64,000 nucleotides of DNA from Meiothermus sp. Pnk-1. GTDB taxonomy: Bacteria; Deinococcota; Deinococci; Deinococcales; Thermaceae. The stretch is taken from positions 186,001 to 250,000 of the forward strand of contig NZ_QKOB01000002.1 of assembly GCF_003226535.1 (NCBI RefSeq), given 5' to 3'. Position 1 is the first letter of the stretch. The number at the start of each line of letters is the position of its first letter. Shown one piece after another: positions 1-64,000 of this stretch. The notes beneath the pieces were generated by a model. That model was not told the DNA's origin, searched no databases, and worked only from the letters and a program-made list of their open reading frames with translations. The position numbers and the translations under genes are program-made.

Positions 1-648
1 CAGCCCAACCCTGAGCAACCACTCGATGTTGAGGCGTTGTGCCCACACGGGCACCCGCCTGACCTCGCCGGAGAGCACGTCCAACACCCCGCCGACGCCG
101 ATGGCGACCTTCGCACCCAGGTTCGCTTTGTTGCGGTGGATGAAGGTGTCTTGCCGCTCGCCCATCCCTACCAGCAACAAGTCCGGCTGGGATTGGCGGA
201 TGGCCTCGAGCACGGCGGCTTCGTCCTGGAAATAGCCGTCTTGGGTGCCCACCACCTGGATTCCCCACTCGCGCCGGGAGCGTTCGGCGGCTTTTTGCGC
301 GATCCCCGGTCTTGCCCCGAGGAAGAAGACCCTTAGGCGAGGGCCGAAGCGCTTGAAGAGTTCGACCGTCAGGTCGGCTCCGGTGACCCGCTCCTCCAGC
401 CGCTTTCCCGTAAGCCGCTTGGCGGCCCAGAGGATCCCTACCCCGTCCGCAGTGACCAGCTCGGCCTCGAGGATGGCCCGCCGAACTGCTGGGTCGGATT
501 GCGCCCGCACCACGATCTCGGGGTTGAGCGTCAGGACTTGGCGAGTGGGGCCGGACGTTTGCAGAAATCCCTCGATGACCTCGAGGGCCCCGCTCATGTT
601 GACCAGGTCCAGGGGAAGGCCCACAAGGCTGATCCGCTCAGGCTTCAT
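1..648 (-). CDS. WecG/TagA/CpsF family glycosyltransferase (3' end cut by window)
   Basis: Translating the complement from the ATG at 648 gives about 216 residues open to the window edge. Family hallmarks are visible in order: LTLNPEIVVRA near residue 42, a TADGVGILWA segment near 67, RVFFLGA near 107, and LLLVGMGERQDTFIHRN near 157, followed by GVGGVLDVLSGEVRRVP. Known members transfer N-acetylmannosamine-type or related sugars to undecaprenyl-linked acceptors for cell-wall or surface polymers, at the inner face of the membrane. The start overlaps the stop of the upstream ComB-like gene by 11 bp, so the two are probably translationally coupled. The sugar donor cannot be read from the sequence. 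Confidence 0.9.
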   Translation of the reverse strand, partial: MKPERISLVGLPLDLVNMSGALEVIEGFLQTSGPTRQVLTLNPEIVVRAQSDPAVRRAILEAELVTADGVGILWAAKRLTGKRLEERVTGADLTVELFKRFGPRLRVFFLGARPGIAQKAAERSRREWGIQVVGTQDGYFQDEAAVLEAIRQSQPDLLLVGMGERQDTFIHRNKANLGAKVAIGVGGVLDVLSGEVRRVPVWAQRLNIEWLLRVGL

Positions 649-1414
649 CGCTGCCCTCCAGTGCGGTAAAAGCATAGGCGATACGGTCTTTGGAGAGTCC
701 GTAACGGGAAGCTTCCAGCAGCCGGGTTTCCTGCAACAGCGGAACTACCCGATCGAAGCCGATCAGGCTGGCCAAGGCGATATCCTCGTCGCGGCCCATG
801 CGGTGCAGGCGCTGGCCCTCCCCACTCCCGAACAGGGCTTCTTGTGGGTCGGGGAAAAGCGAGAGCAGGTGGGTGGCCAGGGAAGCTCCCTGCATGGTGG
901 TGAACGAAAGGGCCTGCTCGAGCCGTTTGGCGAAAAACCCCGCGGCTAGCATGTTCGCTTGGCTGGGCTCGCCCGATCCGGCGGATTGGGGGTCCCCGAG
1001 GGTTTCCGCCGCGCAGATGAGGGCCACTTCCTCCCTGGCCAGCCGGGGAACCGCGGCGAGCAGGGCCTTGGCGTTGCGGAAATGTCCCAGGACAGCCCGC
1101 GGGGCCTGGAAAGCCAGCGCTCTGGCCAAGGAAGGGGCGTGGACAACGCACCGAAGCCCACGCATATCGGCCGATTCCAAATCCCTAAAGCTCAGCCCGC
1201 GGTGGAATCCCTCGGGGGGGATCCCCTCCTGCTCTCCCAGCAACACGTCGCCGGGTTCGGCCAGGAGACGGGCCGAGCGGAGGCTAGGAGCCACCCAGAC
1301 CTCGCGGGCTCCCCGAGCCAGGAGCAGGCTCACTGCGCTCCCGGGAAAAACGTCTACCACCACCGCTAGGTCGGGGTAAGTCGGGTTAGGGCTCAGATCT
1401 ACCCGTAGGCGCAC
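638..1414 (-). CDS. ComB-like protein (2-phosphosulfolactate phosphatase family)
   Basis: A 258-residue protein with the ComB pattern: VVVDVFPGSAVSLLLARGA near the N-terminus (family V-x-DVLRA..T..A...GA), a LLGEQEG loop, and AVLGHFRNAKALLAAV. ComB hydrolyses 2-phosphosulfolactate in archaeal coenzyme M synthesis; bacterial homologues are common but their substrate is usually unknown, so only the family is called. The GTG start at 1414 was chosen because a TATAAT box sits exactly 6 nt upstream, fitting a leaderless message. The reading frame stays open further upstream, but that extension runs across the scpB region in another frame and is spurious. Overlaps the start of the downstream glycosyltransferase by 11 bp. 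Confidence 0.75.
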   Translation of the reverse strand: MRLRVDLSPNPTYPDLAVVVDVFPGSAVSLLLARGAREVWVAPSLRSARLLAEPGDVLLGEQEGIPPEGFHRGLSFRDLESADMRGLRCVVHAPSLARALAFQAPRAVLGHFRNAKALLAAVPRLAREEVALICAAETLGDPQSAGSGEPSQANMLAAGFFAKRLEQALSFTTMQGASLATHLLSLFPDPQEALFGSGEGQRLHRMGRDEDIALASLIGFDRVVPLLQETRLLEASRYGLSKDRIAYAFTALEGSDEA

Positions 1415-1420
1415 GGCGGC

Positions 1421-1426
1421 ATTATA
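1421..1426 (-). promoter_or_regulatory. -10 box of leaderless promoter for the ComB-like gene
   Basis: TATAAT on the minus strand, followed by GCCGCC and then the GTG start. The spacing is the same 6 nt seen before most other gene starts in the window. No good -35 hexamer is obvious. Confidence 0.6.
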
Positions 1427-1485
1427 TAAGGGGCATACGTCACGTCGTCGTGCCCCAAGCGATGGGCTTACGACGCCGAGGGCGC

Positions 1486-2007
1486 TCAACTGCGCAGCAG
1501 CAAGGTCGGCCCTTCTTCCATGGGCGGCAAGTCGTCCAGGCTTTGCAGACCAAAGGTGATCAAAAAGCGTTCGGTAGTTCCGTAGAGCTTGGGCTTGCCC
1601 AGCGCGTCTTTTTCCCCTACCACTCGTACCAGCTCGCGCTCGAGGAGCCCATCTAGCACCCCTTCGGCGCTCTTGCCCCGCAAAGCTTCGATCTCGGCGC
1701 GGGTCAGGGGTTGGTGGTAAGCCACGATGGCTAGGACCTCGAGCGCGGCCCTGGAGAGCTTGGGGGGAGTGGGGCGGAGCACCTGCTCCACCGCCGCGAG
1801 GTGGCGAGGGTGGACCACCAGCCGCCAGCCTTGGGCCACGTACTCCAGGCTGACCCCGGTGTCGCCGCTGGAGAGCTCGGCGGCCAAGGAATCGAGCGAG
1901 CGTAACAAGGCGTCCTTGGGGTAGCCCAGCTTGGCGAAGTCCTCGAGGGTCAGAGGCCTCCCCGCGGCAAAGAGCAGGGCCAGGAGGGTGGGACGGAGCT
2001 CGTGCAT
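1486..2007 (-). CDS. scpB: segregation and condensation protein B
   Basis: A 173-residue ScpB. It has the paired winged-helix layout: residues 1-75 include LLALLFAAGRPLTLEDFAKL, and the second domain contains the family signature LEVLAIVAYHQPLTRAEIEALRGK, then LYGTTERFLITFGLQSLDDLPP. ScpB forms a complex with ScpA and the SMC ATPase that compacts and separates chromosomes. No scpA is in the window. The gene lies 71 bp upstream of the ComB-like gene on the same strand and is divergent from pilC, with only 67 bp between the two starts. Confidence 0.95.
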   Translation of the reverse strand: MHELRPTLLALLFAAGRPLTLEDFAKLGYPKDALLRSLDSLAAELSSGDTGVSLEYVAQGWRLVVHPRHLAAVEQVLRPTPPKLSRAALEVLAIVAYHQPLTRAEIEALRGKSAEGVLDGLLERELVRVVGEKDALGKPKLYGTTERFLITFGLQSLDDLPPMEEGPTLLLRS

Positions 2008-2059
2008 GGTGACTGTACTGCAGGGCCGCAGATGAACTTTGGGCGGCCTGAACCTCAGC

Positions 2060-2065
2060 TATACT
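2060..2065 (+). promoter_or_regulatory. -10 box for pilC
   Basis: TATACT nine nt before the ATG at 2075, with a weak TTGGGC 15 nt further upstream. There is no Shine-Dalgarno site, so the transcript would be leaderless or nearly so. Confidence 0.45.
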
Positions 2066-2074
2066 AAACCCAAT

Positions 2075-3301
2075 ATGCCGAGCTACCAATACAAAGCCCG
2101 CGACAAGCAGGGACGGATGATCTCGGCGGTAATCGAGGCCGACGACGTGCGGACTGCAGCCCGGACCCTGCGGGATAAGGGCTTCTATATCGCGGAGATT
2201 AAAGAACCCGGTAAAGGGCTTCAGGCGGAGATCAAGATCCCTGGGTTGGACCGGGGGCCGGGCCTCAAGGACCTGGCTATCTTCAGCCGCCAGCTCGCCA
2301 CCATGCTCTCGGCGGGCTTGCCGATCGTGCAAGCTTTGGCGATTCTGGAAAAGCAAACCGAGAAAAAAACCTTTCAGGCCATCATCAAGGATGTCCGCAC
2401 CGAGGTCGAGGGCGGAGCCTCCTTCAGCGAGGCTTTAGCCCGTCATCCCAAGCTCTTCAACCGCCTGTACATGAACCTGGTGCGGGCCGGGGAGACCTCG
2501 GGCAACCTGGACGCTATCTTGGACCGGCTCTCTACTTTCTTGGAGAAAGACCTCGAGCTGCGGGGCAAGATTAAGTCGGCGCTCACCTACCCCACCATCG
2601 TATTTGTGTTCGCCATCGGGGTGACCTACTTCTTGCTCACCGGGATTGTGCCGCAGTTTGCCAGCATCCTCACCTCCCTCAACGCCCAACTGCCCCCGCT
2701 GACCCGCTTTCTGATTGCGGTTTCGGATTTTCTAAAGTCGAGCGGGCTTTTCCTGCTGGTCCTGGCCGTAGCCGGATATTTTGCCTACCGCGCCTATTAC
2801 CGCACCGAGCAGGGGCGGCGGGTCATCGATCGTTTCAAGTTGCGGATGCCGGTCTTCGGTGACCTGACCAAGAAGAGCTCGCTGGCCCGCTTCTCCCGCA
2901 CCTTTGGGATTCTGATCAGCAGCGGCGTGAACATCGTGGAGTCGCTGGATATCACCAAGGGAACCGCCGGGAACGCTGTGGTGGAAGATGTGCTCGAGGA
3001 GACCAAGGTCACCATCCAAGCCGGGGAGCCGGTGCACTCGACGTTGCAAGCCTATCCGCAGGTGTTCCCGCCGATGGTGAGTTCGATGGTGGCTATCGGC
3101 GAGGAGACCGGGGCGCTCGATACCATGCTGCAAAAGATCGGCGACTTTTACGAGCGCGAGGTGAACGAGGCGGTCTCGAGCCTCACCGCCGCCATCGAAC
3201 CGGTGATGATTATCTTCTTGGGGGTGATCGTGGGAATGATTGTGGCGGGGATGTTCCTGCCGCTGTTCCAGATCATCAGCACCCTTTCGGGGAGTCAATA
3301 G
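2075..3301 (+). CDS. pilC: type IV pilus / type II secretion inner-membrane platform protein PilC
   Basis: A 408-residue PilC/GspF protein with two GspF domains. The N-terminus YQYKARDKQG is typical; domain 1 carries DLAIFSRQLATMLSAGLPIVQAL, domain 2 carries RFSRTFGILISSGVNIVESL, and the three membrane segments lie near residues 160-190, 210-235 and 370-400. PilC is the membrane rotor on which the PilB and PilT ATPases act to extend and retract pili, and in Thermus-type bacteria the machinery also serves DNA uptake. The ATG at 2075 gives the canonical N-terminus; a longer frame from 2039 adds residues upstream of the promoter box. The stop overlaps the convergent EVE gene by 7 bp. Confidence 0.95.
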   Translation: MPSYQYKARDKQGRMISAVIEADDVRTAARTLRDKGFYIAEIKEPGKGLQAEIKIPGLDRGPGLKDLAIFSRQLATMLSAGLPIVQALAILEKQTEKKTFQAIIKDVRTEVEGGASFSEALARHPKLFNRLYMNLVRAGETSGNLDAILDRLSTFLEKDLELRGKIKSALTYPTIVFVFAIGVTYFLLTGIVPQFASILTSLNAQLPPLTRFLIAVSDFLKSSGLFLLVLAVAGYFAYRAYYRTEQGRRVIDRFKLRMPVFGDLTKKSSLARFSRTFGILISSGVNIVESLDITKGTAGNAVVEDVLEETKVTIQAGEPVHSTLQAYPQVFPPMVSSMVAIGEETGALDTMLQKIGDFYEREVNEAVSSLTAAIEPVMIIFLGVIVGMIVAGMFLPLFQIISTLSGSQ

Positions 3302-3762
3302 GCCAGCCAAGGCTTGGCCAGCGCGAGGATCCTCTGCGCCACAGCTTCTCCCACCGGCATCACCGAGAGGCGGTTCCCCCGCCGTAGCGTCCATAGCTCC
3401 TCGGGGGAGAAGTGGGCGCGCAACACCTCGAGCCCCAGCACGTTGGCAAAAGCCTGCACGAACTCCACCCGCACCGTCCACCAGCGAGGGTGATCAGGGC
3501 GGCTTCGGGGGTCAAAGTAGTCGGATCTGGGATCGAACTGGGTGGGGTCCACCACCTCGCTCTCGATCACCCTACACAGCCCGGCGATTCCCGGAGAGGC
3601 GGTGTTGGAATGATAGAAAAAGGCTAGGTCGCCTACTTGCATCGCACGCAAAAAGTTTCGCGCTTGGTAGTTGCGTACCCCGTCCCACACGGTGGTTTTC
3701 TGGCGCGCGAGGTCGTGGATGCTATATACCTCGGGTTCGGACTTCAACAACCAGTAGGCCAT
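3295..3762 (-). CDS. EVE domain-containing protein
   Basis: A 155-residue stand-alone EVE domain (thymocyte nuclear protein 1 family). It opens with YWLLKSEPEVYSIHDL and continues with WDGVRNYQARNFLRAM, GDLAFFYHSN, and WWTVRVEFVQAF, which are the signature blocks. EVE domains belong to the PUA-like fold and are thought to bind modified bases in DNA or RNA. The role of this stand-alone bacterial form is not established. Convergent with pilC, overlapping by 7 bp. Confidence 0.9.
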   Translation of the reverse strand: MAYWLLKSEPEVYSIHDLARQKTTVWDGVRNYQARNFLRAMQVGDLAFFYHSNTASPGIAGLCRVIESEVVDPTQFDPRSDYFDPRSRPDHPRWWTVRVEFVQAFANVLGLEVLRAHFSPEELWTLRRGNRLSVMPVGEAVAQRILALAKPWLAY

Positions 3763-3790
3763 AACGTCTCTAGCTTAGTGCGTCGGCAAC

Positions 3791-4516
3791 TTAGCCCACG
3801 TCCCAAACCGGAGCTTCTCCGCCCGAGAGGCCCGCACCCTGGATGAACCCCTCCACCAACGAGGCCGCCTCCGCTGGGTTCTCCCAGGGGGCTAGGTGGC
3901 CGCAGCCCTCCAGGCTCACCCGCACCGCGCCCAGGCCCCGCTCATTCGCGGGCACCCAGTCCGCCACTTCCTGAGCGTAGCGCGAAGGGGTGAACACATC
4001 CTCGGCCCCGACCCCTACCAACACCGGGCCTCTTAGCCGCCGCACAGCTTTTCGCCCATCGGGAAGTTCGAGCATTCCCCCGATCCACTGGCCTACGTCC
4101 AAGCCGGCTAGGCCCTCGGCCCAAGCGGCGATGGGCTGTTGGCCGTACTCGAGAAAATACGCCCCGAAGAACCAGGGCTTGGCCGCTTCCACAAACGCCG
4201 CGAGCCCTGTCGCGTGAGCGGTTCTTAGGGCTCGCAGCCGGGCCTCGAGCGCGGCATCCACCCGCACGATGGGGCTGAACACGCTCAGGCTGCGGGCCTC
4301 GCTCTCGGCGGCGAGGTGGATCGCGGCCCAGGAGGCTTCGGCGAAGGCGACCAGATGGGCGTGGCGCGGGACCCGCGCCCGCCACGCTTGGTACGCCTGG
4401 AGAGCGGTGGGGTAGCGCTCGAGTTCGCTGACGTCGAATCTCGAAAGCGCCCTGGCCAGCCCACGAAAGCCTGCGGGTGGGGCTAGATAACCGGGCATCA
4501 GGACGAGCTGCTCCAC
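3791..4516 (-). CDS. alpha/beta hydrolase
   Basis: A 241-residue single-domain alpha/beta hydrolase. A nucleophile elbow of the degenerate form A-E-A-S-W-A lies near residue 63, the acid is the D in VGAEDVFTP near 192, and the catalytic histidine is in GCGHLAPWENP near 215. The order Ser-Asp-His and the length fit small esterases or BioH-like hydrolases; the substrate cannot be told. The GTG at 4516 is preceded 6 nt upstream by GATCTT, a possible leaderless -10 box. Confidence 0.8.
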   Translation of the reverse strand: MEQLVLMPGYLAPPAGFRGLARALSRFDVSELERYPTALQAYQAWRARVPRHAHLVAFAEASWAAIHLAAESEARSLSVFSPIVRVDAALEARLRALRTAHATGLAAFVEAAKPWFFGAYFLEYGQQPIAAWAEGLAGLDVGQWIGGMLELPDGRKAVRRLRGPVLVGVGAEDVFTPSRYAQEVADWVPANERGLGAVRVSLEGCGHLAPWENPAEAASLVEGFIQGAGLSGGEAPVWDVG

Positions 4517-4634
4517 CCAAACAAGATCTCATGGTTTGGGAAAACAAACAGCGATTCAGCCCGCAGAAGTTCGCAGCTCTGCTCATTACCCTTGTGGGAA
4601 AGAACGACGGCTTTCGTGAAGTCGGCGCCTCCGG

Positions 4635-4640
4635 TAAACT
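4635..4640 (+). promoter_or_regulatory. -10 box of leaderless promoter for the hotdog thioesterase
   Basis: TAAACT, then CGTCAT, then the GTG start at 4647: the recurrent 6-nt spacing of leaderless genes here. Confidence 0.5.
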
Positions 4641-4646
4641 CGTCAT

Positions 4647-5066
4647 GTGCCGCAGCTGAACTTCCACAACCTTCCCAAAGAGACCCTGATCGAGACCCTG
4701 GGGATCCGTGTAACCGAAGCCAGCCCCGACCGGGTGGTGGCCGAGATGGAGGTGACCCCCAAGGTGCACCAGCCCTTCGGCTTTTTGCACGGCGGGGCTA
4801 GCGTGGCCCTGGCCGAGACCGTAGCCAGCATCGGGGCCTATCTGGCCGCCCCCGAAGGGCACACCTCGTTCGGGCTCGAGATCAACGCCAACCACCTCCG
4901 TTCGATGCAGTCCGGCAAGGTGAGGGCGGTGGCCACCCCGTTGCACCAGGGCCGCACCACCCACGTCTGGAGCATCGAGATCCGCGACGAGCAAGGCCGG
5001 CTGGTCTGCGTTTCCCGTTGTACGCTGGCCATCGTCCCTTTGGAGCGGCAACGCGGCAATTCCTAG
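4647..5066 (+). CDS. PaaI/YdiI-type hotdog-fold thioesterase
   Basis: A 139-residue hotdog protein. The block GFLHGGASVALAETVASIGA around residues 45-65 is the catalytic helix of the 4HBT/PaaI family, with the acidic residue of AETVAS in the usual catalytic place. GLEINANHLRSMQSGKVRA and SRCTLAIVP complete the fold. Such enzymes hydrolyse acyl-CoA thioesters, for example phenylacetyl-CoA intermediates or 1,4-dihydroxy-2-naphthoyl-CoA in menaquinone synthesis. Menaquinone use by this phylum makes a MenI role possible, but the sequence alone does not decide. Starts with GTG after a leaderless-type promoter. Confidence 0.85.
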   Translation: MPQLNFHNLPKETLIETLGIRVTEASPDRVVAEMEVTPKVHQPFGFLHGGASVALAETVASIGAYLAAPEGHTSFGLEINANHLRSMQSGKVRAVATPLHQGRTTHVWSIEIRDEQGRLVCVSRCTLAIVPLERQRGNS

Positions 5067-5103
5067 ACCCGGGCCGTTCTCGCTAACTTGTGGCGGCTTC
5101 CCT

Positions 5104-6186
5104 ATGATGAAACCGGTCTTTGCTAAAGTCGGTATCTTCGGCATCGGGCTGCTGGGGGGATCGGTGGCGCTGGGCCTGCGCGAGCGCTTTTTGGCCGAGG
5201 AGGTGCACGCTTACGACGCCGACCCGAGCGCCCTCGAGGATGCCTTGGCCCTAGGGGTAGTGGACCGCACCCACACTGGGCTCGGTTCCTGGATCGAGGA
5301 ACTCGATATGGGCGTCCTGGCCGCTCCCGTCCGGGCGTTGGCTGAACTCGGCCAGCAAGTGGCTCGCTTCACCCGCCCCGACAGCTTGTGGACCGACGTG
5401 GGCAGCGTCAAAGCCCCCATCGTGGCCGCGCTTTCTCCGGTGTTGCCCAACTTCGTGGGGGGGCATCCTATGGCCGGCAGCGAGAAGGCCGGAGTGGAGG
5501 CCGCCCACGCCGGGCTTTTGGAGAACGCCGTCTGGGTGCTGACCCCCACCCCAAAGACCCAACCCCAGGCCCTCGAGCGCCTGCGCGAACTGGTGCGCCA
5601 CCTGGGGGCCTACCCGATGGACCTCTCTCCCGACCTGCATGACCGGCTGGTGGCCCGCGTCTCTCACCTCCCTTACCTGCTGGCGGTAGGGCTCAACCGA
5701 ATGGTCGCTCAGGACGAGCACCGGGAGCTATTGATGTTTTTGGCGGCAGGGGGGTTCCGCGACCTGACCCGGGTGGCCTCGGGCTCCCCGCGCATGAGCC
5801 GGGACATGGTGGTGACCAACCGGGCGGCCCTGCGGGGGGCCATCGAAGACCTGCGGGCCATCTTGCTCGAGCTGGAAGAACAGCTCGAGGATCCCGAAAC
5901 CCTCCTGGCCACCGCCGAGGAGGCCAAACGCACCCGCGACGCCTTGCCCATCGTCAAGCGCAGCCTGCTCCCGGTAATGCACGAGCTGGTGGTGCAGGTG
6001 CCGGACAAACCCGGCCAGATCGCCCGCGTCTCGACCGCTTTGGGCGAGGCCTACATCAACATCAAGCAGTTCGAGGTGCTGGCCATCCGCGACGAGGGCG
6101 GGGCCATCCGCATGGGCTTCGCCACGGCGGAAGAGCGCGAGGCGGCCCGGCGAATCCTGGAAAGCATCGGCTATCGGGTGCGCTGA
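5104..6186 (+). CDS. tyrA: prephenate dehydrogenase with C-terminal ACT domain
   Basis: A 360-residue TyrA. The N-terminal NAD-binding motif is GIFGIGLLGGSVALGL (residues 10-25), followed by LAAPVRA, WTDVGSVKAPIV and the substrate-site block GGHPMAGSEKAGVEAA with its catalytic histidine. A further histidine region is RVSHLPYLLAVGL. Residues from about 290 form an ACT domain (ELVVQVPDKPGQIARVSTALGEAYINI), the usual tyrosine feedback module. It converts prephenate to 4-hydroxyphenylpyruvate in the cytoplasm. Two adjacent ATG codons at 5104 and 5107 are both possible starts. The 3' end overlaps the convergent membrane-protein gene by 16 bp. Confidence 0.95.
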   Translation: MMKPVFAKVGIFGIGLLGGSVALGLRERFLAEEVHAYDADPSALEDALALGVVDRTHTGLGSWIEELDMGVLAAPVRALAELGQQVARFTRPDSLWTDVGSVKAPIVAALSPVLPNFVGGHPMAGSEKAGVEAAHAGLLENAVWVLTPTPKTQPQALERLRELVRHLGAYPMDLSPDLHDRLVARVSHLPYLLAVGLNRMVAQDEHRELLMFLAAGGFRDLTRVASGSPRMSRDMVVTNRAALRGAIEDLRAILLELEEQLEDPETLLATAEEAKRTRDALPIVKRSLLPVMHELVVQVPDKPGQIARVSTALGEAYINIKQFEVLAIRDEGGAIRMGFATAEEREAARRILESIGYRVR

Positions 6187-6704
6187 GCCTCTTTTGGGTA
6201 TCGCTCGAGCACCCTGCGCAAGCTGGGTCCCAGCCCGGCGATCAGGAAGGCCAGGTAGGCGAGGTCGAGCCCCCAAAGGGCTGCGAATAGACCTCCGGGC
6301 GGCGGGGCGTTGTGGGCGTGCCGGGCCACCATCCAGACCAGCAGCCAGGCCATCGGCAACACCGCCACGAGCGCCGCCCAGACGAAACCCCAAACCACCG
6401 ACAGCGCTTCCCGGCGGGCTGCCGGGGGCAGCCGGAGCAGCCGCTCCTTGTGCGGGAGGTTGAGCCAAGCGAGGCGGGCTTCGTGCAGCGTCAGGGTCGA
6501 TAGGGCGAGCACCAAGACGACGATCCCGCTGAAGATGAGGGGGATCTCGAGGAAGTGGGGCTTCGGCCCCCAGGCCGTCGCGTTGCCCCACAGGTCGAAC
6601 CGGAGAGGAATCCGGTCGGGCAGTCGGCTGTACACCAGCAGGCTATAGACCCATAAACCCACCAGGGTGGTGCAATTCAGGGCGGCCAGCCACCGGTTGG
6701 ACAC
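6171..6704 (-). CDS. DUF1648-like integral membrane protein
   Basis: A 177-residue protein with four hydrophobic segments, near residues 8-26, 53-75, 103-128 and 142-163. The stretch SRLPDRIPLRFDLWGNATAW after the first segment is the DUF1648 signature (P-x-x-IP-x-HF-x-x-x-G-x-x-x). The function of the domain is unknown; in SdpI it is linked to immunity against a toxin. The protein is probably in the inner membrane. The gene starts with GTG; a TAGTAT box lies 9 nt upstream. Confidence 0.75.
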   Translation of the reverse strand: MSNRWLAALNCTTLVGLWVYSLLVYSRLPDRIPLRFDLWGNATAWGPKPHFLEIPLIFSGIVVLVLALSTLTLHEARLAWLNLPHKERLLRLPPAARREALSVVWGFVWAALVAVLPMAWLLVWMVARHAHNAPPPGGLFAALWGLDLAYLAFLIAGLGPSLRRVLERYPKEAQRTR

Positions 6705-6716
6705 AGCCTAAGGATA

Positions 6717-8084
6717 CTAGGCCAGCTCGGGCAACACCTTGCCGGGGTTCAACCGCCCCTCGGGGTCTAGGTGGCGCTTGAGGTCCCAGAGGACGGCCAG
6801 GGTCTCCGGGTCCACCGCCTCGCGCATGAACTCGCGCTTCATCAGGCCGATGCCGTGTTCACCCGAGAGCACCCCGCCGTGGCGCAGCGCCACCCGCGCG
6901 ACCTCGTGGGCCAGCTCCCATACCTTGTCTTCAGGGTCGGCTTTGGGGTCGTAGAGGATGTTGGGGTGGAGGTTGCCGTCGCCGATGTGGCCGAACTGCA
7001 CCAAAGGAAGCCCGTACCGCTGGCCCAGGGCCTCGATCTCGCGCACCACCGCGGGGAGGGCGGAGCGCGGCACCGTGATGTCCTCGTTCATGCGCTTGGG
7101 GCGAATGCGCCCGATGGCCGGCGACACCGAGCGCCGCGCCTGCCAGAGCCCCTCGGCTTCCGCCGGGCTGTTCGCCAAGCGCACCACTCCCCCCGCGGCC
7201 CGGCAGGCCTGGGCCACCCACTCCAGCTCCTCCGTCACCACCTCGAGGTCGTCGCCGTCGGTGTCCACCAGCAGCAGCGCCGCCGCGTCCACCGGCAGGC
7301 CCAGGTGCAGGTAGTCCTCGACCGCGCGGATGCAGGCCCGGTCGAGAAATTCCAGCTTTGCCGGGACCGCCCCCGCCGCGATGGCCTGGGAGACGGCCTC
7401 GGCGGCCTGTCCCACCTCAGGGAAGTGGGCCATGAGGGTACGGGTGTGCTTGGGGAGGGGCTCGAGCCCCAGCGTGGCCTCGGTGATGAGGCCCAGCGTG
7501 CCCTCGCTGCCGATGAGCAGCCCCGGCAGGTCGTAGGCCTGGCGGCCCAGGCGGTGCACCTCGCCAAAGGCGTCCACGAACTCTAGCTCGCGCACATAGT
7601 CGCCGGTCACCCCTTTTTTGAAGCACATCGGGCCCCCGGCGTTCTCGGCTAGGTTGCCCCCCAGGGTGCTGGTGCGGAAGGAGGCCGGGTCAGGGGGGTA
7701 GTACAGCCCGTGGGGTCTGGCCCGCTCGCTGACCCAGGCCGTGACCACCCCCGGCTGGGCGATGGCGAGGCGGCGGAGGGGGTCGAGCTCGAGGCGGGTC
7801 ATGCGGGTAAAAGCGACGACGATGCTCTCCCGCACCGGCACCGCCCCGCCCGATAGCCCGCTGGCCGCCCCCCGCGCCACCACCGGCAGGCCCACCGCCC
7901 GGGCCAGCCGCACCACCTCCACCACGTCCTGGGTGGTCTCGGGCAGCACCACCACGGTGGGGGTTTGGCCCACCGCGATGGCGTCGTAGCGATACATCTG
8001 TCGTTGGGGAAGCTCGAGGAAAACCTTACCCTTTCCCAACCGATCGGCAAACTCCCGAAACACACGGGGGGATGAAACGCCCAC
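6717..8084 (-). CDS. glcD: FAD-linked oxidase, glycolate oxidase GlcD / D-lactate dehydrogenase type
   Basis: A 455-residue VAO/PCMH flavoprotein. The FAD domain carries [32 protein letters not shown] (pyrophosphate loop), [20 protein letters not shown] and [18 protein letters not shown]. The C-terminal FAD-oxidase domain carries [16 protein letters not shown] and ends with [14 protein letters not shown], the metal/substrate histidine motifs of the family. It oxidises a 2-hydroxy acid such as glycolate or D-lactate and passes electrons to the respiratory chain; the exact acid is unresolved. The GTG start at 8084 sits 6 nt after a TAGACT box. No glcE or glcF is adjacent. Confidence 0.9.
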
Positions 8085-8090
8085 GGTCCC

Positions 8091-8096
8091 AGTCTA
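8091..8096 (-). promoter_or_regulatory. -10 box of leaderless promoter for glcD
   Basis: TAGACT, GGGACC, then the GTG start at 8084. Confidence 0.5.
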
Positions 8097-8115
8097 ACAA
8101 ACGGCGAAGCCAGGC

Positions 8116-8562
8116 CTAGCAGTCGAAGATGGGGACGCTGTACGAGGCTCGGGTCTGGCGGAAGCCGCTCTCAAAGGTAGCCTCGAGCACCAAATAGGCG
8201 TTTTCCGGAGGGCGTGAGGCGGTGGCAATTCCCTCTTTGCTCGCCAAGGTTGCGAAGGAGGGGATCTGGGCCGTTACCGAGATCAGGTTGCCCTCCTTAT
8301 TCACGCTGGCGCTAAGGCTGCGCAGGTCGTAGCGGTTGCCGTCATCGGCCTGCCAGTAAGTGCGCCAGGAGACGAGGCTTCCTTGGAAGCTGAATCGGTA
8401 CGCGACGGCGCTGGGACGGGCCATACAAAGGTAAGGGGATTCCAGGGTGAAGTTCGATATCCGCTCTCCCGACGGACCGGGGCCGGTCTCGCTCGAGGGT
8501 TGACAACCCGAGAGAAGGAATGCAATCAAGCTCAGGATCAATACAGCAGCAAATCTGAGCAT
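8116..8562 (-). CDS. putative lipoprotein
   Basis: A 148-residue protein with a lipoprotein signal peptide: MLRF start, hydrophobic core, and lipobox LLSGC at residues 16-20, so Cys20 would be lipidated. The rest is a small beta-rich domain with one more cysteine near residue 45 and one at the C-terminus, which could form a disulfide. No family is recognised. The start is supported by a TATGAT box 6 nt upstream (8569-8574). Confidence 0.7.
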   Translation of the reverse strand: MLRFAAVLILSLIAFLLSGCQPSSETGPGPSGERISNFTLESPYLCMARPSAVAYRFSFQGSLVSWRTYWQADDGNRYDLRSLSASVNKEGNLISVTAQIPSFATLASKEGIATASRPPENAYLVLEATFESGFRQTRASYSVPIFDC

Positions 8563-8568
8563 GTTTTA

Positions 8569-8574
8569 ATCATA
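8569..8574 (-). promoter_or_regulatory. -10 box of leaderless promoter for the lipoprotein gene
   Basis: TATGAT, TAAAAC, then ATG at 8562. Confidence 0.5.
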
Positions 8575-8668
8575 GCATAGCCCCCGCACGCTGGCTTTAG
8601 CTTGGCTTTAGGCGGCCCGCGGGGGGTTGGCGACCCGGTGATCCGCTACCGGACGGAAGGGGGGTTGA

Positions 8669-9742
8669 TCATGCCTCGTCCTCGTCCGCCTCGACCTCGC
8701 CCGCTTCCGGGTTGGTCTTCATGACCTCGCGCAGCACCGCGGTCGCGTAGGCCCCCTTGGGGAGGAAAAAGCTGACCCAGATGCCCTGGGGGTCTTCGCT
8801 TACGGACCACTCGGGGAGAGGAAAGCGGATCGCCCGGCGGGCTCCCTTGCGGGCTGCGAATTGCTCGCGGCGGAGGTCGTAGCGGGCCAGGATTTCGTCC
8901 TCGAGCGCGCGCGCTTCGGCCTCGGCCTCGAAGTATTTTTTCCCGTACAGTGGCCCCATCGCGCTGATCTCGAGCCGGGCGGCCCGGGGGTTCTCGAGTT
9001 CGGGGTCTACGACCACAAACTCCCCGCCGGAGTCGTGCTTTTTGGCTACGTCGCCGCGCACTACCCGGTCGTAGAGGCCGCGCCGCAGCCGCAGCGCCAG
9101 CCAGTCGTTGAAAAGGAGGCTTTGCAGGCTGGCGATGAGAAACTTCTTGAGCCAAGGGTTGCCCCGGCCCTTGCCCCGGCTCACCAGCTCATAACCTTTT
9201 TGCGGGTTCAGCCCGCCGATGCCGAAGCGCTGGGGGCCGAAGTAGTTCGGGACACCTTGGGCCTCGAGCCGCCGCAAGACCGCTTCCGCCAGGGGTTTGG
9301 CGTCCGCTGCGGCTACATCTCGGATCAGGATGCGAAAGCGGTTTCCCCGGAGGTGCCCGATGCGCAGCTTGTTGGTGTGTAGGCCCTGCTCGAGGACACG
9401 TACCCCAGGAAGCCCCTCGAGGCCCTTTACCCGCCCTTCGTACTTGGCCGGGATGCTAATCCATTGCCGCGTCAGGGCGCGTTTGTCCTTGAGCCCGGCC
9501 ACGCCGATCCCCGCTTCGGGGATGGCCAGGGTGTCGCGGAGAAACTCGAAGACGGCTCGGGTGGTGAGCCCCTCCTTTTCCACCAACAAGTAGAGGTGCT
9601 CGCCTCGTCCCGAGGGCGTGTAGGCGGGGACTTCCTCCACCTGAAAATCTCGGTTTTCCCCGCGGATACGTCCCCCCGTTCCCGTTAGGTCGGCGCAGAG
9701 GTAGGGGTAACGGTCGAAGTCGAAGGTCAGCTCGGGAATCAC
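8669..9742 (-). CDS. truD: tRNA pseudouridine(13) synthase TruD
   Basis: A 357-residue TruD. The N-terminal half has FQVEEVPAYTPSGRGEHLYLLVEK and the catalytic block GVAGLKDKRALTRQW, whose aspartate attacks the target uridine. RIGHLRGNRFRILIRDV and VPNYFGPQRFG, the latter typical for TruD, follow. It makes pseudouridine 13 in tRNA-Glu. The GTG start at 9742 is 6 nt downstream of a TAGCAT box. The gene is divergent from tilS-tadA with little space between, and the two promoters probably overlap. Confidence 0.95.
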   Translation of the reverse strand: MIPELTFDFDRYPYLCADLTGTGGRIRGENRDFQVEEVPAYTPSGRGEHLYLLVEKEGLTTRAVFEFLRDTLAIPEAGIGVAGLKDKRALTRQWISIPAKYEGRVKGLEGLPGVRVLEQGLHTNKLRIGHLRGNRFRILIRDVAAADAKPLAEAVLRRLEAQGVPNYFGPQRFGIGGLNPQKGYELVSRGKGRGNPWLKKFLIASLQSLLFNDWLALRLRRGLYDRVVRGDVAKKHDSGGEFVVVDPELENPRAARLEISAMGPLYGKKYFEAEAEARALEDEILARYDLRREQFAARKGARRAIRFPLPEWSVSEDPQGIWVSFFLPKGAYATAVLREVMKTNPEAGEVEADEDEA

Positions 9743-9808
9743 CGCCTTATGCTACCCAAGCCTAGGGGGCGGTTGCTACCTGGCCCTCGAGGCTTCAGGA
9801 TAGGGGAG

Positions 9809-11389
9809 ATGTTTCGGCCTGAGGCTATACCTCACCCTATCGAGGCCCGCTTTTCCCGAGCCCTGGCCGAACTCGGGCTGCGAGGGTCGGTAGTGGTGGC
9901 GGTCTCGGGTGGAGGCGACTCGGTGGCGTTGCTCTACCTCCTAAAAGCCCTCGGCTTCGAAGCTATCGTGGCCCACTTCGACCATGCCCTACGGCCCAGC
10001 TCGGCTGAAGAGGCGGTTTGGGTGCAGCAGCTGGCGGAGGCGTTGGGTTATCCTTGCGAAGTCGAGCGGGTAGAGGTGCGCCGGATAGCCGAGCAGAAAA
10101 AGCGCAACCTCGAGGCTACCGCCCGCGAACTGCGCTACGCCTTCTTGAGCCGGGTGGCCAAAAAGTATCGCACCGAGGGCATCCTCACCGCCCATACCCA
10201 AAACGACCAAGCCGAGACGGTGTTGCTGCAACTGCTGCGGGGGACAGGCCGGGCCACGGGCATTCGCCAGCGACAGGGGAGGGTGATGCGACCCCTCCTG
10301 GGGTTTACCCGCGCCGAACTCCGCGACTACTTGCGGGCCAGGGGGGCAAGCTGGCTCGAGGACCCCACCAACCAGGACCTTACCTTAGACCGGAACTATC
10401 TCCGTCACGAGGTTCTGCCCCGGTTGGAGGCCCGCTTTGGCGGGGCGACGGGAGCGCTGGCCCGCTTTGCCGAGGTGCGCCAGGCGGAGGATCCGCTGCT
10501 CGAGGAGGCAGCCGCCCAGAGGCTCCTCCCCGACCGACGCTGGCCGGTCCCGGCCTATCGGGCGGCACCGCTCGAGGGCACGGCGCCGGGCCTGCGCCGC
10601 CGGGCCATCCGGCAGATCCTCGAGCGCCTCGGCCTCCACCCCGAGTCCCGACTTATCGAGGCTGTGGAGGCGGCGCTTGCAGGTCGCCCCCAAACCCTCC
10701 CCGGCGGGGTCGGGGTGCGCCGGAAAGGGGGCACGCTGTTTTTCCTGACCACAGCGGCCCCCCCGCTCGAACCCGGTTGGCGTACCCCGCAACCCGGGGA
10801 TTACCTGGAGCTTCCCCTGGGACGCAAGCGGCTGGTGGAGTTTCTGGCCGAGCGGGGTCTTCCCGCCGAACTCAAGCGGGTCTGGCCGGTTCGGGCCGTA
10901 GGATCGCAGGTGCTCGAGGTCAGGGACCTTCACCCCGCGTCTCTTGACGAGCGTTTCATGGGCCTGGCCCTCTCCGAGGCCCGCGCGGCCGGTGGGCGCG
11001 GTGAAGTTCCCATCGGGGCGGTCTTGGTCCGGGGGGGAGAGGTGATCGCGAGGGCAGGGAACCGGGTCGAGGAGTTCCAAGACGCGACCGCCCACGCCGA
11101 ACAGCTGGCGATTCGCGCTGCCCTCGAGGCCCTGGGCGAGAAGGTGCTGCCGGGCTCCACCCTCTACGTGACCCTCGAGCCCTGCCCGATGTGCTATGGG
11201 GCCATGCTCGAGGCGCAGGTCTCGCGGCTCGTGTATGGGGCGGAAAACCTCAAAGCCGGGGCTTTTACCGCTCACGGGTTGAAACCGCAGCTCGAGGTGG
11301 ATGCTGGACGCCTAGAAGGAGGGTGTGCTAAACTTCTAAAGGCTTTTTTCGCGCCTCTGCGCCTTGGGGAGGGGTGCCAGAGCGGTTGA
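9809..11389 (+). CDS. tilS-tadA: TilS-TadA fusion: tRNA(Ile) lysidine synthetase and tRNA adenosine(34) deaminase
   Basis: A bifunctional tRNA wobble-modification protein of about 526 residues. The TilS part begins with the PP-loop VAVSGGGDSVALLYLL, followed by VAHFDHALR and ILTAHTQNDQAETVLLQLLRGTG, then the C-terminal TilS domain. After about residue 375 a complete TadA deaminase follows: RGEVPIGAVLV, DATAHAEQLAI with the zinc-binding His and catalytic Glu, and EPCPMCYGAML with the zinc cysteines. TilS makes lysidine-34 in tRNA-Ile2 and TadA makes inosine-34 in tRNA-Arg. The ATG at 9809 has AGGA 8 nt upstream; an ATG at 9749 would add 20 residues. The last seven codons and the stop lie inside the tRNA-Ser gene. 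Confidence 0.93.
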   Translation: MFRPEAIPHPIEARFSRALAELGLRGSVVVAVSGGGDSVALLYLLKALGFEAIVAHFDHALRPSSAEEAVWVQQLAEALGYPCEVERVEVRRIAEQKKRNLEATARELRYAFLSRVAKKYRTEGILTAHTQNDQAETVLLQLLRGTGRATGIRQRQGRVMRPLLGFTRAELRDYLRARGASWLEDPTNQDLTLDRNYLRHEVLPRLEARFGGATGALARFAEVRQAEDPLLEEAAAQRLLPDRRWPVPAYRAAPLEGTAPGLRRRAIRQILERLGLHPESRLIEAVEAALAGRPQTLPGGVGVRRKGGTLFFLTTAAPPLEPGWRTPQPGDYLELPLGRKRLVEFLAERGLPAELKRVWPVRAVGSQVLEVRDLHPASLDERFMGLALSEARAAGGRGEVPIGAVLVRGGEVIARAGNRVEEFQDATAHAEQLAIRAALEALGEKVLPGSTLYVTLEPCPMCYGAMLEAQVSRLVYGAENLKAGAFTAHGLKPQLEVDAGRLEGGCAKLLKAFFAPLRLGEGCQSG

Positions 11390-11459
11390 ATGGGCCGGTC
11401 TCGAAAACCGGTATATCCCTTACGGGGTATCGCGGGTTCGAATCCCGCCCCCTCCGCCA
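11368..11459 (+). tRNA. tRNA-Ser (anticodon CGA), likely prophage attachment site
   Basis: A 92-nt class II tRNA. Acceptor GGAGGGG pairs with CCCCTCC; the anticodon stem CCGGT/ACCGG encloses the loop CTCGAAA, giving CGA. A long variable arm (TATCCC...GGGGTA) and a T-arm GCGGG-TTCGAAT-CCCGC follow, and CCA is encoded. Its 5' end overlaps the last 22 nt of tilS-tadA. A phage integrase starts its 3' end 79 bp downstream, the classic arrangement for integration at a tRNA 3' half. The second attachment copy is not in the window, so the exact core is unknown. Confidence 0.95.
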
Positions 11460-11466
11460 GCAACGC

Positions 11467-11505
11467 AAAAACCCGCCCGTGCCATTCAAGGGCGGGTTTT
11501 CTTTT
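11467..11505 (+). terminator. bidirectional intrinsic terminator after tRNA-Ser and integrase
   Basis: Stem ACCCGCCC / GGGCGGGT with an 11-nt loop, an A-tract on the left and TTTTCTTTT on the right, so it can stop the rightward tRNA transcript and the leftward integrase transcript. Confidence 0.8.
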
Positions 11506-11524
11506 GACCCCTATTTGACCCCTA
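11502..11524 (+). repeat. tandem direct repeat TTTGACCCCTA between tRNA-Ser and integrase
   Basis: TTTGACCCCTA occurs twice in a row (11503-11513 and 11514-11524). Its place, between the presumed attachment core and the integrase stop, is where arm-type integrase sites are often found. That role is inference. Confidence 0.5.
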
Positions 11525-11537
11525 CGGGCTACAGCGT

Positions 11538-12758
11538 TCATGGCTCCTTTTCGGGGGACGGGGTGGGCGGCTCTATAGCCATTCGTAGCATTCCCTCGCG
11601 CAAGTCCTCATCGTGTACCTTTTGGTAGATCTCGATGGAGACCCTAGGATCGGAATGCCCCCCTGCGACCGCGAGATCCTTGGGGGTGCGGAAGACCCGG
11701 GCGGCTTGGGTGAACCAGCTATGCCGCAAGTCATGTATGCGGAACTTGAGCAGTCTCTGCTTACGGGGATCGGAGTCCTCGAGCTTCCCGAATACCTCTT
11801 TGCGTACCCGGTCCCATATTTCGTTGATGGTCACCGGAGAGGTGGGCTTGCCCTTTCGGTTGGGAAAAAGCCAGCCCTGATCGGGGTAGCCTAAGCGTTT
11901 GCGTTCTTCCTCGAGTTGCCCCAGCCACCAGGTCACGATCTCAGCCCCAGCCGCTGGTAGGTACAGAGTGCGGCGCCCGGCCTTGGTCTTGAGCCGTTCT
12001 TTTACGGTAGGTTTGCCGTCCTCCACCACCACCTGGCGCCGGATGCGCACCTCCAGGTATTCTTTACCGGTATCCGGGTCCATCACAAAAGTGAGGTCCT
12101 CTTTGCGCAAGCCCAGCCCCTCTCCCCGCCGCAAGCCCAGGGCCAGATAGAGATAAAACAGGGCAAATAGCCGCCTTCGCTTGAGTTCGGCCAAAAGCGG
12201 TTCGCGGAACTCTGGTGGCAAAGCTTGCGAAACCGGCTCCCGGCGCATTCCCGGCTTGCGGGCTAATCGAGCCGGGTTGTGGGTGACCCCGGTCTGTTTG
12301 CGGTTCCTGAGAGCCCAGTCCAAACTCATGGCGATGAGGTTATGGCACTGCCGCACCGTGCTGGCTGAGCGGCGCTGGATCAAATCAAAGTAAAACCCCT
12401 CTAAGTGGTGCGGCTCGAGTTTGCGCAGGGGGATATGTCCTAAGGCTGCCGTGATGTGGCTCAGCAATTGCCGGTCTTTTTCTTTGGTGTTCTGCTGCAG
12501 TTCGGGATCGGCTTGGCGCAGTTTTACGAAGCGCTCGAGCCATTCTCCGAGAGTGACTTCCTCGCCCAGGGGCAGGGTGCCGGCCAAGCGCTCGGTGCGC
12601 AACCGGTCCATCTGAGCTACCACCTCGGCTTTGGTCTTGCCGTATACGCTCACCCTTCGCTGTTTGCCATCTACCATGCCTAGGGTGAGCCTTCCCTCCC
12701 AACGCCCATCCGGGCGCCTGCGAATCGAGCCCTCCCCATTAGAGCGAGCCCGGCCCAT
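11538..12758 (-). CDS. int: phage integrase, tyrosine recombinase family
   Basis: A 406-residue tyrosine recombinase. Residues 1-60 form an arm-binding domain (NGEGSIRRRPDGRWEGRLTL); residues 65-165 are the SAM-like core-binding domain. The catalytic domain shows all active-site residues: Arg in LGLRRGEGLGLR, Lys in KTKAGRRTLYLP, HDLRHSW, GGHSD and the nucleophile Tyr in SIEIYQKV. It would integrate and excise the prophage at the neighbouring tRNA-Ser gene. An AGGAG ribosome site lies 5 nt before the ATG, and only 2 nt separate it from the repressor gene upstream, so the two are probably co-transcribed in the lysogen. Confidence 0.95.
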   Translation of the reverse strand: MGRARSNGEGSIRRRPDGRWEGRLTLGMVDGKQRRVSVYGKTKAEVVAQMDRLRTERLAGTLPLGEEVTLGEWLERFVKLRQADPELQQNTKEKDRQLLSHITAALGHIPLRKLEPHHLEGFYFDLIQRRSASTVRQCHNLIAMSLDWALRNRKQTGVTHNPARLARKPGMRREPVSQALPPEFREPLLAELKRRRLFALFYLYLALGLRRGEGLGLRKEDLTFVMDPDTGKEYLEVRIRRQVVVEDGKPTVKERLKTKAGRRTLYLPAAGAEIVTWWLGQLEEERKRLGYPDQGWLFPNRKGKPTSPVTINEIWDRVRKEVFGKLEDSDPRKQRLLKFRIHDLRHSWFTQAARVFRTPKDLAVAGGHSDPRVSIEIYQKVHDEDLREGMLRMAIEPPTPSPEKEP

Positions 12759-12760
12759 CT

Positions 12761-13696
12761 TTACTCCTGGGTGGTACCGAGGCGGGCTACTACCGAGCCC
12801 ACTTCCTCTAGCGAGCGCCGGTCAGGGAGCTTGATTTGTAACCGATTTGGACCCCAACCCACCCCCAGCGGCTCATCTACCATCCCGATCACCAGGGCCT
12901 GCTCGGCGGGCCACCACCAGGCCTCCATAGGGCCGGGCTCGTCGGTTACCAGAACATAATCGCCCTCGGCTACGCTTTTGGGGTGGCGCAGGACAGCCTC
13001 AGAGACGAAAAAGTGTTCTAGCAGATGATATACACGTATGCGCCGCGCATCGGGGATCTCGCTAGCCGGGAAGCACACCCCAGCCCCGCCTAGCGCACGG
13101 TAACGGCTGTGGGGGGCCGCAGCCAGCGGGGAGTAGACCGGGAAATGGGCCATGGGCGACTCGAGACCCGGGATCTCTAGCCCGGTGAGTTCGGTGAACT
13201 GCTCCGGGGTGAGCTTCAGCGCGCGCAAAAACTGGGCGAACTGCAGGGAGTTGAGGTCGGTGGGGTCAAACCGTCCCCGAAACACGCCATATAGCCAGGA
13301 ACGGCTCACCCCGGCTTTATCGGCCCACTCCTTGAGGTCTTTGTACTTACCGGGTCGGTCTCCCAATAGCTCATGCCGGATGTAGCGCTCGAGGGCTTCC
13401 CCCGCTCTCTTGCGCTTCTGGTTGACCTTAGCGACGCGCTCCAAATCTACCGGCGGAATATCGTGGCCGAAGCGGGCGATGAACTCTTCCCGGGTTAGAC
13501 CCAGCCCCAGCAGCAGTCCCTGCAGGTTGCGCAGGGGGAGTTCAGCGGGGTCGCGCAAACCCCGGCATATAAGGCTCAGCAAGGGCTGGCTGATGAGCCC
13601 TCCCGAACGCAGGGCGACCCCCATCTGGCTGCTGTGCAACTCGTCCCGAATGTACTGCTCAATAGCTGAACCCAGTTTTTGTAAGTCTGTTTTCAT
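12761..13696 (-). CDS. CI-like repressor with two tandem HTH modules
   Basis: A 311-residue protein. Residues 1-82 and about 96-178 are two diverged copies of the same HTH module: each runs (A/L)E(Q/R)YIR(D/H)EL, an HTH core ending in RG..DP, then a helix with LTxE(E/Q)F and an ending of (H/L)(D/E)IP. The C-terminal third (GDYVLVTDEPGPMEAWWW, then ALVIGMV) resembles the beta-rich LexA/CI dimerisation fold, but no clear Ser-Lys protease dyad is seen. The position next to int and divergent to a Cro-like gene fits the lysogeny repressor. A strong AAAGGAG site precedes the ATG, and the -10 box (TATACT, 13736-13741) overlaps operator O1. Confidence 0.75.
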   Translation of the reverse strand: MKTDLQKLGSAIEQYIRDELHSSQMGVALRSGGLISQPLLSLICRGLRDPAELPLRNLQGLLLGLGLTREEFIARFGHDIPPVDLERVAKVNQKRKRAGEALERYIRHELLGDRPGKYKDLKEWADKAGVSRSWLYGVFRGRFDPTDLNSLQFAQFLRALKLTPEQFTELTGLEIPGLESPMAHFPVYSPLAAAPHSRYRALGGAGVCFPASEIPDARRIRVYHLLEHFFVSEAVLRHPKSVAEGDYVLVTDEPGPMEAWWWPAEQALVIGMVDEPLGVGWGPNRLQIKLPDRRSLEEVGSVVARLGTTQE

Positions 13697-13723
13697 TATG
13701 GATCTCCTTTAGAGACCACTAAG

Positions 13724-13740
13724 ATACTACTTAGTAGTAT
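13724..13740. promoter_or_regulatory. operator O1: perfect 17-bp palindrome over the repressor promoter
   Basis: ATACTACTTAGTAGTAT is an 8-1-8 perfect inverted repeat. Its right half overlaps the leftward TATACT box of the repressor gene, so binding there would give autoregulation. Confidence 0.65.
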
Positions 13741-13802
13741 ATAAGCCCGACTAGATTCGTCAATCGCTTTAGCGATGGACTTGCATGAAAGTGTTTATTG
13801 TG

Positions 13803-13815
13803 TAGTATAGTACTA
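13803..13815. promoter_or_regulatory. operator O2 and leaderless promoter of the Cro-like gene
   Basis: TAGTA-TAG-TACTA is a 13-bp palindrome sharing GTAGTAT with O1. It contains the rightward -10 box TATAGT (13806-13811), followed by ACTAAC and the ATG at 13818. Repressor bound here would block the early promoter. Confidence 0.6.
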
Positions 13816-13817
13816 AC

Positions 13818-14039
13818 ATGCAGTACGAACCCAAAAACCCCCTCTTTGCCCGAACCAAAATCCGTTTCACCCATCTGGTTTCCGCAATCAAAATGTCCCG
13901 CCGTACCGCAACGAAAATGCTGCGCGCGCAGCGGTTGCCCAAGGCCGTCATCAACTGGATGGCGGCAGCAGAACTGGTTGCTGAGCGAGAAGGGGGACAC
14001 CCCTGGGACAAACTCGAGGAAATGCGCAAATCACAATAG
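13818..14039 (+). CDS. Cro-like / YdaS-like small HTH protein
   Basis: A 73-residue protein, first gene of the rightward early operon and divergent from the repressor. The segment FTHLVSAIKMSRRTATKMLRAQRLPKAVINWMAAAE reads as a small HTH with a second helix in the usual place. Position and size fit a Cro or antirepressor that turns off the lysogenic promoter. Its start is supported by the TATAGT box 6 nt upstream. Family assignment is by position and shape. Confidence 0.6.
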   Translation: MQYEPKNPLFARTKIRFTHLVSAIKMSRRTATKMLRAQRLPKAVINWMAAAELVAEREGGHPWDKLEEMRKSQ

Positions 14040-14054
14040 CCAACGGAGTCTGCC

Positions 14055-14330
14055 ATGTCTGCCACACATGTTGCTCTGTACGACAGCAACCGCCGCGCCC
14101 TATATAGCTTCGCCGTACTCGATGGTGAAACCCCATCCTCGGCGGTAACGCGGGTGCGAGGGGGGGCCTCGGAGCGGTTGCGGGAGCTGATTGCCCGGGC
14201 GGATCGGGTGGATCTGCTGACCCATGACCCCCGGGAAAAAATGGGTTGGCGTCACGAGGTGCGGCCTGATCTGCTGGACCTGCTCAAGGGCGGTCAGACG
14301 CTCCTGCTTACCCTGGATGGAGGGATCTGA
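14055..14330 (+). CDS. phage hypothetical protein
   Basis: A 91-residue acidic protein, not recognised. It has a beta-strand-like start (HVALYDSNRRALYSFAVLD) and a helical middle (SERLRELIARADRVDLLTHD). A GGAG site lies 7 nt before the ATG, and the stop overlaps the next start (TGATG), which supports it as a real early-operon gene. Confidence 0.65.
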   Translation: MSATHVALYDSNRRALYSFAVLDGETPSSAVTRVRGGASERLRELIARADRVDLLTHDPREKMGWRHEVRPDLLDLLKGGQTLLLTLDGGI

Positions 14331-14626
14331 TGGGCCTGGAGATATCCGCCCGGCTCGAGGGGCTGGATCAGGTACTCGAGCTGCTGGATGAGGTGCGCGC
14401 ACTCCGTACCCTGCTCAGCGGGGGGCTACCGTTGAAAATGGTGTACACCGCGCGGGAATGGGCGGAGCGTACCTCGTACCCGGAATCGTTTATCAAACAG
14501 GAGTGCCGCGAGGGGCGCTTCCCCGGGGCCTACCAGGACCTCGGCAAAAACCGCTGGTTTATCCCTCATGAGGCCGGGGTGCGCTGGTTGGCCGCGCGCA
14601 AGGCTAAAGCGGTTCCGCAGCGCTAG
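14330..14626 (+). CDS. small HTH / excisionase-like DNA-binding protein
   Basis: A 98-residue protein: a short coiled-coil helix (residues 5-30, LDQVLELLDEVRALRTLL) followed by a MerR/excisionase-type winged HTH, YTAREWAERTSYPESFIKQECREGRFPGAYQDLGKNRWFIPHEAGVRWL. The pattern of G-x-FPGA, then RW-x-IP, then a closing tryptophan helix is typical of phage AlpA/Xis-like domains. It could act as excisionase or as an early regulator; the sequence does not decide. Starts on the stop of the preceding gene. Confidence 0.65.
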   Translation: MGLEISARLEGLDQVLELLDEVRALRTLLSGGLPLKMVYTAREWAERTSYPESFIKQECREGRFPGAYQDLGKNRWFIPHEAGVRWLAARKAKAVPQR

Positions 14627-14655
14627 TGTGCCCAGTATTTCATAGTGGGGTGTGC

Positions 14656-15771
14656 ATGACAAACATCCGTCGCTCGTCTCGAGATCGGCGCGGTTTCGTG
14701 GTCTACAACGAGACCGCTAACGACCTCGAGCTAACCGCTGAAGCCCTGGGGGTCCTGGTCTATATCCTCTCCAAGCCCGATCACTGGCGGGTCAACGTGG
14801 CAGACCTGCAGAAACGCCGGGGGATGGGCCGGGATAAGGCCTACCGCATCATGCGTGAGCTGATTGCCAACCGCTATGCTCAGTTCGTCGAGTACTACGA
14901 GCCTAATGGCCAGGTAAAAGACGGCGAATACGTCATCTATGACGTGCGCCAACCCGAAGGGCTCGAGCCCAAAGTACGCCGCCCGATTACGGAAAAACCG
15001 GATACGGCTCAGCCGGATACGGCTCAGCCGGATACGGCTTTTCAGGAAGCGGATAGAATAACGTCCAGGACACCGCTTACTGAAAACCCGGATCCGGCTA
15101 ACCCGGATACGGCTGAACCGGATCCGGCTAACCCGGAACATAGTATTAACCCAGTAGTAGTTAATACTGAAATTAAAAGCTCTCTCTCAAAGAGCGCGCG
15201 CGAAACAAAATCCGAAAAAGCTTCCCCTGCTCCAACCTCAACCCCTCGCGGCATGGGGGAAAAATCGTCAGGGGGTCAGCCCGCCGAGCCACCTCAGACC
15301 TCGGAAGATCTGCCCGGCGCGGCGGCTGGAACCACTCCAAAAGACGACCTCGAGGCCTGGGAGGCGACCTTCACCGGCTTCAAGCGGTCCCTAATCCTTG
15401 CGGCCCGGAAAGACCCTGCGGCCAGGCCGTACTATTTCACGCTAGCCCGCAAACACCGCCAGGCGCTGGGCTACGCCCTCGCTATGGGGGCCAAGCAGGG
15501 GTCTCGGGATACCGAGACGTTCCGCGCGTGGTTACCCGACCTGGTGCAGCACATCGAGCAATTCGGGGCGGATGCGGTAGCCTCCGCCCTGCAGGAATCC
15601 ATCAAGCGGGCGGGCTCGAGCCCCTGGGGCTTTTATCTCAAGCTGCTAAGCGACAAGCCCGCTACCCCCCTCGCCCCCTCTGCCCCCGCCGTGGACTACA
15701 ACGACCCCGCTGCGCGGGCTGAGCTATACAAACGCCTGCCCCTGGCTGGCGAGAAAAGGAGAGTGCGATGA
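14656..15771 (+). CDS. phage replication initiator (lambda O / DnaD-like) containing the likely origin
   Basis: A 371-residue protein. Residues 1-85 form a winged HTH (ALGVLVYILSKPDHWRVNVADLQKRRGMGRDKAYRIMRELI) as in phage O and Gram-positive phage initiators. Residues about 112-165 are a low-complexity Pro-Asp-Thr-Ala linker encoded by the iterons. After a charged linker a helical C-terminal domain (residues 235-340) follows, probably the loader-binding part. The next gene is a DnaC-type loader and overlaps by 4 bp (ATGA), the same O-P order as in lambda. The ATG at 14656 is preferred over 14626 because the HTH begins right after it. Confidence 0.7.
   Translation: MTNIRRSSRDRRGFVVYNETANDLELTAEALGVLVYILSKPDHWRVNVADLQKRRGMGRDKAYRIMRELIANRYAQFVEYYEPNGQVKDGEYVIYDVRQPEGLEPKVRRPITEKPDTAQPDTAQPDTAFQEADRITSRTPLTENPDPANPDTAEPDPANPEHSINPVVVNTEIKSSLSKSARETKSEKASPAPTSTPRGMGEKSSGGQPAEPPQTSEDLPGAAAGTTPKDDLEAWEATFTGFKRSLILAARKDPAARPYYFTLARKHRQALGYALAMGAKQGSRDTETFRAWLPDLVQHIEQFGADAVASALQESIKRAGSSPWGFYLKLLSDKPATPLAPSAPAVDYNDPAARAELYKRLPLAGEKRRVR
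14998..15168 (+). other. predicted phage replication origin: six iterons plus an AT-rich dyad
   Basis: The 12-bp unit CCGGATMCGGCT occurs at 14998, 15013, 15028, 15088, 15103 and 15118, in two groups of three with a strict 15-bp period. Three copies contain, or nearly contain, the palindrome CCGGATCCGG. Directly after them lies an AT-rich stretch with a perfect 9-bp inverted repeat, AGTATTAAC at 15142-15150 and GTTAATACT at 15160-15168. Iterons followed by an AT-rich unwinding region inside the initiator gene is the layout of the lambda origin. Confidence 0.65.
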
Positions 15772-16544
15772 CCCTGTTTGCCAAAGACGTAGCCCCGCTG
15801 GAAACGGTACGCGCCTGGCGCGCTCAGCCCACCGAGTTTGACCCCCTCGAGCACGAGGCCTACTGCGATAACGGGATGGTGACCTATTGGCGTGAGGACG
15901 GCAGCACCGCGGGTTTGCGTTGCCCGGTGTGCGACTACCTCGCGAACTTCACCCGTTTGCGGGAGCGGATGCTCGCGGCGGGGATTGGCTCGATCTACCT
16001 CGATAAGGACTGGGATTCCCTAGCCCCGGTTCCCCCCTTCCCCCACCTCCAGGCGGTATGCGCCCGCCTGGATGAGGTGATCCTGCAGGGGCACAGCCTG
16101 CTGCTGCATGGGGAATCCGGCCAGGGGAAAACCCAGGCCGCGGTGCTGATCGCTAAAGAGGCAATCAAGCGGGGGTACTCCGTGGCGGTGGAAAACCTCG
16201 GGCAGCTCAGCATCCAGGTGATGGACGCCATCAAGGGCATAGGCGAGGACACCATGGGATCCACGGTGAGGCGCCTGCAGCAGGTAGATCTGCTGGTACT
16301 CGATGACCTGGGGGCGGGAGAAGGGGAGAGCCTGGGGATCGAGCGGCGCTTGGCCTATCTCATCCTGGAAGGGCGGCAAAAGATGCAGCGGCCCACCGTC
16401 GCTACCACCAACCTCGAGCTGCACGAACTGGGGGAAATGCTAGGGGCGCGCACCTTGCAGCGGCTCGAACCGCTAAAGGTGATCCGGGTCAACCACGGCA
16501 CCAACTTTCGCCTGCAGGGAGGGAAAAGCGCATGGGACGAATAA
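15768..16544 (+). CDS. DnaC-type helicase loader (AAA+ ATPase)
   Basis: A 258-residue IstB/DnaC-like ATPase. The Walker A motif is LLLHGESGQGKTQAAV near residue 113, Walker B is DLLVLDDLGAGEGES near 178, a sensor-1 is VATTNLEL near 211, and an arginine finger region is GARTLQRLE. An N-terminal CPVCDY pair (residues about 45-50) may be part of a zinc site. It would load the host DnaB helicase onto the origin in the preceding gene. ATGA overlap with the initiator and 13-bp overlap with the next gene. Confidence 0.85.
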   Translation: MTLFAKDVAPLETVRAWRAQPTEFDPLEHEAYCDNGMVTYWREDGSTAGLRCPVCDYLANFTRLRERMLAAGIGSIYLDKDWDSLAPVPPFPHLQAVCARLDEVILQGHSLLLHGESGQGKTQAAVLIAKEAIKRGYSVAVENLGQLSIQVMDAIKGIGEDTMGSTVRRLQQVDLLVLDDLGAGEGESLGIERRLAYLILEGRQKMQRPTVATTNLELHELGEMLGARTLQRLEPLKVIRVNHGTNFRLQGGKSAWDE

Positions 16545-16906
16545 GGGCCCTAGCCGCGTTTGCCCTGCTGGCCCTGCTCGGCTGCGTCGCGCTGTGGCAG
16601 GTAATGCCCCGCCCAGCTCAAGAACCCCTGGTAGTCGTACTTCCCCTCCCCCGTCCCAATCCCTCCTATCCAGGCGACCTTCGCGCCCTGCTCGAGCAAG
16701 CCGGTACCGCGTGCGCTCGAGCCATGTGGAATGGCCTAGGCAGCGTTGATTGGATCCCCGCCTTTTCCTGTAGGCTCGAGCGGCGGGGTGAGCGCTGGGG
16801 GATGCGCGCTATGTATCGCGGGCATCCCATCCCCGCCGCTCCCGGCTGGCCGGATACCTGGGTGAGCCTGTCCGGGGAAGAGTACCGGTTGCGGGAGTTG
16901 CCGTAA
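16532..16906 (+). CDS. small membrane-anchored protein, function unknown
   Basis: A 124-residue protein with an N-terminal hydrophobic segment (residues 6-24, AAFALLALLGCVALWQVM). LLGC looks like a lipobox, but the segment runs on afterwards, so a simple N-terminal anchor is equally possible. The remainder (TACARAMWNGLGSVDWIPAFSC) has two cysteines. Not recognised. The start lies inside the 3' end of the loader gene, 10 nt after GGAGG. Confidence 0.55.
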   Translation: MGRIRALAAFALLALLGCVALWQVMPRPAQEPLVVVLPLPRPNPSYPGDLRALLEQAGTACARAMWNGLGSVDWIPAFSCRLERRGERWGMRAMYRGHPIPAAPGWPDTWVSLSGEEYRLRELP

Positions 16907-16909
16907 GCC

Positions 16910-16938
16910 TTGTCAACGGCTAGAACACTATGTAATAG
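16910..16938 (+). promoter_or_regulatory. sigma70-type promoter before the second early operon
   Basis: TTGTCA (16910-16915), 17-bp spacer, TAATAG (16933-16938). A GAGG ribosome site and the ATG at 16956 follow. The core ACTATGTAATAGTAATAAC resembles the promoter cores at 29870-29890 and 46072-46086. Confidence 0.65.
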
Positions 16939-16955
16939 TAATAACGAGGATCCCA

Positions 16956-17801
16956 ATGCCCCCCACCCTTTGCCCCTTACCCCCGGCTGGCCTGCCCCCG
17001 ACTCCCCCCATCTGGCAGCACCTGATCCGCTGGCACGAGTGGCTGAACCGCGCCGAGATGCCCCTGCTCGAGCGCCAGGTATGGGAGTTCAGCTATCGTA
17101 TGCCCCCCGAGGCAGCCATTGCGCATATCCGCACCTGGCGGCCCCGGGGCGAGATCCGTAGCCGCGAGGCGTCGGAGTTCTGGGCGCACCACCGGGCCAT
17201 GGCCCTCTACGCCCTGCTCGCCCGCCCTGGGACCTTCTCGGCGCTCGAGCGCGATTTGGGCCTTTCGCCCTCGGTGCTGTACCACCTGCTGGATGACTGG
17301 AAGATCAAGCACATCACCCTCGACCGCTTGCAGCGGATCCAGGCCGAGGGGCATCGGGGGGTCTATGAGGGGCAACTCTCCTGGGAAGGGGGGTGCTACC
17401 TGCTGCGCACCGATGACTGGCAGGTGCTGCAGGTGCGCTACACCCACTACGGCACCTGGGTGGTGGATGACGAAGGCGGGGAGCTGCTGCAGGGGATACA
17501 CGCGGTGCGTGCGGCGGCCCTATCGGGATCGGCCCGCCTCAAAGGCGACCTCATCCCACTGCTGAGGGTGATCGGGGCCGAACGGGGGATGCGGTTGCTG
17601 CCCCACCCCAAAAAAAGCGGGGAATGGCTGATCCCGCGCGCTCTGCTCGAGGAGCTTTTTGGCCCCGAGACTATCGAACGGGTCTGCCGGGAACTCAACC
17701 TCTGCAACTGTGCCTTTTGGAGTGACGCCCGGCTGGGGTGCGGTATGGGCCATAAGGAACTCACGGGGCCTCGCTGCCCCGACTTTGGAGGATTGTCATG
17801 A
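16956..17801 (+). CDS. phage protein with HTH and C-terminal cysteine cluster
   Basis: A 281-residue protein, not recognised as a family. A likely HTH lies near residues 92-115 (GTFSALERDLGLSPSVLYHLLDDWKI). The middle (residues 130-190) reads as a small beta domain (CYLLRTDDWQVLQVRYTHYGTWVV). The C-terminus has LCNCAFWSDARLGCGMGHK followed by another cysteine, a possible zinc knuckle. It opens an operon with its own promoter and a GAGG site, and overlaps the sliding-clamp gene (ATGA), so a role in replication or early transcription is likely but unproven. Confidence 0.6.
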   Translation: MPPTLCPLPPAGLPPTPPIWQHLIRWHEWLNRAEMPLLERQVWEFSYRMPPEAAIAHIRTWRPRGEIRSREASEFWAHHRAMALYALLARPGTFSALERDLGLSPSVLYHLLDDWKIKHITLDRLQRIQAEGHRGVYEGQLSWEGGCYLLRTDDWQVLQVRYTHYGTWVVDDEGGELLQGIHAVRAAALSGSARLKGDLIPLLRVIGAERGMRLLPHPKKSGEWLIPRALLEELFGPETIERVCRELNLCNCAFWSDARLGCGMGHKELTGPRCPDFGGLS

Positions 17802-18865
17802 TTCGTGTTTCACGCAAAGCGTTGGTAGAGGCCGTGGGGCTGGTGGGTAGCATCATCCCCAAAGGGAATAAGGTCAACCCGCTGCTGGGCAACCTTTTCG
17901 TGCAGGCTAGCCCGGCGGGGATGCGGCTGTGGGGCTCGAATGGCGAGATCGACCTGGAAGTATCCCTCGAGGCGGAGGTGGAGCGGGAGTATCGGGCGCT
18001 GGTGCCCTATGCGCCCTTTCATGCTTTCCTGGCGGCCTTACGGGGCGATACGGTCAGCTTCAAGGAATCCGGTAGGCTCGAGCTGGAGAGCGAGGCCGCA
18101 CGGGCCAGCTTTGCCACGATGAGCCCCGAAGAGTATCCGGCGCTGTTTGAGGGCTGGGTAGAACCCCAGATGACCCTGACCAATGCCGAACTGCTTTTTA
18201 TCCTCAAGGCGGCCTATGCGGCTAGCACCGAGGAGTACCGGGGCATCTTCCGTGGGGTACAGCTGGAAAGCGGCGGCGGCAAGCTCAAGGCGGTGGCCTC
18301 GGACGGCTATCGCCTGGCCATGGCCTGGGTAGAGCATTCCGAACAAGCCGGGGTCTGCGTAATCCCCCGGGCCGTGGTGGGGATTTTGCAGCAGTTGGCT
18401 GAGCCTGGGGAGCGGGGGGCGCTGGGGTGGAATGAGCGGGGGATTTTTTACCGCTCCGGCCCGTATCGCCTCAGCGCGCGGCGGCTCGAGGGGGAGATGC
18501 CCGATTACAACCGGGTCATCCCCCAAGCCTTCGTGGCTAAACTCTCCCTCCCGCGCGAGGCCTTCCTGGAGTCGGTGCGGCGGGTCGCGGTGCTGGCTGA
18601 TCCCGATAATCGCCGCCTGGATTTGCACCTGGACGACAAGATAACCCTCGGGGCGGAGGGGGATTGGGGGCGAAGCAGCGAGGTGATGCAGGGGGAATAC
18701 CAAGGACCCACGCTGGCCTTCTCGGTCAGGGCTCCCTACCTGCTCGATGCGCTGAAGTATGCGGCGGATGCCGAGATCGTGACCCTGGACCTTTCCGGTC
18801 CCACCACGCCCTTCGTGGTACGCGGGGAAAGGACCATGGCCCTGATCGTGCCGCTGAGGGTGTAA
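17798..18865 (+). CDS. dnaN: phage-encoded DNA polymerase III beta subunit (sliding clamp)
   Basis: A 355-residue protein with the three-domain beta-clamp architecture. Domain 1 starts MIRVSRKALVEAVGLVGSIIP and has ANLxV-like GNLFVQASPAGMRLWGSN; domain 2 starts MTLTNAELLFILKAAYAAS and carries the hallmark VASDGYRLAMAW; domain 3 starts AKLSLPREAFLESVRRVAVLA and ends with RTMALIVPLRV. Clamps tether the polymerase to DNA. A phage copy could favour phage replication or recruit phage proteins through clamp-binding motifs. GGAGG lies 6 nt before the ATG, and the stop overlaps the next start (TAATG). Confidence 0.88.
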   Translation: MIRVSRKALVEAVGLVGSIIPKGNKVNPLLGNLFVQASPAGMRLWGSNGEIDLEVSLEAEVEREYRALVPYAPFHAFLAALRGDTVSFKESGRLELESEAARASFATMSPEEYPALFEGWVEPQMTLTNAELLFILKAAYAASTEEYRGIFRGVQLESGGGKLKAVASDGYRLAMAWVEHSEQAGVCVIPRAVVGILQQLAEPGERGALGWNERGIFYRSGPYRLSARRLEGEMPDYNRVIPQAFVAKLSLPREAFLESVRRVAVLADPDNRRLDLHLDDKITLGAEGDWGRSSEVMQGEYQGPTLAFSVRAPYLLDALKYAADAEIVTLDLSGPTTPFVVRGERTMALIVPLRV

Positions 18866-19653
18866 TGGGCCGCGCCTGGACTGAGGCCCAGGTGGACTAC
18901 CTGCGGCGCAACTACAACCGCCTAGGACCCGTGGCCTGCGCGCATTCCCCGGTCCTGCAGGGGCGCAGCGTACACGCCATCCGCACCAAAGCGCAGCGGC
19001 TGGGCCTTTATTTCCACATCAACCCCCCTGAGGGGTACGTGCTGGCATCGGTGGTGGGGGCTGAGGCGGGGATGCCCTATGATCAATTGATTTTCCAGGC
19101 TATGGTGCGGGAAACCCTGCGGCTATGGGTGGAAGCCCTCTCCTGGCGCTATCTCCGCCGCCGCGCTAGGTGGATTCCCCCCCTCCCCCTCTTGCTCCAG
19201 ATAAAGCGGGCCTGGGTGGTGCATGAGCGCCTTGCGGCGGCTTATATAGAGCAGATGGGGCGCTATCGAGCGGCGGTGGCCGCGGGGTATCTTTCGAGCC
19301 TCGAGGCCGCCCGCTATCTGGGACTGCATCGCGTTTCGCTGTTGCGGGGACTGGAAGGGCGGGGGGCTTATGGGGATCTGCTACGTACGATCAAGCACGT
19401 TTACTCCCCCGGCGGCTGGCTCGCGGTAGAACCCTACTCCCTCGAGCGCGCCCGCATTGGCATCGAAAAGCGCAAGCGTGCCGTTCTCGAGCGGGGCACC
19501 CCGGTAAAGGTGCTCGCCGCCGAGGCGGGGTGCCACCTGGCCTCAATCCACGACCGGCTTGCGGTGCGCAAGATTCCCGTTCAGCAGATCGTGCATCGGG
19601 GGCGGCGCATGGCGTTCGCGCTGGTGGAGGGGGCAGGCGAAGCCAATGCCTAA
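18865..19653 (+). CDS. phage DNA-binding protein with several HTH-like segments
   Basis: A 262-residue protein. The N-terminus WTEAQVDYLRRNYNRLGPVACA..RSVHAIRTKAQRLGL is a SANT/Myb-like HTH often found in phage regulators. Two further HTH-like segments are SSLEAARYLGLHRVSLLRGLEGRGAY (near 150) and VLAAEAGCHLASIHDRLAVRKIPV (near 215). Not assigned to a named family; a regulator of late genes is a reasonable guess from its position. The start ATG overlaps the clamp stop; the longer frame from 18664 lies inside the clamp gene and is spurious. Confidence 0.65.
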   Translation: MGRAWTEAQVDYLRRNYNRLGPVACAHSPVLQGRSVHAIRTKAQRLGLYFHINPPEGYVLASVVGAEAGMPYDQLIFQAMVRETLRLWVEALSWRYLRRRARWIPPLPLLLQIKRAWVVHERLAAAYIEQMGRYRAAVAAGYLSSLEAARYLGLHRVSLLRGLEGRGAYGDLLRTIKHVYSPGGWLAVEPYSLERARIGIEKRKRAVLERGTPVKVLAAEAGCHLASIHDRLAVRKIPVQQIVHRGRRMAFALVEGAGEANA

Positions 19654-20239
19654 AGCCTCCACCCTCACCAAAAAGGGAAAGCCCCTCTCGAGCTACACCG
19701 GCACCGAGGATCAGCACAGCGTTTACCTGATGCACCAGTTGCGCCTCATGAGCGCCCGCTACCCCCTGCTGGCCTACGTCTATCACGTACCCAACGAGAT
19801 GAATGTAGGCGACTGGGCGGCTGAGAAGGAAGAGATAGGGCGGCTCGAGCAGGCCCTGGGGTCGCGCAAGGCCGCCTACAGCGCGTCCTCCATGCGCCGC
19901 CGGAGGGTAGCCCGCTTGCGCAAGCAGGTAGCCAAAGGGGTAAAGCGGGGCGTACCGGATTATCACCTCAGCGCTAGCCGGGGGGGCTATGTCAGTCTAT
20001 ATGTCGAACTCAAGGTAGACCGCAATACCCTCTCCGAGGAACAGCTCGCCTACGCCGCCTTCGCGGTATCGGAGAACAACTTGGTGGCGGTGGCCTGGGA
20101 TTGGTCCCGCGCCGCCGAGGTCTTCGAGTGGTATGCGGGCTTGCCCAAAGAGGGCCCGATCAGCCTGCCCGCCATCCCCAAGGTGCGCTGGCTCAACGCG
20201 ATCCCGCCCGAAAAGTGGAAGAGCCCCCCGCCTCCCTAG
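19646..20239 (+). CDS. VRR-NUC domain nuclease
   Basis: A 197-residue protein with the VRR-NUC (PD-(D/E)xK) core. An N-terminal EDQHSVYLMHQLRL helix supplies the first acid, GVKRGVPDYHLS is the G-x-PD element, and VSLYVELKVDRNTLSEEQLAYAAF contains the ELK catalytic pair. Stand-alone VRR-NUC proteins are common in phages near replication genes and cut branched or structured DNA. The start (ATG 19646, 8-nt overlap with the previous gene) was chosen because the nuclease homology begins soon after. Confidence 0.8.
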   Translation: MPKASTLTKKGKPLSSYTGTEDQHSVYLMHQLRLMSARYPLLAYVYHVPNEMNVGDWAAEKEEIGRLEQALGSRKAAYSASSMRRRRVARLRKQVAKGVKRGVPDYHLSASRGGYVSLYVELKVDRNTLSEEQLAYAAFAVSENNLVAVAWDWSRAAEVFEWYAGLPKEGPISLPAIPKVRWLNAIPPEKWKSPPPP

Positions 20240-20359
20240 GGGGAAGCGGCTTTCCCCCTTAGCCCCCCCGGGGGGGATACTGGGGTAGAACCTCCCCGCC
20301 CCTAGATCCCCCCAAAGGGGCGGGAACCCCCTAGCCCTAGGCTCGAGCCCGACTGCCCT
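20240..20359. other. 120-bp GC-rich spacer with hairpins
   Basis: Contains GGGGGAAGC-GGC-TTTCCCCC and runs of C and G that can fold strongly, but no U-tract that would make a clean terminator. No gene is seen. It separates the nuclease gene from the next rightward gene. Confidence 0.4.
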
Positions 20360-21109
20360 ATGCCCGAAATCAAATACAACCCCGATGGCACCCCCTTTGT
20401 CGAGACCATGCGGCTCGGACATGCGGAAGTGCAACGCTGTCAAGCCAAGAAACGCGACGGTTATCAATGCGGCCAGCCCGCGGCCAAAGGGACTCGAGTG
20501 TGCAAGATGCACGGGGCGGGAACCCGCAAGCGGGTGGAGCGCGGCGAGCGCAAGGACCCCCTTACGGTCAACACGGTCTTTGGGGTGTACGCCAAGAGCG
20601 GCAAAACCCGCATCTCCGAGATCCGCGAGGAACTCGAGCGGCTGTACCAGCAACAGGATATCGAGAACACCGATCCCGACCTCATCGTGGTGCGCGCGGT
20701 GCTCAAGATGCTCCTCGAGCAGGAAGACCGCGTAGCTCAGGCCGCGCTAACCCTCGAGGACGCTTCCAAGCTCGTAGAAGGCCAGCTCGAGGCCCTGCGG
20801 CTGTCCCCCGACCTCGAGACCATCGCCGTAGTCGCCAAGGCCGCCCGCGATGTGTCCCAGGCCTATGGACTGCTGGAAAACTACTCGCGCATCGTCTCGG
20901 ATCACGCCTATCGGGTCATCAAGGCGGTGGAATCGCGCGCTACTACCCGGGCCAAGACCGCCGAGGCCAAGGCCCTAGAAAAGTTCCTCGAGCTAAGCGC
21001 CCTGCTTTCGAGCATCCTGCGGGAAACGCTCGAGCCAGAGCAGTACGAAATAGTCTACGCCCGCTTCAAAAACGAGGTAATGGCCCAGCTACAGCCTCCC
21101 GGCGGTTAG
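20360..21109 (+). CDS. phage protein with N-terminal HGGxTS-like cysteine motif
   Basis: A 249-residue protein. Residues 25-55 show RCQAKKRDGYQCGQPAAKGTRVCKMHGAG, a C-x10-C...C-x2-H motif widespread in phage proteins encoded next to terminases, probably a metal-binding knuckle. The rest is mainly helical with coiled-coil character (EELERLYQQQ; LEDASKLVEGQLEALRL; EAKALEKFLELSALLSS). It may be a small terminase or a packaging/replication accessory. It ends 13 bp before a leftward terminator, so the noncoding RNA coming from the right stops just behind it. Confidence 0.6.
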   Translation: MPEIKYNPDGTPFVETMRLGHAEVQRCQAKKRDGYQCGQPAAKGTRVCKMHGAGTRKRVERGERKDPLTVNTVFGVYAKSGKTRISEIREELERLYQQQDIENTDPDLIVVRAVLKMLLEQEDRVAQAALTLEDASKLVEGQLEALRLSPDLETIAVVAKAARDVSQAYGLLENYSRIVSDHAYRVIKAVESRATTRAKTAEAKALEKFLELSALLSSILRETLEPEQYEIVYARFKNEVMAQLQPPGG

Positions 21110-21112
21110 TGC

Positions 21113-21139
21113 AAAAGAAAACCCCCGCACCAGCGGGGG
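21113..21139 (-). terminator. leftward intrinsic terminator of the noncoding locus
   Basis: On the minus strand CCCCCGC-TGGT-GCGGGGG is followed by TTTTCTTTT. The U-tract is only on the minus side, so this stops transcripts coming from 21140-21660 leftward, not the rightward early operon. Confidence 0.75.
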
Positions 21140-21624
21140 ATATAAGTCTCGGGAAAGCCGCAACAACGGGTTCGAGCCGGGCGCAAGGCACACGCGCTCG
21201 AGATCGGTTGGGGTGGAGGTCTTTCAAGGTTCACGAGCCGCGCAGGCTCTTTCGCCTATTCCGCCCGGCGTCCACCGGATTTCGCCTCGCCCTTTCCTGA
21301 GCGTTCGCCGTACCCCCGCGCCTTTCGGGCTCTCACCGAGGCCCCCTCAACTTTCGGCTGTTCGACCGCCTTTCGGGCGGGCTAGGGGGTAACCCGGATA
21401 CGGTTTGCAGGTACGGCTAGGTGCGTTTTCGGCGCCCATCAGCCCGTATCGTGGGCCAGTCCAATCCGTCCGCGTTTGCGCACTCGAGCTTTGGCCTCGG
21501 TGCCGCACCCCGGCGCTCGGGGAGGACTCGCTCGAGGGCCGGGGTCTCTGGTGCGCCCAGGGCGGCTTATCTGATCGTCCCGGCGGGGCTCGAGGGCCCT
21601 CGAACCCAAACTAGCACAACTTTC
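21140..21624 (-). ncRNA. candidate structured noncoding RNA, about 500 nt, leftward
   Basis: No convincing protein gene exists in this 500-bp stretch; the small frames here lack ribosome sites and cross the repeats. On the minus strand it ends in a perfect intrinsic terminator (21113-21139) and begins beside a divergent promoter region. It is rich in short GC hairpins closed by CGAAA or GAAA (for example CCGCC-CGAAA-GGCGG at 21366-21380, GCC-CGAAA-GGC at 21321-21331, GAGCC-TGCGC-GGCTC at 21235-21249). It may instead, or also, contain the packaging site, since the terminase genes are next to it. Confidence 0.45.
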
Positions 21625-21661
21625 TATACTTGTCTATAAGGTAATAAAGTATACTCAAGCC
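21625..21661 (+). promoter_or_regulatory. divergent promoter region with inverted repeat before DUF3307
   Basis: TATACTT (21625-21631) and AAGTATA (21647-21653) form an inverted repeat. Rightward, TATACT (21650-21655) plus CAAGCC leads to the ATG at 21662, a leaderless start. On the minus strand TTGAGT and TATAGA are present, though only 14 bp apart, as a possible start of the noncoding transcript. Confidence 0.55.
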
Positions 21662-21994
21662 ATGAACGGTCTGCTCCCCTTAGACCTCCTCGCGGCGCAT
21701 CTGGCAGGGGATTTCCTGCTGCAAAGCGACTGGATGGCTGCAAACAAACTACGCTGCTGGCGGGCTCGAGCCCTCCATGTAGCCACCTATGCGGCTGCCT
21801 TTCTGCCGGTGCTAGCCCTGCACTGGCCGGGCCTCGGCAGGGCGCTGCTCTTCCTCGGGCTCTTGGCGCTAAGCCATTTCCTTACCGACTCCCGGAGATG
21901 GTCTACCGGGGAGACCTGGCCGGCCAAGCCCATCGTGGTGGATCAGGTCTTGCACGTAATCGAGTTGGCTATTTTGGCGAGGCTTTTTGGATAA
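21662..21994 (+). CDS. DUF3307 family membrane protein
   Basis: A 110-residue protein matching the DUF3307 pattern: LLAAHLAGDFLLQSDWMAANK, then ALHVATYAAAF, HFLTDSRRWST and IVVDQVLHVIELAILARL. Three to four hydrophobic segments. The domain is found in phages and bacteria but has no known function. Conserved His, Asp and Gln residues in the membrane part are intact. Starts without a leader after TATACT, so it heads a new rightward unit that includes the terminase genes. Confidence 0.8.
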   Translation: MNGLLPLDLLAAHLAGDFLLQSDWMAANKLRCWRARALHVATYAAAFLPVLALHWPGLGRALLFLGLLALSHFLTDSRRWSTGETWPAKPIVVDQVLHVIELAILARLFG

Positions 21995-22015
21995 CTGAAC
22001 ACACGAGGTAGGGCC

Positions 22016-22510
22016 ATGTACGACGCAACCGATGATCTAGACAAACTCCTAGCCCAACCCGAGGACCCCCGTGAGGCGGTAGAGCGGGCCGCGCGGGCGC
22101 TTACAACCGCGCGGATGGGGATAGGGAAGGGCCTGCCGCTGCCCGAGCCGGTGCAAGGCGAGATCGAATGGCCGGAAGACCTCACCCTCATCGCGCCCGA
22201 GCAGATCGGGCGGATGCTGGGCTTGCTGGCCGGGCATACCGCCTATGCCGAGAGCGAACTGGCCGCGGCTGAGGTCCAGGTGATGCTGCTCGAGTACCAA
22301 GAAGGGCTCGAGCGGGCCTTGTTCCAGGGGGATAGGGGAGAGTGGGAGACCAGCCCCCAGGGGCGGCACTATGGGGTGGCGTTGCTGCAATGGCGGGCTC
22401 GAGCCCGGCTCCTGCGGGGCCTCATCCGGGGCTATGAGTCCCGCTACGCCGCCCTCTCGCGCGAGCTGACCCGGCGCGGAATAGGCTGGGGCCAGGTGGG
22501 GAAGGGGTAG
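22016..22510 (+). CDS. phage protein, possible small terminase subunit
   Basis: A 164-residue, mostly helical protein (AESELAAAEVQVMLLEYQEGLERALF; LLQWRARARLLRGLIRGYESRYAALSREL). No named family is recognised. It lies 2 bp upstream of the large terminase gene on the same strand, where the small subunit usually sits, but no HTH is clear. GAGGTAGGG precedes the ATG. Confidence 0.55.
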   Translation: MYDATDDLDKLLAQPEDPREAVERAARALTTARMGIGKGLPLPEPVQGEIEWPEDLTLIAPEQIGRMLGLLAGHTAYAESELAAAEVQVMLLEYQEGLERALFQGDRGEWETSPQGRHYGVALLQWRARARLLRGLIRGYESRYAALSRELTRRGIGWGQVGKG

Positions 22511-22512
22511 GG

Positions 22513-24609
22513 ATGCTGCCCTACGAAAATCGCTTGGTGCAGGGGTTCCTCGAGCGGATAGCTCCCCCCACGCCGGAGTTTTCCCCGGAAGAGCTGGCTA
22601 CCCTCGAGAGCTTCGCCCGGGCCTCGGGGATTCGCCCTGAAGGCCCCGGCGGGCCGCCGTTCAGCCTGGAAGGTCGGGAGTACATGCAACCGCTGTATGA
22701 CGAGCGGCGGGAGGATCCCTATTACCGGCTGGTGATCATGAAGTCGGCGCAGCTCGGCCTGACCATCCATGAACTCTACCGGGGGGCCTGGTTCACTGCC
22801 GATGCCCGGCGGCGGGTCAACGTGGGCTTTTTCTTCCCCTCGCAGAACGCGGTGTATGACCTATCGGCCTCCCGCTTCAAGCCGATGTTCCAGAATGCTA
22901 GCCGCATGATGCGCCTGGCCGATGCCGGGGGGCTAGCGCGGGTGGATGTGGTGCGCTTTGGGGTTTCGGTGATGCGCTTCCGTGGCATGAAGTCGGGAGT
23001 GAGCATGGATTCGGTGCCCCTCGATGCGCTCCTCTTCGATGAGGTGCGGCTGATGAGCCGTGCGGCTATCGAGCGGGTGCAAAAGCGCGTGCTCGAGTCC
23101 AAGCACGTATCCCCCACCGGCCTCAAGGGGATCATCCAGCTCGGGAGCACGGCGGGATTCCCGGATTCGGATATTCACGCCTACTTCCTGCAGTCCGATC
23201 AGCACTGGTTCATGACCCGCTGCCCGGGGCCGCTGTGCGAAAACCGTCACGGCTTCAACCTGGCTCAGGCCTGGGTGGATACCCAGGGGGCGGTGGTCAA
23301 CGCCAGCGATCCTGCCGATCTGCACTACCGCTGCCCGCGCTGTGGGCGGCGCATAGAACACGTCCTGGAGGGCGATTGGGAGCGGCTGGGGCCAGCCGAT
23401 GCGGAATGGCGGGGCTACCAGATGAACCGTACCCTCAAGGGGCCGCGGGAGCTGCCCCAGCTATGGCGCAACTTCCAGACCATGGTAGTGGGTGGAGTCA
23501 ACCCGGCGGAGTTCTACAACTCCGACCTGGGCCTGCCCCACAAAGACCCCAATGCGGTGATCGTCACCGCGGCGGTATTCAACGAGGGGAAACAGGTGGA
23601 TCCCGACTACCACTGGCCGCTCGAGCCCGAACGGCCTCCCAGGGCCGCCGCGCGGGCCTTCGGCATAGACCAAAAGCCGGGGCAAAAGCACGTCCTCATC
23701 GCAGAGTGGGGGCCTAACGGGCGTATCTATCCGGTACACCTGGAGATAGTGGAAGAGGAAGGGGTGGATGAGCGGGGCAAGGATCGGGCGGTAGAGCGTA
23801 CTGTAGCCATCCTGCGGCAATGGAATGTGGATGTGGGGGTGGTGGACGCCGAGCCGTCGTTTGATTACGCCCTCGGGGTAGCCCAGCGGATGCCCAGGGG
23901 AGCGGTATGGCTGGCGGATTATCTCGACGACCGCGACCAGCCCCTAGAGTGGAGCGACCAGCGCGGGAGTGAGAAAATTAGCCTCTCCAAGCGGGAAGCC
24001 AAGTACGAGTACTGGGTCAAGATCGACCGCTACAAGCACCTGCTGCAGGCGTTCACCCTTTTCCGGCATCATCGGGTGGCGGTGCCGGTGGACCTCGAGC
24101 GCAAGGGACAAGAGCTATGGGTAGACGGCACCCGGAAATGGGTATCCCTGGGAGATGAATGGCGGCGGCACATGGGGAACATCGCCCGCACCTCGCTCCC
24201 CCGCCGCCGCAAACATCCCGAGACCGGCGAGATCATCGATGAGGGCAAGTTCAGCTACACCTTCCGGCACCTCTCGGTTGAGCCCGACTTTGCCCACGCC
24301 TGGGGCTTTTGTGTGGCCGCCCTGATGCGGGACGCGGGGTCAACCCAGATGGTTCCTACTACCCCTCCTCCTACCCACCGCACCGGAACCCTGCAAGACC
24401 AGCTCCCCGAGGCGCTGCGCCCGGTAGCCCTGGCCAAGAAGGTGGACAAGACCTGCTCGAGCTGTCAGTTTTTCACGCCCAATCCGAATGGGCAGGGCCT
24501 GGGGCGGTGCGAGAGCCCCACCCTGCGGCGGGCAATGGGGATCCCTGTTGAGGGCGTGCTATCCACCGCCCCCACCCACAGCAACTGCGCGCATTGGAAA
24601 AAGCGCTAG
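22513..24609 (+). CDS. phage terminase large subunit (GpA family)
   Basis: A 698-residue GpA-type large terminase. The ATPase part has IMKSAQLGLTIHE (Walker A-like, near residue 78) and LDALLFDEVRLMS (Walker B with catalytic acid, near 178), plus the adenine/coupling block GIIQLGSTAGFPDSDIH. A CPRCGRRIEH zinc pair lies near 277. The nuclease part has FGIDQKPGQKHVL and VGVVDAEPSFDYALGVA with the RNase H-like aspartates. It packages DNA into the prohead. The C-terminal 50 residues add a cluster CSSCQFF...GRCESP...NCAHW. The stop overlaps the convergent methylase gene by 4 bp. Confidence 0.92.
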   Translation: MLPYENRLVQGFLERIAPPTPEFSPEELATLESFARASGIRPEGPGGPPFSLEGREYMQPLYDERREDPYYRLVIMKSAQLGLTIHELYRGAWFTADARRRVNVGFFFPSQNAVYDLSASRFKPMFQNASRMMRLADAGGLARVDVVRFGVSVMRFRGMKSGVSMDSVPLDALLFDEVRLMSRAAIERVQKRVLESKHVSPTGLKGIIQLGSTAGFPDSDIHAYFLQSDQHWFMTRCPGPLCENRHGFNLAQAWVDTQGAVVNASDPADLHYRCPRCGRRIEHVLEGDWERLGPADAEWRGYQMNRTLKGPRELPQLWRNFQTMVVGGVNPAEFYNSDLGLPHKDPNAVIVTAAVFNEGKQVDPDYHWPLEPERPPRAAARAFGIDQKPGQKHVLIAEWGPNGRIYPVHLEIVEEEGVDERGKDRAVERTVAILRQWNVDVGVVDAEPSFDYALGVAQRMPRGAVWLADYLDDRDQPLEWSDQRGSEKISLSKREAKYEYWVKIDRYKHLLQAFTLFRHHRVAVPVDLERKGQELWVDGTRKWVSLGDEWRRHMGNIARTSLPRRRKHPETGEIIDEGKFSYTFRHLSVEPDFAHAWGFCVAALMRDAGSTQMVPTTPPPTHRTGTLQDQLPEALRPVALAKKVDKTCSSCQFFTPNPNGQGLGRCESPTLRRAMGIPVEGVLSTAPTHSNCAHWKKR

Positions 24610-25559
24610 GGCCCGCGGGCGAAATCGAAAAGGGTTAAGCTCCGGGTGACGTTGCTCCAGATCGCCTCGAAGCGGGGGACTTTAGCTAGAGCCGCCCCCT
24701 CGCCGCGCAACATTGAACCGCGAATCCGCCCAGCGGCATGGGATGCGGTGGGGATGACGATCTTGTGCCATCCGGCATCCTCCAAGGGCTTGTAGATGGG
24801 GTGGTCGTAGCCAGACAACACTGCCTTGCCCTGGATATTGAGCAAAAGCTGCACCAGGGCTTGGTGGTGCTCGTCGTCGGCTTCGTGGGCGTAGCCGCCA
24901 TGATTTCTCGTTTGAAGCACATACGGCGGGTCAATGTAAAATAAAGTATTTGGCGTGTCCCAGTAGCGGATGCACTCCAGGGCGTCTATGGAGTCTATTT
25001 GCACCCGCATGAGCCGGTCGTGCCAGGAGGCGAGGAGCTTGAGCCGCCCCCGCCATCTATTTGTTGTTTCAGCCATGCCCCGATTCGATGCGGTGAGCAC
25101 CCGGCTCCAATTGCCCTCGCAGGTCGCTTCGCCACTGAATCCCTGGTTCTGCGCCACAAAGAACGCCCAGGCCCGGTCCAGGTCGGAAGCGCTGGGATCT
25201 TGCAGGATCGCCAGAGCCCGGCGGAACTCCGCCCTGGAGTAGGGGGTCCAGACAAGGCGGTGGGCCAATTCCTCGAATTTGGCCCGGTCCTGCAGCACCC
25301 GGAATAGGGTGACGATGCGGTCGTCGAGGTCGTTGAGGACCTCGACCGGATAGGGCTCGGTCAGGTGCCAGAACACCGAGGCCGCCCCGGCGTAGGGTTC
25401 GACGTAGGTGGTGGCCTTGGGGAGCAAAGGGATGATGCGCTGAGCTAGATTCCCCTTGCCGCCGAACCATCGGAAAGGGGCCATCGCTCGGCTAGGCGGA
25501 GGGATCGCTTCGAGTATTTCGTCTATAGAGATAGCGCTTTCTTCCATGTTATGCCTCAA
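24606..25559 (-). CDS. dam: DNA adenine methylase, D12 class (Dam-like)
   Basis: A 317-residue alpha-class N6-adenine methyltransferase. The SAM motif is FRWFGGKGNLAQRI (F-x-G-x-K), followed by YVEPYAGAASVFWHL (motif I region), a helical target-recognition part and the catalytic LFYIDPPYVLQ. FDFARGP closes the fold. It may protect phage DNA from host restriction or mark it. Recognition sequence unknown; GATC is the common one for the family. It overlaps the IscB fusion stop by 4 bp, in a leftward accessory cluster. Confidence 0.92.
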   Translation of the reverse strand: MRHNMEESAISIDEILEAIPPPSRAMAPFRWFGGKGNLAQRIIPLLPKATTYVEPYAGAASVFWHLTEPYPVEVLNDLDDRIVTLFRVLQDRAKFEELAHRLVWTPYSRAEFRRALAILQDPSASDLDRAWAFFVAQNQGFSGEATCEGNWSRVLTASNRGMAETTNRWRGRLKLLASWHDRLMRVQIDSIDALECIRYWDTPNTLFYIDPPYVLQTRNHGGYAHEADDEHHQALVQLLLNIQGKAVLSGYDHPIYKPLEDAGWHKIVIPTASHAAGRIRGSMLRGEGAALAKVPRFEAIWSNVTRSLTLFDFARGP

Positions 25560-26512
25560 TATCCCTCTGCATTACCCGACTCCTTTTTGCGGAAATACTG
25601 AGCATACATCCGCTCCCACTCATCGAGCGGGACGAACCGCTGGCCGTCGTCGGTCCATTCCCACCACCCCTCAACCGCTAACGCCAGGTCGCGCAGCTTC
25701 CGAACCGTATCCAGGGCTATAGGCCCCATCCCCCACTGCAAAGGTTGGGGATATTGCTGAATGGCTTTCCATAGCGCCACTTCTGTTCCGCTCATCCATC
25801 CTGCGGCCCAGTGGTCCTCAGAGGCTTCGGACATAAGTTCAAACAGATAGTCCATCGCCGCTTCTCTAAGGATGCGCTGCCTTTCCTCTTCGAGGGGCAC
25901 ATTCTCCTTCCCGCAGTAAGCGCACCGGCGCCCGAACTTCTCCAGCAGATACTCCCGGACCTCATAGCCGTAAAGTTCGCCCCGCTGGTATTCGACGCCG
26001 CTGATCTCAGGATTCTGGAGCGCCTGCGTATCGAAGCGAACCAACTCCATCGAAATGGCTTCGACGGGGCAGAGACGAAGCAGCCGTTTGACCCAGGTCT
26101 CGATGTTGGCTACCCGACTTGCCAGGGAGGGCGGGAGCCACCCGGACGGGCGGCGTCGGTTGTTAAAGCGGGCCTTGCGGTAGCGAGTCTTCCTGCTCCT
26201 TCGTGCCCTGCGAAGCTGCCGCCGGGCCAGAAGTCGCTCACGGATCTGTTGGCCCCGATGAGTCAGTTCTGCCGCCCACACGACCCGACCAGTAACCTCG
26301 TTGACAACGGCAATTCCCGTCACCTTGGAGCCGGGGTCAATCTTGACGCGATGGGCATGAGTGGTAGAGTCGGCAACCCTCCGCTCCTTCAGAATGATGG
26401 TGAACGGATACCTACGGAACACAGCCGCTTTCCCTGCCTTCAAGAGCTTCCGTGCCCTGGCAGGGTGGCAGGGATCAAGCGGCTTTCGATTGCTGTCAAG
26501 CACAAACACCAT
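25556..26512 (-). CDS. iscB: truncated IscB fused in frame to a phage protein C-terminus
   Basis: Residues 1-208 are IscB: MVFVLDSNRKPLDPCHPARARKLL (PLMP-type start), RuvC-I KIDPGSKVTGIAVV with its Asp, an Arg-rich bridge helix (RRQLRRARRSRKTRYRKARF), RuvC-II AISMELVRFD with its Glu, and the beginning of the HNH domain, CAYCGKENVPLE. There the homology stops; the HNH catalytic His, second zinc pair and RuvC-III are missing. The remaining 110 residues (LMSEASEDHWAAGWMSG, VEGWWEWTDDG) look like the C-terminus of an ordinary phage protein. IscB proteins are omega-RNA-guided nickases/nucleases and Cas9 ancestors; this copy should not cut. Start ATG 26512 follows the omega-RNA; a longer frame to 26719 runs through it. 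Confidence 0.85.
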   Translation of the reverse strand: MVFVLDSNRKPLDPCHPARARKLLKAGKAAVFRRYPFTIILKERRVADSTTHAHRVKIDPGSKVTGIAVVNEVTGRVVWAAELTHRGQQIRERLLARRQLRRARRSRKTRYRKARFNNRRRPSGWLPPSLASRVANIETWVKRLLRLCPVEAISMELVRFDTQALQNPEISGVEYQRGELYGYEVREYLLEKFGRRCAYCGKENVPLEEERQRILREAAMDYLFELMSEASEDHWAAGWMSGTEVALWKAIQQYPQPLQWGMGPIALDTVRKLRDLALAVEGWWEWTDDGQRFVPLDEWERMYAQYFRKKESGNAEGY

Positions 26513-26764
26513 ACCAGAGCACCTCCTTACGGAGCAAACTCGCCTTTCGGCGGTAACGTTGGCCTCGCCAATGTCTGCCAGGCTTGTCACGCCGTCAACC
26601 TTCGCCCTGTACCCCACACAGGACAGCATGATCGACGACGGCAGTTGCCACAGGCTGGCCTCGCACCTGTGGGTGCCATGACCCGGCAAACGTAGCCCCA
26701 AAGGGCTTAGGCTGGTCACGAACGAGGGCTACAAGCCCCCGCCTTCAGGCGTGGGGTTCGTGAC
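25889..26764 (-). mobile_element. remnant of an IS200/IS605-type element carrying iscB
   Basis: The end at 26734-26764 carries a 31-nt hairpin segment matching 24 of 31 positions of the TnpB element end at 55070-55100, including a compensated stem pair. The other end is lost: IscB coding sequence stops at about 25889, joined to unrelated phage coding sequence. No tnpA is present. Confidence 0.6.
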
Positions 26765-26780
26765 AATTGGCCTGTCCCCT
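26513..26780 (-). ncRNA. omega-RNA scaffold and guide region of the IscB element
   Basis: The 250 nt upstream of iscB contain no gene of their own but strong structure. The minus-strand GTCACGAAC (26756-26764) pairs with GTTCGTGAC (26715-26723), enclosing a CCCCACGCC-TGAA-GGCGGGGG hairpin, as in IscB guide RNAs. In IscB systems the guide is the flanking DNA just outside the element, here 26765 and upward, which overlaps the last codons of the PP-loop gene. Transcript ends are not determined. Confidence 0.65.
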
Positions 26781-27747
26781 ATTCGCAAAGCCCGTAGGTG
26801 CTTGAGCAGGCCGGAGCTTCTGGATCGAAGGCGAATAGCTCGTACTGCGTTCCCCCACGGCCGGTTTTGGCCCACTCCACCACGGTTTTTATGCCGTGGG
26901 TGCGGTAGTGGATCTCGCCGTCGGGCTCGGCCACGTAGAAGAACGTGGCCGAGCCCTCCTTGCGGGCCACACCCGAGACCAGCCGTTCCCACTCCGCGAT
27001 TCGCTCGATATGCTCCGGCCAGCGCCGGGCGATCTCGCGGATTTCCTGCTTGTTGGCGTGGATGCAGGGCATGCACCCTACCCGCCTCATGCCCTGGAGG
27101 TACAAAGGATTGGGCTTCACGCCATGTTTTTTCAGCATGGCGAAGACATCTTCTACCGTCCAGTCCAGCAATGGACGGTAATAAAAAAGCCCCGGTCCAC
27201 CCTCTATATCCCCTATTTCAGCCTCCCACTCGGGTAGTTTGGCTCTTCGGCGGCTCTCCTGCCGCCTGACTCCTATCCAGGAGACCACCCGTGGCAGTGG
27301 CTGCTGTTCTAGCAGAGGCCGGTAGATATGCTCGTAGACGGGCTTCAGCTTCAGTTCCCGAGTACAGAATTGGGCGTGGGCGGAAGGGAAGCGGCCTTTT
27401 AACATACACAAATCCAGAAATGGGACCCCTGTCGGCTGAAGCAGAGCCAGCGCCCGCTCTCGATCTTCTTCAGGCCATTTACAGCGTTCGGAGCGCAGAA
27501 ACTCCCGTCGCCGCTCGAACTCCTGTCTGAAATCCGCCCTCACCGTGCGAATCGGGTATACCTGCTCGCTCAGGTACTCGATGTACTCGTAGGTGGCGGG
27601 GTGCTCGTGACCGGTGTCGGCAAAAACCGCTACTAGATTGGACGCTCCTCGCTCCAAGGCCAGCAGCAACAGCGCCGTAGAGTCTTTGCCCCCGGAAACC
27701 GAAACTATGTTGTAGGTATCGAGGATTTCTCCCTTCAAGCCAATCAC
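26779..27747 (-). CDS. PAPS reductase-like PP-loop ATPase (DndC-like)
   Basis: A 322-residue PP-loop enzyme. The nucleotide loop is IVSVSGGKDSTALLLLAL (residues 14-31), followed by VAVFADTGHEHPATYEYI. Cysteines appear as FLDLCMLKGRFP, AQFCTRELKLKPVYEHI, then GCMPCIHANKQEI, four in the arrangement that can hold an iron-sulfur cluster in DndC-type proteins. WIGVRRQESRRRAKLPEWE is a family motif. Members adenylate or transfer sulfur; in DndC this leads to phosphorothioate DNA. Whether this phage protein modifies DNA, tRNA or nucleotides is open. Overlaps the dNMP kinase gene by 4 bp. Confidence 0.82.
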   Translation of the reverse strand: MIGLKGEILDTYNIVSVSGGKDSTALLLLALERGASNLVAVFADTGHEHPATYEYIEYLSEQVYPIRTVRADFRQEFERRREFLRSERCKWPEEDRERALALLQPTGVPFLDLCMLKGRFPSAHAQFCTRELKLKPVYEHIYRPLLEQQPLPRVVSWIGVRRQESRRRAKLPEWEAEIGDIEGGPGLFYYRPLLDWTVEDVFAMLKKHGVKPNPLYLQGMRRVGCMPCIHANKQEIREIARRWPEHIERIAEWERLVSGVARKEGSATFFYVAEPDGEIHYRTHGIKTVVEWAKTGRGGTQYELFAFDPEAPACSSTYGLCE

Positions 27748-28607
27748 GCATCCCCCGCAAATACGAACACCCCCGGCTGATCGGGGTCTCGCCGGTATAA
27801 CCAGGCCCCCTCTCCCGGGGGCAGGGCGATTTCGCGTACGTCGTCTGGGGCAAAGGCGCTGGTGTTGTGCAGCGGCCCCCCGCGCAGCTCAATGGCCCTG
27901 GCCCAGCCAGCCCGGGCCTGCCAGGCCCGATCTGGCGGGGGGTCCTCCGCCAACAACCGCTGGCCCATTTCGCGTAGCTCGAGCAGATTGTTAGCCTCCA
28001 AGCTAACGTCGGGGCGTATCTCCTCCACCCCCTGCTCGCTAGCGTGTTGGCCCGCCTCGCCCTCGAGCGCGCGGCCAGGCTTCACTACCCGTACCACCAG
28101 GGCAATCCCGGAAGGTGGGAGCAGCCCCCCGACCTCCCAGGGGGTGAGCAGATCCCGCTGAATGCGCTCGCTGAAAGCCTTCCCGCTCGCCGCCAACTCT
28201 TCATACATACGGCGGATGGTCTGGGCCTCCCCGCGTAGCGCCGCGGCCTCGTTGGGGAATCGGCAATCGGTGATGGCTACTTTTTCCCCGGCCTGCACCA
28301 AACGCTTGATCTCCTGTAGGGCCAGCCACACCCAGTAAAAGGGGTCTAGCCCCTCGCGTACCTGTTCGGTGCCGATCTGTTGCAAGGCCCGGCGGGCCTC
28401 GAGGGTCTTGGTCGCCCCAAACGCCTGATAGTAGCGCTCGGCGGCGGCCAGGGGAGATGCGTCCTCAGCGGCTAAGCGCTGCAGATACAAAGCCTTGACC
28501 GGATCGGCCAGGGCAACCCGGTAATATCCCCGAGGGGCCAAAACCAGCCGATATAGCGAGTCTTTCCCGTGGCCAGCCCGGCCAGTAATAGCGACGATGG
28601 GCTTCAT
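27744..28607 (-). CDS. deoxynucleoside monophosphate kinase-like protein
   Basis: A 287-residue protein with an N-terminal P-loop, VAITGRAGHGKDSLYRLV (residues 5-22), then YYRVALADPVKALYL, and VAITDCRFPNEAAAL, the LID/Walker-B region of phage T4 gp1-type dNMP kinases. These raise dNMPs to dNDPs for phage DNA synthesis and can accept modified nucleotides. Residues beyond 215 form an added C-terminal part (WLYRRDPDQPGVFVFAGDA). The ATG at 28607 follows GGGAGG and was preferred over 28643, which would lie inside the upstream gene. Confidence 0.75.
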   Translation of the reverse strand: MKPIVAITGRAGHGKDSLYRLVLAPRGYYRVALADPVKALYLQRLAAEDASPLAAAERYYQAFGATKTLEARRALQQIGTEQVREGLDPFYWVWLALQEIKRLVQAGEKVAITDCRFPNEAAALRGEAQTIRRMYEELAASGKAFSERIQRDLLTPWEVGGLLPPSGIALVVRVVKPGRALEGEAGQHASEQGVEEIRPDVSLEANNLLELREMGQRLLAEDPPPDRAWQARAGWARAIELRGGPLHNTSAFAPDDVREIALPPGEGAWLYRRDPDQPGVFVFAGDA

Positions 28608-29098
28608 GCGTCCTCCCCCTTGATTGCTAGGCGCTCGCGCCAATCCGGGGTAAGCGGCTTGGGCAGGACTCCCTGCTCCTGCAAAAAGCTGATCCGCCCG
28701 GCGTACCAGCCCGCTAGCCAGCCGGGTTGGGCCTCCGTCAGCACCGCCGGGGGGTTTTCCCCGGCAAAGCCTGCCGTGAAGCCAGCCTCGATCTCTTCCT
28801 CGGGGGCATCGGGCCAGCCGCCCTCGAGCGCGGGCCGCACCCGCTCCAACTCGGCCAGCTCGTCCTGTAGCACCCGCAGAGCGTGCTTGGCTCGGGCTAC
28901 CAGGGCGTGCAGTTCACGCTCGGCCTTCTCCCGGGTCGGCCAGAGGTTGCCGCTCAACCACTCGAGCGACCCTTCCTGGCCCTGAGCCCCTAGCATCCGG
29001 GCTACCCGAAAGGCTTTGGCCTTGCCGCGCCGCACCTTGACGATGGCCAGCCCGTGCCGGAGGGTTACCAAACGTGGGGCAGAGAATGAAGCTTCCAT
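28604..29098 (-). CDS. phage hypothetical protein
   Basis: A 164-residue protein, not recognised. A small basic beta part (LVTLRHGLAIVKVRRGKAKAFRVARML) is followed by a helix-rich acidic part with coiled-coil potential (TREKAERELHALVARAKHALRVLQDELAELERV). Lies between the dNMP kinase and HAD genes with ATGA overlap, so part of the same operon. Confidence 0.6.
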   Translation of the reverse strand: MEASFSAPRLVTLRHGLAIVKVRRGKAKAFRVARMLGAQGQEGSLEWLSGNLWPTREKAERELHALVARAKHALRVLQDELAELERVRPALEGGWPDAPEEEIEAGFTAGFAGENPPAVLTEAQPGWLAGWYAGRISFLQEQGVLPKPLTPDWRERLAIKGEDA

Positions 29099-29101
29099 GT
29101 C

Positions 29102-29701
29102 TTACTCCTTTCCCAGGGGGATCGCCTCGAGCAACGCCAGCACCTCCCCCAGGTGGTGTATGCGGATCACCCGTGGCCCCGAGTAGTGCTGGTTGTAGCT
29201 GCGCCGCAAGAGGAATACCTCGAGCCCATCGGCGCTGATCTGCTCAGCCTCGTTAGGGGAGTCCTCCACGATGATCGAAGCCCCCAGGCGGCGTATCCAG
29301 GGGGCCTTGCCCTCTGGCCCGGCAAAGCACACCTCTTTGCGGGGGAACTCCCACCAATCCAACCACTCGTACGTAGCCCGGCTCACCGTAACCGGGCGGC
29401 GGGTCACATATCCCCGCAAGAGTCCCCGGCGCTCGAGTTCCTGGGCTACCTCTACCGCCTGTGGGTAGGGATAGGCCCGGGAGTACACGCCGCGATAGTC
29501 GGTGGCGTAGGCGTGCCGGATCACCCGCTCCGCCTCTTTCCGTAGCGCCGCGGGAAAGTACTGCGTAAGGTCGTAGTGGGGTCCTTCTAGCTCGAGGTTG
29601 AGCAGGCCAAACTCTTCCCGCAGCACATCCTGCAGGGTTTCCAGGGTGTTGGCGATGACCCCATCCACATCGAGGGCCACCGCGAGGCTTGGAGAATCCA
29701 T
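29102..29701 (-). CDS. HAD superfamily phosphatase (5'(3')-deoxyribonucleotidase type)
   Basis: A 199-residue HAD protein. Motif I is VALDVDGVIANTLE (nucleophile Asp at residue 10), motif II is the YVTRRPVT segment, and the acidic motif IV is ASIIVEDSPNEAEQI. Size and the DVDGVIANT form fit phage nucleotidases that act on dNMPs. With the dNMP kinase two genes away, a nucleotide-pool role is likely. The ATG at 29701 starts 3 nt after the stop of a 49-codon membrane-protein gene. Confidence 0.8.
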   Translation of the reverse strand: MDSPSLAVALDVDGVIANTLETLQDVLREEFGLLNLELEGPHYDLTQYFPAALRKEAERVIRHAYATDYRGVYSRAYPYPQAVEVAQELERRGLLRGYVTRRPVTVSRATYEWLDWWEFPRKEVCFAGPEGKAPWIRRLGASIIVEDSPNEAEQISADGLEVFLLRRSYNQHYSGPRVIRIHHLGEVLALLEAIPLGKE

Positions 29702-29703
29702 GT

Positions 29704-29853
29704 CTACTCCATGACTTCGGCTACCCATGCCGCAAGCAACAACAGGATGCCGAGGCCCAACGGATCGAGGGTCCTCAGCGCGATGCACACCAGGAAAATC
29801 AGCCCCGCAGCGGAAGCAGCCAGTATTTTGAGGGTTTTGAGGGATATTTCCAT
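29704..29853 (-). CDS. 49-residue membrane protein
   Basis: A short gene read directly from the complement: ATG at 29853, stop TAG at 29704-29706. The product is a basic start (MEISLKTLK) followed by two hydrophobic stretches, ILAASAAGLIFLVCIAL and LGLGILLLLAAWVAEV, joined by a RTLDP turn: a helical hairpin. A GAGG site precedes it and a sigma70-type promoter lies about 25 nt upstream. No family recognised; possible small holin-like or regulatory membrane protein. Confidence 0.6.
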   Translation of the reverse strand: MEISLKTLKILAASAAGLIFLVCIALRTLDPLGLGILLLLAAWVAEVME

Positions 29854-29872
29854 GGGCAGACCTCACTGACTA

Positions 29873-29900
29873 TTATTACATGGTAGTCGCTATAGGACAA
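29873..29900 (-). promoter_or_regulatory. leftward promoter before the nucleotide-metabolism operon
   Basis: Minus-strand TTGTCC (29900-29895), 16-bp spacer, TAATAA (29878-29873). It overlaps the 3' end of the metallophosphoesterase gene. The core ATGTAATAATAG resembles the promoter at 16910-16938. Confidence 0.6.
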
Positions 29901-31203
29901 CCCCTTCTCGCTCGAGCGCGGCCCGATAGTGACGCCCAAATCCCGGCGGGGCATCCTGCAGTTTCAGGCTGTACAGGGCGGTGCGGCCGTAGCGGGGGTG
30001 GATGCGGATGAGCTGCTGCATCGGCTCGGCGGGCGAGTAGTTGGCCATGAAGGAATAGTTGTCTACCCCGGGGAAGGCCCCATTGAAAATGACCTCTCCC
30101 AGGCCGTGGGGTAGCTGCATCCCCCGGTGCTTGTCGCCAAACAGGTAAAACGATGGGGGGCGTAGGTGGCCGCGCACGAACAGTTGGGTCTGGGTGTTGA
30201 TCTGGCGGGCGATGGCGTGGGCCGGGATCCCCATGGCCCGGTCGCCCCCCTTGAGATGGTCGCCGTGGCCCGCGTGAAATACCCAGCCCTGCACCTCGAA
30301 TACCGCGTAGGGCTGGCGGTTCAGATTCCAGAGGATATTGGGCACATCCCGGGTGAGCATGCGCAGCGCTTGATAGACAAACCAATCCAGGTTCGAGTAG
30401 CGGTTGACCGTGGGCATCTTGCGCTGATTGGCCCAGCGCGGATGGTTGCCCACTACCCCGTACACCTCGATATCCGGCACCAGCGATGCCAGGTTGCGCA
30501 AAAATTGCGCAATGGCATGGGCGGCGATCAGCCATTGATCAGCCAGCACCACCACCTGATCGGCTTCGTTGGCGTGATCGAGATCGCCGTGAATGATATC
30601 GCCCAGCAGCACCACTACCAGCCGGTCTACCGGGCTGGTGGTGTGGTGCTCGAGGTACGAGGCCACCGATTGCTCGAGAAAGGCCAGTCGGTCCAAGAAC
30701 ACGTTCAGGTCATAGCGACCAAAACCTAGGGTCTGATCGGCGCTCACCACCTGCCCTACGTGCGCGTCAGACAGCAACAGCACGTAGGACTCGGGGGTCT
30801 GGCCGCGGGGGCGGGGGGGAACCCGGCCTGCGCCTAAGGGGGAGTAACTTTTGGGGGCGATGGCTTCAATGCGCCGGGCCAGGGCCTCCACCAGGCTCGC
30901 CTGCTCGAGGGCCTTGGCGTAGGCCTTGCTCAGGGCCTCGTTCTTCTCGCGCAGTTGCTCGAGTTCGTCCTCCCGGCGCCGTACCGCCCCCTCGAGGTCG
31001 TCGTCAAACCTGGGCAGGCGCTCGGGCTCTTGCTCCATCAGCGAGCGCACGTAGCGGATGGCGGTTTTGGCGTGATGATCGTTCAACCCAAGCTCGCGCA
31101 TCACCTCCCCGCGTCCCGCGGGTATATTGTTGTGAACCTTCCTGGACAGGATTTGTTGGATACGCTTTACGTCGGAATCGCTCAACCACTTGGGTTTCTT
31201 CAC
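29890..31203 (-). CDS. calcineurin-like metallophosphoesterase with N-terminal HTH and coiled coil
   Basis: About 437 residues. The first 60 (SDSDVKRIQQILSRKVHNN..VMRELGLNDHHAKTAIRYVR) look like an HTH; residues 70-115 are a coiled coil (LEQLREKNEALSKAYAKALEQ). The phosphoesterase part has the metal motifs in order: LLLSDAHVG, VVLLGDIIHG, VYGVVGNHPRWA, VFHAGHGDHL and FVRGHLRPP. Phage enzymes of this type can be nucleases or phosphatases acting on DNA ends. The GTG at 31203 has GAGG 6 nt upstream; a TTG at 31209 is the alternative. Confidence 0.8.
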   Translation of the reverse strand: MKKPKWLSDSDVKRIQQILSRKVHNNIPAGRGEVMRELGLNDHHAKTAIRYVRSLMEQEPERLPRFDDDLEGAVRRREDELEQLREKNEALSKAYAKALEQASLVEALARRIEAIAPKSYSPLGAGRVPPRPRGQTPESYVLLLSDAHVGQVVSADQTLGFGRYDLNVFLDRLAFLEQSVASYLEHHTTSPVDRLVVVLLGDIIHGDLDHANEADQVVVLADQWLIAAHAIAQFLRNLASLVPDIEVYGVVGNHPRWANQRKMPTVNRYSNLDWFVYQALRMLTRDVPNILWNLNRQPYAVFEVQGWVFHAGHGDHLKGGDRAMGIPAHAIARQINTQTQLFVRGHLRPPSFYLFGDKHRGMQLPHGLGEVIFNGAFPGVDNYSFMANYSPAEPMQQLIRIHPRYGRTALYSLKLQDAPPGFGRHYRAALEREGVVL

Positions 31204-31244
31204 AGGCAACCTCGAGTTTTACCTTCTAGTCGCGCTGGGATAAG

Positions 31245-31268
31245 AAAAAGCCGCCCCTGGGGGGCGGC
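31245..31268 (-). terminator. leftward intrinsic terminator
   Basis: Minus-strand GCCGCCCC-CCA-GGGGCGGC followed by TTTTTCTTA, just after the stop at 31275. Confidence 0.8.
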
Positions 31269-31274
31269 CTGCGT

Positions 31275-31670
31275 TCAGCCCTGGATTGCGCTGCTATGAA
31301 CCTCTCCCTGCACCGCTAGCAAGAGGTGAACCCGCTCGATGAGCTGTTTGAGGGCCAGATCATAGGCATATCCGATGGCCCTGGCCTCGAGGTCGTCCAC
31401 AAAGGGCAGATCCAGGATCCAGCCAATGATGGGGATGCGGTGGTCCCACTCCTCCACCACGGCTATGGTCTCTTTCTTGGCCTGCTCGATCACCTCTTTG
31501 AGCTTGCCCACTACCCAATCCTCTTTTTCCTGCCCGGTAGCCCCGGGCAGAAAGCCCTCGGCAAACTTCACCAGCTCGCCCGCTACCCATTCCAGGTCTT
31601 CCTTGTTCAGACCGTCCTTCAGGTGGTCCACCAGTTCCTTGATGAAGGCTAGCAGTTTGTCGTTTTCCAT
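31275..31670 (-). CDS. phage hypothetical protein, helical, acidic
   Basis: A 131-residue protein not recognised. It is almost entirely amphipathic helix (LLAFIKELVDHLKDGLNKEDLEWVAGELVKFAEGF; KLKEVIEQAKKETIAVVEEW) with a short hydrophobic patch HRIPIIGWILDLPFVDD. Flanked by terminators on both sides, so expressed apart from its neighbours or by readthrough. A GGGAGG site lies 4 nt before the ATG at 31670. Location downstream of the lysis genes makes a lysis-accessory role possible. Confidence 0.6.
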   Translation of the reverse strand: MENDKLLAFIKELVDHLKDGLNKEDLEWVAGELVKFAEGFLPGATGQEKEDWVVGKLKEVIEQAKKETIAVVEEWDHRIPIIGWILDLPFVDDLEARAIGYAYDLALKQLIERVHLLLAVQGEVHSSAIQG

Positions 31671-31709
31671 AAATCCTCCCGCCCCTAAGGTGGTGTGCAA
31701 GAAGGGTAA

Positions 31710-31733
31710 GAACGGCCCACCCGCAGGTGGGCC
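31710..31733 (-). terminator. leftward hairpin terminator after the protease gene
   Basis: Minus-strand GGCCCACC-TGCG-GGTGGGCC followed by GTTCTTAC; short U-tract, so efficiency is uncertain. Confidence 0.6.
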
Positions 31734-31739
31734 GGGGGG

Positions 31740-32396
31740 TTATCGGGCCGCGGGGGGAATGGGCACACCCAAGGCTCCGTCGAGTTTCACGCGGGTGGTC
31801 CAGCCCCCCACCCAGATGGCCCATACGCATACCGATCCGTTCTCAAGCCGCAACAGGCTCGAGCCGGAAGATCCCCCATCTCCGTTGGTCTGCACGAAGA
31901 ACATGCCCCCCACCTCGTTTTCCGCCTCGCTGTCGTCGGGGAAATGCAGCGGGCCCGAGTACATCCCGGTGCGCAGCACGGGCACGATGCCCAAGGGACC
32001 GGTCCAGCTCCACACGTCCTCCCCAATAGCGGCCTGCCCGGCGCATAAGGGCAGCGCGGGGCTGTGGAAGCCCTTGGGAAGGCTGAACAGGGAATAGTCC
32101 GAGGTGGGCCAGGTGTCGTACCAGTCCTCGAGGGTGACCCGCACCAAAAAGCTCGGATCGGTGGCCTGGGAGATATAGTAACGCGCGGCGGTGGCGTCCT
32201 CCACGCAATGCCCGGCGCTCAAGAAGCGCGGTCCCTGCTTGGTCTGGATGACCGTGCCGCTGCAAATCACCCGCAGGGCTCCTTCCTCAAAGCGCCAAAG
32301 GTTGTACACCGCGCTTTGGGCTTTGACTACCGCTGCGGGGGCGGCAGCCAGGGAAAGGGAAAACAGGCTTACCAAAAGGGCCAGGGCTCGTTTCAT
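31740..32396 (-). CDS. secreted trypsin-like serine protease
   Basis: A 218-residue protein with a clear signal peptide (MKRALALLVSLFSLSLAAAPA). The mature part has the chymotrypsin-fold triad: His in FLSAGHCVED, Asp in PTSDYSLF, Ser in NGDGGSSGSSLL, where the usual GDSGG is replaced by GDGGSSGSS. Cysteines near ICSG and GHC fit the canonical disulfide. It would be exported to the periplasm. It lies right after the endolysin, separated by a weak terminator from the next gene, with AAGGAG before the ATG. A role in lysis, in adsorption or as a lysogenic-conversion factor is open. Confidence 0.75.
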   Translation of the reverse strand: MKRALALLVSLFSLSLAAAPAAVVKAQSAVYNLWRFEEGALRVICSGTVIQTKQGPRFLSAGHCVEDATAARYYISQATDPSFLVRVTLEDWYDTWPTSDYSLFSLPKGFHSPALPLCAGQAAIGEDVWSWTGPLGIVPVLRTGMYSGPLHFPDDSEAENEVGGMFFVQTNGDGGSSGSSLLRLENGSVCVWAIWVGGWTTRVKLDGALGVPIPPAAR

Positions 32397-32459
32397 GAGA
32401 ACTCCTTCCGCCGGGGCAGATCCGATGAGGGAATCCTCATGGCGATAAGGGGTCATACC

Positions 32460-33146
32460 TCAGCGGTCTACCCCTAGCGCCCATAGCCAGCGCTCGGTGC
32501 GGCGGATGCGCTCAGGTAACCCGTTGTCGCCGCCGTTGATGAGCCGGCTGATGCGCACCACATCCCCCCGGTCGGCGTAGTAGTTGAGCCCCCACACCGG
32601 CCTGGCCCCGTCGAAGCTGAAACGGCTGGACCAGAACCAGCCCGCTGAGAGTGCTGCCCAGCGGTCTTGCAAGAGCAGGTCGGGGTCTTTCACGAAGTCC
32701 GGTACGCTCTCCCGGGGTAACGCCTTGCGTAACCCTACGGTGAGGTTTTGGTAGTTGGCCTTGAAGGTGATCTGCTTCAACCCCCGCCCGCGGTAGCGCC
32801 AGCCATCCCCGCTCGAGGCCGGGCCGTTGCCATAGCGGCCCCCGTAGACGTAGTTGGCGATCATCTCCGGGCGATGGGCCATCTGCTGGGCCAGCGCGGG
32901 CGTAAAACGGCTCGGCCAAACCCGCAGCAGCCCCTCGGCGGAATAGTTGAGGTTTTCCTCGAGCCGGGTGAACCCCCCGCTTTCCACATCGGCCTGGGCC
33001 AAGAAGTGCGCCTGGCGACGGGCGGTGTCAATCCCAAAGGTGCGGAAGGTCTCGAGCAGGTGCGGATACCACCGCTGCGCCAGACCCGGGCCCAGCACCC
33101 GGGCCAGATCGCCCGGCTCGAAGGCCATAGGGTTGCGGTCGTTCAT
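32460..33146 (-). CDS. phage endolysin, glycoside hydrolase family 19
   Basis: A 228-residue GH19 lysozyme/chitinase-type endolysin. HFLAQADVESGGFTRLEENLNYSAEGLL contains the catalytic Glu pair, followed by ANYVYGGRYGNG, GWRYRGRGLKQITFKANY (family signature) and RISRLINGGDNGLPERIRR. It would cut peptidoglycan at lysis. No signal peptide, consistent with release through the holin encoded immediately upstream (ATGA overlap). Confidence 0.9.
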   Translation of the reverse strand: MNDRNPMAFEPGDLARVLGPGLAQRWYPHLLETFRTFGIDTARRQAHFLAQADVESGGFTRLEENLNYSAEGLLRVWPSRFTPALAQQMAHRPEMIANYVYGGRYGNGPASSGDGWRYRGRGLKQITFKANYQNLTVGLRKALPRESVPDFVKDPDLLLQDRWAALSAGWFWSSRFSFDGARPVWGLNYYADRGDVVRISRLINGGDNGLPERIRRTERWLWALGVDR

Positions 33147-33604
33147 GGCCCCCCCTTGTCCTTCAGATCCTCGAGCTTCGACCCCAGGGCCGAACGCAGG
33201 TGCATCAGCACGGGCTGGTCGGGGAACGTCCGGGAAAGGTTCTCAACCACCGATAGCGCTTCGGTGACTACCAGCATGGCCAGGGCCAGCCCGAGCAGGA
33301 AGTCGGGGCCGGGAATCCCCTTGTCGGCGAGGTTGGCCGATATCAGCACCACCGAGTACAGCCAGACCTTTTGCCCGGTTTTGAGCCCCATAGTCTTGCT
33401 GGTCACCGGCTTGTTCTGGTGTTTGGCGGCCAGCACTCCGGTGATGAAGTCCAGCAGCATCAAAACGGCCAGGGCGGCGTAGGCTTCCCGCCAAGTGCCA
33501 AATAAAAAAACCAGCACCGCGAGCAGCACCTTGGCCCCCCAGGCTTGGGTAAGCAAAGACTGTAACGCCAGCAGGGCCTGATCGAGTAGGGAAGACCGTT
33601 CCAT
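33143..33604 (-). CDS. phage holin (phage_holin_4_1 / TcdE-like family)
   Basis: A 153-residue membrane protein with three to four hydrophobic segments (residues about 22-37, 42-60, 80-96, 103-118). LLDFITGVLAAKHQNKPVTSKTMGLKTGQKVWLY is the family signature (D-x-x-TG...K..SS...G...K). It would form the hole that lets the endolysin through. Adjacent endolysin gene supports the call. Confidence 0.85.
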   Translation of the reverse strand: MERSSLLDQALLALQSLLTQAWGAKVLLAVLVFLFGTWREAYAALAVLMLLDFITGVLAAKHQNKPVTSKTMGLKTGQKVWLYSVVLISANLADKGIPGPDFLLGLALAMLVVTEALSVVENLSRTFPDQPVLMHLRSALGSKLEDLKDKGGP

Positions 33605-33668
33605 GCTCCCACCATGAGGGGGGGGATGGGTAAGACTCCAGGCCGCCTGAGGCGTAGTTAATCCGGCT

Positions 33669-34493
33669 CTATAGTGGGATCGTGGTGAGCGTGGGGGCGG
33701 CGGTGTAGGTGATGCGCAGGCGATCCCCGCTGGCCAGATAGATCAGCCCCGCGGTCACCCCCAGGTCGTAAAAGGTGGTCCCGTCACGGCTGTACTCGAG
33801 TTTGCCCACCGTCCCGCCCTGCACGATCAGCGCTGCCGGGTTGGGGTCGGAGTTGGTGTAGGTGAAGGGGGAAGCTCCCGGCGTGACCGCGGCGGGGGCC
33901 GCGCTGGCCTGGGTGCGGGTGTAGCGGGCGTCGCCGCGGGCCTGGTTCAGGTATTGGGGGTGAGGATCGGTGGCGGATTGGTGATCGCTGATCTGGGTGG
34001 ATAGGTTGTTCAGCGCGGTGTCCAGCCCGGTGACCTCGCTGGTGGGGTGGGTATGGGCGGCGGGGGGAAACTGGGCGGGCTTGCCGCTGATGGCCGTCCA
34101 GGGGACCTTGCCGCTCCCGTCGTCTATGCCGGTGCGCCAGTTTTCCAGGGCGGTGACGCGGCCATCCAGGGGGACTACCGTTGACTCTAAGCTGCTAACC
34201 CGCCCGGTGAGGACGCTTTGCGCGCCCTCGAGCGTGGTCAGGCGGGTTCCCGCATTCAGGCCCTCGAGGGCGGTGAGGCGGCTGCCGGCGTTGATGGCCT
34301 CGAGGGCCGCTACCCGTGCGAGCAGCGAGGAATCCCCCTCCAACGCGCGTACCCGCCGGTCCAAGACCGCATCGTTGTTGATCAGGGTTTGCAGTTGCGG
34401 GTTCCAGGTATTGGGGTGGGCCGGATCGGTCAGCTCGAGCTGCCGTATCGCTAGGGTGAGAGTGGCATTGGGATTGCCGTTGAGGTTAGCCAT
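33669..34493 (-). CDS. phage tail fibre-like protein
   Basis: A 274-residue protein. The first 50 residues (NPNATLTLAIRQLELTDPAHPNTWNPQLQTLINND) are a paralogue of the N-terminus of the next gene. Residues 50-130 are heptad-like repeats of ALExLNAGxRLTxLE, a trimeric coiled coil. Then AAHTHPTSEVTGL and DPHPQYLN, typical fibre motifs, precede a beta-rich tip. Presumably a side fibre attached by the shared N-terminal domain. Confidence 0.75.
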   Translation of the reverse strand: MANLNGNPNATLTLAIRQLELTDPAHPNTWNPQLQTLINNDAVLDRRVRALEGDSSLLARVAALEAINAGSRLTALEGLNAGTRLTTLEGAQSVLTGRVSSLESTVVPLDGRVTALENWRTGIDDGSGKVPWTAISGKPAQFPPAAHTHPTSEVTGLDTALNNLSTQISDHQSATDPHPQYLNQARGDARYTRTQASAAPAAVTPGASPFTYTNSDPNPAALIVQGGTVGKLEYSRDGTTFYDLGVTAGLIYLASGDRLRITYTAAPTLTTIPL

Positions 34494-34501
34494 ACCGCTC
34501 C

Positions 34502-35470
34502 TTACTTGGCCCGGATGATGTAGGCCAGTGCCACATACGCCGGGCGGTTGTCCAATGGCTGACCCGAGCCGGTGGGATCGGTGGTGAAGGTGTGGCGGTG
34601 CTCCGAGCCGTTAGGGATCACCGAATACCCCAGCACGGCCCCAGCGGGGACGCTAGACCACTGGTTGCTGGCATCCAAGGGAGCGCTGATCCCGCTGAAT
34701 CCAGGCCCCCCGGCAAACTCGTTCATGCTGTCCATCTGGAAGATCTGCGGTCCGTAATATCCCGACCCTCCTCCGCCGGTTGAGCCCACCAGGTAGTGGC
34801 CGTGGGCTCCCGCATCGGCATCCCATTGTCCGCGTTGGGGCTTGGTACCCGAGGGCGCTTTGGTAGCGCCGGTGTGGACGTGGGCGGGGAGGTTGGCCAC
34901 GGAGAGCGCCTGCTGGTTGGCCCCCCCTACCTCCCCCAGGGAAGCATTTCCGGCCCCCATGACAAAGCGGTCGCGTAGATCCGGGATGCGAAACGTATCC
35001 GGTCCGCCGGCCCCGAAGGCGGTGCCAATTTTGGCAAACAAGGTAGGGTAGTCCGCGCGCGGAAGCTCCCGCCCATCGCACAGCAAAAATCCCGCTGGGG
35101 GAGCGGCAATGGACCCCGCCCATTGGATGATGCCCCCAATGGGTACCCCGATGTTGCTCTGGATGCCATCCAGGGCCTGCTCGGCGCTGCTCATGCGGTT
35201 CTCGAGGCTGGTCAGCCTTGAACCGGCGTTCAGGCCCTCGAGCGCATTGAGCCGGTTTGCCGCGTTGAGCCCCTCGAGCGCTCCCACCCGCGCGGGCAGC
35301 GCGGTCAGCCCGGCGCCCTCGAGTACCCCCAAGCGGGCGTTGAGCCCGGCGTCGTTGTTGATCAACGCCTGTAATTGGGGGTTGATGGAATCGGGGTGTA
35401 CCGGGTCGGTGGTTTCTATGGCCCGGACACTATTGGAAAAAGGAGCGTTGGGATTCCCGGTCAACGGCAT
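34502..35470 (-). CDS. phage tail collar domain fibre protein
   Basis: A 322-residue fibre. The N-terminus (GNPNAPFSNSVRAIETTDPVHPDSINPQLQALINND) matches the paralogous fibre downstream. A coiled coil of LEGLNAxxRLxxLE repeats follows, and then the tail-collar domain: GGIIQWAGSIAAPPAGFLLCDGRELPRADYPTLFAKIG, FRIPDLRDRFVMGAG, and a C-terminal domain with HVHTGA and HRHTFTT His pairs. Such tips recognise the host surface. Confidence 0.85.
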   Translation of the reverse strand: MPLTGNPNAPFSNSVRAIETTDPVHPDSINPQLQALINNDAGLNARLGVLEGAGLTALPARVGALEGLNAANRLNALEGLNAGSRLTSLENRMSSAEQALDGIQSNIGVPIGGIIQWAGSIAAPPAGFLLCDGRELPRADYPTLFAKIGTAFGAGGPDTFRIPDLRDRFVMGAGNASLGEVGGANQQALSVANLPAHVHTGATKAPSGTKPQRGQWDADAGAHGHYLVGSTGGGGSGYYGPQIFQMDSMNEFAGGPGFSGISAPLDASNQWSSVPAGAVLGYSVIPNGSEHRHTFTTDPTGSGQPLDNRPAYVALAYIIRAK

Positions 35471-35496
35471 AGGTCTACCCTAGCAGGGGTAGGGGG

Positions 35497-36180
35497 TCAG
35501 CCCCCTATGGTCCAGGATCCGTTGATAACCCGGGTACCATCGAGATACACCGCGCTGGGTTGCCCGCTGATCTCGTAGATCGGAACCACCCCCGCCGAGC
35601 GGAAACGATTTACCAGGGCTTTCACCCGCTCGAGCTGATACGGCCCCCCGCTCAGGCGCACAATGAGCACCCCGCGGTAATAGGGGGTGTACTCATAGGG
35701 GCCGCCGGGATTGAAGCGCGCGCTGCCGTCGAAATGCAGCGCTCCGTTCCAGCGGCGCAGGGTCAGGCCCGCACGGCTTTCTGCGGTGGTCCAATCGTAG
35801 ACCAGGGCGGTGGTGCCGGGGAAAACCTGGGCGATGGCCTGCTCAATGCCCACAGGGGTGGTCTTGGCAATCCGCAATTCCGCGAGGATACGCCGTAAAA
35901 AGGCCGCGTCGTCCTCGCGGTAGTCGCGGGCGGGGATGCCATAGAGCGCGGCGTGTACATCCAGCCAGCGTCCGACCGCGCGTTCAACGTCGGTAGTGAC
36001 CACCGCTCCTTCGGGATCGGTGCTTTGCAGGGCATCCCACAGGATTTGCAACAGATGGGCATTGATCCCGTCTCGCTTAAACCAGCGGGGAAGCAAGAAT
36101 CGCTCCCCGCCCCCGGCGGGGATGCTCGGCGGGGGCTCGGCGGTGGGGACAAACGCGGTGAACGAAAAATGGTCAGCCAT
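35497..36180 (-). CDS. phage tail protein I-like baseplate component (gpI)
   Basis: A 227-residue protein of the P2 gpI / XkdU family: LPRWFKRDGINAHLLQILWDALQSTD, YGIPARDYREDDAAFLRRILAELR, KTTPVGIEQAIAQVFPG, and the closing part where the fibre connects. It joins baseplate and fibre. Unusually it lies downstream of the large fibre genes rather than right after gpJ. Overlaps the 36173-38347 gene by 8 bp. Confidence 0.75.
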   Translation of the reverse strand: MADHFSFTAFVPTAEPPPSIPAGGGERFLLPRWFKRDGINAHLLQILWDALQSTDPEGAVVTTDVERAVGRWLDVHAALYGIPARDYREDDAAFLRRILAELRIAKTTPVGIEQAIAQVFPGTTALVYDWTTAESRAGLTLRRWNGALHFDGSARFNPGGPYEYTPYYRGVLIVRLSGGPYQLERVKALVNRFRSAGVVPIYEISGQPSAVYLDGTRVINGSWTIGG

Positions 36181-38347
36181 TGGAAACCTCGATCTCCACT
36201 ACCACATTTCCCAGGCCCGGATTAGCCGGGATCACCACCTCGTGGGTAGTAGCGGCGGGCCCGGTGACCACTACCGGGGAGATGGTAGCGCCGTCCTGGG
36301 TCAGCCATAGGTAGGCCCGGGCGGGCTTATTGAGCCGCAGATTGACCACGATCCCTCCCCGCTGGGCGTCATACACCCAGGTGACCGGCGGGATGATGCG
36401 GGCCGTGCCGTACCCCTGCCGCAAGGCCTCGATGAACTCCGGCTCCTTGCTGGAGTAGTAGCTAGCCACGATCTGGCTGCGGTCAAAGGTGAAGCCATAG
36501 GGCTCGGCTAGCGGATACATGCGCTCGCGGTAGACGTAGATCACCCCGCTTTCGTAGACGCGGGTGAAGTAATCGCCCTTCAGGTTGCGCAGCGTGGCCG
36601 CCTTGGGGTTGAGGTAGGCGGCGCGCTGCACAAAGCTGGGGTCGCGCACGCTGGGGTAGTTGGTGAGGGTGTTGAAGTAGGTCGAGGCCGCCAGGTCGTA
36701 GAGTTCCTGCAAGGTAGCCACGATCCCATAGGAGTAGACCGTGGTCAAAAAGGCATCCTTGAGCGCGGCCAGGTTCGCCGCGCTCTGGGCGGGGTTATAG
36801 GTGAAGCCGAAAGTCGCTCCGGCGTCGTACAGATCCCGGTAACTGCCCACCCGCCCGGTGTCGTAGACGGTCTGGATGGCCCCATCCCGCAAGGAGACCA
36901 GGTAGGTGGTGTAGTCCTGGTTGCTGCGGTTTGCGCTGTTGTTGTAGTCGTAGCTGAATGCGTACTGGGTGCGGATGGCCTCCAAAAACGCCTTCAGCCC
37001 GTCGCTCTTAGCCACCGCCTGCACGGCGGATTTGAAGTCCGTTTTGAGGTCGCGGTATTGGGTCTTGACCCCGGTCTGCCCCAGGCTCAACGAGGGATTG
37101 ACCCGCACGCGCCAATCAAAGCCGTCGCTGAGGGCCAGGTCGTAGATTTCCTGGGCGGCTTTGAGGAATCCGGCATCGTAGAGGTGGCGGCTGACCCCGC
37201 TGGCCTGGCCGGGGGGGGTGGCGAGGGGGAAGGCGGTCTGGCCCTCCGGCACCCCGCCCACGATCTCCGCATCGCGGGCAGCGGCGTAGACCTCGCCGTA
37301 GGCCCGGTTGTATCCGGCGGCATCGGCATCCTGCTGGATTTTAGCCACGAATGCCCCCTTGAGCCCGTCCAGGTAGCCTCCGTCCTGGCTCGAGGTGTTG
37401 TAGGTGAAGGCCGGGTACTGGTTGTACACGCTCTTATAGGCCCCCACCCCGCCCTGCTGGTAGACCGCCTGGGCGTAGGAAACGGCCAGCCCGGTGTAGT
37501 AGTTGGGGTCGGTGCTAGAGGCGTTGTAGGGCGGGGCTCCCTGCCCGACCAGGGCGTTGAGGAAGGTCTTGGACGCGGCTATCGAGCTGCTGTTGGCCAC
37601 GCTCTGCACCATGGCCTGCCGGGTAGCGTCGGTGTCCCAGCCCGCCCCGGCCAGCACCCCCGCGGCGTCGAAACCGTAGGGGCTGGCCAGGGGGTAGATG
37701 GCCTCGGCAAAGGCCCTTCGGCCATCGCTCACCCCCTTGGGGTAGTCGTCCTTGATGGATGCGTCCTGGCTCGAGGCGTAGGTGGTGAGGGCGCTGATGG
37801 GGGAGTCCCCGCTATAGTCGCGGGCGTAGCGGGTCATCCCGGCCCGCACGATGACCCGGTAGGTGCCGCTCTGGCGGGGGAATTGCAGGGTGCGCGTCTT
37901 GGCGCTGCCCCCTGCCGCCCCGTCGGCGGCGGCGATGAGCCCGGCCTCAACCCCGCCCGTAAGGCGCTTGACGAAGAGGCTGATAGACCCCGGCTTGTCG
38001 AGGGTCACGGTAGCCACCGAGGTAGCGCTATCCACCGGGGATACGTCCAGGGAGAGCACGGTGGGCTCGAGGGCCTGCACCAGCCCCGCGCGGATGGACA
38101 GGGCTTTGTACAGCGCGGTCTGTTGGTAGAGGGTAGCCGATACCGGGATGGCCCCGAACCCCGAAGCCAGGGGGTTGGGCTGGTCGGTGCGCAGGTTGCG
38201 CCAGGCCAGGTGGAAGGGGCGCGGGGTGCTCTCGAGCAGCGTCCCCCCGCTGGCGTTCCAGAACATCCCCCGCAGGTAGGTGAAGCCGAGGTAGCCCCGG
38301 GTGGCGAGCAGGTCGCTTTCGCTCAGGTTGGGAGTCCACAACGGCAT
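36173..38347 (-). CDS. large phage structural protein with internal repeats
   Basis: A 724-residue protein. Residues from about 200 to 620 contain a degenerate repeat of some 50-60 residues ending in a G..Y...Y..A..(Y/F)GF motif (for example AEAIYPLASPYGFD, AQEIYDLALSDGFD, YRDLYDAGATFGFT, YRERMYPLAEPYGFT). N- and C-terminal parts are beta-rich. Position between the fibre genes and gpI suggests a fibre or baseplate arm. Not assigned to a known family. Confidence 0.65.
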   Translation of the reverse strand: MPLWTPNLSESDLLATRGYLGFTYLRGMFWNASGGTLLESTPRPFHLAWRNLRTDQPNPLASGFGAIPVSATLYQQTALYKALSIRAGLVQALEPTVLSLDVSPVDSATSVATVTLDKPGSISLFVKRLTGGVEAGLIAAADGAAGGSAKTRTLQFPRQSGTYRVIVRAGMTRYARDYSGDSPISALTTYASSQDASIKDDYPKGVSDGRRAFAEAIYPLASPYGFDAAGVLAGAGWDTDATRQAMVQSVANSSSIAASKTFLNALVGQGAPPYNASSTDPNYYTGLAVSYAQAVYQQGGVGAYKSVYNQYPAFTYNTSSQDGGYLDGLKGAFVAKIQQDADAAGYNRAYGEVYAAARDAEIVGGVPEGQTAFPLATPPGQASGVSRHLYDAGFLKAAQEIYDLALSDGFDWRVRVNPSLSLGQTGVKTQYRDLKTDFKSAVQAVAKSDGLKAFLEAIRTQYAFSYDYNNSANRSNQDYTTYLVSLRDGAIQTVYDTGRVGSYRDLYDAGATFGFTYNPAQSAANLAALKDAFLTTVYSYGIVATLQELYDLAASTYFNTLTNYPSVRDPSFVQRAAYLNPKAATLRNLKGDYFTRVYESGVIYVYRERMYPLAEPYGFTFDRSQIVASYYSSKEPEFIEALRQGYGTARIIPPVTWVYDAQRGGIVVNLRLNKPARAYLWLTQDGATISPVVVTGPAATTHEVVIPANPGLGNVVVEIEVSNG

Positions 38348-38356
38348 GGTTCCTCC

Positions 38357-40492
38357 TTAGGGGGTCAGGCGGAAGCACAGGCTGCGCTGATAGTTGGCTC
38401 GAGGATCGGAAAAATGCCGGGAAAAGACCAGATCCTCGGAGGTGTCGGGGTTGACGTAGGAACCCCCCGAGGGCACGCTGGCCTCCGAGCGCACCCTGAG
38501 GGTAGACAGCGGCAGCGGGCTGCGGTAGGGGCGATCAATCCAGGCCGCAAAGGGGCTGGTCACGTCCGAGGCGAACTCCACCACCGGGTTGATCTGGGAC
38601 AGATAGTAGCTCCGCTGCCCCGCCATCCACCCCGGCAGGGGGGAGATTTGCCATATCGCCCCCGGCTCCACGCTCGATAGCGCCCGGCTCAACCCGAAGG
38701 GCAGCGCCGCTCCGTACAGGCCGTACCCCTGCGCCCCGGTGCTGTTGTTGTCCAGCGCCAGCAGGTCGTAATCGAGGTTATTGGCACCCCCATCGGAGGC
38801 GGGGGAGAACGAGACAAACGCCGTGCCCTCGGCAAACACCCCGGTGGAGGCGGTCGGGGTGTCCATGTTGAGGAAGTCCAGGCTCAGCCAGGTCGAGCCG
38901 TGCAAGGCGGCGTTGTTCCCCGCCAGGCTCAGGTTGCTGGCATCGAGGTTGAGGACCGTGGACCCGGGCGTCCACCCGCTGCTACCGGAGAGGTCGCGGC
39001 AGATCACCGGCCCCAGCAGGCGCACCCCGCTGCTGAGAGGATGCTGGGAGACCGGGAAGCGGTCGCCCATGCCGTGGGGTAACGCCGGGGGCACCAGCAG
39101 GTAATAGCCCGGGGCCAGGGAGAGGTTGAAGGACCCCGAAGCGCTGCCGTAGCCGTTGGCATTGTCGCCCACCAGGGGCAGATCGGCCACCTTGCTGCTA
39201 TACACCAGGCTCGAGCCGGATTTCTGCACCGCGTACAGGGCGAGGGTGTAGGTCGCGGTACCGGGGTAGTACAGGCCGTCTATTCGCACCCCGCTCAGGG
39301 TGCGGGCCTGGCCTTCTACCCGCAGCAACCAGCCCACCCGCTCGAGCGCGGTTTCATCGCTAATGGGCGAGGGGTCGGTGAACGGGCGCACCCGCTCCAT
39401 CCGTTCGGGGATGGTGAGCGGGTTGGTAGGGAAGAGGCTTTTGCTGACCCGATCCGAGGCCAGGGCGATGGTAGTTTTCCCGGACTGGGTAATGCGCAGG
39501 AAAAATCCCCGGTAGTCGGCATTGTTGGCCGCGAAGAGGTTGAGCGTCGAGCCATAGCTGTAGTTTTTCAGCACGGCAAAGGTGGGTAGGGTGTCGTTGC
39601 ACAGCCCGGCGTCGCTCAGCGTATCGTCGCGGTAATAGTTGAAGAGGAAGCTGCTCAGGCGCACCAACCGACGGCTTTGTGGGTTGCTCAGGGAGTTGTC
39701 GTATAGCAGCAGCGGGGGCATCAGCAGCACCCGCGGCTGATAGCCGTTTTTGACCGGGATGGGGCGCATACAGGCGTAGGCCGCGCCCGAGCCGTCGAGA
39801 AAGAGGAACTCGTGTACCGGCCCGTCGAGGTTGGGGCTCTGCACCCCAAATACGTTCTCGTCCACCAGGTACTCCAGGGCGTCAATCCTGAGCACTACGT
39901 TCTGACAGAAGACCAGCGCGGCGGTGGCGATCTGAGCGCTATCGCTAAAGGCTCCCCCTGAGCCGTGGGACCACTTGGTCACGTACTGCTGCCCCACGGT
40001 GTAGGTGCTGCCCCAGGCGGAGTCGTTGAGGCTGGCCGCCCGGCCCTGGTTGCTGACGTTGGTGGGGTTGTTGTTGTAGGTAGCCTCCACCACCCTGAAA
40101 TCGATATCCGAGAAGTTCCCGCTGCTGCCCCCAGCGGGTCGGTAGAGGGGGGTGAAGCGAATGCGAAAGGCTTTCAGGCCGGGCAACCAGAACAACAATG
40201 GCCAGCGGTAATAGGTGTTTTTGCTGGGGTAAACCAGGTTTTTGCCGCTGAAATTATCTACCCAGGTACAGCTGGTGAGGTTGGGGATCGAGGCTGGGGC
40301 TACCACCGTCCCATCCGGCTTGACCTGAATCGGGGCCGCCGCAGCATCGGCGGCCTGTTGAGCGGTGAAGCGGTAGCCGCCCTGGATGTTGACCTTGCCG
40401 GTGCCCCAGCCCAGGGCGTCAAAGGCGGTTTTGACCAGATCGGAGACCTGGCCGATGGTAAAGGGGGGGTTGAGCGCGGTGGAGTATTTCAT
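38357..40492 (-). CDS. phage tail fibre / receptor-binding protein (putative)
   Basis: A 711-residue protein rich in Ser, Thr, Asn, Gly and Tyr with low charge, typical of beta-structured fibres. Starts MKYSTALNPPFTIGQVSDLV. No catalytic motif is visible. Nine bp upstream is a similar-sized fibre-like gene, and the two share an organisation of N-terminal anchor plus long beta domain. Receptor binding is inferred from position and composition. Confidence 0.6.
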   Translation of the reverse strand: MKYSTALNPPFTIGQVSDLVKTAFDALGWGTGKVNIQGGYRFTAQQAADAAAAPIQVKPDGTVVAPASIPNLTSCTWVDNFSGKNLVYPSKNTYYRWPLLFWLPGLKAFRIRFTPLYRPAGGSSGNFSDIDFRVVEATYNNNPTNVSNQGRAASLNDSAWGSTYTVGQQYVTKWSHGSGGAFSDSAQIATAALVFCQNVVLRIDALEYLVDENVFGVQSPNLDGPVHEFLFLDGSGAAYACMRPIPVKNGYQPRVLLMPPLLLYDNSLSNPQSRRLVRLSSFLFNYYRDDTLSDAGLCNDTLPTFAVLKNYSYGSTLNLFAANNADYRGFFLRITQSGKTTIALASDRVSKSLFPTNPLTIPERMERVRPFTDPSPISDETALERVGWLLRVEGQARTLSGVRIDGLYYPGTATYTLALYAVQKSGSSLVYSSKVADLPLVGDNANGYGSASGSFNLSLAPGYYLLVPPALPHGMGDRFPVSQHPLSSGVRLLGPVICRDLSGSSGWTPGSTVLNLDASNLSLAGNNAALHGSTWLSLDFLNMDTPTASTGVFAEGTAFVSFSPASDGGANNLDYDLLALDNNSTGAQGYGLYGAALPFGLSRALSSVEPGAIWQISPLPGWMAGQRSYYLSQINPVVEFASDVTSPFAAWIDRPYRSPLPLSTLRVRSEASVPSGGSYVNPDTSEDLVFSRHFSDPRANYQRSLCFRLTP

Positions 40493-40500
40493 GGGGACTC

Positions 40501-42480
40501 CTAGGGTTTGACCAAGAGCAGGTAGGTTTCGGCATATCCGCTGTACTGCGGGGACTTATGGGCCAGGTAGTAGCGGGTGCCGTCGGGGGCCAACCAGCTA
40601 TCCCCAGGGTTGCCGGGGAAGGCGCCGTTGCGGGCCAGGTAAAGGTTTGCCATCTGGCCGCGGTTGGCCGCCGTCCCATCCGAGCGCACCGCCCACAGCG
40701 GAGACAGATTGGGTCGGCCCAGGAAGCGGGTGCCCAGGGCCACCTCGAAGAAGGGCACCGGGGGCTCGCCGGCAGAACCGGAGTTGTTCCAGCCGCAGGG
40801 GCCATGAAAGTGGTCCCCCCACCCCGGCCAGTAGGGGACGGCCAGGGGGCCGCTCGAGCAGATTTCATAGCCCACGTACTGGTTGGGCACCATCATCCCC
40901 CAGCGGGCAAACTTGCTGCCGTCGTCGGCGGTCGCCGGGGGGTTGAGGAAGTCCCCCACGACTACCGGGGTGGCGTACTGGTTGTTCTGGAAGAAATTGA
41001 GGCACAGCCCCTGGGCGTTCCCCACGGCGTCGATGAACAGGTCGGCGGTTTTGTCCAGGTTCAGGCTCGCCACCCCCTGTATCGCGCTGATCCCGAACCA
41101 GACGTTGGAAGAAACCGCGTCCTGGGTGTTGTCGTAGGTGGTGCCCGTCCCGGCCTGCCGGGCGTAGCGCAGGTCCACCGTCCCTTGGGGCAGAAACGCG
41201 GCATCCCCAGGCACGCTCGCCATCTTCAGGCGTACCTTGTTGGACCCGGTATCGGTCAGCCGCCAGGCCAACAGCTTGCGGTGGCCGGGGCCGGAGAGGC
41301 TTGAGGAGTCCGCCTCCAGCAGCCCCCCCACCGCCCCGTGACGCAGCCACACCCCCTGGATAGACCCCACCATCCGGTAGCTGTTGCCGTTGTTGTAGCG
41401 GAGCACCCCCCACGCCTCCTGACCGAGGTAGGGGAGATACAGGTGGCTCAGTTCCCATAGCGGGTGGCGCTGATACCAGTCGTTGTTGCGGTAGAGGCGG
41501 CGGGTGACGGTTTCGTCGCTGGCGGGGTCGGTGCCCCACATGCGCGTGAAGCGCGGCGCGGTGCCGCTGGTTAGGCTCCAATCGGGCCGCACGTCGATCC
41601 GCAAGACCAGCGCGCTGCCCGGCAGGGTCAGGCCGAATAGCGCGGCGTAGTTGCTGTCGTTGATGGTGTCGTCCAGGGCGATGGGCTGGGGCAGGGGATG
41701 GTATTTCCAGTAGCGCGGCGGGGCCCAGGGGGTGGCGGCGGAACCTTCCTCGAGTTGAGGGTAGGCCAGGCGCAGGGCGCAGCCGTTGGTCCAGGCGCTC
41801 CAGCCCCCCAGGTAGATCACGATGTAGCCGCTGGCGTCGGTGGTGAAGGTGTAGGCCAGGCGGGTCCATCCCCCCACGGGCAGGGCGATGTCGTCGAGGC
41901 TGACGTTGACGAGGTTGGACCCCTGAGTCTGGGTGGGATCGGAGAAGCCGTTGCCCGTCCCCACCCGTACCTGCACTGCCCCGCTGCTGAGTTTCTTGGC
42001 GTAGAAGCTATAGGTGTAGGTGGTGTTGGGCTTGAGTCGGAAGTAGATCGCATTCCACGAGTCGTTAGAGCCGTGGTTGCCGCTAAGGTCAATGCTGCCG
42101 CCCTGATACCAGGCGGGGCGGGTTACTCCGGTGGGGAGGTCGCTGGTCTGACCGACGTTGCGCACCAGCAGCGACCCGGCGGTAAACCGTACCGGCTTCC
42201 AGTTGTACATGTGGCCCTCGGTATACACGAACGAGCCGGTGTAGTTGCGGGTCTCTCCCCGGTAGCCCTCGGTGGCAAGCCAGAGATTGTGGTCGCCCCA
42301 ATCGAGCAGGTTGGGACTGCCGTTATCCAGGTCTGCGCTGGCGGGGAAAAACGAGTTTTGTAGCCCCACCGCCGCGGCGGCTTCGTGCAGCCGGTCTACC
42401 AGCACCTCGGCGGGGTCGCCGTAGGTATCGGCGGCGTTCATTTTCCAGGGGGCGGGGACGTATTTGGAGTACTGCGCCAT
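40501..42480 (-). CDS. phage tail fibre protein with a carbohydrate-binding-like domain
   Basis: A 659-residue protein. Residues about 115-270 read like a CBM4/9-type jelly roll: GSNDSWNAIYFRLKPNTTYTYSFYAKK, GGWTRLAYTFTTDASGYIVIYLGG, LRLAYPQLEEGSAATPW, as often found in phage fibres. The rest is beta-rich without recognised motifs. Immediately downstream of the gpJ gene, where a fibre is expected. Confidence 0.65.
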   Translation of the reverse strand: MAQYSKYVPAPWKMNAADTYGDPAEVLVDRLHEAAAAVGLQNSFFPASADLDNGSPNLLDWGDHNLWLATEGYRGETRNYTGSFVYTEGHMYNWKPVRFTAGSLLVRNVGQTSDLPTGVTRPAWYQGGSIDLSGNHGSNDSWNAIYFRLKPNTTYTYSFYAKKLSSGAVQVRVGTGNGFSDPTQTQGSNLVNVSLDDIALPVGGWTRLAYTFTTDASGYIVIYLGGWSAWTNGCALRLAYPQLEEGSAATPWAPPRYWKYHPLPQPIALDDTINDSNYAALFGLTLPGSALVLRIDVRPDWSLTSGTAPRFTRMWGTDPASDETVTRRLYRNNDWYQRHPLWELSHLYLPYLGQEAWGVLRYNNGNSYRMVGSIQGVWLRHGAVGGLLEADSSSLSGPGHRKLLAWRLTDTGSNKVRLKMASVPGDAAFLPQGTVDLRYARQAGTGTTYDNTQDAVSSNVWFGISAIQGVASLNLDKTADLFIDAVGNAQGLCLNFFQNNQYATPVVVGDFLNPPATADDGSKFARWGMMVPNQYVGYEICSSGPLAVPYWPGWGDHFHGPCGWNNSGSAGEPPVPFFEVALGTRFLGRPNLSPLWAVRSDGTAANRGQMANLYLARNGAFPGNPGDSWLAPDGTRYYLAHKSPQYSGYAETYLLLVKP

Positions 42481-42490
42481 GGCTACCTCG

Positions 42491-43555
42491 CTACTGCAGG
42501 GCTCCGCTCAGGGTGCCTAATACCGCACGATAGCCCATCGGGATCATCTCGTCCCCGGCGGGATCGGTCAGATCCACTTCGCGTATGTCGGGATGGGCGA
42601 TGGTAAGGGCAGTGATGAGGTTTTCCCGGGAGACTTTTTCTCCGATGCCCAGGTTTTTGATATAGCTTTGTGCGGCGCTCTTGGCGGCCTCGAGCGCGGC
42701 GGGGGTGCCCCGCAGGGAAAAGGTCACGTTGACCGCGATGGGCTGCGCGGCCAGCACCCGCAGGTCAATCCCCGCGGGCCGCCCGGCATCGAGGGTGTTG
42801 CGCAGATAGGTCAGCATAGCCGGGGTAACGCTCGCGGTGCCGTTGTCTACATACAGATAGACTGTGCCCGCGGGGATCGACGGGTCTACCACCGGATCGA
42901 GTACTAGCGCCTGGGTGATGCGCTCTCCGTCGGGGCTTTCTGCCAAGAGCGCGGCGGCCTCGAGCCCGGCCAGGGTTCCCCCCTGCAGCGTAGCGATGTA
43001 ACGGGCGAAGCGCGCTTGCTGCTGCTCGAGGGTCTCCGCGTCCGATCCCCCGGTGGCGGGCTGGGGGTTGCTGACCCCTTCCAGGCCCGGTAGGGGGCTG
43101 CGCGGAACAATGATGGCTCCCGCCGGGCAATTGCCGTTTTCCCCCGGCTCAACCGCGATGGCCGGGATGTCCGCCAACACCTGTCCGGCGGCAATAGCCC
43201 CCTCTACCAGGGTTTCGTACTCCACCCCGTCAAACCGCGCTACCCGGAAGCCCTTGGGGATCCGCAGCGGGGCGGGCTGGGGCACCGGGCGCCGAAAGCG
43301 GAGCAGGGTCTGGGCCTGGGTGGCCTGGCGCGGCTGAAAGTTGAACGCGGTGAAGGCCGCCCGAGCGATAGCCGCTTCCGCCTGACGATCAAAGCGGTAG
43401 GTCAGGTCCTCAACCTGAAAGGCCACCGCTTCGAAGAGCGTGCGCAGCACGCTCCCCGGCTCGGTATCCGGCTCTATTCCGGTACGGCCCCACCACAGCG
43501 CCAGCATCTCCCACAGGGATTCATCCAAGCTTTTGAAGGTGTAGGCCTCAGCCAT
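42491..43555 (-). CDS. baseplate J-like protein (gpJ/gp47 family)
   Basis: A 354-residue baseplate wedge protein. PGSVLRTLFEAVAFQVEDLTYRFDRQAE is the N-terminal signature, followed by IPKGFRVA, AGQVLADIPAIAVEPGENGN (J-domain core), ETLEQQQARFARYIATLQGGTLAGLEAAAL and a C-terminal VSRENLITALTIAHPDIREVDL block. It links gp25 to the outer baseplate. The ATG at 43555 was chosen; a TTG at 43585 would overlap the gp25 gene. Confidence 0.9.
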   Translation of the reverse strand: MAEAYTFKSLDESLWEMLALWWGRTGIEPDTEPGSVLRTLFEAVAFQVEDLTYRFDRQAEAAIARAAFTAFNFQPRQATQAQTLLRFRRPVPQPAPLRIPKGFRVARFDGVEYETLVEGAIAAGQVLADIPAIAVEPGENGNCPAGAIIVPRSPLPGLEGVSNPQPATGGSDAETLEQQQARFARYIATLQGGTLAGLEAAALLAESPDGERITQALVLDPVVDPSIPAGTVYLYVDNGTASVTPAMLTYLRNTLDAGRPAGIDLRVLAAQPIAVNVTFSLRGTPAALEAAKSAAQSYIKNLGIGEKVSRENLITALTIAHPDIREVDLTDPAGDEMIPMGYRAVLGTLSGALQ

Positions 43556-43565
43556 GCGCCCAGGA

Positions 43566-44150
43566 TTACCCGCTCGAGGGGTCAATGGGGGTCACGCGGA
43601 CATCCAGCCTCACGGCGTTCTCGGCCCCGGTAGCCGCAACGTCGGCCTGCTCCACCCGGCGGTCTTGCAAGAGGGTGGCCTCGGCCTCGAGCCGGATCAG
43701 CTCGGTTTCCTGGGCGCCGCCTAGGATCCCCAGGTACTCCCGAAAGCGCGTTCCGTAGGAATCGGGATGGGCAGGTAGCCCGCCTATGCCGGTATTCAGC
43801 CGCCGGATGAGGGCGGCTAGCAGATTCTCTTTGCCTACCACCAGGGCCAACGAGCCGCCCTGGGGCACTACGTACCCCCCCTCCAGGCGCAGATCCCGCC
43901 CGTAGGCCTCCGCGTCGGCCTCATAGGGGCTAACCGGCGGCGGTTCGGGCGTATCCCCGGGATAAGCGAGCAGATCTCCGGGGCCCATCACCCGCAGGCC
44001 GGAAGCCTGGAAGGGGGTGGGGTCATCGGCTATATAGGGGGGATCGAGACGGTTGAGTTCGGCCAATTCCCGCCATTGGCGCACGTCCCCCAACAGCCGG
44101 TAGGCCAGCAGCTCGAGCCGGTCGTGGCTTTTGATCTCGTAGTATCTCAT
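43566..44150 (-). CDS. LysM-gp25 baseplate protein (LysM-like N-terminus, gpW/gp25 C-terminus)
   Basis: A 194-residue fusion. Residues 1-65 form a LysM-like domain (RLELLAYRLLGDVRQWRELAELN...VMGPGDLLAYPG). Residues 90-190 are the gp25 wedge domain (KENLLAALIRRLNTGIGGLPAHPDSYGTRF...EAENAVRLDVRVTPID-like ending). In many phages these are two separate genes. The ATG overlaps the upstream stop (ATGA), so 44150 is the start. Confidence 0.75.
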   Translation of the reverse strand: MRYYEIKSHDRLELLAYRLLGDVRQWRELAELNRLDPPYIADDPTPFQASGLRVMGPGDLLAYPGDTPEPPPVSPYEADAEAYGRDLRLEGGYVVPQGGSLALVVGKENLLAALIRRLNTGIGGLPAHPDSYGTRFREYLGILGGAQETELIRLEAEATLLQDRRVEQADVAATGAENAVRLDVRVTPIDPSSG

Positions 44151-44755
44151 AGCGCTATCCGGGCGGCCCAATCCAGGGTCAGCAGGGCCTGGGTTTCTTT
44201 GTGGCTATCGATGGACCGCAACCCGCGCAACGCGGCCACCGCCGCCACCCGGAGGGGCCAGTCGTTGGGGCTGCCGCCGCTACCCACCAAGCGCCGGGTG
44301 AGGCTAGCCAGGACCTCGAGGTGGGGGCGAACGCTCACCCAGCGGCCATCGGCATAACTGAGCAAGAGGCCCGCCTCGAGCCCCGCAACAACGTCCTGTA
44401 GCGGTCCTGGGGGGGCGAACTGCACGAGGGTTTTGAGCTTGGCCTGCAGGTTGGCGTGGGTTTTGAAGCGCGGGCCCTCCGGGGTGAGTTCAACGGATGC
44501 TGCCAGGGTTCCGGCGAGACCGTTGAGGATGCCAGCGTAGCCCCCCAGGCTCGCCTGGGTCGCGGCAGACAACTGGCTTTGCAAAGCGGCGCCAAATCCC
44601 GAGACGACCCCCGCGGATGCGCGCAAGTTCAGCGAGGCCCGTACGGCGAAGCTGGCCTCAGCGTCCGCGCGAATGGCCCGGGCCGATGCCACAAAAGCTT
44701 GGTTATCCCCGGCGGAAAGGGTGAGGTGGGCGGCGTGGTAAGCGTTCCAGTCCAT
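44147..44755 (-). CDS. phage baseplate-region protein, unknown
   Basis: A 202-residue alanine-rich helical protein (SARAIRADAEASFAVRASLNLRASAGVVSGFGAAL; ATQASLGGYAGILNGLAGTLAAS). Not recognised. Sits between the gp25 and 44764 genes with tight junctions, in the baseplate cluster. Confidence 0.6.
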   Translation of the reverse strand: MDWNAYHAAHLTLSAGDNQAFVASARAIRADAEASFAVRASLNLRASAGVVSGFGAALQSQLSAATQASLGGYAGILNGLAGTLAASVELTPEGPRFKTHANLQAKLKTLVQFAPPGPLQDVVAGLEAGLLLSYADGRWVSVRPHLEVLASLTRRLVGSGGSPNDWPLRVAAVAALRGLRSIDSHKETQALLTLDWAARIAL

Positions 44756-44763
44756 AGCGCCTC

Positions 44764-45378
44764 CTATGCGCGGCCATCGAGTGGGCAGAGGTTAGCCAGC
44801 TCGAGGGCGGCGCTAGCCCCTCCCTGCGGCTTTAGCCGCTCGGCTACGGGGTTGGCGGGGCGGGCCGGGCGATTGATGGGCCGCACCCCGGTCAGCAGCA
44901 GCGAAAGCCTGGGGCGGGTGGGCTCCTGCGCGGTCATGCGCTTGGTAGCAGCGGAATCGGGTACTACGATCCAATGCCGGTTCTGGTAAAAATCGCTATA
45001 GGCCATCTCGATGAGCGGTTGGCGGTTGCGGGTGCGGCGGGAGCGCTCGTCGAAGTAGTAGGTCAGAAAGGCCCGCAGATCGTCGTGAATCTCCTGGGCG
45101 CTATAGGACACCCCGTTGATAGTTCGGCCCCGGTTGCCGAAGGTTACCTCCAGGCGAAAGCGGGGGGTGGAGAGCCCGGCGGTATCCACGATTACCCCGT
45201 ACTTGCCGGTCTGGGGATGGGGGGGAACCTCGAGCGACTGCACCCGGCCCGGGACTTCCTCGGTGAAGCTCTGCACCCCGATGGGAAATACCCACATCCC
45301 CTTGGCCCCCAACCTCGAAGCGGGGCAGGGGTGGAGTCGGCCATCGGGCTCGAGCAGGCGCAGCAATATATCGCCCAT
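44764..45378 (-). CDS. phage structural protein, unknown
   Basis: A 204-residue protein. MGDILLRLLEPDGRLHP start, beta-rich middle (GKYGVIVDTAGLSTPRFRLEVTFGNRGRTINGVSYSAQEIHDDLRAFLTYYFDERSRR) and PLIEMAYSDFYQNRHWIVVP, resembling tail proteins encoded between spike and gp25 genes in other phages. The start at 45378 was chosen because the longer frame runs through a terminator and the tmRNA 3' end. Confidence 0.6.
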   Translation of the reverse strand: MGDILLRLLEPDGRLHPCPASRLGAKGMWVFPIGVQSFTEEVPGRVQSLEVPPHPQTGKYGVIVDTAGLSTPRFRLEVTFGNRGRTINGVSYSAQEIHDDLRAFLTYYFDERSRRTRNRQPLIEMAYSDFYQNRHWIVVPDSAATKRMTAQEPTRPRLSLLLTGVRPINRPARPANPVAERLKPQGGASAALELANLCPLDGRA

Positions 45379-45405
45379 GCGCGTAGTGTGAAGTGCGGCT
45401 GGGGT

Positions 45406-45431
45406 AAAAGAACCCCGCCCAAAGGGCGGGG
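45406..45431 (-). terminator. terminator of the RNA cassette
   Basis: Minus-strand CCCCGCCC-TTT-GGGCGGGG followed by TTCTTTTACC, 10 nt after the tmRNA CCA end. Confidence 0.85.
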
Positions 45432-45440
45432 GTGTGGTTG

Positions 45441-45754
45441 TGGTGGAGTCGGGGGGAGTTGCACCCCCGTCCAAGCTCCCTCCACGCGCGGCGCTATACA
45501 GGCTTTGTTTGGCACAGGAGGTTGGTTCGGTGTGGCCTGGCCCTCAGGGGCCCCCGAGTTTTGATCCCCCGGATACTACTCGGGCACTCTCCGGGCGATT
45601 CCTCCTAGGCGACCATGCGAAGCATGGGGGGCAAGGAGGGGTATGGGATTACCGAAGGCTTGGCGCTTATCGGTTTGCCCGTTGGTAACGCAGCCACGGG
45701 CGCTGCGGCCTGCTCCGCGCGGTTTTGGAAGCCTGTCGAACCTGGACCGACCCC
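45441..45754 (-). ncRNA. ssrA: phage-encoded tmRNA (ssrA) with a 19-residue tag
   Basis: A 314-nt tmRNA. The 5' end GGGGTCGGTCCAGGTTCGAC carries the GG-TTCGAC signature, and GGGGTCG pairs with CGACTCC next to the 3' ACCA. T-arm GGGGG-TGCAACT-CCCCC is present with one loop change. A PK1-like stem GCCCGT/ACGGGC is followed by AAACCGATAAGC and the resume codon GCC at 45664-45662, as in the Thermus context ATAACT-GCC. The tag reads AKPSVIPYPSLPPMLRMVA and stops at TAG (45605). tmRNA with SmpB frees stalled ribosomes. It lies between baseplate genes, in a cassette with a tRNA, a promoter (46075) and a terminator. Confidence 0.85.
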
Positions 45755-45833
45755 ATAGGCCGGGGAAACCCCGGCAAGCGCGTCCACCACCCAGGGCTTG
45801 AGCCACCCGAGGAGAGTCCCACAGGACAGGCGA

Positions 45834-45908
45834 TGGTTGCGGGGCTGGGAGTCGAACCCAGCGTCTCGTGGTTATGAGCCACGCGGCTACCCGGTTGCCT
45901 TCCCCGCA
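45834..45908 (-). tRNA. tRNA with CAT anticodon (tRNA-Met or tRNA-Ile2), phage-encoded
   Basis: Acceptor TGCGGGG/CCCCGCA, D-stem GGC/GCC, anticodon stem CGTGG/CCACG with loop CTCATAA (anticodon CAT), T-arm CTGGG-TTCGACT-CCCAG, and encoded CCA. The first pair T-A and the lack of GGG/CCC in the anticodon stem argue against an initiator. CAT could be elongator Met or, if lysidylated by TilS, Ile2. Confidence 0.9.
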
Positions 45909-45969
45909 ACGGGCTCGAGCTTGACGCACTCGAGCAGAGGGCCGCTACCCAGGCCCAGCGGTAGACCCT

Positions 45970-46044
45970 GTTCGGGTGCGGGGATAGAACCCGCGGCGTC
46001 CCGTTTCCGAGATACCCCCTCGGCGGGGTAGTGCTAGACCGAAC
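45970..46044 (-). tRNA. degenerate tRNA-like element, identity unassigned
   Basis: GTTCGGT pairs with CCCGAAC over six of seven positions and a T-arm GCGGG-TTCTATC-CCCGC is present, but position 57 is T and one extra base separates the T-arm from the acceptor. The middle can fold as CCGAG-GGGGTAT-CTCGG, which lacks U33. It is first in the RNA cassette. It may be a decayed tRNA or a divergent phage one. Confidence 0.35.
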
Positions 46045-46074
46045 GCGGCGGCGCTAGTTCCACCGCGTGGGGTT

Positions 46075-46103
46075 ATTATCACATAGTTATCAAAACCGTG
46101 CAA
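46075..46103 (-). promoter_or_regulatory. promoter of the tRNA/tmRNA cassette
   Basis: Minus-strand TTGCAC (46103-46098), 17-bp spacer, GATAAT (46080-46075). It overlaps the 3' end of the spike gene, so the RNA cassette can be expressed without the late operon. Confidence 0.65.
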
Positions 46104-46104
46104 G

Positions 46105-47094
46105 CTATTTAGCCTTGACCTTGCTCGAGCCCGACTTGATGGTTCCGCTGAGCACCACCGGGACCGGGTTGGGGACGTTCTGGTTGACCCAAAAGGTCCC
46201 TGGGGGCACCGTCACCTCAACCGTATCCCCCAAGCGGGCTACCCCCTGCGAGGCCCCTTCCCCGAGTTCCACCTGGGCCGCCTCGATCACGATTTTGACC
46301 GGGTTTTCCTGCAGCTTGATGCGGGCTCCCCCCGCGGCCTCGAGCACGATTGCGCTGTCCGCTCCGGCGTTGCCCGGGGTGGTGATATGGCCGTCACGGT
46401 CGCGGCCTTTCTCGTCGTCGTCGAATAGGCGCAGGGTGTGCCCGCGCGGGCTGGAAAGAAAGAAGCTGCCATCCGCGCTGATCCTGACCTCAGCCCCGCT
46501 CGAGTGCTTGAGCACGATGTCTACCGGAGGTTCGGCCTGAAAGGGATAATCCACCCGCTGGCTCTCAAACCCGCTGCCCCCCGCCTTCTTGCGGCGCACC
46601 TTGCGGGGAGTCTTGGCGGCGCGCAGGCTGGGGTTTCCGGGGGCGCCGTCCTTGCGGGTGGTCACCTTGAGCAGCGTGCCATCGGGCCAAACCGTCTCCT
46701 GGGTGCCATCCCCGTGGGTGATCTGGTAGAAGTCGCTGATGTGCTGCCAGACCTCGGCGTAGGGATCCTTGCGCCAAAGCTCCTCGGGGGCGGCGTGGCG
46801 TAAGTCGTCGGGGATCGAGCCTAGCCAGAAACCCGACTCCCCGTCGTTTTCGGTGAAGGCCACCAGGCCCCAATCCCCCACCCGGGGGAGGCTATAGCGC
46901 CCCGCGCTAGGCCCCGCCCCTGGGGTGAGCATCCGCACCCGGAAGCGGGGGGCCTCATCGGTCCCCCCCATCATCATCAGGTTGGAGAGCAGCACGCTGA
47001 GGGTGGCCGCGTAGGGGGCGGTATCGGTGGGGGAGTCCTGGGCGGTGCCGGGGTGGATGGCGATGACCTGGGCTAGGTGGATACCTTTGAGCAT
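46105..47094 (-). CDS. baseplate spike / assembly protein V (gpV-like)
   Basis: A 329-residue protein. The N-terminal OB-like part has FRVRMLTPGAGPSAGRYSLPRVGDWGLVAFTENDGESGFWLGSIPDD, the pattern of gpV/gp5 (P-x-x-G-x-x-V-x-VxF-x-x-G-x-x-xx-Pv-x-LG). A basic linker follows, then repeats of the triple-beta helix type (GAEVRISADGSFFLSSPRGHTLRLFDDD; GARIKLQENPVKIVIEAAQVELGEGA). It forms the membrane-piercing spike under the hub. Confidence 0.82.
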   Translation of the reverse strand: MLKGIHLAQVIAIHPGTAQDSPTDTAPYAATLSVLLSNLMMMGGTDEAPRFRVRMLTPGAGPSAGRYSLPRVGDWGLVAFTENDGESGFWLGSIPDDLRHAAPEELWRKDPYAEVWQHISDFYQITHGDGTQETVWPDGTLLKVTTRKDGAPGNPSLRAAKTPRKVRRKKAGGSGFESQRVDYPFQAEPPVDIVLKHSSGAEVRISADGSFFLSSPRGHTLRLFDDDEKGRDRDGHITTPGNAGADSAIVLEAAGGARIKLQENPVKIVIEAAQVELGEGASQGVARLGDTVEVTVPPGTFWVNQNVPNPVPVVLSGTIKSGSSKVKAK

Positions 47095-47106
47095 AGCCGC
47101 AGTGTA

Positions 47107-48267
47107 CTAGTCCCCAGCTAGCAAGAGGGGCTGCTCTGCGATAGGGGTGAGCCGCTCCCGGCTCAGCTCGAGGTAGCGGGGATTGAGTTCGATCCCCAGA
47201 TAGCGCCTCCCATGCTTGAGCGCGGCCAGTCCGGTGGTTCCTGCCCCACTGAAGGGGTCGAGCACCACGCCCCCCGCTGGACAGCCAGCTAGCACCATCA
47301 TCTCGGCCAAGCTCAGCGGCATCACCGCAAAATGGGTACCCGAAAAGGGTTGGGAGACCATACTCCACACTGAGCGCCGGTTGCGGAAGATCTTCCCCTC
47401 GGATGGCTCGAGGGTGCGCATCCGCTGGGCATAGTCCACCAGCCCGCCTTTGGTGCGATGGTGTTCCTGGCCATCCCGATAGGCCTCGGTGTAACGGTGG
47501 TGTCGGTTCCCCGGGGATTGCCCGCTGGCGGGCTCTTGTATAGCCCGCTGGTCAAAGTAATAGCGGGGCTCCTTGGCGAAGAGGAAAATGTACTCGTGCG
47601 CTTTGGTGCAGCGGTCGGTAACGCTCTCGGGTAGCGGATTGAGTTTGTGCCAGATGATATCCTGCCGTAGAATCCACCCCGCGTCTTGCAGAGCAAAAGC
47701 CACCCGCCAGGGAATGCCCAGCAGGTTTTTGGCTGGCAATGGCCGCGCCCGGGGGGCAATCTGGGGCAGGCTAAGCAAATAGCGGTTGTTACTGCCGATA
47801 TGGCCGTTGCCCCGCAGGGTGCTTTTGGCGCTTTGGGGGCCAGCGCCGGTGCCGTAGGAATCTCCCAGGTTGAGCCATAGGGTTCCTTGCGGCTTCAGCA
47901 CCCGCCGCACTTCCTCAAACACGGCGGTCAGCTTGCTCACGTATTCCTCGAGGGTGCCCTCGAGCCCGATCTGCTCATCCACGCGCACCGCCCCACAGCG
48001 CGGGCAAACCCCGGCAAACCCTTCTTGTTGATGGCCGGTGTGGGACTTGCCCCCGGCCAGGGTACTGCTGGCCAGGCCGCGCCGCCCGGGGGTGCTGTCT
48101 GGCCGATGATCGCACTCGGGGTCGCCCCCCTCCCAGCGGGCGGTACCGTAGTCGCGCAAGCCCCAATAGGGGGGGCTGGTAATGCAGCAGTCCACCGAGT
48201 TCGCGGCAAGGCGGGGCAATACCTCGAGCGCATTCCCGAGGATGAGGTGATAGGGTTGGGCCTCCAT
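47107..48267 (-). CDS. DNA (cytosine-N4/adenine-N6) methyltransferase, beta class
   Basis: A 386-residue methyltransferase. Motif IV CCITSPPYWGLRDYG is at the N-terminus (residues 28-42) and the SAM motif GVVLDPFSGAGTTGLAAL with RRYLGIELNPRYLELSRERL is at the C-terminus, i.e. beta-type order. The SPPY tetrad suits N4-cytosine or some N6-adenine enzymes. A C-x2-C pair near 85-90 (GVCPRCGAV) is extra. It sits between the spike and hub genes but has its own leaderless promoter, so it is an independent insert, likely for protection against restriction. Confidence 0.9.
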   Translation of the reverse strand: MEAQPYHLILGNALEVLPRLAANSVDCCITSPPYWGLRDYGTARWEGGDPECDHRPDSTPGRRGLASSTLAGGKSHTGHQQEGFAGVCPRCGAVRVDEQIGLEGTLEEYVSKLTAVFEEVRRVLKPQGTLWLNLGDSYGTGAGPQSAKSTLRGNGHIGSNNRYLLSLPQIAPRARPLPAKNLLGIPWRVAFALQDAGWILRQDIIWHKLNPLPESVTDRCTKAHEYIFLFAKEPRYYFDQRAIQEPASGQSPGNRHHRYTEAYRDGQEHHRTKGGLVDYAQRMRTLEPSEGKIFRNRRSVWSMVSQPFSGTHFAVMPLSLAEMMVLAGCPAGGVVLDPFSGAGTTGLAALKHGRRYLGIELNPRYLELSRERLTPIAEQPLLLAGD

Positions 48268-48273
48268 ACGCTT

Positions 48274-48290
48274 ACTATACTACATAGTAA
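48274..48290 (-). promoter_or_regulatory. leaderless promoter with operator-like dyad before the methyltransferase
   Basis: Minus-strand TATAGT (48279-48274), AAGCGT, ATG at 48267. Overlapping it is TACTA-TG-TAGTA (48289-48278), which resembles the TAGTA/TACTA half-sites of O1 and O2 at 13724-13815. Confidence 0.55.
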
Positions 48291-48296
48291 TAGATG

Positions 48297-49772
48297 TTAT
48301 GGGCTGGGGTCGATGCGGCTGCGGTCGCGGGTTTCCTCGAGCTGCACGTTGGCTACCGGCAACAACAAGTCCTTGAGGGGCTTGATCTCGCTCAACCCCC
48401 AGGCGAAAAATGCAGGGGTCTGGTAGGTGGCAACCGGCAAGGCCCGGATTATCCGCAAGGCGGTTTTGCGCACCCCGCCGGGTACGAAGGTGTGCGCTAC
48501 GGATTCCACATACCCTTCCATCTTGGATTGGTGGTCCCCCAACTGGTTGTAGTAGCGCACTCGGCTCCCCGGCTTGATCCACGGCGCTAAGCGAATGCTG
48601 AAATTGGCCCCGGCGTACTCATCCATGCGATTCCACTGCCCGGCGATGCGCCAATTGAGGGAGCGAAAAAACTCCGGCGCCGATTCTTTAGCGGTGTTTT
48701 GCCACAGCACGGTCTGCCAGGTCAGGGGGCGGTAGCCGTAGCGTTGATATTTGGGGATGCTCACCACCGGCGGGGAGTAGGTCTTGGCAAACGTTTCCGA
48801 TACCGATAACGCCGCGGCGTTTACGAAAAAAGCGGTATAGACCTCTTTATCGGAATAATCAGCGGTGTGGTCCTCGCTGCTTTCGAGCAGTAAATACTCC
48901 TGGGTTAGGTCGTGCAGGGGCAACCGGGGCCAGTCCCCTAGCGTCCCCCCGCCTCCCGGTAGGGCGTAGGGGAAGGGGCTGGGCCGCAGCATCAGCAGCG
49001 GCACGGCTTTATCCTCTCCCCAGGTCACCGGGGTGTTCTTGTAGCCGTCGAGCTGCTTGAACTCCTCGAGGGGGAGGGTGGTGGCATAGAGTTCATGCAG
49101 CGGCTTGTCCGAGTAGGCATCGAGGATCCCCCAGGCCGTTCCCTGATAGTTGCCCCAGGTGGCGTAGAAGGCTCCCCGCCCGGCCAGGCTCTTGAGCCGG
49201 TAGCCCAGCAATTTGGAGATATCCCCCTGAGGGCGCTTAATCCCAATGACCTCGAAGGCGATCTGTTGTAGGAAGAGGTGGGCGGCCTCGTCGAGCCCCC
49301 CCGCCCGGAGCACCCCGGAAAGAAATTGCCGATACACCCCCTCCGCACCTAGCAACGTCTCGAGCCTCCCCCGCATCACCGCGGCCAGGTAGTAGTTGAT
49401 CGTTTCGTTGCCTAGCCATCCCGCCAAATGCTGGCCGGAGATTACCGTCAATTGCTTGAGGCTGTTCTGGGTCATGGCTTGTTGCTGGCCCAACTCCCGG
49501 ATAACCCCTACCATGGCCGTGTAATAGCGGGCCCCCCGGTTGGGGTCGGGTTGAGCCAGAAAAGCCACCTCTACGATATCGCCGGTGCGGATGGTTTCTA
49601 CGAAAGGCGCCTTGCCGTAGCGTAAAGGTAGGGCCAGGCTAAAGATGGGGATACCGTTTACCGGGTGGTTGTCCGAGTACTGCACCAACAGGTCGCTCAC
49701 GTCGAGGGTTGACCCGTCGGCGCGGTGGATTTTCACGAGGATTTCCGACTGCGTGGCCCGCATCAGAGCCAT
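48297..49772 (-). CDS. baseplate hub protein (gpD / late control D-like)
   Basis: A 491-residue protein with the hub layout: an N-terminal beta part (EILVKIHRADGSTLDVSDLLVQYSDNHPVNGIPIFSLALPLRYG), TIRTGDIVEVAFLAQP.. and VGVIRELGQQQAMTQNSLKQLTVISGQHL, typical of gp27/gpD proteins that define a local frame. The C-terminal part (RLAPWIKPGSRVRYYNQLGDHQSKMEGYVESVAHTF) matches the usual ending of such hubs. It lies between tape measure and spike as expected. The ATG at 49772 was chosen; other in-frame starts lie at 49763 and upstream. Confidence 0.7.
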   Translation of the reverse strand: MALMRATQSEILVKIHRADGSTLDVSDLLVQYSDNHPVNGIPIFSLALPLRYGKAPFVETIRTGDIVEVAFLAQPDPNRGARYYTAMVGVIRELGQQQAMTQNSLKQLTVISGQHLAGWLGNETINYYLAAVMRGRLETLLGAEGVYRQFLSGVLRAGGLDEAAHLFLQQIAFEVIGIKRPQGDISKLLGYRLKSLAGRGAFYATWGNYQGTAWGILDAYSDKPLHELYATTLPLEEFKQLDGYKNTPVTWGEDKAVPLLMLRPSPFPYALPGGGGTLGDWPRLPLHDLTQEYLLLESSEDHTADYSDKEVYTAFFVNAAALSVSETFAKTYSPPVVSIPKYQRYGYRPLTWQTVLWQNTAKESAPEFFRSLNWRIAGQWNRMDEYAGANFSIRLAPWIKPGSRVRYYNQLGDHQSKMEGYVESVAHTFVPGGVRKTALRIIRALPVATYQTPAFFAWGLSEIKPLKDLLLPVANVQLEETRDRSRIDPSP

Positions 49773-49824
49773 CGTGTGACGGTTGAGGGGTCGGTGGCCT
49801 ATGACCATGCTATCTTTGTGGGCG

Positions 49825-50334
49825 ATGACCGTACGCCTTGCGTTGCTCCTTCTCCTGGCTCTTGTGGGATGCAGGACGTCAGCGCGGGCCCCCGACTGGC
49901 AGCAGCTCCAGGCCGAGGTAGGGGCCCTGAACTTCTACGACTTCTCCAAGCCCGGGGACCTCGAGTCGGTGTGGGAAACCGCGTATCGGGATGCGCTTCC
50001 GCGCATCGCCCGCCATCTGGGCTATCGGACCGAGCCCCAACCGTTGTGGCAAGGGTGCTTGCAGGTGATCTACGAGAGCCCCACCCAGGCTGTTACCAGC
50101 GACCCCAAAGGCAAGCTCCAAGCGGCGCTCAAAGCGCGAGGGTTTAAGCAAGACCTGCAAACTGCCCCACTCGCCCCGTTCGATCCGCTCGAGGCAATGT
50201 TGATGAGATTAGGCGCGGCTGCTGAGTTTTGGGTCTCTCCCCGCGGTGATCCGGTGAGCCTCCTAATCATGGAACCGCTAGGGAGGGAAGTCACCTATCT
50301 GTGCTTGATCGCCTGGCCGGACGGCCAAGGTTGA
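49825..50334 (+). CDS. opposite-strand lipoprotein in the tail module (moron-like)
   Basis: A 169-residue protein with signal peptide and lipobox: MTVRLALLLLLALVGC, Cys16 would be lipidated. The mature part (NFYDFSKPGDLESVWETAYRDALPRIARHLGY; EFWVSPRGDPVSLLIMEPLGREVTYLCLIAW) is not recognised. It is the only rightward gene in this part besides tnpB, and has a TATCTT box 8 nt before the ATG, so it is probably expressed in the lysogen and changes the host envelope. Confidence 0.65.
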   Translation: MTVRLALLLLLALVGCRTSARAPDWQQLQAEVGALNFYDFSKPGDLESVWETAYRDALPRIARHLGYRTEPQPLWQGCLQVIYESPTQAVTSDPKGKLQAALKARGFKQDLQTAPLAPFDPLEAMLMRLGAAAEFWVSPRGDPVSLLIMEPLGREVTYLCLIAWPDGQG

Positions 50335-50356
50335 TGGATGGAGGCTCAAACCCCCT

Positions 50357-53353
50357 CTACCGCCCCCGCCGCTGCCCCTCGTTGAAGGGGCTTAGATGCT
50401 CGGCTTTGTATTTGCGTAAGGCATCATTCAACAGATCGGCCAGCGCTCGAGCCTGAGGATTGTCGTCCCCCGGCACGAAAATGGGGATCACCACCTGTTT
50501 CTCGGCTACGGTACCGCCGCTCATCCCGGCGTTGATGGCCTCGAGCTGAGGCCGGAACATGCGGGTCGCGGCCTCGTTGACCACGAACTCCCCCCGGTGT
50601 ACGATCCCCGCCGGGTCGAGCGGATGACCGTCGCCGGTGTATCCGCCGCTGGCGTAGCCCCGGTTGCCCACCGCTTTGAAACCCAGCTTCTGGATGGCCT
50701 TGGAGAACTCCTGGGTATTGCGGCTATCTACCCCAACCGCCTCTAAATGCACGTGAACGCCATCCCCCTCATTGCCCTCGTATCCCAGCAAATATCCCTG
50801 GGGTAACAGCAGTCCCTCTTTGAGACCGCTGCGGGCCTCGGGGGTGAGGTGGCGCAGGATAAAGGCCTGTCCCTCGGGGGTTTCCAGTTCGAGGTCGATG
50901 GTGCCATGCTTTTGCCAGGGCTGATCGCGGATGATTCGCTTGACCTTGGTGCCCCGGGGGAACGGGCTATATACCGGGTCACTCACCCCCGGCTTACCGA
51001 TGCGCAGGTCCACCCCGTTATGGGGAAGGGTGGCCCAGGAAGGCAGCTTTCCCCCGTGCTGGCGGCGGATTTCGGCCAGGGTACTCTCGGGGTAGGTGCC
51101 CCCGGGATCCATGGTGATCTGCGTGGCCCCCATGGCCTCCATGAGGGTTCCCCCGGTGGGCATCTGGTAGTTCTGCAGAGGGGCGTCTCCCATCACCGTG
51201 CCCGGTCCGGTGTCCGGGGAGAGTGCTTTGGTTGCCCCGGGGGCAGCAACAGCGGTTGCCACGCGGGCCTCTTCGGGGGTTTTGATCTGCCCCGAAGGCA
51301 TTGCTGGCGTTTCGGCAATATCCCCCCGCAATATCGCCCGCACCCGTTCGGGGCTGAGCATTCCCAGGCCATCCGCCGCCGCGCGCGACATGTTGTAAAG
51401 CCGGTCAAACCCCTCGAGCAGGTGCTGGCGCACCACGAGATCCAGATCCTGCAGGGATGCGGTGAGGGCCTTGATCCGCTCGAGTTCCCCTTCCTGGTAG
51501 CGCTGTAACTCAGCGGCCAGCCCTAGCCGCTTGGCCTCGCCGCCTACCGCGCTGTCGGTGGGTGCCTGGGCGGTGAAACGCTTGATCTCGGCATCGCTAG
51601 CGCTGCTCAGGAAGGCCCCCACGCTGCCATACCGGCCCTCAATCTCCGCTATCGCCTCCCGCGATAGGCCCATTTGCGAGAAGATCTCGGCCTCGAGGGT
51701 GGGGTTGTTTCCCAGCGCGGCTTGCAAGCTGCGCCCCAAGGTACGCAGGATGGCCGGGTTCCCGGTCTGCACCCGCTCTTGCAGCATTCGGGCTGCCGCA
51801 TAGGGATCGCTTTTGCGCAGGCGCTCGTATTGCCGGGCGGCGCCGCCCTCGAGCCCCACCGCCCCGGCGCTGAGGTTGCCCAGGTTCTGCATCAGGGCGT
51901 CCATCACCACCAGGTCCATCCCGCCCGCAGAGGTATTGGCCAGCCCCCCCAGTAACCCGGAGAGCTGCCGCGCTCCGGCCTCGCCCATCAGCCCGCGATT
52001 CCCGGTTTCGTTCAGCCGGTCCAGGTATAGGGCCATGGCTGCCGTCGAGGTCAAATCCCCGGTGATGCCGCGGGAGGTCAGGCCCTCGAGATAACGGTTC
52101 ATCGCGGCAAAGGTCTCGGAGGCGGATACCCCCTCCTTGGTTCCCTCCCGCACCGCGCTAAACAGGATGCGGCTGAGGTATTCCGCCGATCCGGGGCCGG
52201 TCACGTCGGCCCGTACCCCGGCCTGCAACAGGCTAGCCACCTGGCCGGGGTCCATCCCGGTGTAACGGGCCAGGCGTAGCCCGGCCAGGGTGTCCCGGAA
52301 TAACCCCGCCCCCGCCTGGGGAATGCCATACTCGGCGGCAAACTCCCCCGCTTCGCGGGCGTTGTATCCGAGTTGGGCTAGCTCGCGGCGGGTGGAGGCG
52401 TAGGCCAACCCCGGTACCCGCCCGGCGTTCAAGAACTCTTCATAGATCAGTCCGTCCTGCCCCATCCGGCGGTTCAGGTTGAGGAAGAACTCTCCCTCAT
52501 CCCGCCCCGCTCTGGCTAGGTTGGAAGCGGCGCTAAAGGCCAGGTTGCCCAACCCCGCCACCGCGGCCCCTGCCGCCAGGGCGGTGCCAACCGGCCCCAA
52601 AAAGCGGGCCACGCTGGAGATGAATCCGCCTAGACCGCCCAGCCCCCCCAGCCCGGTGCCGATGCCGCGTTTGGTGAGCATGTCGATCATGCCTTCCAGG
52701 TCGATCCCGCCCGGCCCCGCGCCGGGGGTTTCGGTGGTTTGCTGGGCGTTCTTGAGGGCCTGCCGGTGCTCTTCCAGGGCCTTGGTGTTTTTCTCGATGG
52801 CCTCAGTGTTTTTTTCCTGACGGCGCATCTCCTCGAGCACCAGCTCGGCTTCCCTCAGATTCTGGCTGGCCTGCTGAATGCGCCCGGTGCCGATGTTGAG
52901 TCGGGTGCGCTCGAGCAGGGTTTCAAATCGCCCGGCCCGGCGGGCGTTGCGGGGGTCGGTGTAACGGGGCTCTTCCAGATCCTCTTCGGGGTCGGGCGAT
53001 TGAGCGCGGCGGGCGTGGAGCAGCTTGGTCCCTACCCGGTTGATGAGGTGCAGCGGCTCGCCCTCGAGCCTGGCCTGGGCCAGGTAGCGCCCGGCGGCAG
53101 AGAAATCCCCGGCCTCCAGGGCTTGGCGGGCCAGGTCCACGCGCATCTGCTGTAGCGTCTGAGAGGACCGCGCGGCCTCCTGGGCAATGGCCTCAAAGCT
53201 GCCCCCTAGCCGCTCGCGGGTCGCGGCCTCCTGGGCCTCAGCCACGGCCAGATATTCCTGCACGGCATCCGATACCTCATGGATCTGCCGTGCAGCCTCG
53301 GTAGCCCCCTCCGCCTGGAGCAGAGCCTTGATGCGCAGCTCAACGTCCGCCAT
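50357..53353 (-). CDS. tail tape measure protein with C-terminal M23 peptidase-like domain
   Basis: A 998-residue tape measure. Residues 1-210 are coiled coil (EVSDAVQEYLAVAEAQEAATRERL; EMRRQEKNTEAIEKNTKALEEHRQAL); residues 225-280 are Gly/Ala-rich and hydrophobic (GIGTGLGGLGGLGGFISSVARFLGPVGTALAAGAAVAGL). The long middle is helical. Residues about 775-890 resemble an M23 endopeptidase: LPHNGVDLRIGK supplies the first His and Asp, ILRHLTPEARSGLKEGLLL the next, and GDGVHVHLEAVG the HxH. The length should set the tail at roughly 150 nm by the usual rule of about 0.15 nm per residue. The C-terminus has a conserved DPAGIVHRGEFVVN segment. Confidence 0.88.
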   Translation of the reverse strand: MADVELRIKALLQAEGATEAARQIHEVSDAVQEYLAVAEAQEAATRERLGGSFEAIAQEAARSSQTLQQMRVDLARQALEAGDFSAAGRYLAQARLEGEPLHLINRVGTKLLHARRAQSPDPEEDLEEPRYTDPRNARRAGRFETLLERTRLNIGTGRIQQASQNLREAELVLEEMRRQEKNTEAIEKNTKALEEHRQALKNAQQTTETPGAGPGGIDLEGMIDMLTKRGIGTGLGGLGGLGGFISSVARFLGPVGTALAAGAAVAGLGNLAFSAASNLARAGRDEGEFFLNLNRRMGQDGLIYEEFLNAGRVPGLAYASTRRELAQLGYNAREAGEFAAEYGIPQAGAGLFRDTLAGLRLARYTGMDPGQVASLLQAGVRADVTGPGSAEYLSRILFSAVREGTKEGVSASETFAAMNRYLEGLTSRGITGDLTSTAAMALYLDRLNETGNRGLMGEAGARQLSGLLGGLANTSAGGMDLVVMDALMQNLGNLSAGAVGLEGGAARQYERLRKSDPYAAARMLQERVQTGNPAILRTLGRSLQAALGNNPTLEAEIFSQMGLSREAIAEIEGRYGSVGAFLSSASDAEIKRFTAQAPTDSAVGGEAKRLGLAAELQRYQEGELERIKALTASLQDLDLVVRQHLLEGFDRLYNMSRAAADGLGMLSPERVRAILRGDIAETPAMPSGQIKTPEEARVATAVAAPGATKALSPDTGPGTVMGDAPLQNYQMPTGGTLMEAMGATQITMDPGGTYPESTLAEIRRQHGGKLPSWATLPHNGVDLRIGKPGVSDPVYSPFPRGTKVKRIIRDQPWQKHGTIDLELETPEGQAFILRHLTPEARSGLKEGLLLPQGYLLGYEGNEGDGVHVHLEAVGVDSRNTQEFSKAIQKLGFKAVGNRGYASGGYTGDGHPLDPAGIVHRGEFVVNEAATRMFRPQLEAINAGMSGGTVAEKQVVIPIFVPGDDNPQARALADLLNDALRKYKAEHLSPFNEGQRRGR

Positions 53354-53384
53354 GGCGCTATGCTAGCCAGCGGCAGGGGTATCG

Positions 53385-53798
53385 CTATAGCTCCCAGTTG
53401 TTCCCGGCCTGGGTCAGCCGCCCGAGGACCCCACGGTAGAGTTCGTGGGCGCGCAAGAACTCGTGCTGGATCAAAGCCTGCTGTACGGAATCCTCCTCGA
53501 GGGCCTTGAGTACCAGCCGCTCGAGAGCCTGTAGCCACCACCCGGTGACGTGCTGCACCTCGTGCTCGAGGTAGGAAAGGGCTAGCTCAGGACTCGCTCG
53601 CTGGATGGCCGTACGGCTGAAGCGGAGCGTCGCGGTGCGATACTCTTCGCGCATGTCGCACTCCGCTGCTCGCTCGGGGTCGGAGAGTTTGGACGGCGGC
53701 ACCACCTCAACCTCGAGCCACCACTCCGCAAGATGGTATTTGCGCACCAGATCCGGTAGGTGCTTCTGGGCCAGGGCGATAAAAGCCGCGGGATTCAT
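53385..53798 (-). CDS. SprT-like zinc metalloprotease-fold protein
   Basis: A 137-residue protein. The central ALSYLEHEVQHVTGWWLQALERLVL contains HEVQH, an HExxH zincin motif, preceded by a beta-sheet part (WWLEVEVVPPSKL; YRTATLRFSRTAI) as in small phage zincins. It lies immediately before the tape measure gene. The ATG at 53798 is 4 nt from the duplicated sequence that borders the TnpB insertion, so that element separates it from the tail-chaperone genes with which it was probably once coupled. Confidence 0.7.
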   Translation of the reverse strand: MNPAAFIALAQKHLPDLVRKYHLAEWWLEVEVVPPSKLSDPERAAECDMREEYRTATLRFSRTAIQRASPELALSYLEHEVQHVTGWWLQALERLVLKALEEDSVQQALIQHEFLRAHELYRGVLGRLTQAGNNWEL

Positions 53799-53809
53799 CC
53801 ATACCTCGC
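53799..53809. repeat. left copy of 11-bp repeat flanking the TnpB element
   Basis: CCATACCTCGC, identical to 55101-55111 on the other side of the insertion. Confidence 0.8.
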
Positions 53810-53896
53810 GGCGCGGAGACCCCTGCCTTCAGGCATGGGGTTGACGAAGTCCCTGCGATAGCAGGGGAGCGCCGCTCCTCCTTTCGCATGATATGT

Positions 53897-53902
53897 TATA
53901 CT
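53897..53902 (+). promoter_or_regulatory. -10 box of leaderless promoter for tnpB
   Basis: TATACT, TTGCTT, then ATG at 53909. Confidence 0.5.
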
Positions 53903-53908
53903 TTGCTT

Positions 53909-55084
53909 ATGCAGACCCTTACCCTCCGCTGCACTCTCAAGCCCACCCCCGAACAGGCGGCGGCGCTGGAGGCCACGGTGCGGTTGTTTGCCGAGGGCTG
54001 CAACCACGCCCTGCGGGTGGCTAAGGAGCACGGGGAGTTCCGTAGGTTCAAGCTGCACCGCCTGGTCTACCGCGACCTCCGGGCGATGGGGCTCTCGGCT
54101 AACCTCGCGGTGCAGGCGATTGCCCGTGTGGGCAAAAAGAAAGGGAGCCGGGCCAAGTTCTACCAGCCCACCTCCTGCGCCTTCGACCAGCGCACCCTGT
54201 CCTTGCGGGGCGAGGCGGTCTCGCTGACCACCGTCGCGGGTCGGATGCTCATCCCGATGAAGCTGGGCAACTACCAGCGGGGGATGTTGAAGCGGGCCAA
54301 GAGTGTGCAGGGCGGGGTGCTGACCAAAGGGCCGAGGGGCAAGTGGTACATCCACCTCTCCCTCCGGGTGGAAACCCCCACCCTGCCCCCAGGTGGCGGG
54401 AGGGTGGTGGGTGTTGATTTGGGGCAGAAGGCCCTGGCCACCCTCTCCACCGGGGTGCAGTTTTCCGGAGGTTCCCTGAAGGGGAAACGTCTGCACTACC
54501 GGGCGAAGCGGGCCGAGGTCCGATCCAAGCTGGACCGCCCTTCCGAACGCACCAGAGGCGTACAGCGCCTCTGGGAACGGCTTACGGGAAGGGAAGCCCG
54601 TTTCGTGAACCACACCCTGCATACCCTGACCAAGCGGATTGTAGACAGCCTCGACCCCGGCGACACCCTCGCCGTCGAGGACCTGAACGGGTTGCGGGGG
54701 CGCACTACCCGGCGGGGCAAGGAAGCAAGACACCTGCACCACCTGTGGCCCTACGCCCGCTTCCGCTCCCTGCTGGAGTACAAGGCCGCGCTGAGGGGGG
54801 TGCGGGTGGTGGCGGTAGACCCCCGGCACACCAGCCAGGAGTGTCCCCGCTGCGGGCATACCGCCAGGGAGAACCGTAAAAGCCAGGCCCTTTTCCGCTG
54901 CACCGCTTGCGGTTTCCAGCACAACGCCGACTGGGTGGCCGCGCACAACATCGCCTTGCGTGCAGGGCCGCAGGGGATCGTCGCCCAAAGAGCAGGCTCG
55001 ATGGGCATGGGCCGCTGTAAACCGGCCCGGATTCTGAGGGTGTCTTCTCTGCATCGTCTCCTCTCGGAAAGCCCCCGGCTTTAG
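53909..55084 (+). CDS. tnpB: RNA-guided nuclease TnpB
   Basis: A 391-residue TnpB. The N-terminal HTH/WED part begins LTLRCTLKPTPEQAAALEATVRLFAEGCNHAL. The RuvC active site is complete: Asp in VVGVDLGQKALATLS, Glu in LAVEDLNGLRGRT and Asp in HNADWVAAHNIALRA. The zinc finger is CPRCGHTA...FRCTACG. TnpB cuts DNA next to a transposon-associated motif, guided by an RNA from the element right end; here the stop codon lies inside the right-end hairpin and the guide would read from 55101. Since no transposase is present, spread would need TnpA in trans. Confidence 0.93.
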   Translation: MQTLTLRCTLKPTPEQAAALEATVRLFAEGCNHALRVAKEHGEFRRFKLHRLVYRDLRAMGLSANLAVQAIARVGKKKGSRAKFYQPTSCAFDQRTLSLRGEAVSLTTVAGRMLIPMKLGNYQRGMLKRAKSVQGGVLTKGPRGKWYIHLSLRVETPTLPPGGGRVVGVDLGQKALATLSTGVQFSGGSLKGKRLHYRAKRAEVRSKLDRPSERTRGVQRLWERLTGREARFVNHTLHTLTKRIVDSLDPGDTLAVEDLNGLRGRTTRRGKEARHLHHLWPYARFRSLLEYKAALRGVRVVAVDPRHTSQECPRCGHTARENRKSQALFRCTACGFQHNADWVAAHNIALRAGPQGIVAQRAGSMGMGRCKPARILRVSSLHRLLSESPRL

Positions 55085-55096
55085 CCGTGGGGTGGT

Positions 55097-55309
55097 TTAC
55101 CCATACCTCGCCTGGCCGCGTGGCCCGTCGTAGCCCCGCCCTCCGGGCAGGGCGTTGTCCCAGGCATCCAGACCCGCAAAGCGCTCGGCCATGGCCCGCT
55201 GTTCCTCATCCGCTGCTACCGGGTCCCCCTCGCCGCGGCTGAGGCTTTCCAGGCGCAACACGGCTAACGCCTCAGGCGGACTCAGGCGGCTCTTGCCCAA
55301 AAAGGGCAC
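55097..55309 (-). CDS. second tail assembly chaperone frame (GT-like)
   Basis: A 70-residue frame starting GTG, within the last 38 bp of the 55272-55784 gene but in another frame (+1 or -2). The sequence PPEALAVLRLESLSRGEGDPVAADEEQRAMAERFAGLDAWDNALPG is helical and looks like a C-terminal extension rather than a free protein. Tail chaperone pairs lying just before the tape measure usually produce such an extension by ribosomal frameshift. The stop codon was re-made by the TnpB element. Confidence 0.6.
   Translation of the reverse strand: MPFLGKSRLSPPEALAVLRLESLSRGEGDPVAADEEQRAMAERFAGLDAWDNALPGGRGYDGPRGQARYG
55101..55111. repeat. right copy of 11-bp repeat flanking the TnpB element
   Basis: CCATACCTCGC, identical to 53799-53809; also the predicted first 11 nt of the TnpB guide. 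Confidence 0.8.
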
Positions 55310-55784
55310 CCCCGCTAGCTTGCTGGCCCGGTAGGTTGGCAGCAGCGCCTTGAGGGTCTTGGGGTCGTGCCAGTGCTGCGCGAAATCGCCCGGCCCACTC
55401 CAAATAGCCCACGAATACCGTGAGCACTACATCGGTATCGCCCGCACCGATGCGGCCCGGCTCGAGCACCGGGCGCCCCCCCACGTCGGAGTACCAGCCC
55501 TTAGGGGCGGTTTCGATCACGTACTCGAGGGTGGCGATGGCCCGCAGGAAATTGCGCGCCCGGGTGGGGAGCTGGTCGGGATTGATAGGGGTGGCCCGTC
55601 CCGCGGCGGCCAGTTCAGCCATGCGGGCCCCGATCATCACCTCTTCAAAGGCGTCGGGATAGCGGAAGGTAAACGGCCCGTTGAGTTCGGGGTTGAGCGC
55701 TTCGCTCAACACGAAATGCGGCCCGGCGGCCTGGGGATTGCTGGGCAGATCGGGCTTGGGAGCAAGGGTGCGTTCAGCAGACAT
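55272..55784 (-). CDS. tail assembly chaperone (gpG-like)
   Basis: A 170-residue protein between the tail tube and tape measure genes, the usual place for the tail chaperone. LNGPFTFRYPDAFEEVMIGARMAELAAAG and TRARNFLRAIATLEYVIETAPKGWYSDV resemble phage tail-assembly proteins. Near the end GCCCTTTTTGGGC forms a run of five T inside a small hairpin, where the ribosome could shift into the 55097-55309 frame. A terminator (55787-55811) precedes the start. Confidence 0.65.
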   Translation of the reverse strand: MSAERTLAPKPDLPSNPQAAGPHFVLSEALNPELNGPFTFRYPDAFEEVMIGARMAELAAAGRATPINPDQLPTRARNFLRAIATLEYVIETAPKGWYSDVGGRPVLEPGRIGAGDTDVVLTVFVGYLEWAGRFRAALARPQDPQGAAANLPGQQASGGALFGQEPPESA

Positions 55785-55786
55785 GC

Positions 55787-55811
55787 AAAACCTCCACCCC
55801 TAGGGTGGAGG
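55787..55811 (-). terminator. leftward terminator between tube and chaperone genes
   Basis: Minus-strand CCTCCACCC-TAG-GGGTGGAGG followed by TTTTGC; it ends only 3 nt before the chaperone ATG. It would partially stop transcripts after the highly needed tube and sheath genes. Confidence 0.7.
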
Positions 55812-55830
55812 CCTCGAGGGGTAAGCGCGG

Positions 55831-56235
55831 CTAAGAGTCTACCCCTAGCGCCATCATCCTCACGTTCTCGGCGGTGCGCTGGTTCATGTTGATGGAGAGC
55901 GAACGGTTGACCGGTTCGGCCCCGCGCACCACGAAGCGGGTGCCGTAGTCGCGGTCGATGGCCTCGATGTCTACCGGGGGGAACTGGCCCAATTTGCTCA
56001 TGGCGAACTGGAACTTGGGCGCGTTTTGCCGCAGGGTCAGCTTGCCGATGGTGACGCTATAGCTGTAACGGTTGTGGTTGATCTCGATGGGCTCGCCGGT
56101 GCCCACCTGGTACACCGCATCCGCCCCCGAGTCGTCCTGTACCTGCAAGTTCTGCACGAATCCCACGTCTTCCCCGTCGAAGCGGATGATCGCGGTGTTG
56201 GCGTGCCAAACCTGAGAGCCTTTCTCGGTTGCCAT
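55831..56235 (-). CDS. phage tail tube protein
   Basis: A 134-residue protein right after the sheath gene. GEDVGFVQNLQVQDDSGADAVYQVGTGEPIEINHNRYSYSVTIGKLTLR is the tube-fold pattern of contractile tails, where a VGtgEPi-like turn leads to the tube-lining strand; the rest (INMNQRTAENVRMM) continues the sheet. Position, size and pairing with the sheath gene support the call. Confidence 0.85.
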   Translation of the reverse strand: MATEKGSQVWHANTAIIRFDGEDVGFVQNLQVQDDSGADAVYQVGTGEPIEINHNRYSYSVTIGKLTLRQNAPKFQFAMSKLGQFPPVDIEAIDRDYGTRFVVRGAEPVNRSLSINMNQRTAENVRMMALGVDS

Positions 56236-56246
56236 TCTCGTCCTCC

Positions 56247-57998
56247 TTAGCTAGCAACAATTTTGGTCGGCTCGAGCGACGCGCTGGCCAGAATGTAGCC
56301 GATCTCGCCCCGAGTAAACGCCTCAAAGGTGATGCCCACGAGGTTGGATGCGGTGTCGAAAACGGCCTGCACATTGCGGAATCCGGCGTGGGGTACCCCG
56401 TTGGCGTCTACCCCAGGGGTGAGTACCCCCTCGCGGTTATTGGGGTCCGCCTCGCGCTGCAAGAAGCCCTTGACCGCGTTCAGGATGCTCTCCACGGTGG
56501 TGGCATCGCCGGAGGTGCCCACGAACTTCTTGGTGGCCTGGCGGATCCCCCGGTTCAGGTAGGCCCGGATGCCCACGCCCGAGAGCAGGCGGCGCATACT
56601 GTTGTTGCGCTCGCGGGTGGTGGTGACCCCCTGGGCGATGCGGTACGCGGCGTCCTCGAGGTCGTAAAACAGGGGGGTGGTCCCGCCCTTGAGCAAAGCC
56701 TCAATGTGCTCATCCTTGTACTCGAAGCCCAGCCCCAGCACCGGCGCTACGGCATAGGTGAGGCTCTGGTTGGGCTTGAGGCCGCACCACATCCCCGCTA
56801 CCAGCGCGGCGGTAAAGTTGGGTCCTAGCGTCTCGAGAATTCCGCTGCGGGGGTTGCGGCGCAGGGAAGGGGTGGGCACCACCACGGCGTTCTCGCTCGA
56901 GAGCGCGGTGGACAGGGAAAGAGCATCGGTGATGCTTTGGGAGAGCGTAGAAGCCAGGGCTGGGCCGCAGAAAAACACCCGCTCCTTGCGCGCTTTGGGA
57001 TGGCTCATGGCGTCGGCGTGGGCAGCCCCCATGGCGTGTACGGCGGGATCGGTGGTGCCTACCACCACGGCCTGCACGTCCTGGTTCTCGAGCGCGGAAA
57101 AACCCGCCTGGTAGTCGGTCGTGGTCACCGCCGGACCTTCGCTCCCCCCTGAGAGGTAGACCCAGCCCGCATCGGTATTGCTTTCGCTGCCGGTGCCCGC
57201 GGTACCGCTCACGTAACGGCTCGCGGCCAGCCAGGCCGCCTGGGCTTTTACCCCCAGGTTGAGAACCGTTTTGTTGGCGGTAAGGGTGAGCGGCCCATCC
57301 GGCAGGTCGCCGGGGTTGTAGCGATCATGCTCGTACAGCACCTTAGCGGTCCAACCGGAGAAACCGTTGATCAGGGCGGCCAGCTCGGCAAAGGTTTTGG
57401 CCCCCACCCCCCCCAGGGGAAGGCTGTGGTTCTCGGCGGGGGTGTCGCCGGTAAGGGAGAGGGTTTTCTGCCCGGCGGTGGTAGAAACCGAAACCGAAGG
57501 GGAAGCGCCGATGCCGGTATAGGTGATCTCGAGTGCGGGGCCAAGCGGGGGGCTGACCTCCGCCCCCAGGCCGTCGCCGGGATACTCCACGGTCAGCAGG
57601 CGCGCGTTGGAGTCGCTGGGGGTATCGCGCCGGATGCGGATATTGTTGCCAAACAGCCCCGCAAACTCGGGCCGGGCGGTGACGGTGAGGTCCCCAAAGC
57701 TCGCCGTCGCTGCCACCGCGGCGTTGATCCGGTAGAAGAGGATCTCGCCTACCCCTCCTTTGAACGCCAGATCAGCCAGATCCAGCCCCGGCCCGTCCTT
57801 GAGCAGTTGCGCGGCCTGAGCGGGGCTGGAAAGCGCGGTAAAGGCCTGGGGTTTACCGCCAAAGGCGGGAGCGAGGATCGCCAAACGGCGCAATATCGGG
57901 TTGCGCCGCCGGGTGAAGGCGTCCACCGTGTTGCGCGCGTAGGCCCCGGGGATCACCACCTCTTTCCCGTCCAGGTCAAAACCAAAATCAGAAGCCAT
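56247..57998 (-). CDS. phage tail sheath protein
   Basis: A 583-residue contractile sheath. IPGAYARNTVDAFTRRRN opens the N-terminal strand, the mid-part ITDALSLSTALSSENAVVVPTPSLRRNP and SILETLGPNFTAALVAGMWCGLKPNQSLTYA-type region follow, and the C-terminal domain YRIAQGVTTTRERNNSMRRLLSGVGIRAYLNRGIRQATKKFVG is the conserved sheath core. It contracts to drive the tube. The ATG at 57998 follows AGGAGGT by 5 nt; GTG 58004 is the alternative. Confidence 0.92.
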   Translation of the reverse strand: MASDFGFDLDGKEVVIPGAYARNTVDAFTRRRNPILRRLAILAPAFGGKPQAFTALSSPAQAAQLLKDGPGLDLADLAFKGGVGEILFYRINAAVAATASFGDLTVTARPEFAGLFGNNIRIRRDTPSDSNARLLTVEYPGDGLGAEVSPPLGPALEITYTGIGASPSVSVSTTAGQKTLSLTGDTPAENHSLPLGGVGAKTFAELAALINGFSGWTAKVLYEHDRYNPGDLPDGPLTLTANKTVLNLGVKAQAAWLAASRYVSGTAGTGSESNTDAGWVYLSGGSEGPAVTTTDYQAGFSALENQDVQAVVVGTTDPAVHAMGAAHADAMSHPKARKERVFFCGPALASTLSQSITDALSLSTALSSENAVVVPTPSLRRNPRSGILETLGPNFTAALVAGMWCGLKPNQSLTYAVAPVLGLGFEYKDEHIEALLKGGTTPLFYDLEDAAYRIAQGVTTTRERNNSMRRLLSGVGIRAYLNRGIRQATKKFVGTSGDATTVESILNAVKGFLQREADPNNREGVLTPGVDANGVPHAGFRNVQAVFDTASNLVGITFEAFTRGEIGYILASASLEPTKIVAS

Positions 57999-58055
57999 TA
58001 GCACCTCCTACCCTAAACCTGCGCCCCCTGGGGGGTCAGAATTGCCAAAGCGCGG

Positions 58056-58079
58056 CCCCTGGGGTTTTCGCCCCAGGGG
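58056..58079. terminator. strong hairpin upstream of the sheath gene
   Basis: CCCCTGGGG-TTTTCG-CCCCAGGGG, 9-bp stem, with no good U-tract on either side; may act as RNA-stability element or weak terminator between 58136 and the sheath. Confidence 0.5.
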
Positions 58080-58135
58080 TTGTGGTCGGGTCTGCCAGCC
58101 GACACCTCAAGCCTAGAGGGGTCCATCCCTCAGAA

Positions 58136-58378
58136 TCAGACCCGTACCTCGCTACGCAGCATCCGCTCGAGGCGGACCGCCCACTCCTCGTGGGTAAAGC
58201 GCAGGGTGGGATCTCCATAGAGCGCCTTCATCCCGGCATAGGCCAAGCGGTCGAACCCGGCGCGGCTGGCCGCGATCCAGTACTCGTCCAGGCATACCCG
58301 GCGCGGGCTAGCCGCGGGGGTGGGTTCAGGCTGCGGGTCGGGGAGGGCGGACGGGGTTTTTTCCTCTTTTTTTGCCAT
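58136..58378 (-). CDS. small phage protein, unknown
   Basis: An 80-residue protein: a lysine/proline-rich start (MAKKEEKTPSALPDPQPEPTPAASPRR) and a helical rest (CLDEYWIAASRAGFDRLAYAGMKALYG). Not recognised. In the head-tail connector region. Confidence 0.55.
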   Translation of the reverse strand: MAKKEEKTPSALPDPQPEPTPAASPRRVCLDEYWIAASRAGFDRLAYAGMKALYGDPTLRFTHEEWAVRLERMLRSEVRV

Positions 58379-58412
58379 GGTAACCTCACACGCATTCTCA
58401 TTGCCGCGGGGG

Positions 58413-59285
58413 TCAGCTTTCCCCGTTGACGGTTAGTGGATCTGCGATGCGGTAAGGATGGGGGATGCTCACGTATCCCAGGACCATCCCCTCGAGCGTG
58501 AACGCCGAGCCGTAGAGCACCGCATCCTCTTTATCGGCTATCTGATCGGCGTCGCTCATGGTGAGCCCGGTCCAGCCCAATTCCTCGAGCAGCCACAGGT
58601 CCCCCAATAGCCGCTCGCGGTAGTTTGTCACCAGGGCGTTGCGCTCGCGGGGGTCATCGGCCAGTATCAACACATCCGCGGTAACCCGGTAGGTGACGGC
58701 CCGCACGCTGCGCTCGCGGTCGCGCTCCTCGGATGCGTGCCGCTCCTGCAGGGCATGGCGCACCTTGAGCAGCACCTGGGGGAGCGGTTGGCCCTCGATG
58801 AGATGCTCTTGCTGGGCTACCGTACCCCCTACCGCCTTGGCGTGGTAGCGCAGCCGCTGGTAGAGCAGATTCTTCACGTTCACGCTCAGCCCGGCGGTGA
58901 GGGAACGGGCGATGCTAGCGGTGATCCTGGCCCCCTCACCGTAGCTATCCCCGCGGGGAAAGACCCAGTAATCCCAGGTAGCGCCCTCGATGCGGTTGGG
59001 CTCGTCGTCGTGTCCATCCACAAAGGCTTCCAGATCCCACACCTGCCCCCGCTGGAGCGGTGCCTCTGCGGCATTGCGGATAAATCGGTAGGGCGGGCCG
59101 GGCTCGGGTTGGCCGGCAAACACCTCCCGCGCCTGGGGTGGGGGGCTCTGCGGATCGGGAGCGGGGGACCCGGCGGGTAGGCGCAACACCAATATCTCGG
59201 GGAAACCTGAAGGCAAGCTGAAGGCCAGCCTCACCGCGCCCCCTTCGGGGCGCACCTCAGCGGTCAGATAGGAAACCGTGGGCAT
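58413..59285 (-). CDS. phage head-tail region protein, unknown
   Basis: A 290-residue protein. Beta-rich first half (VRLAFSLPSGFPEILVLRLPAGSPAPDPQSP; YRFIRNAAEAPLQRGQVWDLEAFVDGH), helical second half with a basic segment (QERHASEERDRERSVRAVTYRVTADVLILADDPRERNALVTNYRERLL). Possibly a tail-terminator or neck protein from its place, but no family is recognised. Confidence 0.55.
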   Translation of the reverse strand: MPTVSYLTAEVRPEGGAVRLAFSLPSGFPEILVLRLPAGSPAPDPQSPPPQAREVFAGQPEPGPPYRFIRNAAEAPLQRGQVWDLEAFVDGHDDEPNRIEGATWDYWVFPRGDSYGEGARITASIARSLTAGLSVNVKNLLYQRLRYHAKAVGGTVAQQEHLIEGQPLPQVLLKVRHALQERHASEERDRERSVRAVTYRVTADVLILADDPRERNALVTNYRERLLGDLWLLEELGWTGLTMSDADQIADKEDAVLYGSAFTLEGMVLGYVSIPHPYRIADPLTVNGES

Positions 59286-59288
59286 AGC

Positions 59289-59909
59289 CTAATCCTCGGT
59301 GAGGGCCTGGGTAAGGCCACGGGCATCTTGCTCGCGGGCCAAGGCCGCAAGCTGTGGCCAGGCTTCCTCGAGCCAGGAAAGGACCCGCTCGGCTACCCGA
59401 GCCCCGGGCCGTTCGGGGTAGATCCAGCTATCCGGCGGGCTCGCTTCGCTCATGGTGCGGAAGGTCAACACCGATGCGCCGCTGCCCACCCCGCCCCATT
59501 CCGTGCTCGAGGCCGGGGTCACCAGACTCAAGCTGCGCCGCCGCAAGGGGATGACCAGATAGCGACCCCGGCGACCAAAGCGCACCTTATTTGAGGTACG
59601 CAGCACCTTTTTCATATCCCAAGCGGGGTTGCCCTGCTCGATGTAGGCAGCGCGGGGATAGCGCTCTGGATCGGCAAATATGCGCCACTCCAACCCTTCC
59701 AGGCGCTCGAGGCGGATGGACTCACCGTATCCCCGGCTGGCTTCGCTGGCCCACTGGGCAAAGCGGGCGTGGGCTTCTTCGGCTAGCCGCTCGAGGGCCG
59801 CGATCTGCTGGGGAAACAGCCGTGCGACGTCCTCGGTGCGCAGCGTCAAGCGCTCGAGGTTTTCGAGCACCTTGGGGTTGCCGCTGATTTGCACGACAAA
59901 CTCGCTCAT
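59289..59909 (-). CDS. phage tail-completion / gp10-like protein
   Basis: A 206-residue protein. MSEFVVQISGNPKVLENLERLTLRTEDVARLFPQQIAALERLAEEAHARF and RYPRAAYIEQGNPAWDMKKVLRTSNKVRFGRRGRYLVIPLRRR resemble HK97 gp10-type tail-completion proteins (AAxxxExGT-like region followed by a basic strand). Located in the neck gene cluster, overlapping the next gene by 4 bp. Confidence 0.6.
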   Translation of the reverse strand: MSEFVVQISGNPKVLENLERLTLRTEDVARLFPQQIAALERLAEEAHARFAQWASEASRGYGESIRLERLEGLEWRIFADPERYPRAAYIEQGNPAWDMKKVLRTSNKVRFGRRGRYLVIPLRRRSLSLVTPASSTEWGGVGSGASVLTFRTMSEASPPDSWIYPERPGARVAERVLSWLEEAWPQLAALAREQDARGLTQALTED

Positions 59910-60217
59910 CGCTCAGCCCCCAAAGTCGCAAGTGCGGTAGCCGCAACGATGGCCCGCTCGGTGCGTTGGGGCTCGCTCAACCGCCCGTAATCTCCCTGGG
60001 CAAAGCATTGCTCGTAGGCGGTCTCCAGGGGGGCCTGGGGGTGCTGCGCCCAAAAGCGCACCTCCGCGTAGATCTGCTTTTTTTGCCCAATCGGGGCATC
60101 TTCCCAAGGCGGGGGAGGGGGCTCCCCCAGCACCCGGCGATAAGCCCGCACGGCTTGGTAGGCCCGGCGGGCGGCGTACTCGAGCAAGACGGGATCTAGC
60201 AGGGTAGCGGCGGGCAT
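59906..60217 (-). CDS. small phage protein, unknown
   Basis: A 103-residue helical protein (LEYAARRAYQAVRAYRRVLG; IYAEVRFWAQHPQAPLETAYEQCF; TERAIVAATALATL). Not recognised. A GAGG site precedes the ATG, and an AT-rich element ATATTATGTAAT (minus strand, 60227-60240) upstream may be a further promoter resembling those at 16933 and 29873. Confidence 0.55.
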   Translation of the reverse strand: MPAATLLDPVLLEYAARRAYQAVRAYRRVLGEPPPPPWEDAPIGQKKQIYAEVRFWAQHPQAPLETAYEQCFAQGDYGRLSEPQRTERAIVAATALATLGAER

Positions 60218-60256
60218 GGGGACCTCTAATTACATAATATACAGAACTCTCCGGCC

Positions 60257-61168
60257 CTAGCGCCGCTCGGCCCCCGGCTGCGGATAGAGTTCCCAGGACC
60301 GCAAGGTGAGGCGCTTGGGCAGGTTCTGCCCCCCCTGGCGGCGGGTGAGGTCGGCGGATCGAAACACGTACCACTCCGGGGCGGCCAGGTAGCTCACGGA
60401 GTAGGGTAGGCCGTCCTCGGGGCCGCGTCCGGGTTGCCAGCGCACTAATCCCCCCTCGAGGGTGAAGTCGCTCCCGTATTGCCAGTCCTGGCGGGCGTAG
60501 GTTTTACGGGCCAAGCTATGGCAGGAAAGCACCGTGTAAATGTAGCCGTACAGCAGCCGCTCGTTTTCGCCCCGCCATAGCACCTGCTGCACCCGGGTGG
60601 TGGCATCCACCACCACAAAGCGGTCGTTTTCCTCGGCGTTATAGGCGGGGTTATCCCGCCAGGAACCGTCGGGAGCTTGCATCCGGTCGGAGAGGGTGAG
60701 GGTGAGGGTCTTGTGCTCCCAGATCCCCTCTTCCCCTACTTCCCGCTGGCTGGAGAGCCCGGAAATGTGCCCCAACACCGTCAGCGGTGCGCGGTAGCGC
60801 ACCGTAAAAGCCGCTCCCACGGGGGGAGACAGGGTGGGAAACACGATGCGCCCGGCCTCGAGCTGGAAGGGGTAGACGGTTCCCTGCTCGTCCCGCACCT
60901 CGAGGATGTCTTCGGCCTTGACGTGCTTGTAGCGCAGCACCGGGGGGCGCCGGATCGAGCCCATGTAAAACCGTTCGCTCCATTCCTCGAGCGGGGGAGA
61001 CTGCCAGGTGAAGCCATATCCCGCGCACACCGGACAGTTTTTGCTCGGTGAGCCGGTTTGCCGGTCGCGGCAGGGACAGATGGCGGCGGGCAGGTAGAGC
61101 AGGGTCCAGGCTTGCTGGCCCGAAAGCAGTTCACGAAAACGCCGGTTGTCAAATCCTAGTGTGTTCAC
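60257..61168 (-). CDS. phage protein with zinc-ribbon N-terminus
   Basis: A 303-residue protein. Residues 30-55 hold CPCRDRQTGSPSKNCPVCAGYGF, a C-x-C...C-x2-C zinc-ribbon. The rest is beta-rich (ILEVRDEQGTVYPFQLEAGRIVFPTLSPPVGAAFTVRYRAPLTVLGHI). Position in the head-tail connector cluster suggests a neck or head-completion protein; family not recognised. Confidence 0.6.
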   Translation of the reverse strand: MNTLGFDNRRFRELLSGQQAWTLLYLPAAICPCRDRQTGSPSKNCPVCAGYGFTWQSPPLEEWSERFYMGSIRRPPVLRYKHVKAEDILEVRDEQGTVYPFQLEAGRIVFPTLSPPVGAAFTVRYRAPLTVLGHISGLSSQREVGEEGIWEHKTLTLTLSDRMQAPDGSWRDNPAYNAEENDRFVVVDATTRVQQVLWRGENERLLYGYIYTVLSCHSLARKTYARQDWQYGSDFTLEGGLVRWQPGRGPEDGLPYSVSYLAAPEWYVFRSADLTRRQGGQNLPKRLTLRSWELYPQPGAERR

Positions 61169-61177
61169 CGTGAACCC

Positions 61178-61981
61178 CTACACGCTCAACAGCCTCGAGC
61201 CCTTGCGCGATTGGAAGAAGCTCCCCAAGAAGTCCTCTTCCTGGGCCTTGAGTTCATCGGCCAGCGCGCTATATAGATGCTTCCCGGCGGATACCGGGTA
61301 GCCCCGGCTCTGGCTGAGCCCGTCCACCGATACCGATTCCGAGGAAATGTAGCCCTGAGCCATCATGGTCAGCATAGGCAGGGCTTTTTGCGCCGCCCGC
61401 AAGGCGATGGCGTGGGCCAGGTCGGGCTGCTCGGTGAGGATATCGGTGTACCCCGCGATATAGGCGATGCGCCAACCCTGCACCACGCTGCGGCTTCCGG
61501 CCAGCAACCCCGCCGCGTAGCTCGCTAAATTAGCCTGGGCGAGCAAGGTGCTGCCGGGAAACAACCGCAGGTTGAAGCGGTGGGGGGTGGGCTGGTACCA
61601 CTGCGGGCTGAACTCGAGGATCTGTGCCCCGTTGGCCCCGTAGCCTATCCCCACGTAGAGGATCTCCCGGGTCGGGCCATACGGTAGCCGCAAGATGCTC
61701 CAGCGGTCGCCTTGCCAGGCCCGCGCCTCGTAGTCCGGGCCGGGCCGGTCGATGCGCTCCGGGGGGGTGCTGGGGATGCGCCCCTCCGGCACCCGCCCCA
61801 GCACCACCCGGGTGGGCCGGTAGAGCACCCCGAACTTGCGGGTGTAGTCCGCTTCGGCCTGGGCGATATACCCCGCCAGGACCGCGGGGTCGAGCGGCCT
61901 ACCCGCGCTGTCCTCGAGGGGGATACCCTGCAGAATGTAGTTCTGCAGATAGGCCGGGGTGAGGGTGCTCCGTGGGGTCAT
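61178..61981 (-). CDS. phage head-tail connector-like protein
   Basis: A 267-residue protein. PAYLQNYILQGIPLEDSAGRPLDPAVLAGYIAQAEADYTRKF near the N-terminus is the helix bundle seen in gp6/gp15-type connectors. The C-terminal AIALRAAQKALPMLTMMAQGYISSESVSVDGLSQSRGYPVSAGKHLYSALADELKAQEE also has the usual gp6-like shape. It joins portal and tail. Between the HeH protein and the zinc-ribbon gene. Confidence 0.65.
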   Translation of the reverse strand: MTPRSTLTPAYLQNYILQGIPLEDSAGRPLDPAVLAGYIAQAEADYTRKFGVLYRPTRVVLGRVPEGRIPSTPPERIDRPGPDYEARAWQGDRWSILRLPYGPTREILYVGIGYGANGAQILEFSPQWYQPTPHRFNLRLFPGSTLLAQANLASYAAGLLAGSRSVVQGWRIAYIAGYTDILTEQPDLAHAIALRAAQKALPMLTMMAQGYISSESVSVDGLSQSRGYPVSAGKHLYSALADELKAQEEDFLGSFFQSRKGSRLLSV

Positions 61982-61984
61982 GGC

Positions 61985-62668
61985 CTACGCCGTGGCTTGT
62001 TGGTATAGCTCAAACAGTTCGGCCTTGGGGGCGGAGGGGTTATAGACCACCCGCAGTAAGGTCAGGGCCTTCTTGAGTTCGTCGTAGGGGATCTTCTTGA
62101 GGTCGCCGCTAGCCCCCTGGACTTTCTGGGCGAACTCCGCCAAAAAAGCCGCTTCCGGCTGTTGGGCGCTTTCGGTTTCGCTGGGGGTCCCGGCAGCTTT
62201 CTCGTAGGCGGCTAATAGCTCTTCCCGGGTGGCATCGGGGCGGGCGGGCTGGCCTAGCTCATACAGGGCCCGCTTGAGTTCGTCAGCGGGGATGCTGGCC
62301 TTGTCGCTAGCCGCCTCATAGCGCTTGCGGAACTCGAGCAAGTAGGCCTGGGAGGGGTCGGTGGGGGGCTTGGCCTCGGCGGCCAGGCGGGCTTTTTCTT
62401 TGGCTACGATCTCGTCGAGCGAAGGGGGGGGTGGGGTAGGCTGCCAGTCGATCCAGCGCCGTTCTGCGATGTCCCACACCCGCCAATCCTCCGGGGAGGC
62501 ATCCACAAACATCTGCACGCGGGCGCGGTCAATCGGCTCCGACAGCAGCGCACCGGCCTTGTCCGAGTAGCCAAAGCGCACCCCATTCACTTTCGCCGGC
62601 AGCCCGCGCCGGTGGGCGTCCTCAAGGTGTAATTGTTTTCCTGGAACCGGGGAAACCTGATAATCCAT
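61985..62668 (-). CDS. phage protein with duplicated HeH/LEM-like repeats
   Basis: A 227-residue protein downstream of the capsid gene. Two copies of an about 65-residue unit fill the C-terminal half: YLLEFRKRYEAASDKASIPADELKRALYELGQPARPDATREELLAAYEKA and FLAEFAQKVQGASGDLKKIPYDELKKALTLLRVVYNPSAPKAELFELYQQA. The ELKxAL...TxxELLxxY part is a HeH/LEM-like DNA or RNA-binding helix-extension-helix, common in proteins encoded next to phage capsids. The ATG at 62668 follows AGGAG. Confidence 0.65.
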   Translation of the reverse strand: MDYQVSPVPGKQLHLEDAHRRGLPAKVNGVRFGYSDKAGALLSEPIDRARVQMFVDASPEDWRVWDIAERRWIDWQPTPPPPSLDEIVAKEKARLAAEAKPPTDPSQAYLLEFRKRYEAASDKASIPADELKRALYELGQPARPDATREELLAAYEKAAGTPSETESAQQPEAAFLAEFAQKVQGASGDLKKIPYDELKKALTLLRVVYNPSAPKAELFELYQQATA

Positions 62669-62740
62669 GAGCTTTCTCCTTTCGGAGAGGCAGACCGGCC
62701 TCATCCACAACTCAATGTCGGGGATGGAGGGGGTCAGAAA

Positions 62741-62770
62741 TAAAAGCGCCCCCGGAAGGCTCCGGGGGCG
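62741..62770 (-). terminator. terminator after the major capsid gene
   Basis: Minus-strand CGCCCCCGGA-GCCT-TCCGGGGGCG followed by CTTTTATTTCT, 14 nt after the capsid stop. Confidence 0.85.
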
Positions 62771-62783
62771 AAACCTCTAGGGG

Positions 62784-64000
62784 CTAGAACGGCTTCCAGG
62801 CCGCGGTCTTGGGCAGGTAGCCCTTCACCACGAAGTGGCTGCGGGGGATGCCCACCAGCGGGGCGCCGAACATCAGCACCGCCCAGGGGTAGATGGCCTG
62901 ATCGGTGGGGTAGAGGGGGAAGGTGGTGAGGTCCATCAGTTGGCGCCAGGCCAGGGTAGCCTCATCCTCGAGGTTGAGCAAATAGACGTCGGTGGTGCCG
63001 GGGATGTCCTCGTTGGCGTCGTAGAAGGTTACGGGACTGGCCCCGTCGGCGGGGATGCGCTTGACTTTGCGCAGGTCGGAAGGCTGGGGGAAGAAAACGG
63101 GGTTGCGCTTAGAGCGGTAGACCACGTAGCCGGTGATGCTCCCCTGTGCGGGCGGGGTAATCGTTAGCTGGGCGATGCCGCCCTGAGGGATGGTCACCGC
63201 CTCGATGCCGCTGATGGGGCCCTCCCCGCCCTCGCCAATGCAGGCCACGGCGTAGTAGTAGGTCCCGGCCCGGTCGGCGGTGTTGAACCGCGAAACAATC
63301 CCGCTGGGCAAGGGCGTAGGGCCTACCGCAGTGACGGCCAGGGTGGGATAGGTGGGGGCCGAGGCGGGGATGCTGAGGTCCTGCAACGCCAGCCGCACGC
63401 CGATGGGGGTGGTCAGGTAATCGGCGTCGCCAAACTCGATGAACTGGTCCTGGTTGAGGGCCACTACCCCGTCCCCGAATCCGGTTTTGATCGCCTCTAC
63501 CGGCGCCCCGTAGCTGATGGCGACGGGGTTGTTGCGGTCGAGGGAGACACGCCATTGCGGGGCCAGGTGGTTGTTGAGGTCGAGTTGGAGCGCGTTGGAA
63601 ACGAAGGCGTCGGTGATGCGGTTGAACCCGCCCGCGAAGCCCACCGCCTTGGAAGAAGCCTCCATGATCTTCTGGAACAGCTCCTCGGTGTCGGAGGAAC
63701 CGTTGAGGTCAAAAATGTTCTGCGGGCGCTGCTTCTCTAGGGTGGCCTTGATCCCGTCGTACTCGTAGGGGTTTACGCTCTCATCGCCGTTGAACAGGCC
63801 CCACTCAACGGTAGACAGCAGGGAGAGGGTAGCCGCCTCGTTGTGCTGCGCCTTGAGATCGTTGACGATGGTTTCCTGCTGGGCGGCCACCATGCTGATG
63901 CCGGTGCGCTCCATGAGGTACTTGATGCGCAGCACGCCGCGGTTGTACTGGGGAATCCCGCCGCGGATGGTGCTCATCTCCCCGTGGAAGCTCGAGCCGA
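62784..64000 (-). CDS. phage major capsid protein (5' end outside the window)
   Basis: At least 405 residues, open to the window edge; the in-frame ATG at 63977 is probably internal because the frame upstream (GSSFHGE) reads like capsid. LMERTGISMVAAQQETIVNDLKAQHNEAATLSLLSTVEWGLFNGDESVNPYEYDGI matches HK97-like capsids of SPO1-type myoviruses. NNHLAPQWRVSLDRNNPVAISYG and LTTPIGVRLALQDL follow, then a fibronectin-type III-like insert (about 230-310: RAGTYYYAVACIGEGGEGPIS). The end YPWAVLMFGAPLVGIPRSHFVVKGYLPK closes the fold. It builds the head; start and any scaffold lie beyond the window. Confidence 0.78.
   Translation of the reverse strand, partial: GSSFHGEMSTIRGGIPQYNRGVLRIKYLMERTGISMVAAQQETIVNDLKAQHNEAATLSLLSTVEWGLFNGDESVNPYEYDGIKATLEKQRPQNIFDLNGSSDTEELFQKIMEASSKAVGFAGGFNRITDAFVSNALQLDLNNHLAPQWRVSLDRNNPVAISYGAPVEAIKTGFGDGVVALNQDQFIEFGDADYLTTPIGVRLALQDLSIPASAPTYPTLAVTAVGPTPLPSGIVSRFNTADRAGTYYYAVACIGEGGEGPISGIEAVTIPQGGIAQLTITPPAQGSITGYVVYRSKRNPVFFPQPSDLRKVKRIPADGASPVTFYDANEDIPGTTDVYLLNLEDEATLAWRQLMDLTTFPLYPTDQAIYPWAVLMFGAPLVGIPRSHFVVKGYLPKTAAWKPF

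Follow-up and report, generated by a model that had tools for sequence, protein, structure and literature searches.

A candidate leftward noncoding transcription unit between the terminase genes of a Meiothermus prophage

Few large noncoding RNAs are known from phages, and what they do has yet to be settled. This holds for GOLLD and ROOL, which are prophage-borne, intergenic and hundreds of nucleotides long, many GOLLD RNAs exceeding 800 nt (PMC12286853). A location near tRNA islands is one of the features by which they are recognised. Two other systems offer points of comparison for the locus described here: phage morons, which bring their own promoter and terminator, sit between core genes and are absent in relatives, and bacterial bidirectional promoters built on symmetric -10 elements (PMC12825309, PMC10268837).

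Here we analyse a 64-kb stretch of DNA (hereafter the window) from Meiothermus sp. Pnk-1, which shares the family Thermaceae with Calidithermus and Thermus, and focus on the interval between the putative small terminase gene (TerS) of a prophage and the divergent DUF3307 gene that lies before its large terminase gene (TerL). We find this interval to be noncoding, and it is likely that a leftward noncoding transcript, delimited by a putative promoter island and an intrinsic terminator, arises from it (Table 1). With its clear signals of a transcription unit and its lack of a gene and of known relatives, the locus offers an inexpensive, testable starting point in thermophiles that can be cultured.

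Table 1. Coordinates, in the window, of the candidate unit, its neighbours and the prophage features used for comparison.
Feature	Position	Strand	Basis or content
Putative small terminase (TerS), left neighbour	20360..21109	+	position and conservation beside TerL; PHROG family without assigned function
Candidate leftward noncoding transcription unit, ~510-530 nt	21113..21641	-	noncoding, terminator, AT island; start 21626-21641
Intrinsic terminator	21113..21139	-	CCCCCGC-TGGT-GCGGGGG-TTTTCTTTTG: 7 G-C pairs, loop TGGT, tail TTTTCTTTTG; hairpin 21122-21139
Possible closing helix, 3' strand	21153..21181	-	pairs with 21624-21579
Cluster of three CGAAA-loop hairpins	21325..21380	-	three of the window's nine such hairpins (both strands), within 49 bases (21327-21375)
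5' domain of the putative RNA	21502..21625	-	sole part folding better than shuffles; z -2.33, plus strand -1.84
AT-rich divergent promoter island (putative)	21602..21670	.	inverted repeat and lowest 45-mer GC 0.27
Candidate palindromic -10 AGTATACT	21648..21655	both	TATACT on each strand
DUF3307 membrane protein, divergent neighbour	21662..21994	+	Pfam PF11750 E 1.1e-13; phrog_2470, moron category
164-aa protein, function unknown, same cargo interval	22016..22510	+	no relative in searches
Large terminase (TerL), right border of variable interval	22513..24609	+	phrog_675 E 4.8e-60
AT island	13659-13838		divergent immunity region
AT island	15129-15193		within replication-initiator gene 14626-15771
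AT island	46072-46118		beside tRNA-Met/tmRNA, their upstream region
Prophage gap	16545-16955		filled by ORF 16532-16906
Prophage gap	18866-19558		filled by ORF ~18865-19653
Prophage gap	25560-26778		IscB and its omega-RNA
Prophage gap	45475-46104		tmRNA and tRNA-Met

The prophage occupies the window from ~11.4 kb onward, with a tRNA-Ser at 11368 and an integrase beside it. An immunity-like divergent region (13.7-13.8 kb) and a replication module that encodes a DnaC-like loader and a beta clamp precede TerS, and TerL is followed by leftward late genes, including those for the tail sheath and the major head protein. Judged by TerL, the nearest phages are the Thermus phages Cumys and phiMa and prophages of Calidithermus chliarophilus and Thermus sp. 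2.9, all at ~50-53% identity. Single-sequence TerL scans returned no close sister phage, alignment-based scans reached relatives of ~52% identity or less, and scans with the DUF3307 and 164-aa proteins yielded distant relatives or none. The C. chliarophilus prophage shares DnaC, a 281-aa protein, the beta clamp, HJR, TerS and TerL, and its TerS-TerL gap is 131 bp long and empty. Where TerS and TerL lie close together in other relatives, they are separated by 15 bp to 2.2 kb with different genes, and no terminator of comparable quality was found in those intervals. Because the TerS-TerL interval is thus empty or differently filled among relatives, we read it as a cargo slot, and by this comparison 21113-22510 is the lineage-specific cargo of the present phage. 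The cargo resembles morons in its position between core genes and its absence in relatives, as well as in the assignment of DUF3307 to the moron/host-takeover category of PHROGs; it differs from them in that the leftward unit encodes no protein and the terminator faces left only.

The original prediction that the interval contains no credible gene was borne out by several measures. Under a codon model trained on the long ORFs of the window, 21110-21661 carries no codon signal, the mean log-odds being negative in all six frames, and its 3-base periodicity is 0.36, compared with at least 5.8 in coding segments of equal length (n=73) and a shuffled median of 0.94. No small ORF of the interval matched Pfam. 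On the gene map, the prophage has five gaps of more than 150 bases, and this is the only one for which no ORF, tmRNA/tRNA or IscB/omega-RNA accounts (Table 1). A decayed leftward gene that kept its terminator might have left such a stretch, and in two relatives a 153-aa leftward gene of similar size does lie directly behind TerS, in the same place and on the same strand (L047 2773-3234, L049 2734-3195). However, tblastn with that protein and with other cargo proteins of the relatives detected no trace in the interval, and the periodicity falls below even the shuffled median, so that this origin is mostly refuted and very improbable. The interval is no gene, and it is not a recent pseudogene either.

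At the left end, directly at the 3' end of TerS and just past its stop codon, the proposed minus-strand intrinsic terminator proved to be one of the best in the window. When both strands of the 64 kb were scanned for hairpins with 7 or more G-C pairs immediately followed by a T tract (at least 6 T in 9), only four strong terminators emerged, all on the minus strand; the other three lie directly 3' of genes (62784-63977, 31275-31700 and the tmRNA gene). The one beside TerS has the richest T tract of the four (8 of 9). Weaker terminator-like hairpins, with 5 or 6 G-C pairs, fall inside genes. By analogy, a leftward transcript would end at ~21113. Since no leftward gene is present between the interval and the methyltransferase at 24606, such a transcript would either start at the AT-rich island or represent antisense read-through across TerL, the latter being the less likely source.

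The right end of the interval had been described as a divergent promoter region with an inverted repeat, and this description holds in part. The inverted repeat TATACTT (21625-21631)/AAGTATA (21647-21653), which could be an operator, is unique in the window; the AT-richest 45-mer of the island is among the most AT-rich of the window (rank 5e-5), and islands at the same threshold number four in all, including this one. The candidate -10 reads rightward as TATACT at 21650-21655, 6 bp before the ATG of the DUF3307 gene, and leftward as TATACT at 21653-21648; three of the eight TATACT copies found on both strands of the window lie within the island. A -10 element directly before the start codon yields a leaderless mRNA, an arrangement common in Deinococcus-Thermus (PMC12340547), and the DUF3307 mRNA is probably leaderless. 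The same spacing recurs before the gene at 13818, where TATAGT stands 6 bp from the ATG. Leftward, the start would be placed uncertainly at ~21641 (from TATACT) or ~21626 (from the weaker TATAGA, 21638-21633). On the other hand, a scan of the interval for sigma-70 consensus promoters found none, and no recognisable -35 is present.

These signals also fit the main rival account, in which the palindromic -10 of the DUF3307 gene fires leftward as well, the terminator has been selected only to spare TerS from antisense RNA, and the 500 nt between them are a roleless spacer. In bacteria, promoters that fire both ways are common (PMC12825309, PMC10268837), AGTATACT has the symmetry they display, and the terminator is placed directly at the 3' end of TerS. 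The locus differs from the described cases in that its leftward product, predicted from sequence, would be ended by a dedicated strong terminator. Were the leftward RNA only a by-product of a symmetric promoter, the locus would be a neat case of a phage that keeps antisense transcription at bay next to a packaging gene. So long a useless spacer would nevertheless be surprising in a phage in which every other gap is accounted for, and the internal features of the interval bear further on the question.

The interval had also been described as dense in short GC hairpins with CGAAA or GAAA loops on the minus strand. The claim of an overall density above chance was not borne out: the folding of the whole minus strand relative to shuffles gave z -0.62 and -0.77 in two runs at 37 C and z -0.06 when the temperature was set to 60 C, and the tmRNA and HEARO omega-RNA of the same window, folded as controls on their proper strands, reached z ~ -3. 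The impression of dense hairpins is therefore what GC-rich sequence yields. What stands of the claim concerns the CGAAA loops. The density of CGAAA on the minus strand tops that of every other 549-base stretch on either strand (6-7 copies; shuffle p ~0.002), and three CGAAA-loop hairpins are clustered (Table 1), this clustering having been noticed first and tested afterwards, which inflates its significance. The loops in question are pentaloops, CGAAA; GNRA tetraloop hairpins whose stems reach 4 bp are absent from the interval. Locally, 120-base segments at 21500 and 21520, in the 5' domain of the putative RNA, gave z -3.07 and -2.87 (1st percentile of random positions, -2.5), the CGAAA-rich middle lay between -1.3 and +1.1, and the terminator end was low on both strands, as expected for a palindrome. 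The possible closing helix would join the presumed 5' end to a point just before the terminator, with p 0.06-0.12 when compared with shuffled sequence and with other segments of the window. The lack of excess structure across the whole and the lack of relatives (see below) agree with the by-product account, but the non-random CGAAA-hairpin cluster and the stable 5' domain speak against it, and we judge it rather unlikely.

Read as DNA, the same repeats could instead form a packaging site (pac or cos) or another binding site for TerS, consisting of repeated plus-strand TTTCG and GC-rich palindromes. The location between the terminase genes is suggestive, and TTTCG occurs at 21250, 21280, 21323, 21352, 21371 and 21427. 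The spacing of these copies is irregular (30, 43, 29, 19 and 56 bases), however, nothing of the kind lies between TerS and TerL in relatives, and the terminator and promoter would be left unexplained. The pac sites of headful phages, moreover, often lie within terS. Redundant termini are assumed for the related Lalka phages (PMC11437467), which also counts against this explanation, and we consider it quite improbable.

The proposed kinship with large structured phage RNAs of the GOLLD/ROOL kind is not supported. The interval shares with them a prophage-borne, intergenic position, a noncoding character, a length of hundreds of nucleotides and an open function, but the candidate RNA is shorter than GOLLD, no ornate structure or conservation has been demonstrated for it, and no tRNA island adjoins it, the nearest tRNAs lying at 11368 and 45834. 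Searches of the interval with Rfam cmscan, at gathering level and up to E 10, gave no credible match to GOLLD, ROOL, OLE, HEARO or any other family. Blastn and nhmmer searches, which covered 111 genomes from the phylum, 50,697 records of phages and 72,556 of plasmids as well as fetched loci, returned only short chance matches; two of the four genome matches (in L002 and L004) are inside protein-coding ORFs, a third (L005) is beside one, and the fourth is in L003. A single-sequence covariance model of 21307-21417, run over 34 loci and the 111 genomes, matched only itself. No relative of the candidate, by DNA sequence or by structure, emerged from these searches. Matches to neighbour loci in tblastx were rejected as compositional noise.

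When viral-contig DNA was searched with patterns describing the 5' hairpin and the CGAAA hairpins in tandem, one match fell in a coding gene (L135) and two were intergenic, in the IMG/VR phage contigs L136 (4415-4447) and L137 (3896-3929). In both of the latter, tandem CGAAA-loop hairpins follow just past a gene whose product has an SSB-like acidic tail (DEE-IPF), and the first stem carries a compensatory change (GUAGCGCC/GGCGCUAC versus GCAGCGCC/GGCGCUGC); the element has no Rfam match. Like the interval, it places two CGAAA-loop hairpins side by side in intergenic DNA, but it is a short element between two genes of two similar phages, with no wider similarity to the interval, and the resemblance is probably convergent.

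In the reading that we prefer, an AT-rich, symmetric promoter built on a palindromic -10 would fire both ways, producing rightward the leaderless DUF3307 mRNA and leftward an RNA of ~510-530 nt that would stop at the intrinsic terminator beside TerS. The unit would be carried as accessory cargo in the variable TerS-TerL slot of a contractile-tailed Thermaceae prophage. The RNA, whose synthesis and action we infer alike, would act independently via its stable 5' hairpins and three CGAAA-loop hairpins; because like hairpins are clustered, a protein-binding or decoy role, in co-expression with the DUF3307 gene, would seem most likely. In favour of a functional RNA are a terminator of a quality otherwise seen only behind genes, an AT island on a par with those of the immunity and tRNA-Met/tmRNA regions, the fact that a module otherwise so tightly packed retains ~500 nt of noncoding sequence with hairpins, the strand-specific stability of the 5' domain and the clustering of CGAAA hairpins. 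Against it stand the missing folding excess of the whole RNA, the lack of relatives and of a recognisable -35, and a closing helix that is not significant. We hold tentatively, as something just short of probable, that the leftward unit is cargo making a functional, independent RNA. That it represents a new class of phage-encoded noncoding RNA, ~510-530 nt long and equipped with a divergent promoter and a terminator of its own, helix-closed ends and three CGAAA hairpins, binding a phage or host protein and serving the lysogen or the infection, is unlikely. A large structured RNA is not established, and orphan candidate phage noncoding RNA is a fair label.

Several other elements of the window were recorded. 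The immunity-like divergent region, AT-rich like the island beside DUF3307, contains at 13720-13811 the inverted repeats ATACTAC-TTA-GTAGTAT and TAGTATAGTACTA, which are possible repressor operators, and the AT island in the replication-initiator gene is a possible phage origin. A second tmRNA gene lies in the prophage at 45441-45754 on the minus strand (94.5 bits), beside tRNA-Met and with an unusual predicted tag, AKPSVIPYPSLPPMLRMVA; the host's own tmRNA (193 bits) is on another contig. The IscB-like ORF 25556-26764 (minus strand) has a complete RRXRR domain and is accompanied by a full-length HEARO omega-RNA (26553-26764); its HNH part seems to be cut short after CAYCGKENVPLE, where another sequence takes over, and the element is probably decayed. 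In the tail module, a TnpB-like transposase ORF (53888-55084, plus strand) runs opposite to its neighbours.

Follow-up and report, generated by a model that had tools for sequence, protein, structure and literature searches.

Viral copies of tmRNA are already known. Ten phage examples were listed in 2014 (PMC4131195), and by 2021 tmRNA had been found in 402 phages, or 2.3% of 18,146 (PMC9004378). The tmRNA of Wildcat indicates that such a gene can be the top-expressed lytic gene of its phage (PMC7474061), and the roles proposed for viral tmRNA include the upkeep of hijacked machinery and the turnover of host proteins (PMC9004378). The tmRNA described here resembles those of mycobacteriophages Bxz1 and Wildcat, Bacillus phage G and the marine phage Melnitz in that the phage likewise carries a complete gene, the host apparently supplying the other machinery. 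It differs from them in belonging to a Thermaceae prophage, as a one-piece gene between baseplate genes, and in having a tag for which no match was found. As judged by sequence comparison, its odd-looking features have precedents.

The host-type ssrA genes of the Thermaceae (tags GNTQRSYALAA and ANKPAYALAA) share with the prophage tmRNA the one-piece gene, the architecture and the AUAA context. However, they have a GG D-loop, a UUC T-loop, tags of 9–11 aa ending in ALAA and a length of ∼345–355 nt, whereas the prophage tmRNA has an AG D-loop, a UGC T-loop, a tag of 19 aa ending in MVA and a length of 314 nt. Extra tmRNAs on Thermaceae mobile elements are also seen as the second ssrA of the Thermus plasmids pTA69, pTthSNM7-6b and pTthSNM3-3c and of the plasmid-like contig G045:C107, but these copies are host-type, with a UUC T-loop (G045:C107), tags ANKPAYRLAA or ANKPAALAA and scores of 135–160 bits. 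All four lie upstream of a conserved 120-aa protein, with a toprim-domain gene also downstream on pTthSNM7-6b. Degraded tmRNA copies are present on two further T. thermophilus plasmids, and broken extra Thermus ssrA copies at G046:C13:29215-29535 and G016:C21:22564-22904; one of the latter pair lacks the T arm, and the other lacks the 5′ part and lies next to a transposase-like ORF.

A complete one-piece tmRNA gene

The window, by which we mean the whole stretch of 64,000 nucleotides analysed, had been predicted from its letters to hold a phage-encoded tmRNA at 45441-45754, with a covariance search set as the check. ARAGORN called a complete tmRNA with exactly these ends on the minus strand, and the Rfam model RF00023 matched the same interval from end to end (model positions 1–374, E 1.6e-35) with 94.5 bits, around twice the curated cut-off of 47 bits. 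That two independent finders agree on the ends counts for a real one-piece tmRNA. In addition, the minimum free energy (MFE) of the interval was below that of 100/100 dinucleotide shuffles (z = -3.1), and these three results together rule out an artefact of a GC-rich stretch. A permuted two-piece tmRNA was also rejected, as the 5′ and 3′ pieces stand in the standard order and the corresponding model, RF04321, gave 23 bits only, which is below its cut-off.

The fold agrees with this. The matching acceptor ends and the PK1-like stem of the original prediction correspond to an acceptor stem paired at 7/7 positions and a pseudoknot of 5+6 bp, and the stems of PK1, helix 5 and PK2 show exact complementarity (Table 1). 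PK1 and PK2 are clear; the region of PK3 and PK4 is shortened, and hairpins alone were recognised there. The number and size of pseudoknots differ between known tmRNAs (PMC1168896). By comparison with the host ssrA, the prophage tmRNA is shorter (314 against 354 nt) and has half the RF00023 score (94.5 against 193.4 bits). We conclude that the one-piece tmRNA at 45441-45754 is genuine and complete in structure.

Table 1. Features of the tmRNA locus and its prophage (positions in the window)
Feature	Position	Strand	Evidence or remark
attL, 62-bp repeat at tRNA-Ser 3′ end (likely)	11400..11461	+	98% copy at C2:275181-275242
Integrase	11538-12758		Adjoins attL
Next baseplate-region gene, downstream of cassette	44764..45378	-	ATG at 45378; homologues
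Intrinsic terminator	45413..45431	-	CCCCGCCC-UUU-GGGCGGGG-UUCUUUU; directly past tmRNA CCA end; strong
One-piece tmRNA gene (ssrA), 314 nt	45441..45754	-	ARAGORN; RF00023; MFE z -3.1
T arm, GGGGG-UGCAACU-CCCCC, G55	45452..45468	-	RF00023 alignment; stem inspection
Pseudoknot PK2	45553..45595	-	CCCGGA/UCCGGG + CCCGAGU/ACUCGGG (6+7 bp)
Helix 5	45601..45639	-	CCUCC/GGAGG, inner hairpin CCAUG/CAUGG; holds second tag half and stop
Tag reading frame, GCC resume codon to UAG	45605..45664	-	AKPSVIPYPSLPPMLRMVA; ARAGORN; context AUAAGC
Pseudoknot PK1	45677..45706	-	GCAGC/GCUGC + GCCCGU/ACGGGC (5+6 bp)
D-loop dinucleotide AG (not GG)	45742..45743	-	Goes with T-loop G55
Acceptor stem 5′ strand, GGGGUCG	45748..45754	-	Pairs with CGACUCC, including G3.U70
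tRNA with CAU anticodon (tRNA-Met)	45834..45908	-	ARAGORN; RF00005, 49.5 bits
Baseplate protein, upstream of cassette	46105..47094	-	tblastn to Cumys baseplate protein and phiMa_40

The prophage and its host

The host is a member of the Thermaceae with a genome of 3.5 Mb. Its own ssrA lies on another contig (C6:148017) and encodes GNTQRSYALAA, the tag that ARAGORN lists for Meiothermus silvanus; the single smpB gene lies outside both the window and the prophage. The comparison with the host gene and tag that had been proposed shows that the two genes differ, the host ssrA having GG and UUC loops.

The window carries an integrase next to a tRNA-Ser, a terminase, a major head protein, a tail sheath, a tape measure and baseplate genes, a content that indicates a contractile-tail prophage. 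Two 62-bp repeats of the tRNA-Ser end, 98% identical, lie 77.8 kb apart and are likely to be the att sites. Gene content and repeats together mark the element as a contractile-tail prophage of ∼78 kb that has integrated in tRNA-Ser. Most of its structural genes show 40–55% identity to those of the Thermus phages phiMa and Cumys and of prophages in two other Thermaceae. The tmRNA thus lies between the att repeats, amid the baseplate genes as predicted, and is distinct from the host ssrA. It cannot be an att remnant, since the tRNA-Ser att repeat is 34 kb away and the tmRNA is whole.

Two other genes in the window were noted in passing. An IscB-like ORF with an RRXRR domain (25556-26764, minus strand) has a HEARO (omega) RNA at 26553-26764, and its HNH region is apparently cut and replaced past the first HNH motif. 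A TnpB-like gene (53888-55084, plus strand; OrfB_IS605 and Cas12f1-like domains) is inserted in the tail gene cluster.

The tRNA-like domain

The tRNA-like domain comprises an acceptor stem, a T arm and a D-loop without a D-stem. The acceptor stem contains G3.U70 and is followed by A73 and an encoded CCA at 45443-45441. G3.U70, A73 and CCA together form the alanine identity set. Both loops are in a variant form, with A in the D-loop and G at position 55 of the T-loop (in tRNA terms, G18-U55 has become A-G).

The G in place of the conserved T55 had been noticed at the outset as an anomaly. The substitution is real; what does not hold is its reading as an anomaly, since G55 is widespread and goes with the D-loop A. 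Matches to the G55 T-loop pattern lie on at least 120 viral contigs. GTDB genomes add at least 119 contigs, from Patescibacteria, Elusimicrobia, Omnitrophota, Acidobacteria and Fermentithermobacillaceae among other groups, and the change of U342 to G in Caulobacter tmRNA is on record (PMC1168896). G55 tmRNAs have the D-loop AG-N-TTCGAC, whereas ordinary tmRNAs have GG-N-TTCGAC. Among the matches listed, the D-loop A accompanies G55 in 70 of 85 unique tmRNAs from GTDB genomes under a strict position rule, most of the exceptions having the AG displaced by one base, and in 83 viral tmRNAs; GG accompanies TTC in 35 bacterial and 25 viral tmRNAs of the compared sets. This association of G55 with A, and of U55 with GG, at the equivalents of E. 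coli G13 and U342, extends across phyla and phages and looks like a recurrent tertiary covariation. We found no description of the D-loop partner of G55 in the literature searched, and it may still have been described.

By this comparison, the G55 of the prophage tmRNA is a recurrent natural variant and not a defect. Decay inferred from G55 can be ruled out, given its occurrence with the D-loop A in so many viral and bacterial contigs; indeed, the presence of both changes speaks against decay, which is not expected to strike both. A search of 110 further Deinococcota genomes found no G55 T-loop, which indicates that the prophage tmRNA was not recently copied from a host-type ssrA and rules out a recent duplication of the host gene as its origin. 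The prophage tmRNA shares the two loop changes with the tmRNAs of Caulobacter, Patescibacteria, Elusimicrobia, Omnitrophota and many aquatic phages, among which long or proline-containing tags and non-ALAA ends also occur, but it has no specific sequence kinship with them. A tree built from the tRNA-like domain (TLD), helix 2 and PK1 placed it weakly, and no sampled tmRNA exceeded 61% identity to it over the conserved ends. Among phages, viral contigs, plasmids and 390 genomes, no close relative was found beyond matches to the 3′ end or the tRNA.

The resume point and the tag

PK1 lies upstream of the resume codon, which stands in the appropriate context and begins an open tag frame with a stop codon. 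The context AUAAGC|GCC, described in the original prediction as near the Thermus form, is indeed parallel to AUAACU|GGC of the host ssrA. This likeness, together with the C-terminal pattern of the tag, supports the GCC frame. Of the other two frames, one stops after five codons and the other enters PK2, so that the GCC frame fits best.

The tag given by ARAGORN, AKPSVIPYPSLPPMLRMVA, is long and proline-rich as foreseen, with 19 residues, five prolines and the C-terminus MVA. The usual tag has ten residues (PMC11915505). The idea that this length and proline content are unprecedented did not survive comparison: tags of at least 18 aa are common among bacterial G55 tmRNAs, chromosomal examples reaching 27 aa, and four bacterial G55 tmRNAs of the sampled set have at least three prolines, although a tag with five had no exact parallel among the sampled tmRNAs.

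MVA departs from the C-terminal LAA of SsrA-type ClpXP degrons and fits the looser pattern hydrophobic-small-Ala. This pattern ([LIMVF][AVTS]A) ends 0.33% of shuffled tag regions, a figure to be read with the fact that it was picked after the tag was seen. Among the sampled viral tags, 111 of 139 end in LAA, the exceptions including LVA, LTA, MAA and RMVA; the last is the end of the viral tag ANDSQFRMVA and also of the prophage tag. Chromosomal tags of the G55 class have ends such as ATA, AFA, ALA and VVA. MVA differs solely by L to M from LVA, an engineered degron variant (PMC9382460). With MVA so near to LVA, and non-LAA ends natural elsewhere, a degradable tag is the simplest reading, and AKPSVIPYPSLPPMLRMVA is probably still a degradation signal. 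The earlier suggestion that the MVA end diverts or protects the tagged products thus finds no support.

A cargo site between baseplate genes

The tmRNA forms one cassette with the tRNA-Met 79 nt upstream, and the two fill the 726 bp between the flanking baseplate genes. The product of the downstream gene is 45–49% identical to its homologues in phiMa, Cumys and the prophage of genome G006. In the latter prophage, which is the nearest, the same two genes are separated by <30 bp. At this junction phiMa has ∼2.2 kb with different genes, including two that run on the opposite strand, one of which is annotated as an ADP-ribose 1-phosphate phosphatase, and genome G042 has an insert of ∼2.5 kb. Such variation between related phages and prophages points to a cargo site, and on this comparison the baseplate-gene junction is one. 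No tmRNA was found anywhere in the genomes of five related isolated Thermus phages, or in the examined stretches of related prophages.

Several observations were made around the cassette. A DNA methylase gene (N6_N4_Mtase; 47107-48267, minus strand) separates two tail genes whose counterparts in the G006 prophage are directly adjacent, and this insertion is, by the same kind of comparison, a second cargo site adjoining that of the tmRNA. Upstream of the tRNA-Met, at 45987-46062 on the minus strand, a tRNA-like fold with acceptor-like and T-arm-like stems was seen by eye, with no program call; it is possibly a tRNA relic. A paralogue of the upstream baseplate protein, 57% identical, lies on the opposite strand at C2:262804-263811, inside the att interval and with no other tail genes surrounding it.

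DISCUSSION

We think it likely that the locus is a working phage tmRNA which uses host SmpB and AlaRS, and whose tag would most likely still be a degradation signal. Transcribed and processed during phage growth, as cargo with the tRNA-Met and with its own terminator, it would receive alanine from the host AlaRS by way of G3.U70, and would enter stalled ribosomes once host SmpB and EF-Tu had bound to it. Translation would resume at GCC, adding Ala and AKPSVIPYPSLPPMLRMVA, with release at UAG. The phage tmRNA may thereby supplement host ribosome rescue when broken mRNAs abound, and its hydrophobic-small-Ala end would most likely route the products to Clp-type (or Lon/FtsH) proteolysis. Counting for this reading are the intact acceptor stem, G3.U70, CCA, PK1, PK2, helix 5 and resume context, the terminator directly after the CCA and the one host SmpB that could be shared. 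Counting against it are half the score of the host ssrA, the shortened PK3/PK4 region, the broken ssrA copies elsewhere in the Thermaceae, the lack of a relative among the sequences searched and a five-proline tag with no exact parallel.

These same points could suggest a non-functional ssrA copy that was acquired by the phage and is drifting. The low covariance score, the reduced PK3/PK4 region, the missing conserved relatives and the broken copies of G016:C21 and G046:C13 fit such a passenger, but the essential elements are all intact, the A and G changes in the D- and T-loops are paired, the tag end is degron-like, the terminator is tight and an intact tRNA stands alongside; we consider drift unlikely. 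A role as a decoy, in which the RNA would inhibit host trans-translation by binding SmpB or ribosomes with no productive tagging, has a model in mycobacteriophage DS6A, for whose TLD-only tmRNA an inhibitor role was proposed and where a TLD-like molecule resembling it strongly inhibits tmRNA (PMC4131195). The TLD of the prophage tmRNA does differ from that of the host. The prophage tmRNA, however, retains its mRNA-like part together with PK1, the resume context and an open tag frame that ends in a stop codon, none of which a decoy needs, and the chance that it is one seems small.

There is a similarly slim prospect that the tag has been re-coded so that host ClpXP refuses it, the rescued products being handled by another protease or stabilised. 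A tag ending in MVA and not LAA, with five prolines in 19 aa, when most sampled viral tags keep LAA, would be in keeping with this, and in Mollicutes the tag ends can match Lon instead (PMC9382460). Yet MVA is like the variant LVA, and ATA, AFA, ALA, VVA and RMVA are natural ends in other tmRNAs; nor was a phage protease or adaptor identified for such a tag. That the RNA works and the tag serves something other than ClpXP, be it another protease, stabilisation or aggregation, is therefore very unlikely.

Phage tmRNAs now number in the hundreds and their role is almost untested. The present lysogen has two ssrA genes with entirely different tags, so that the tags of the two RNAs could be separated by mass spectrometry in one cell. 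With tags that can be distinguished in this way, the fate of stalled products under a phage tmRNA could be tested directly, and in a thermophile that is a relative of the well-studied Thermus.
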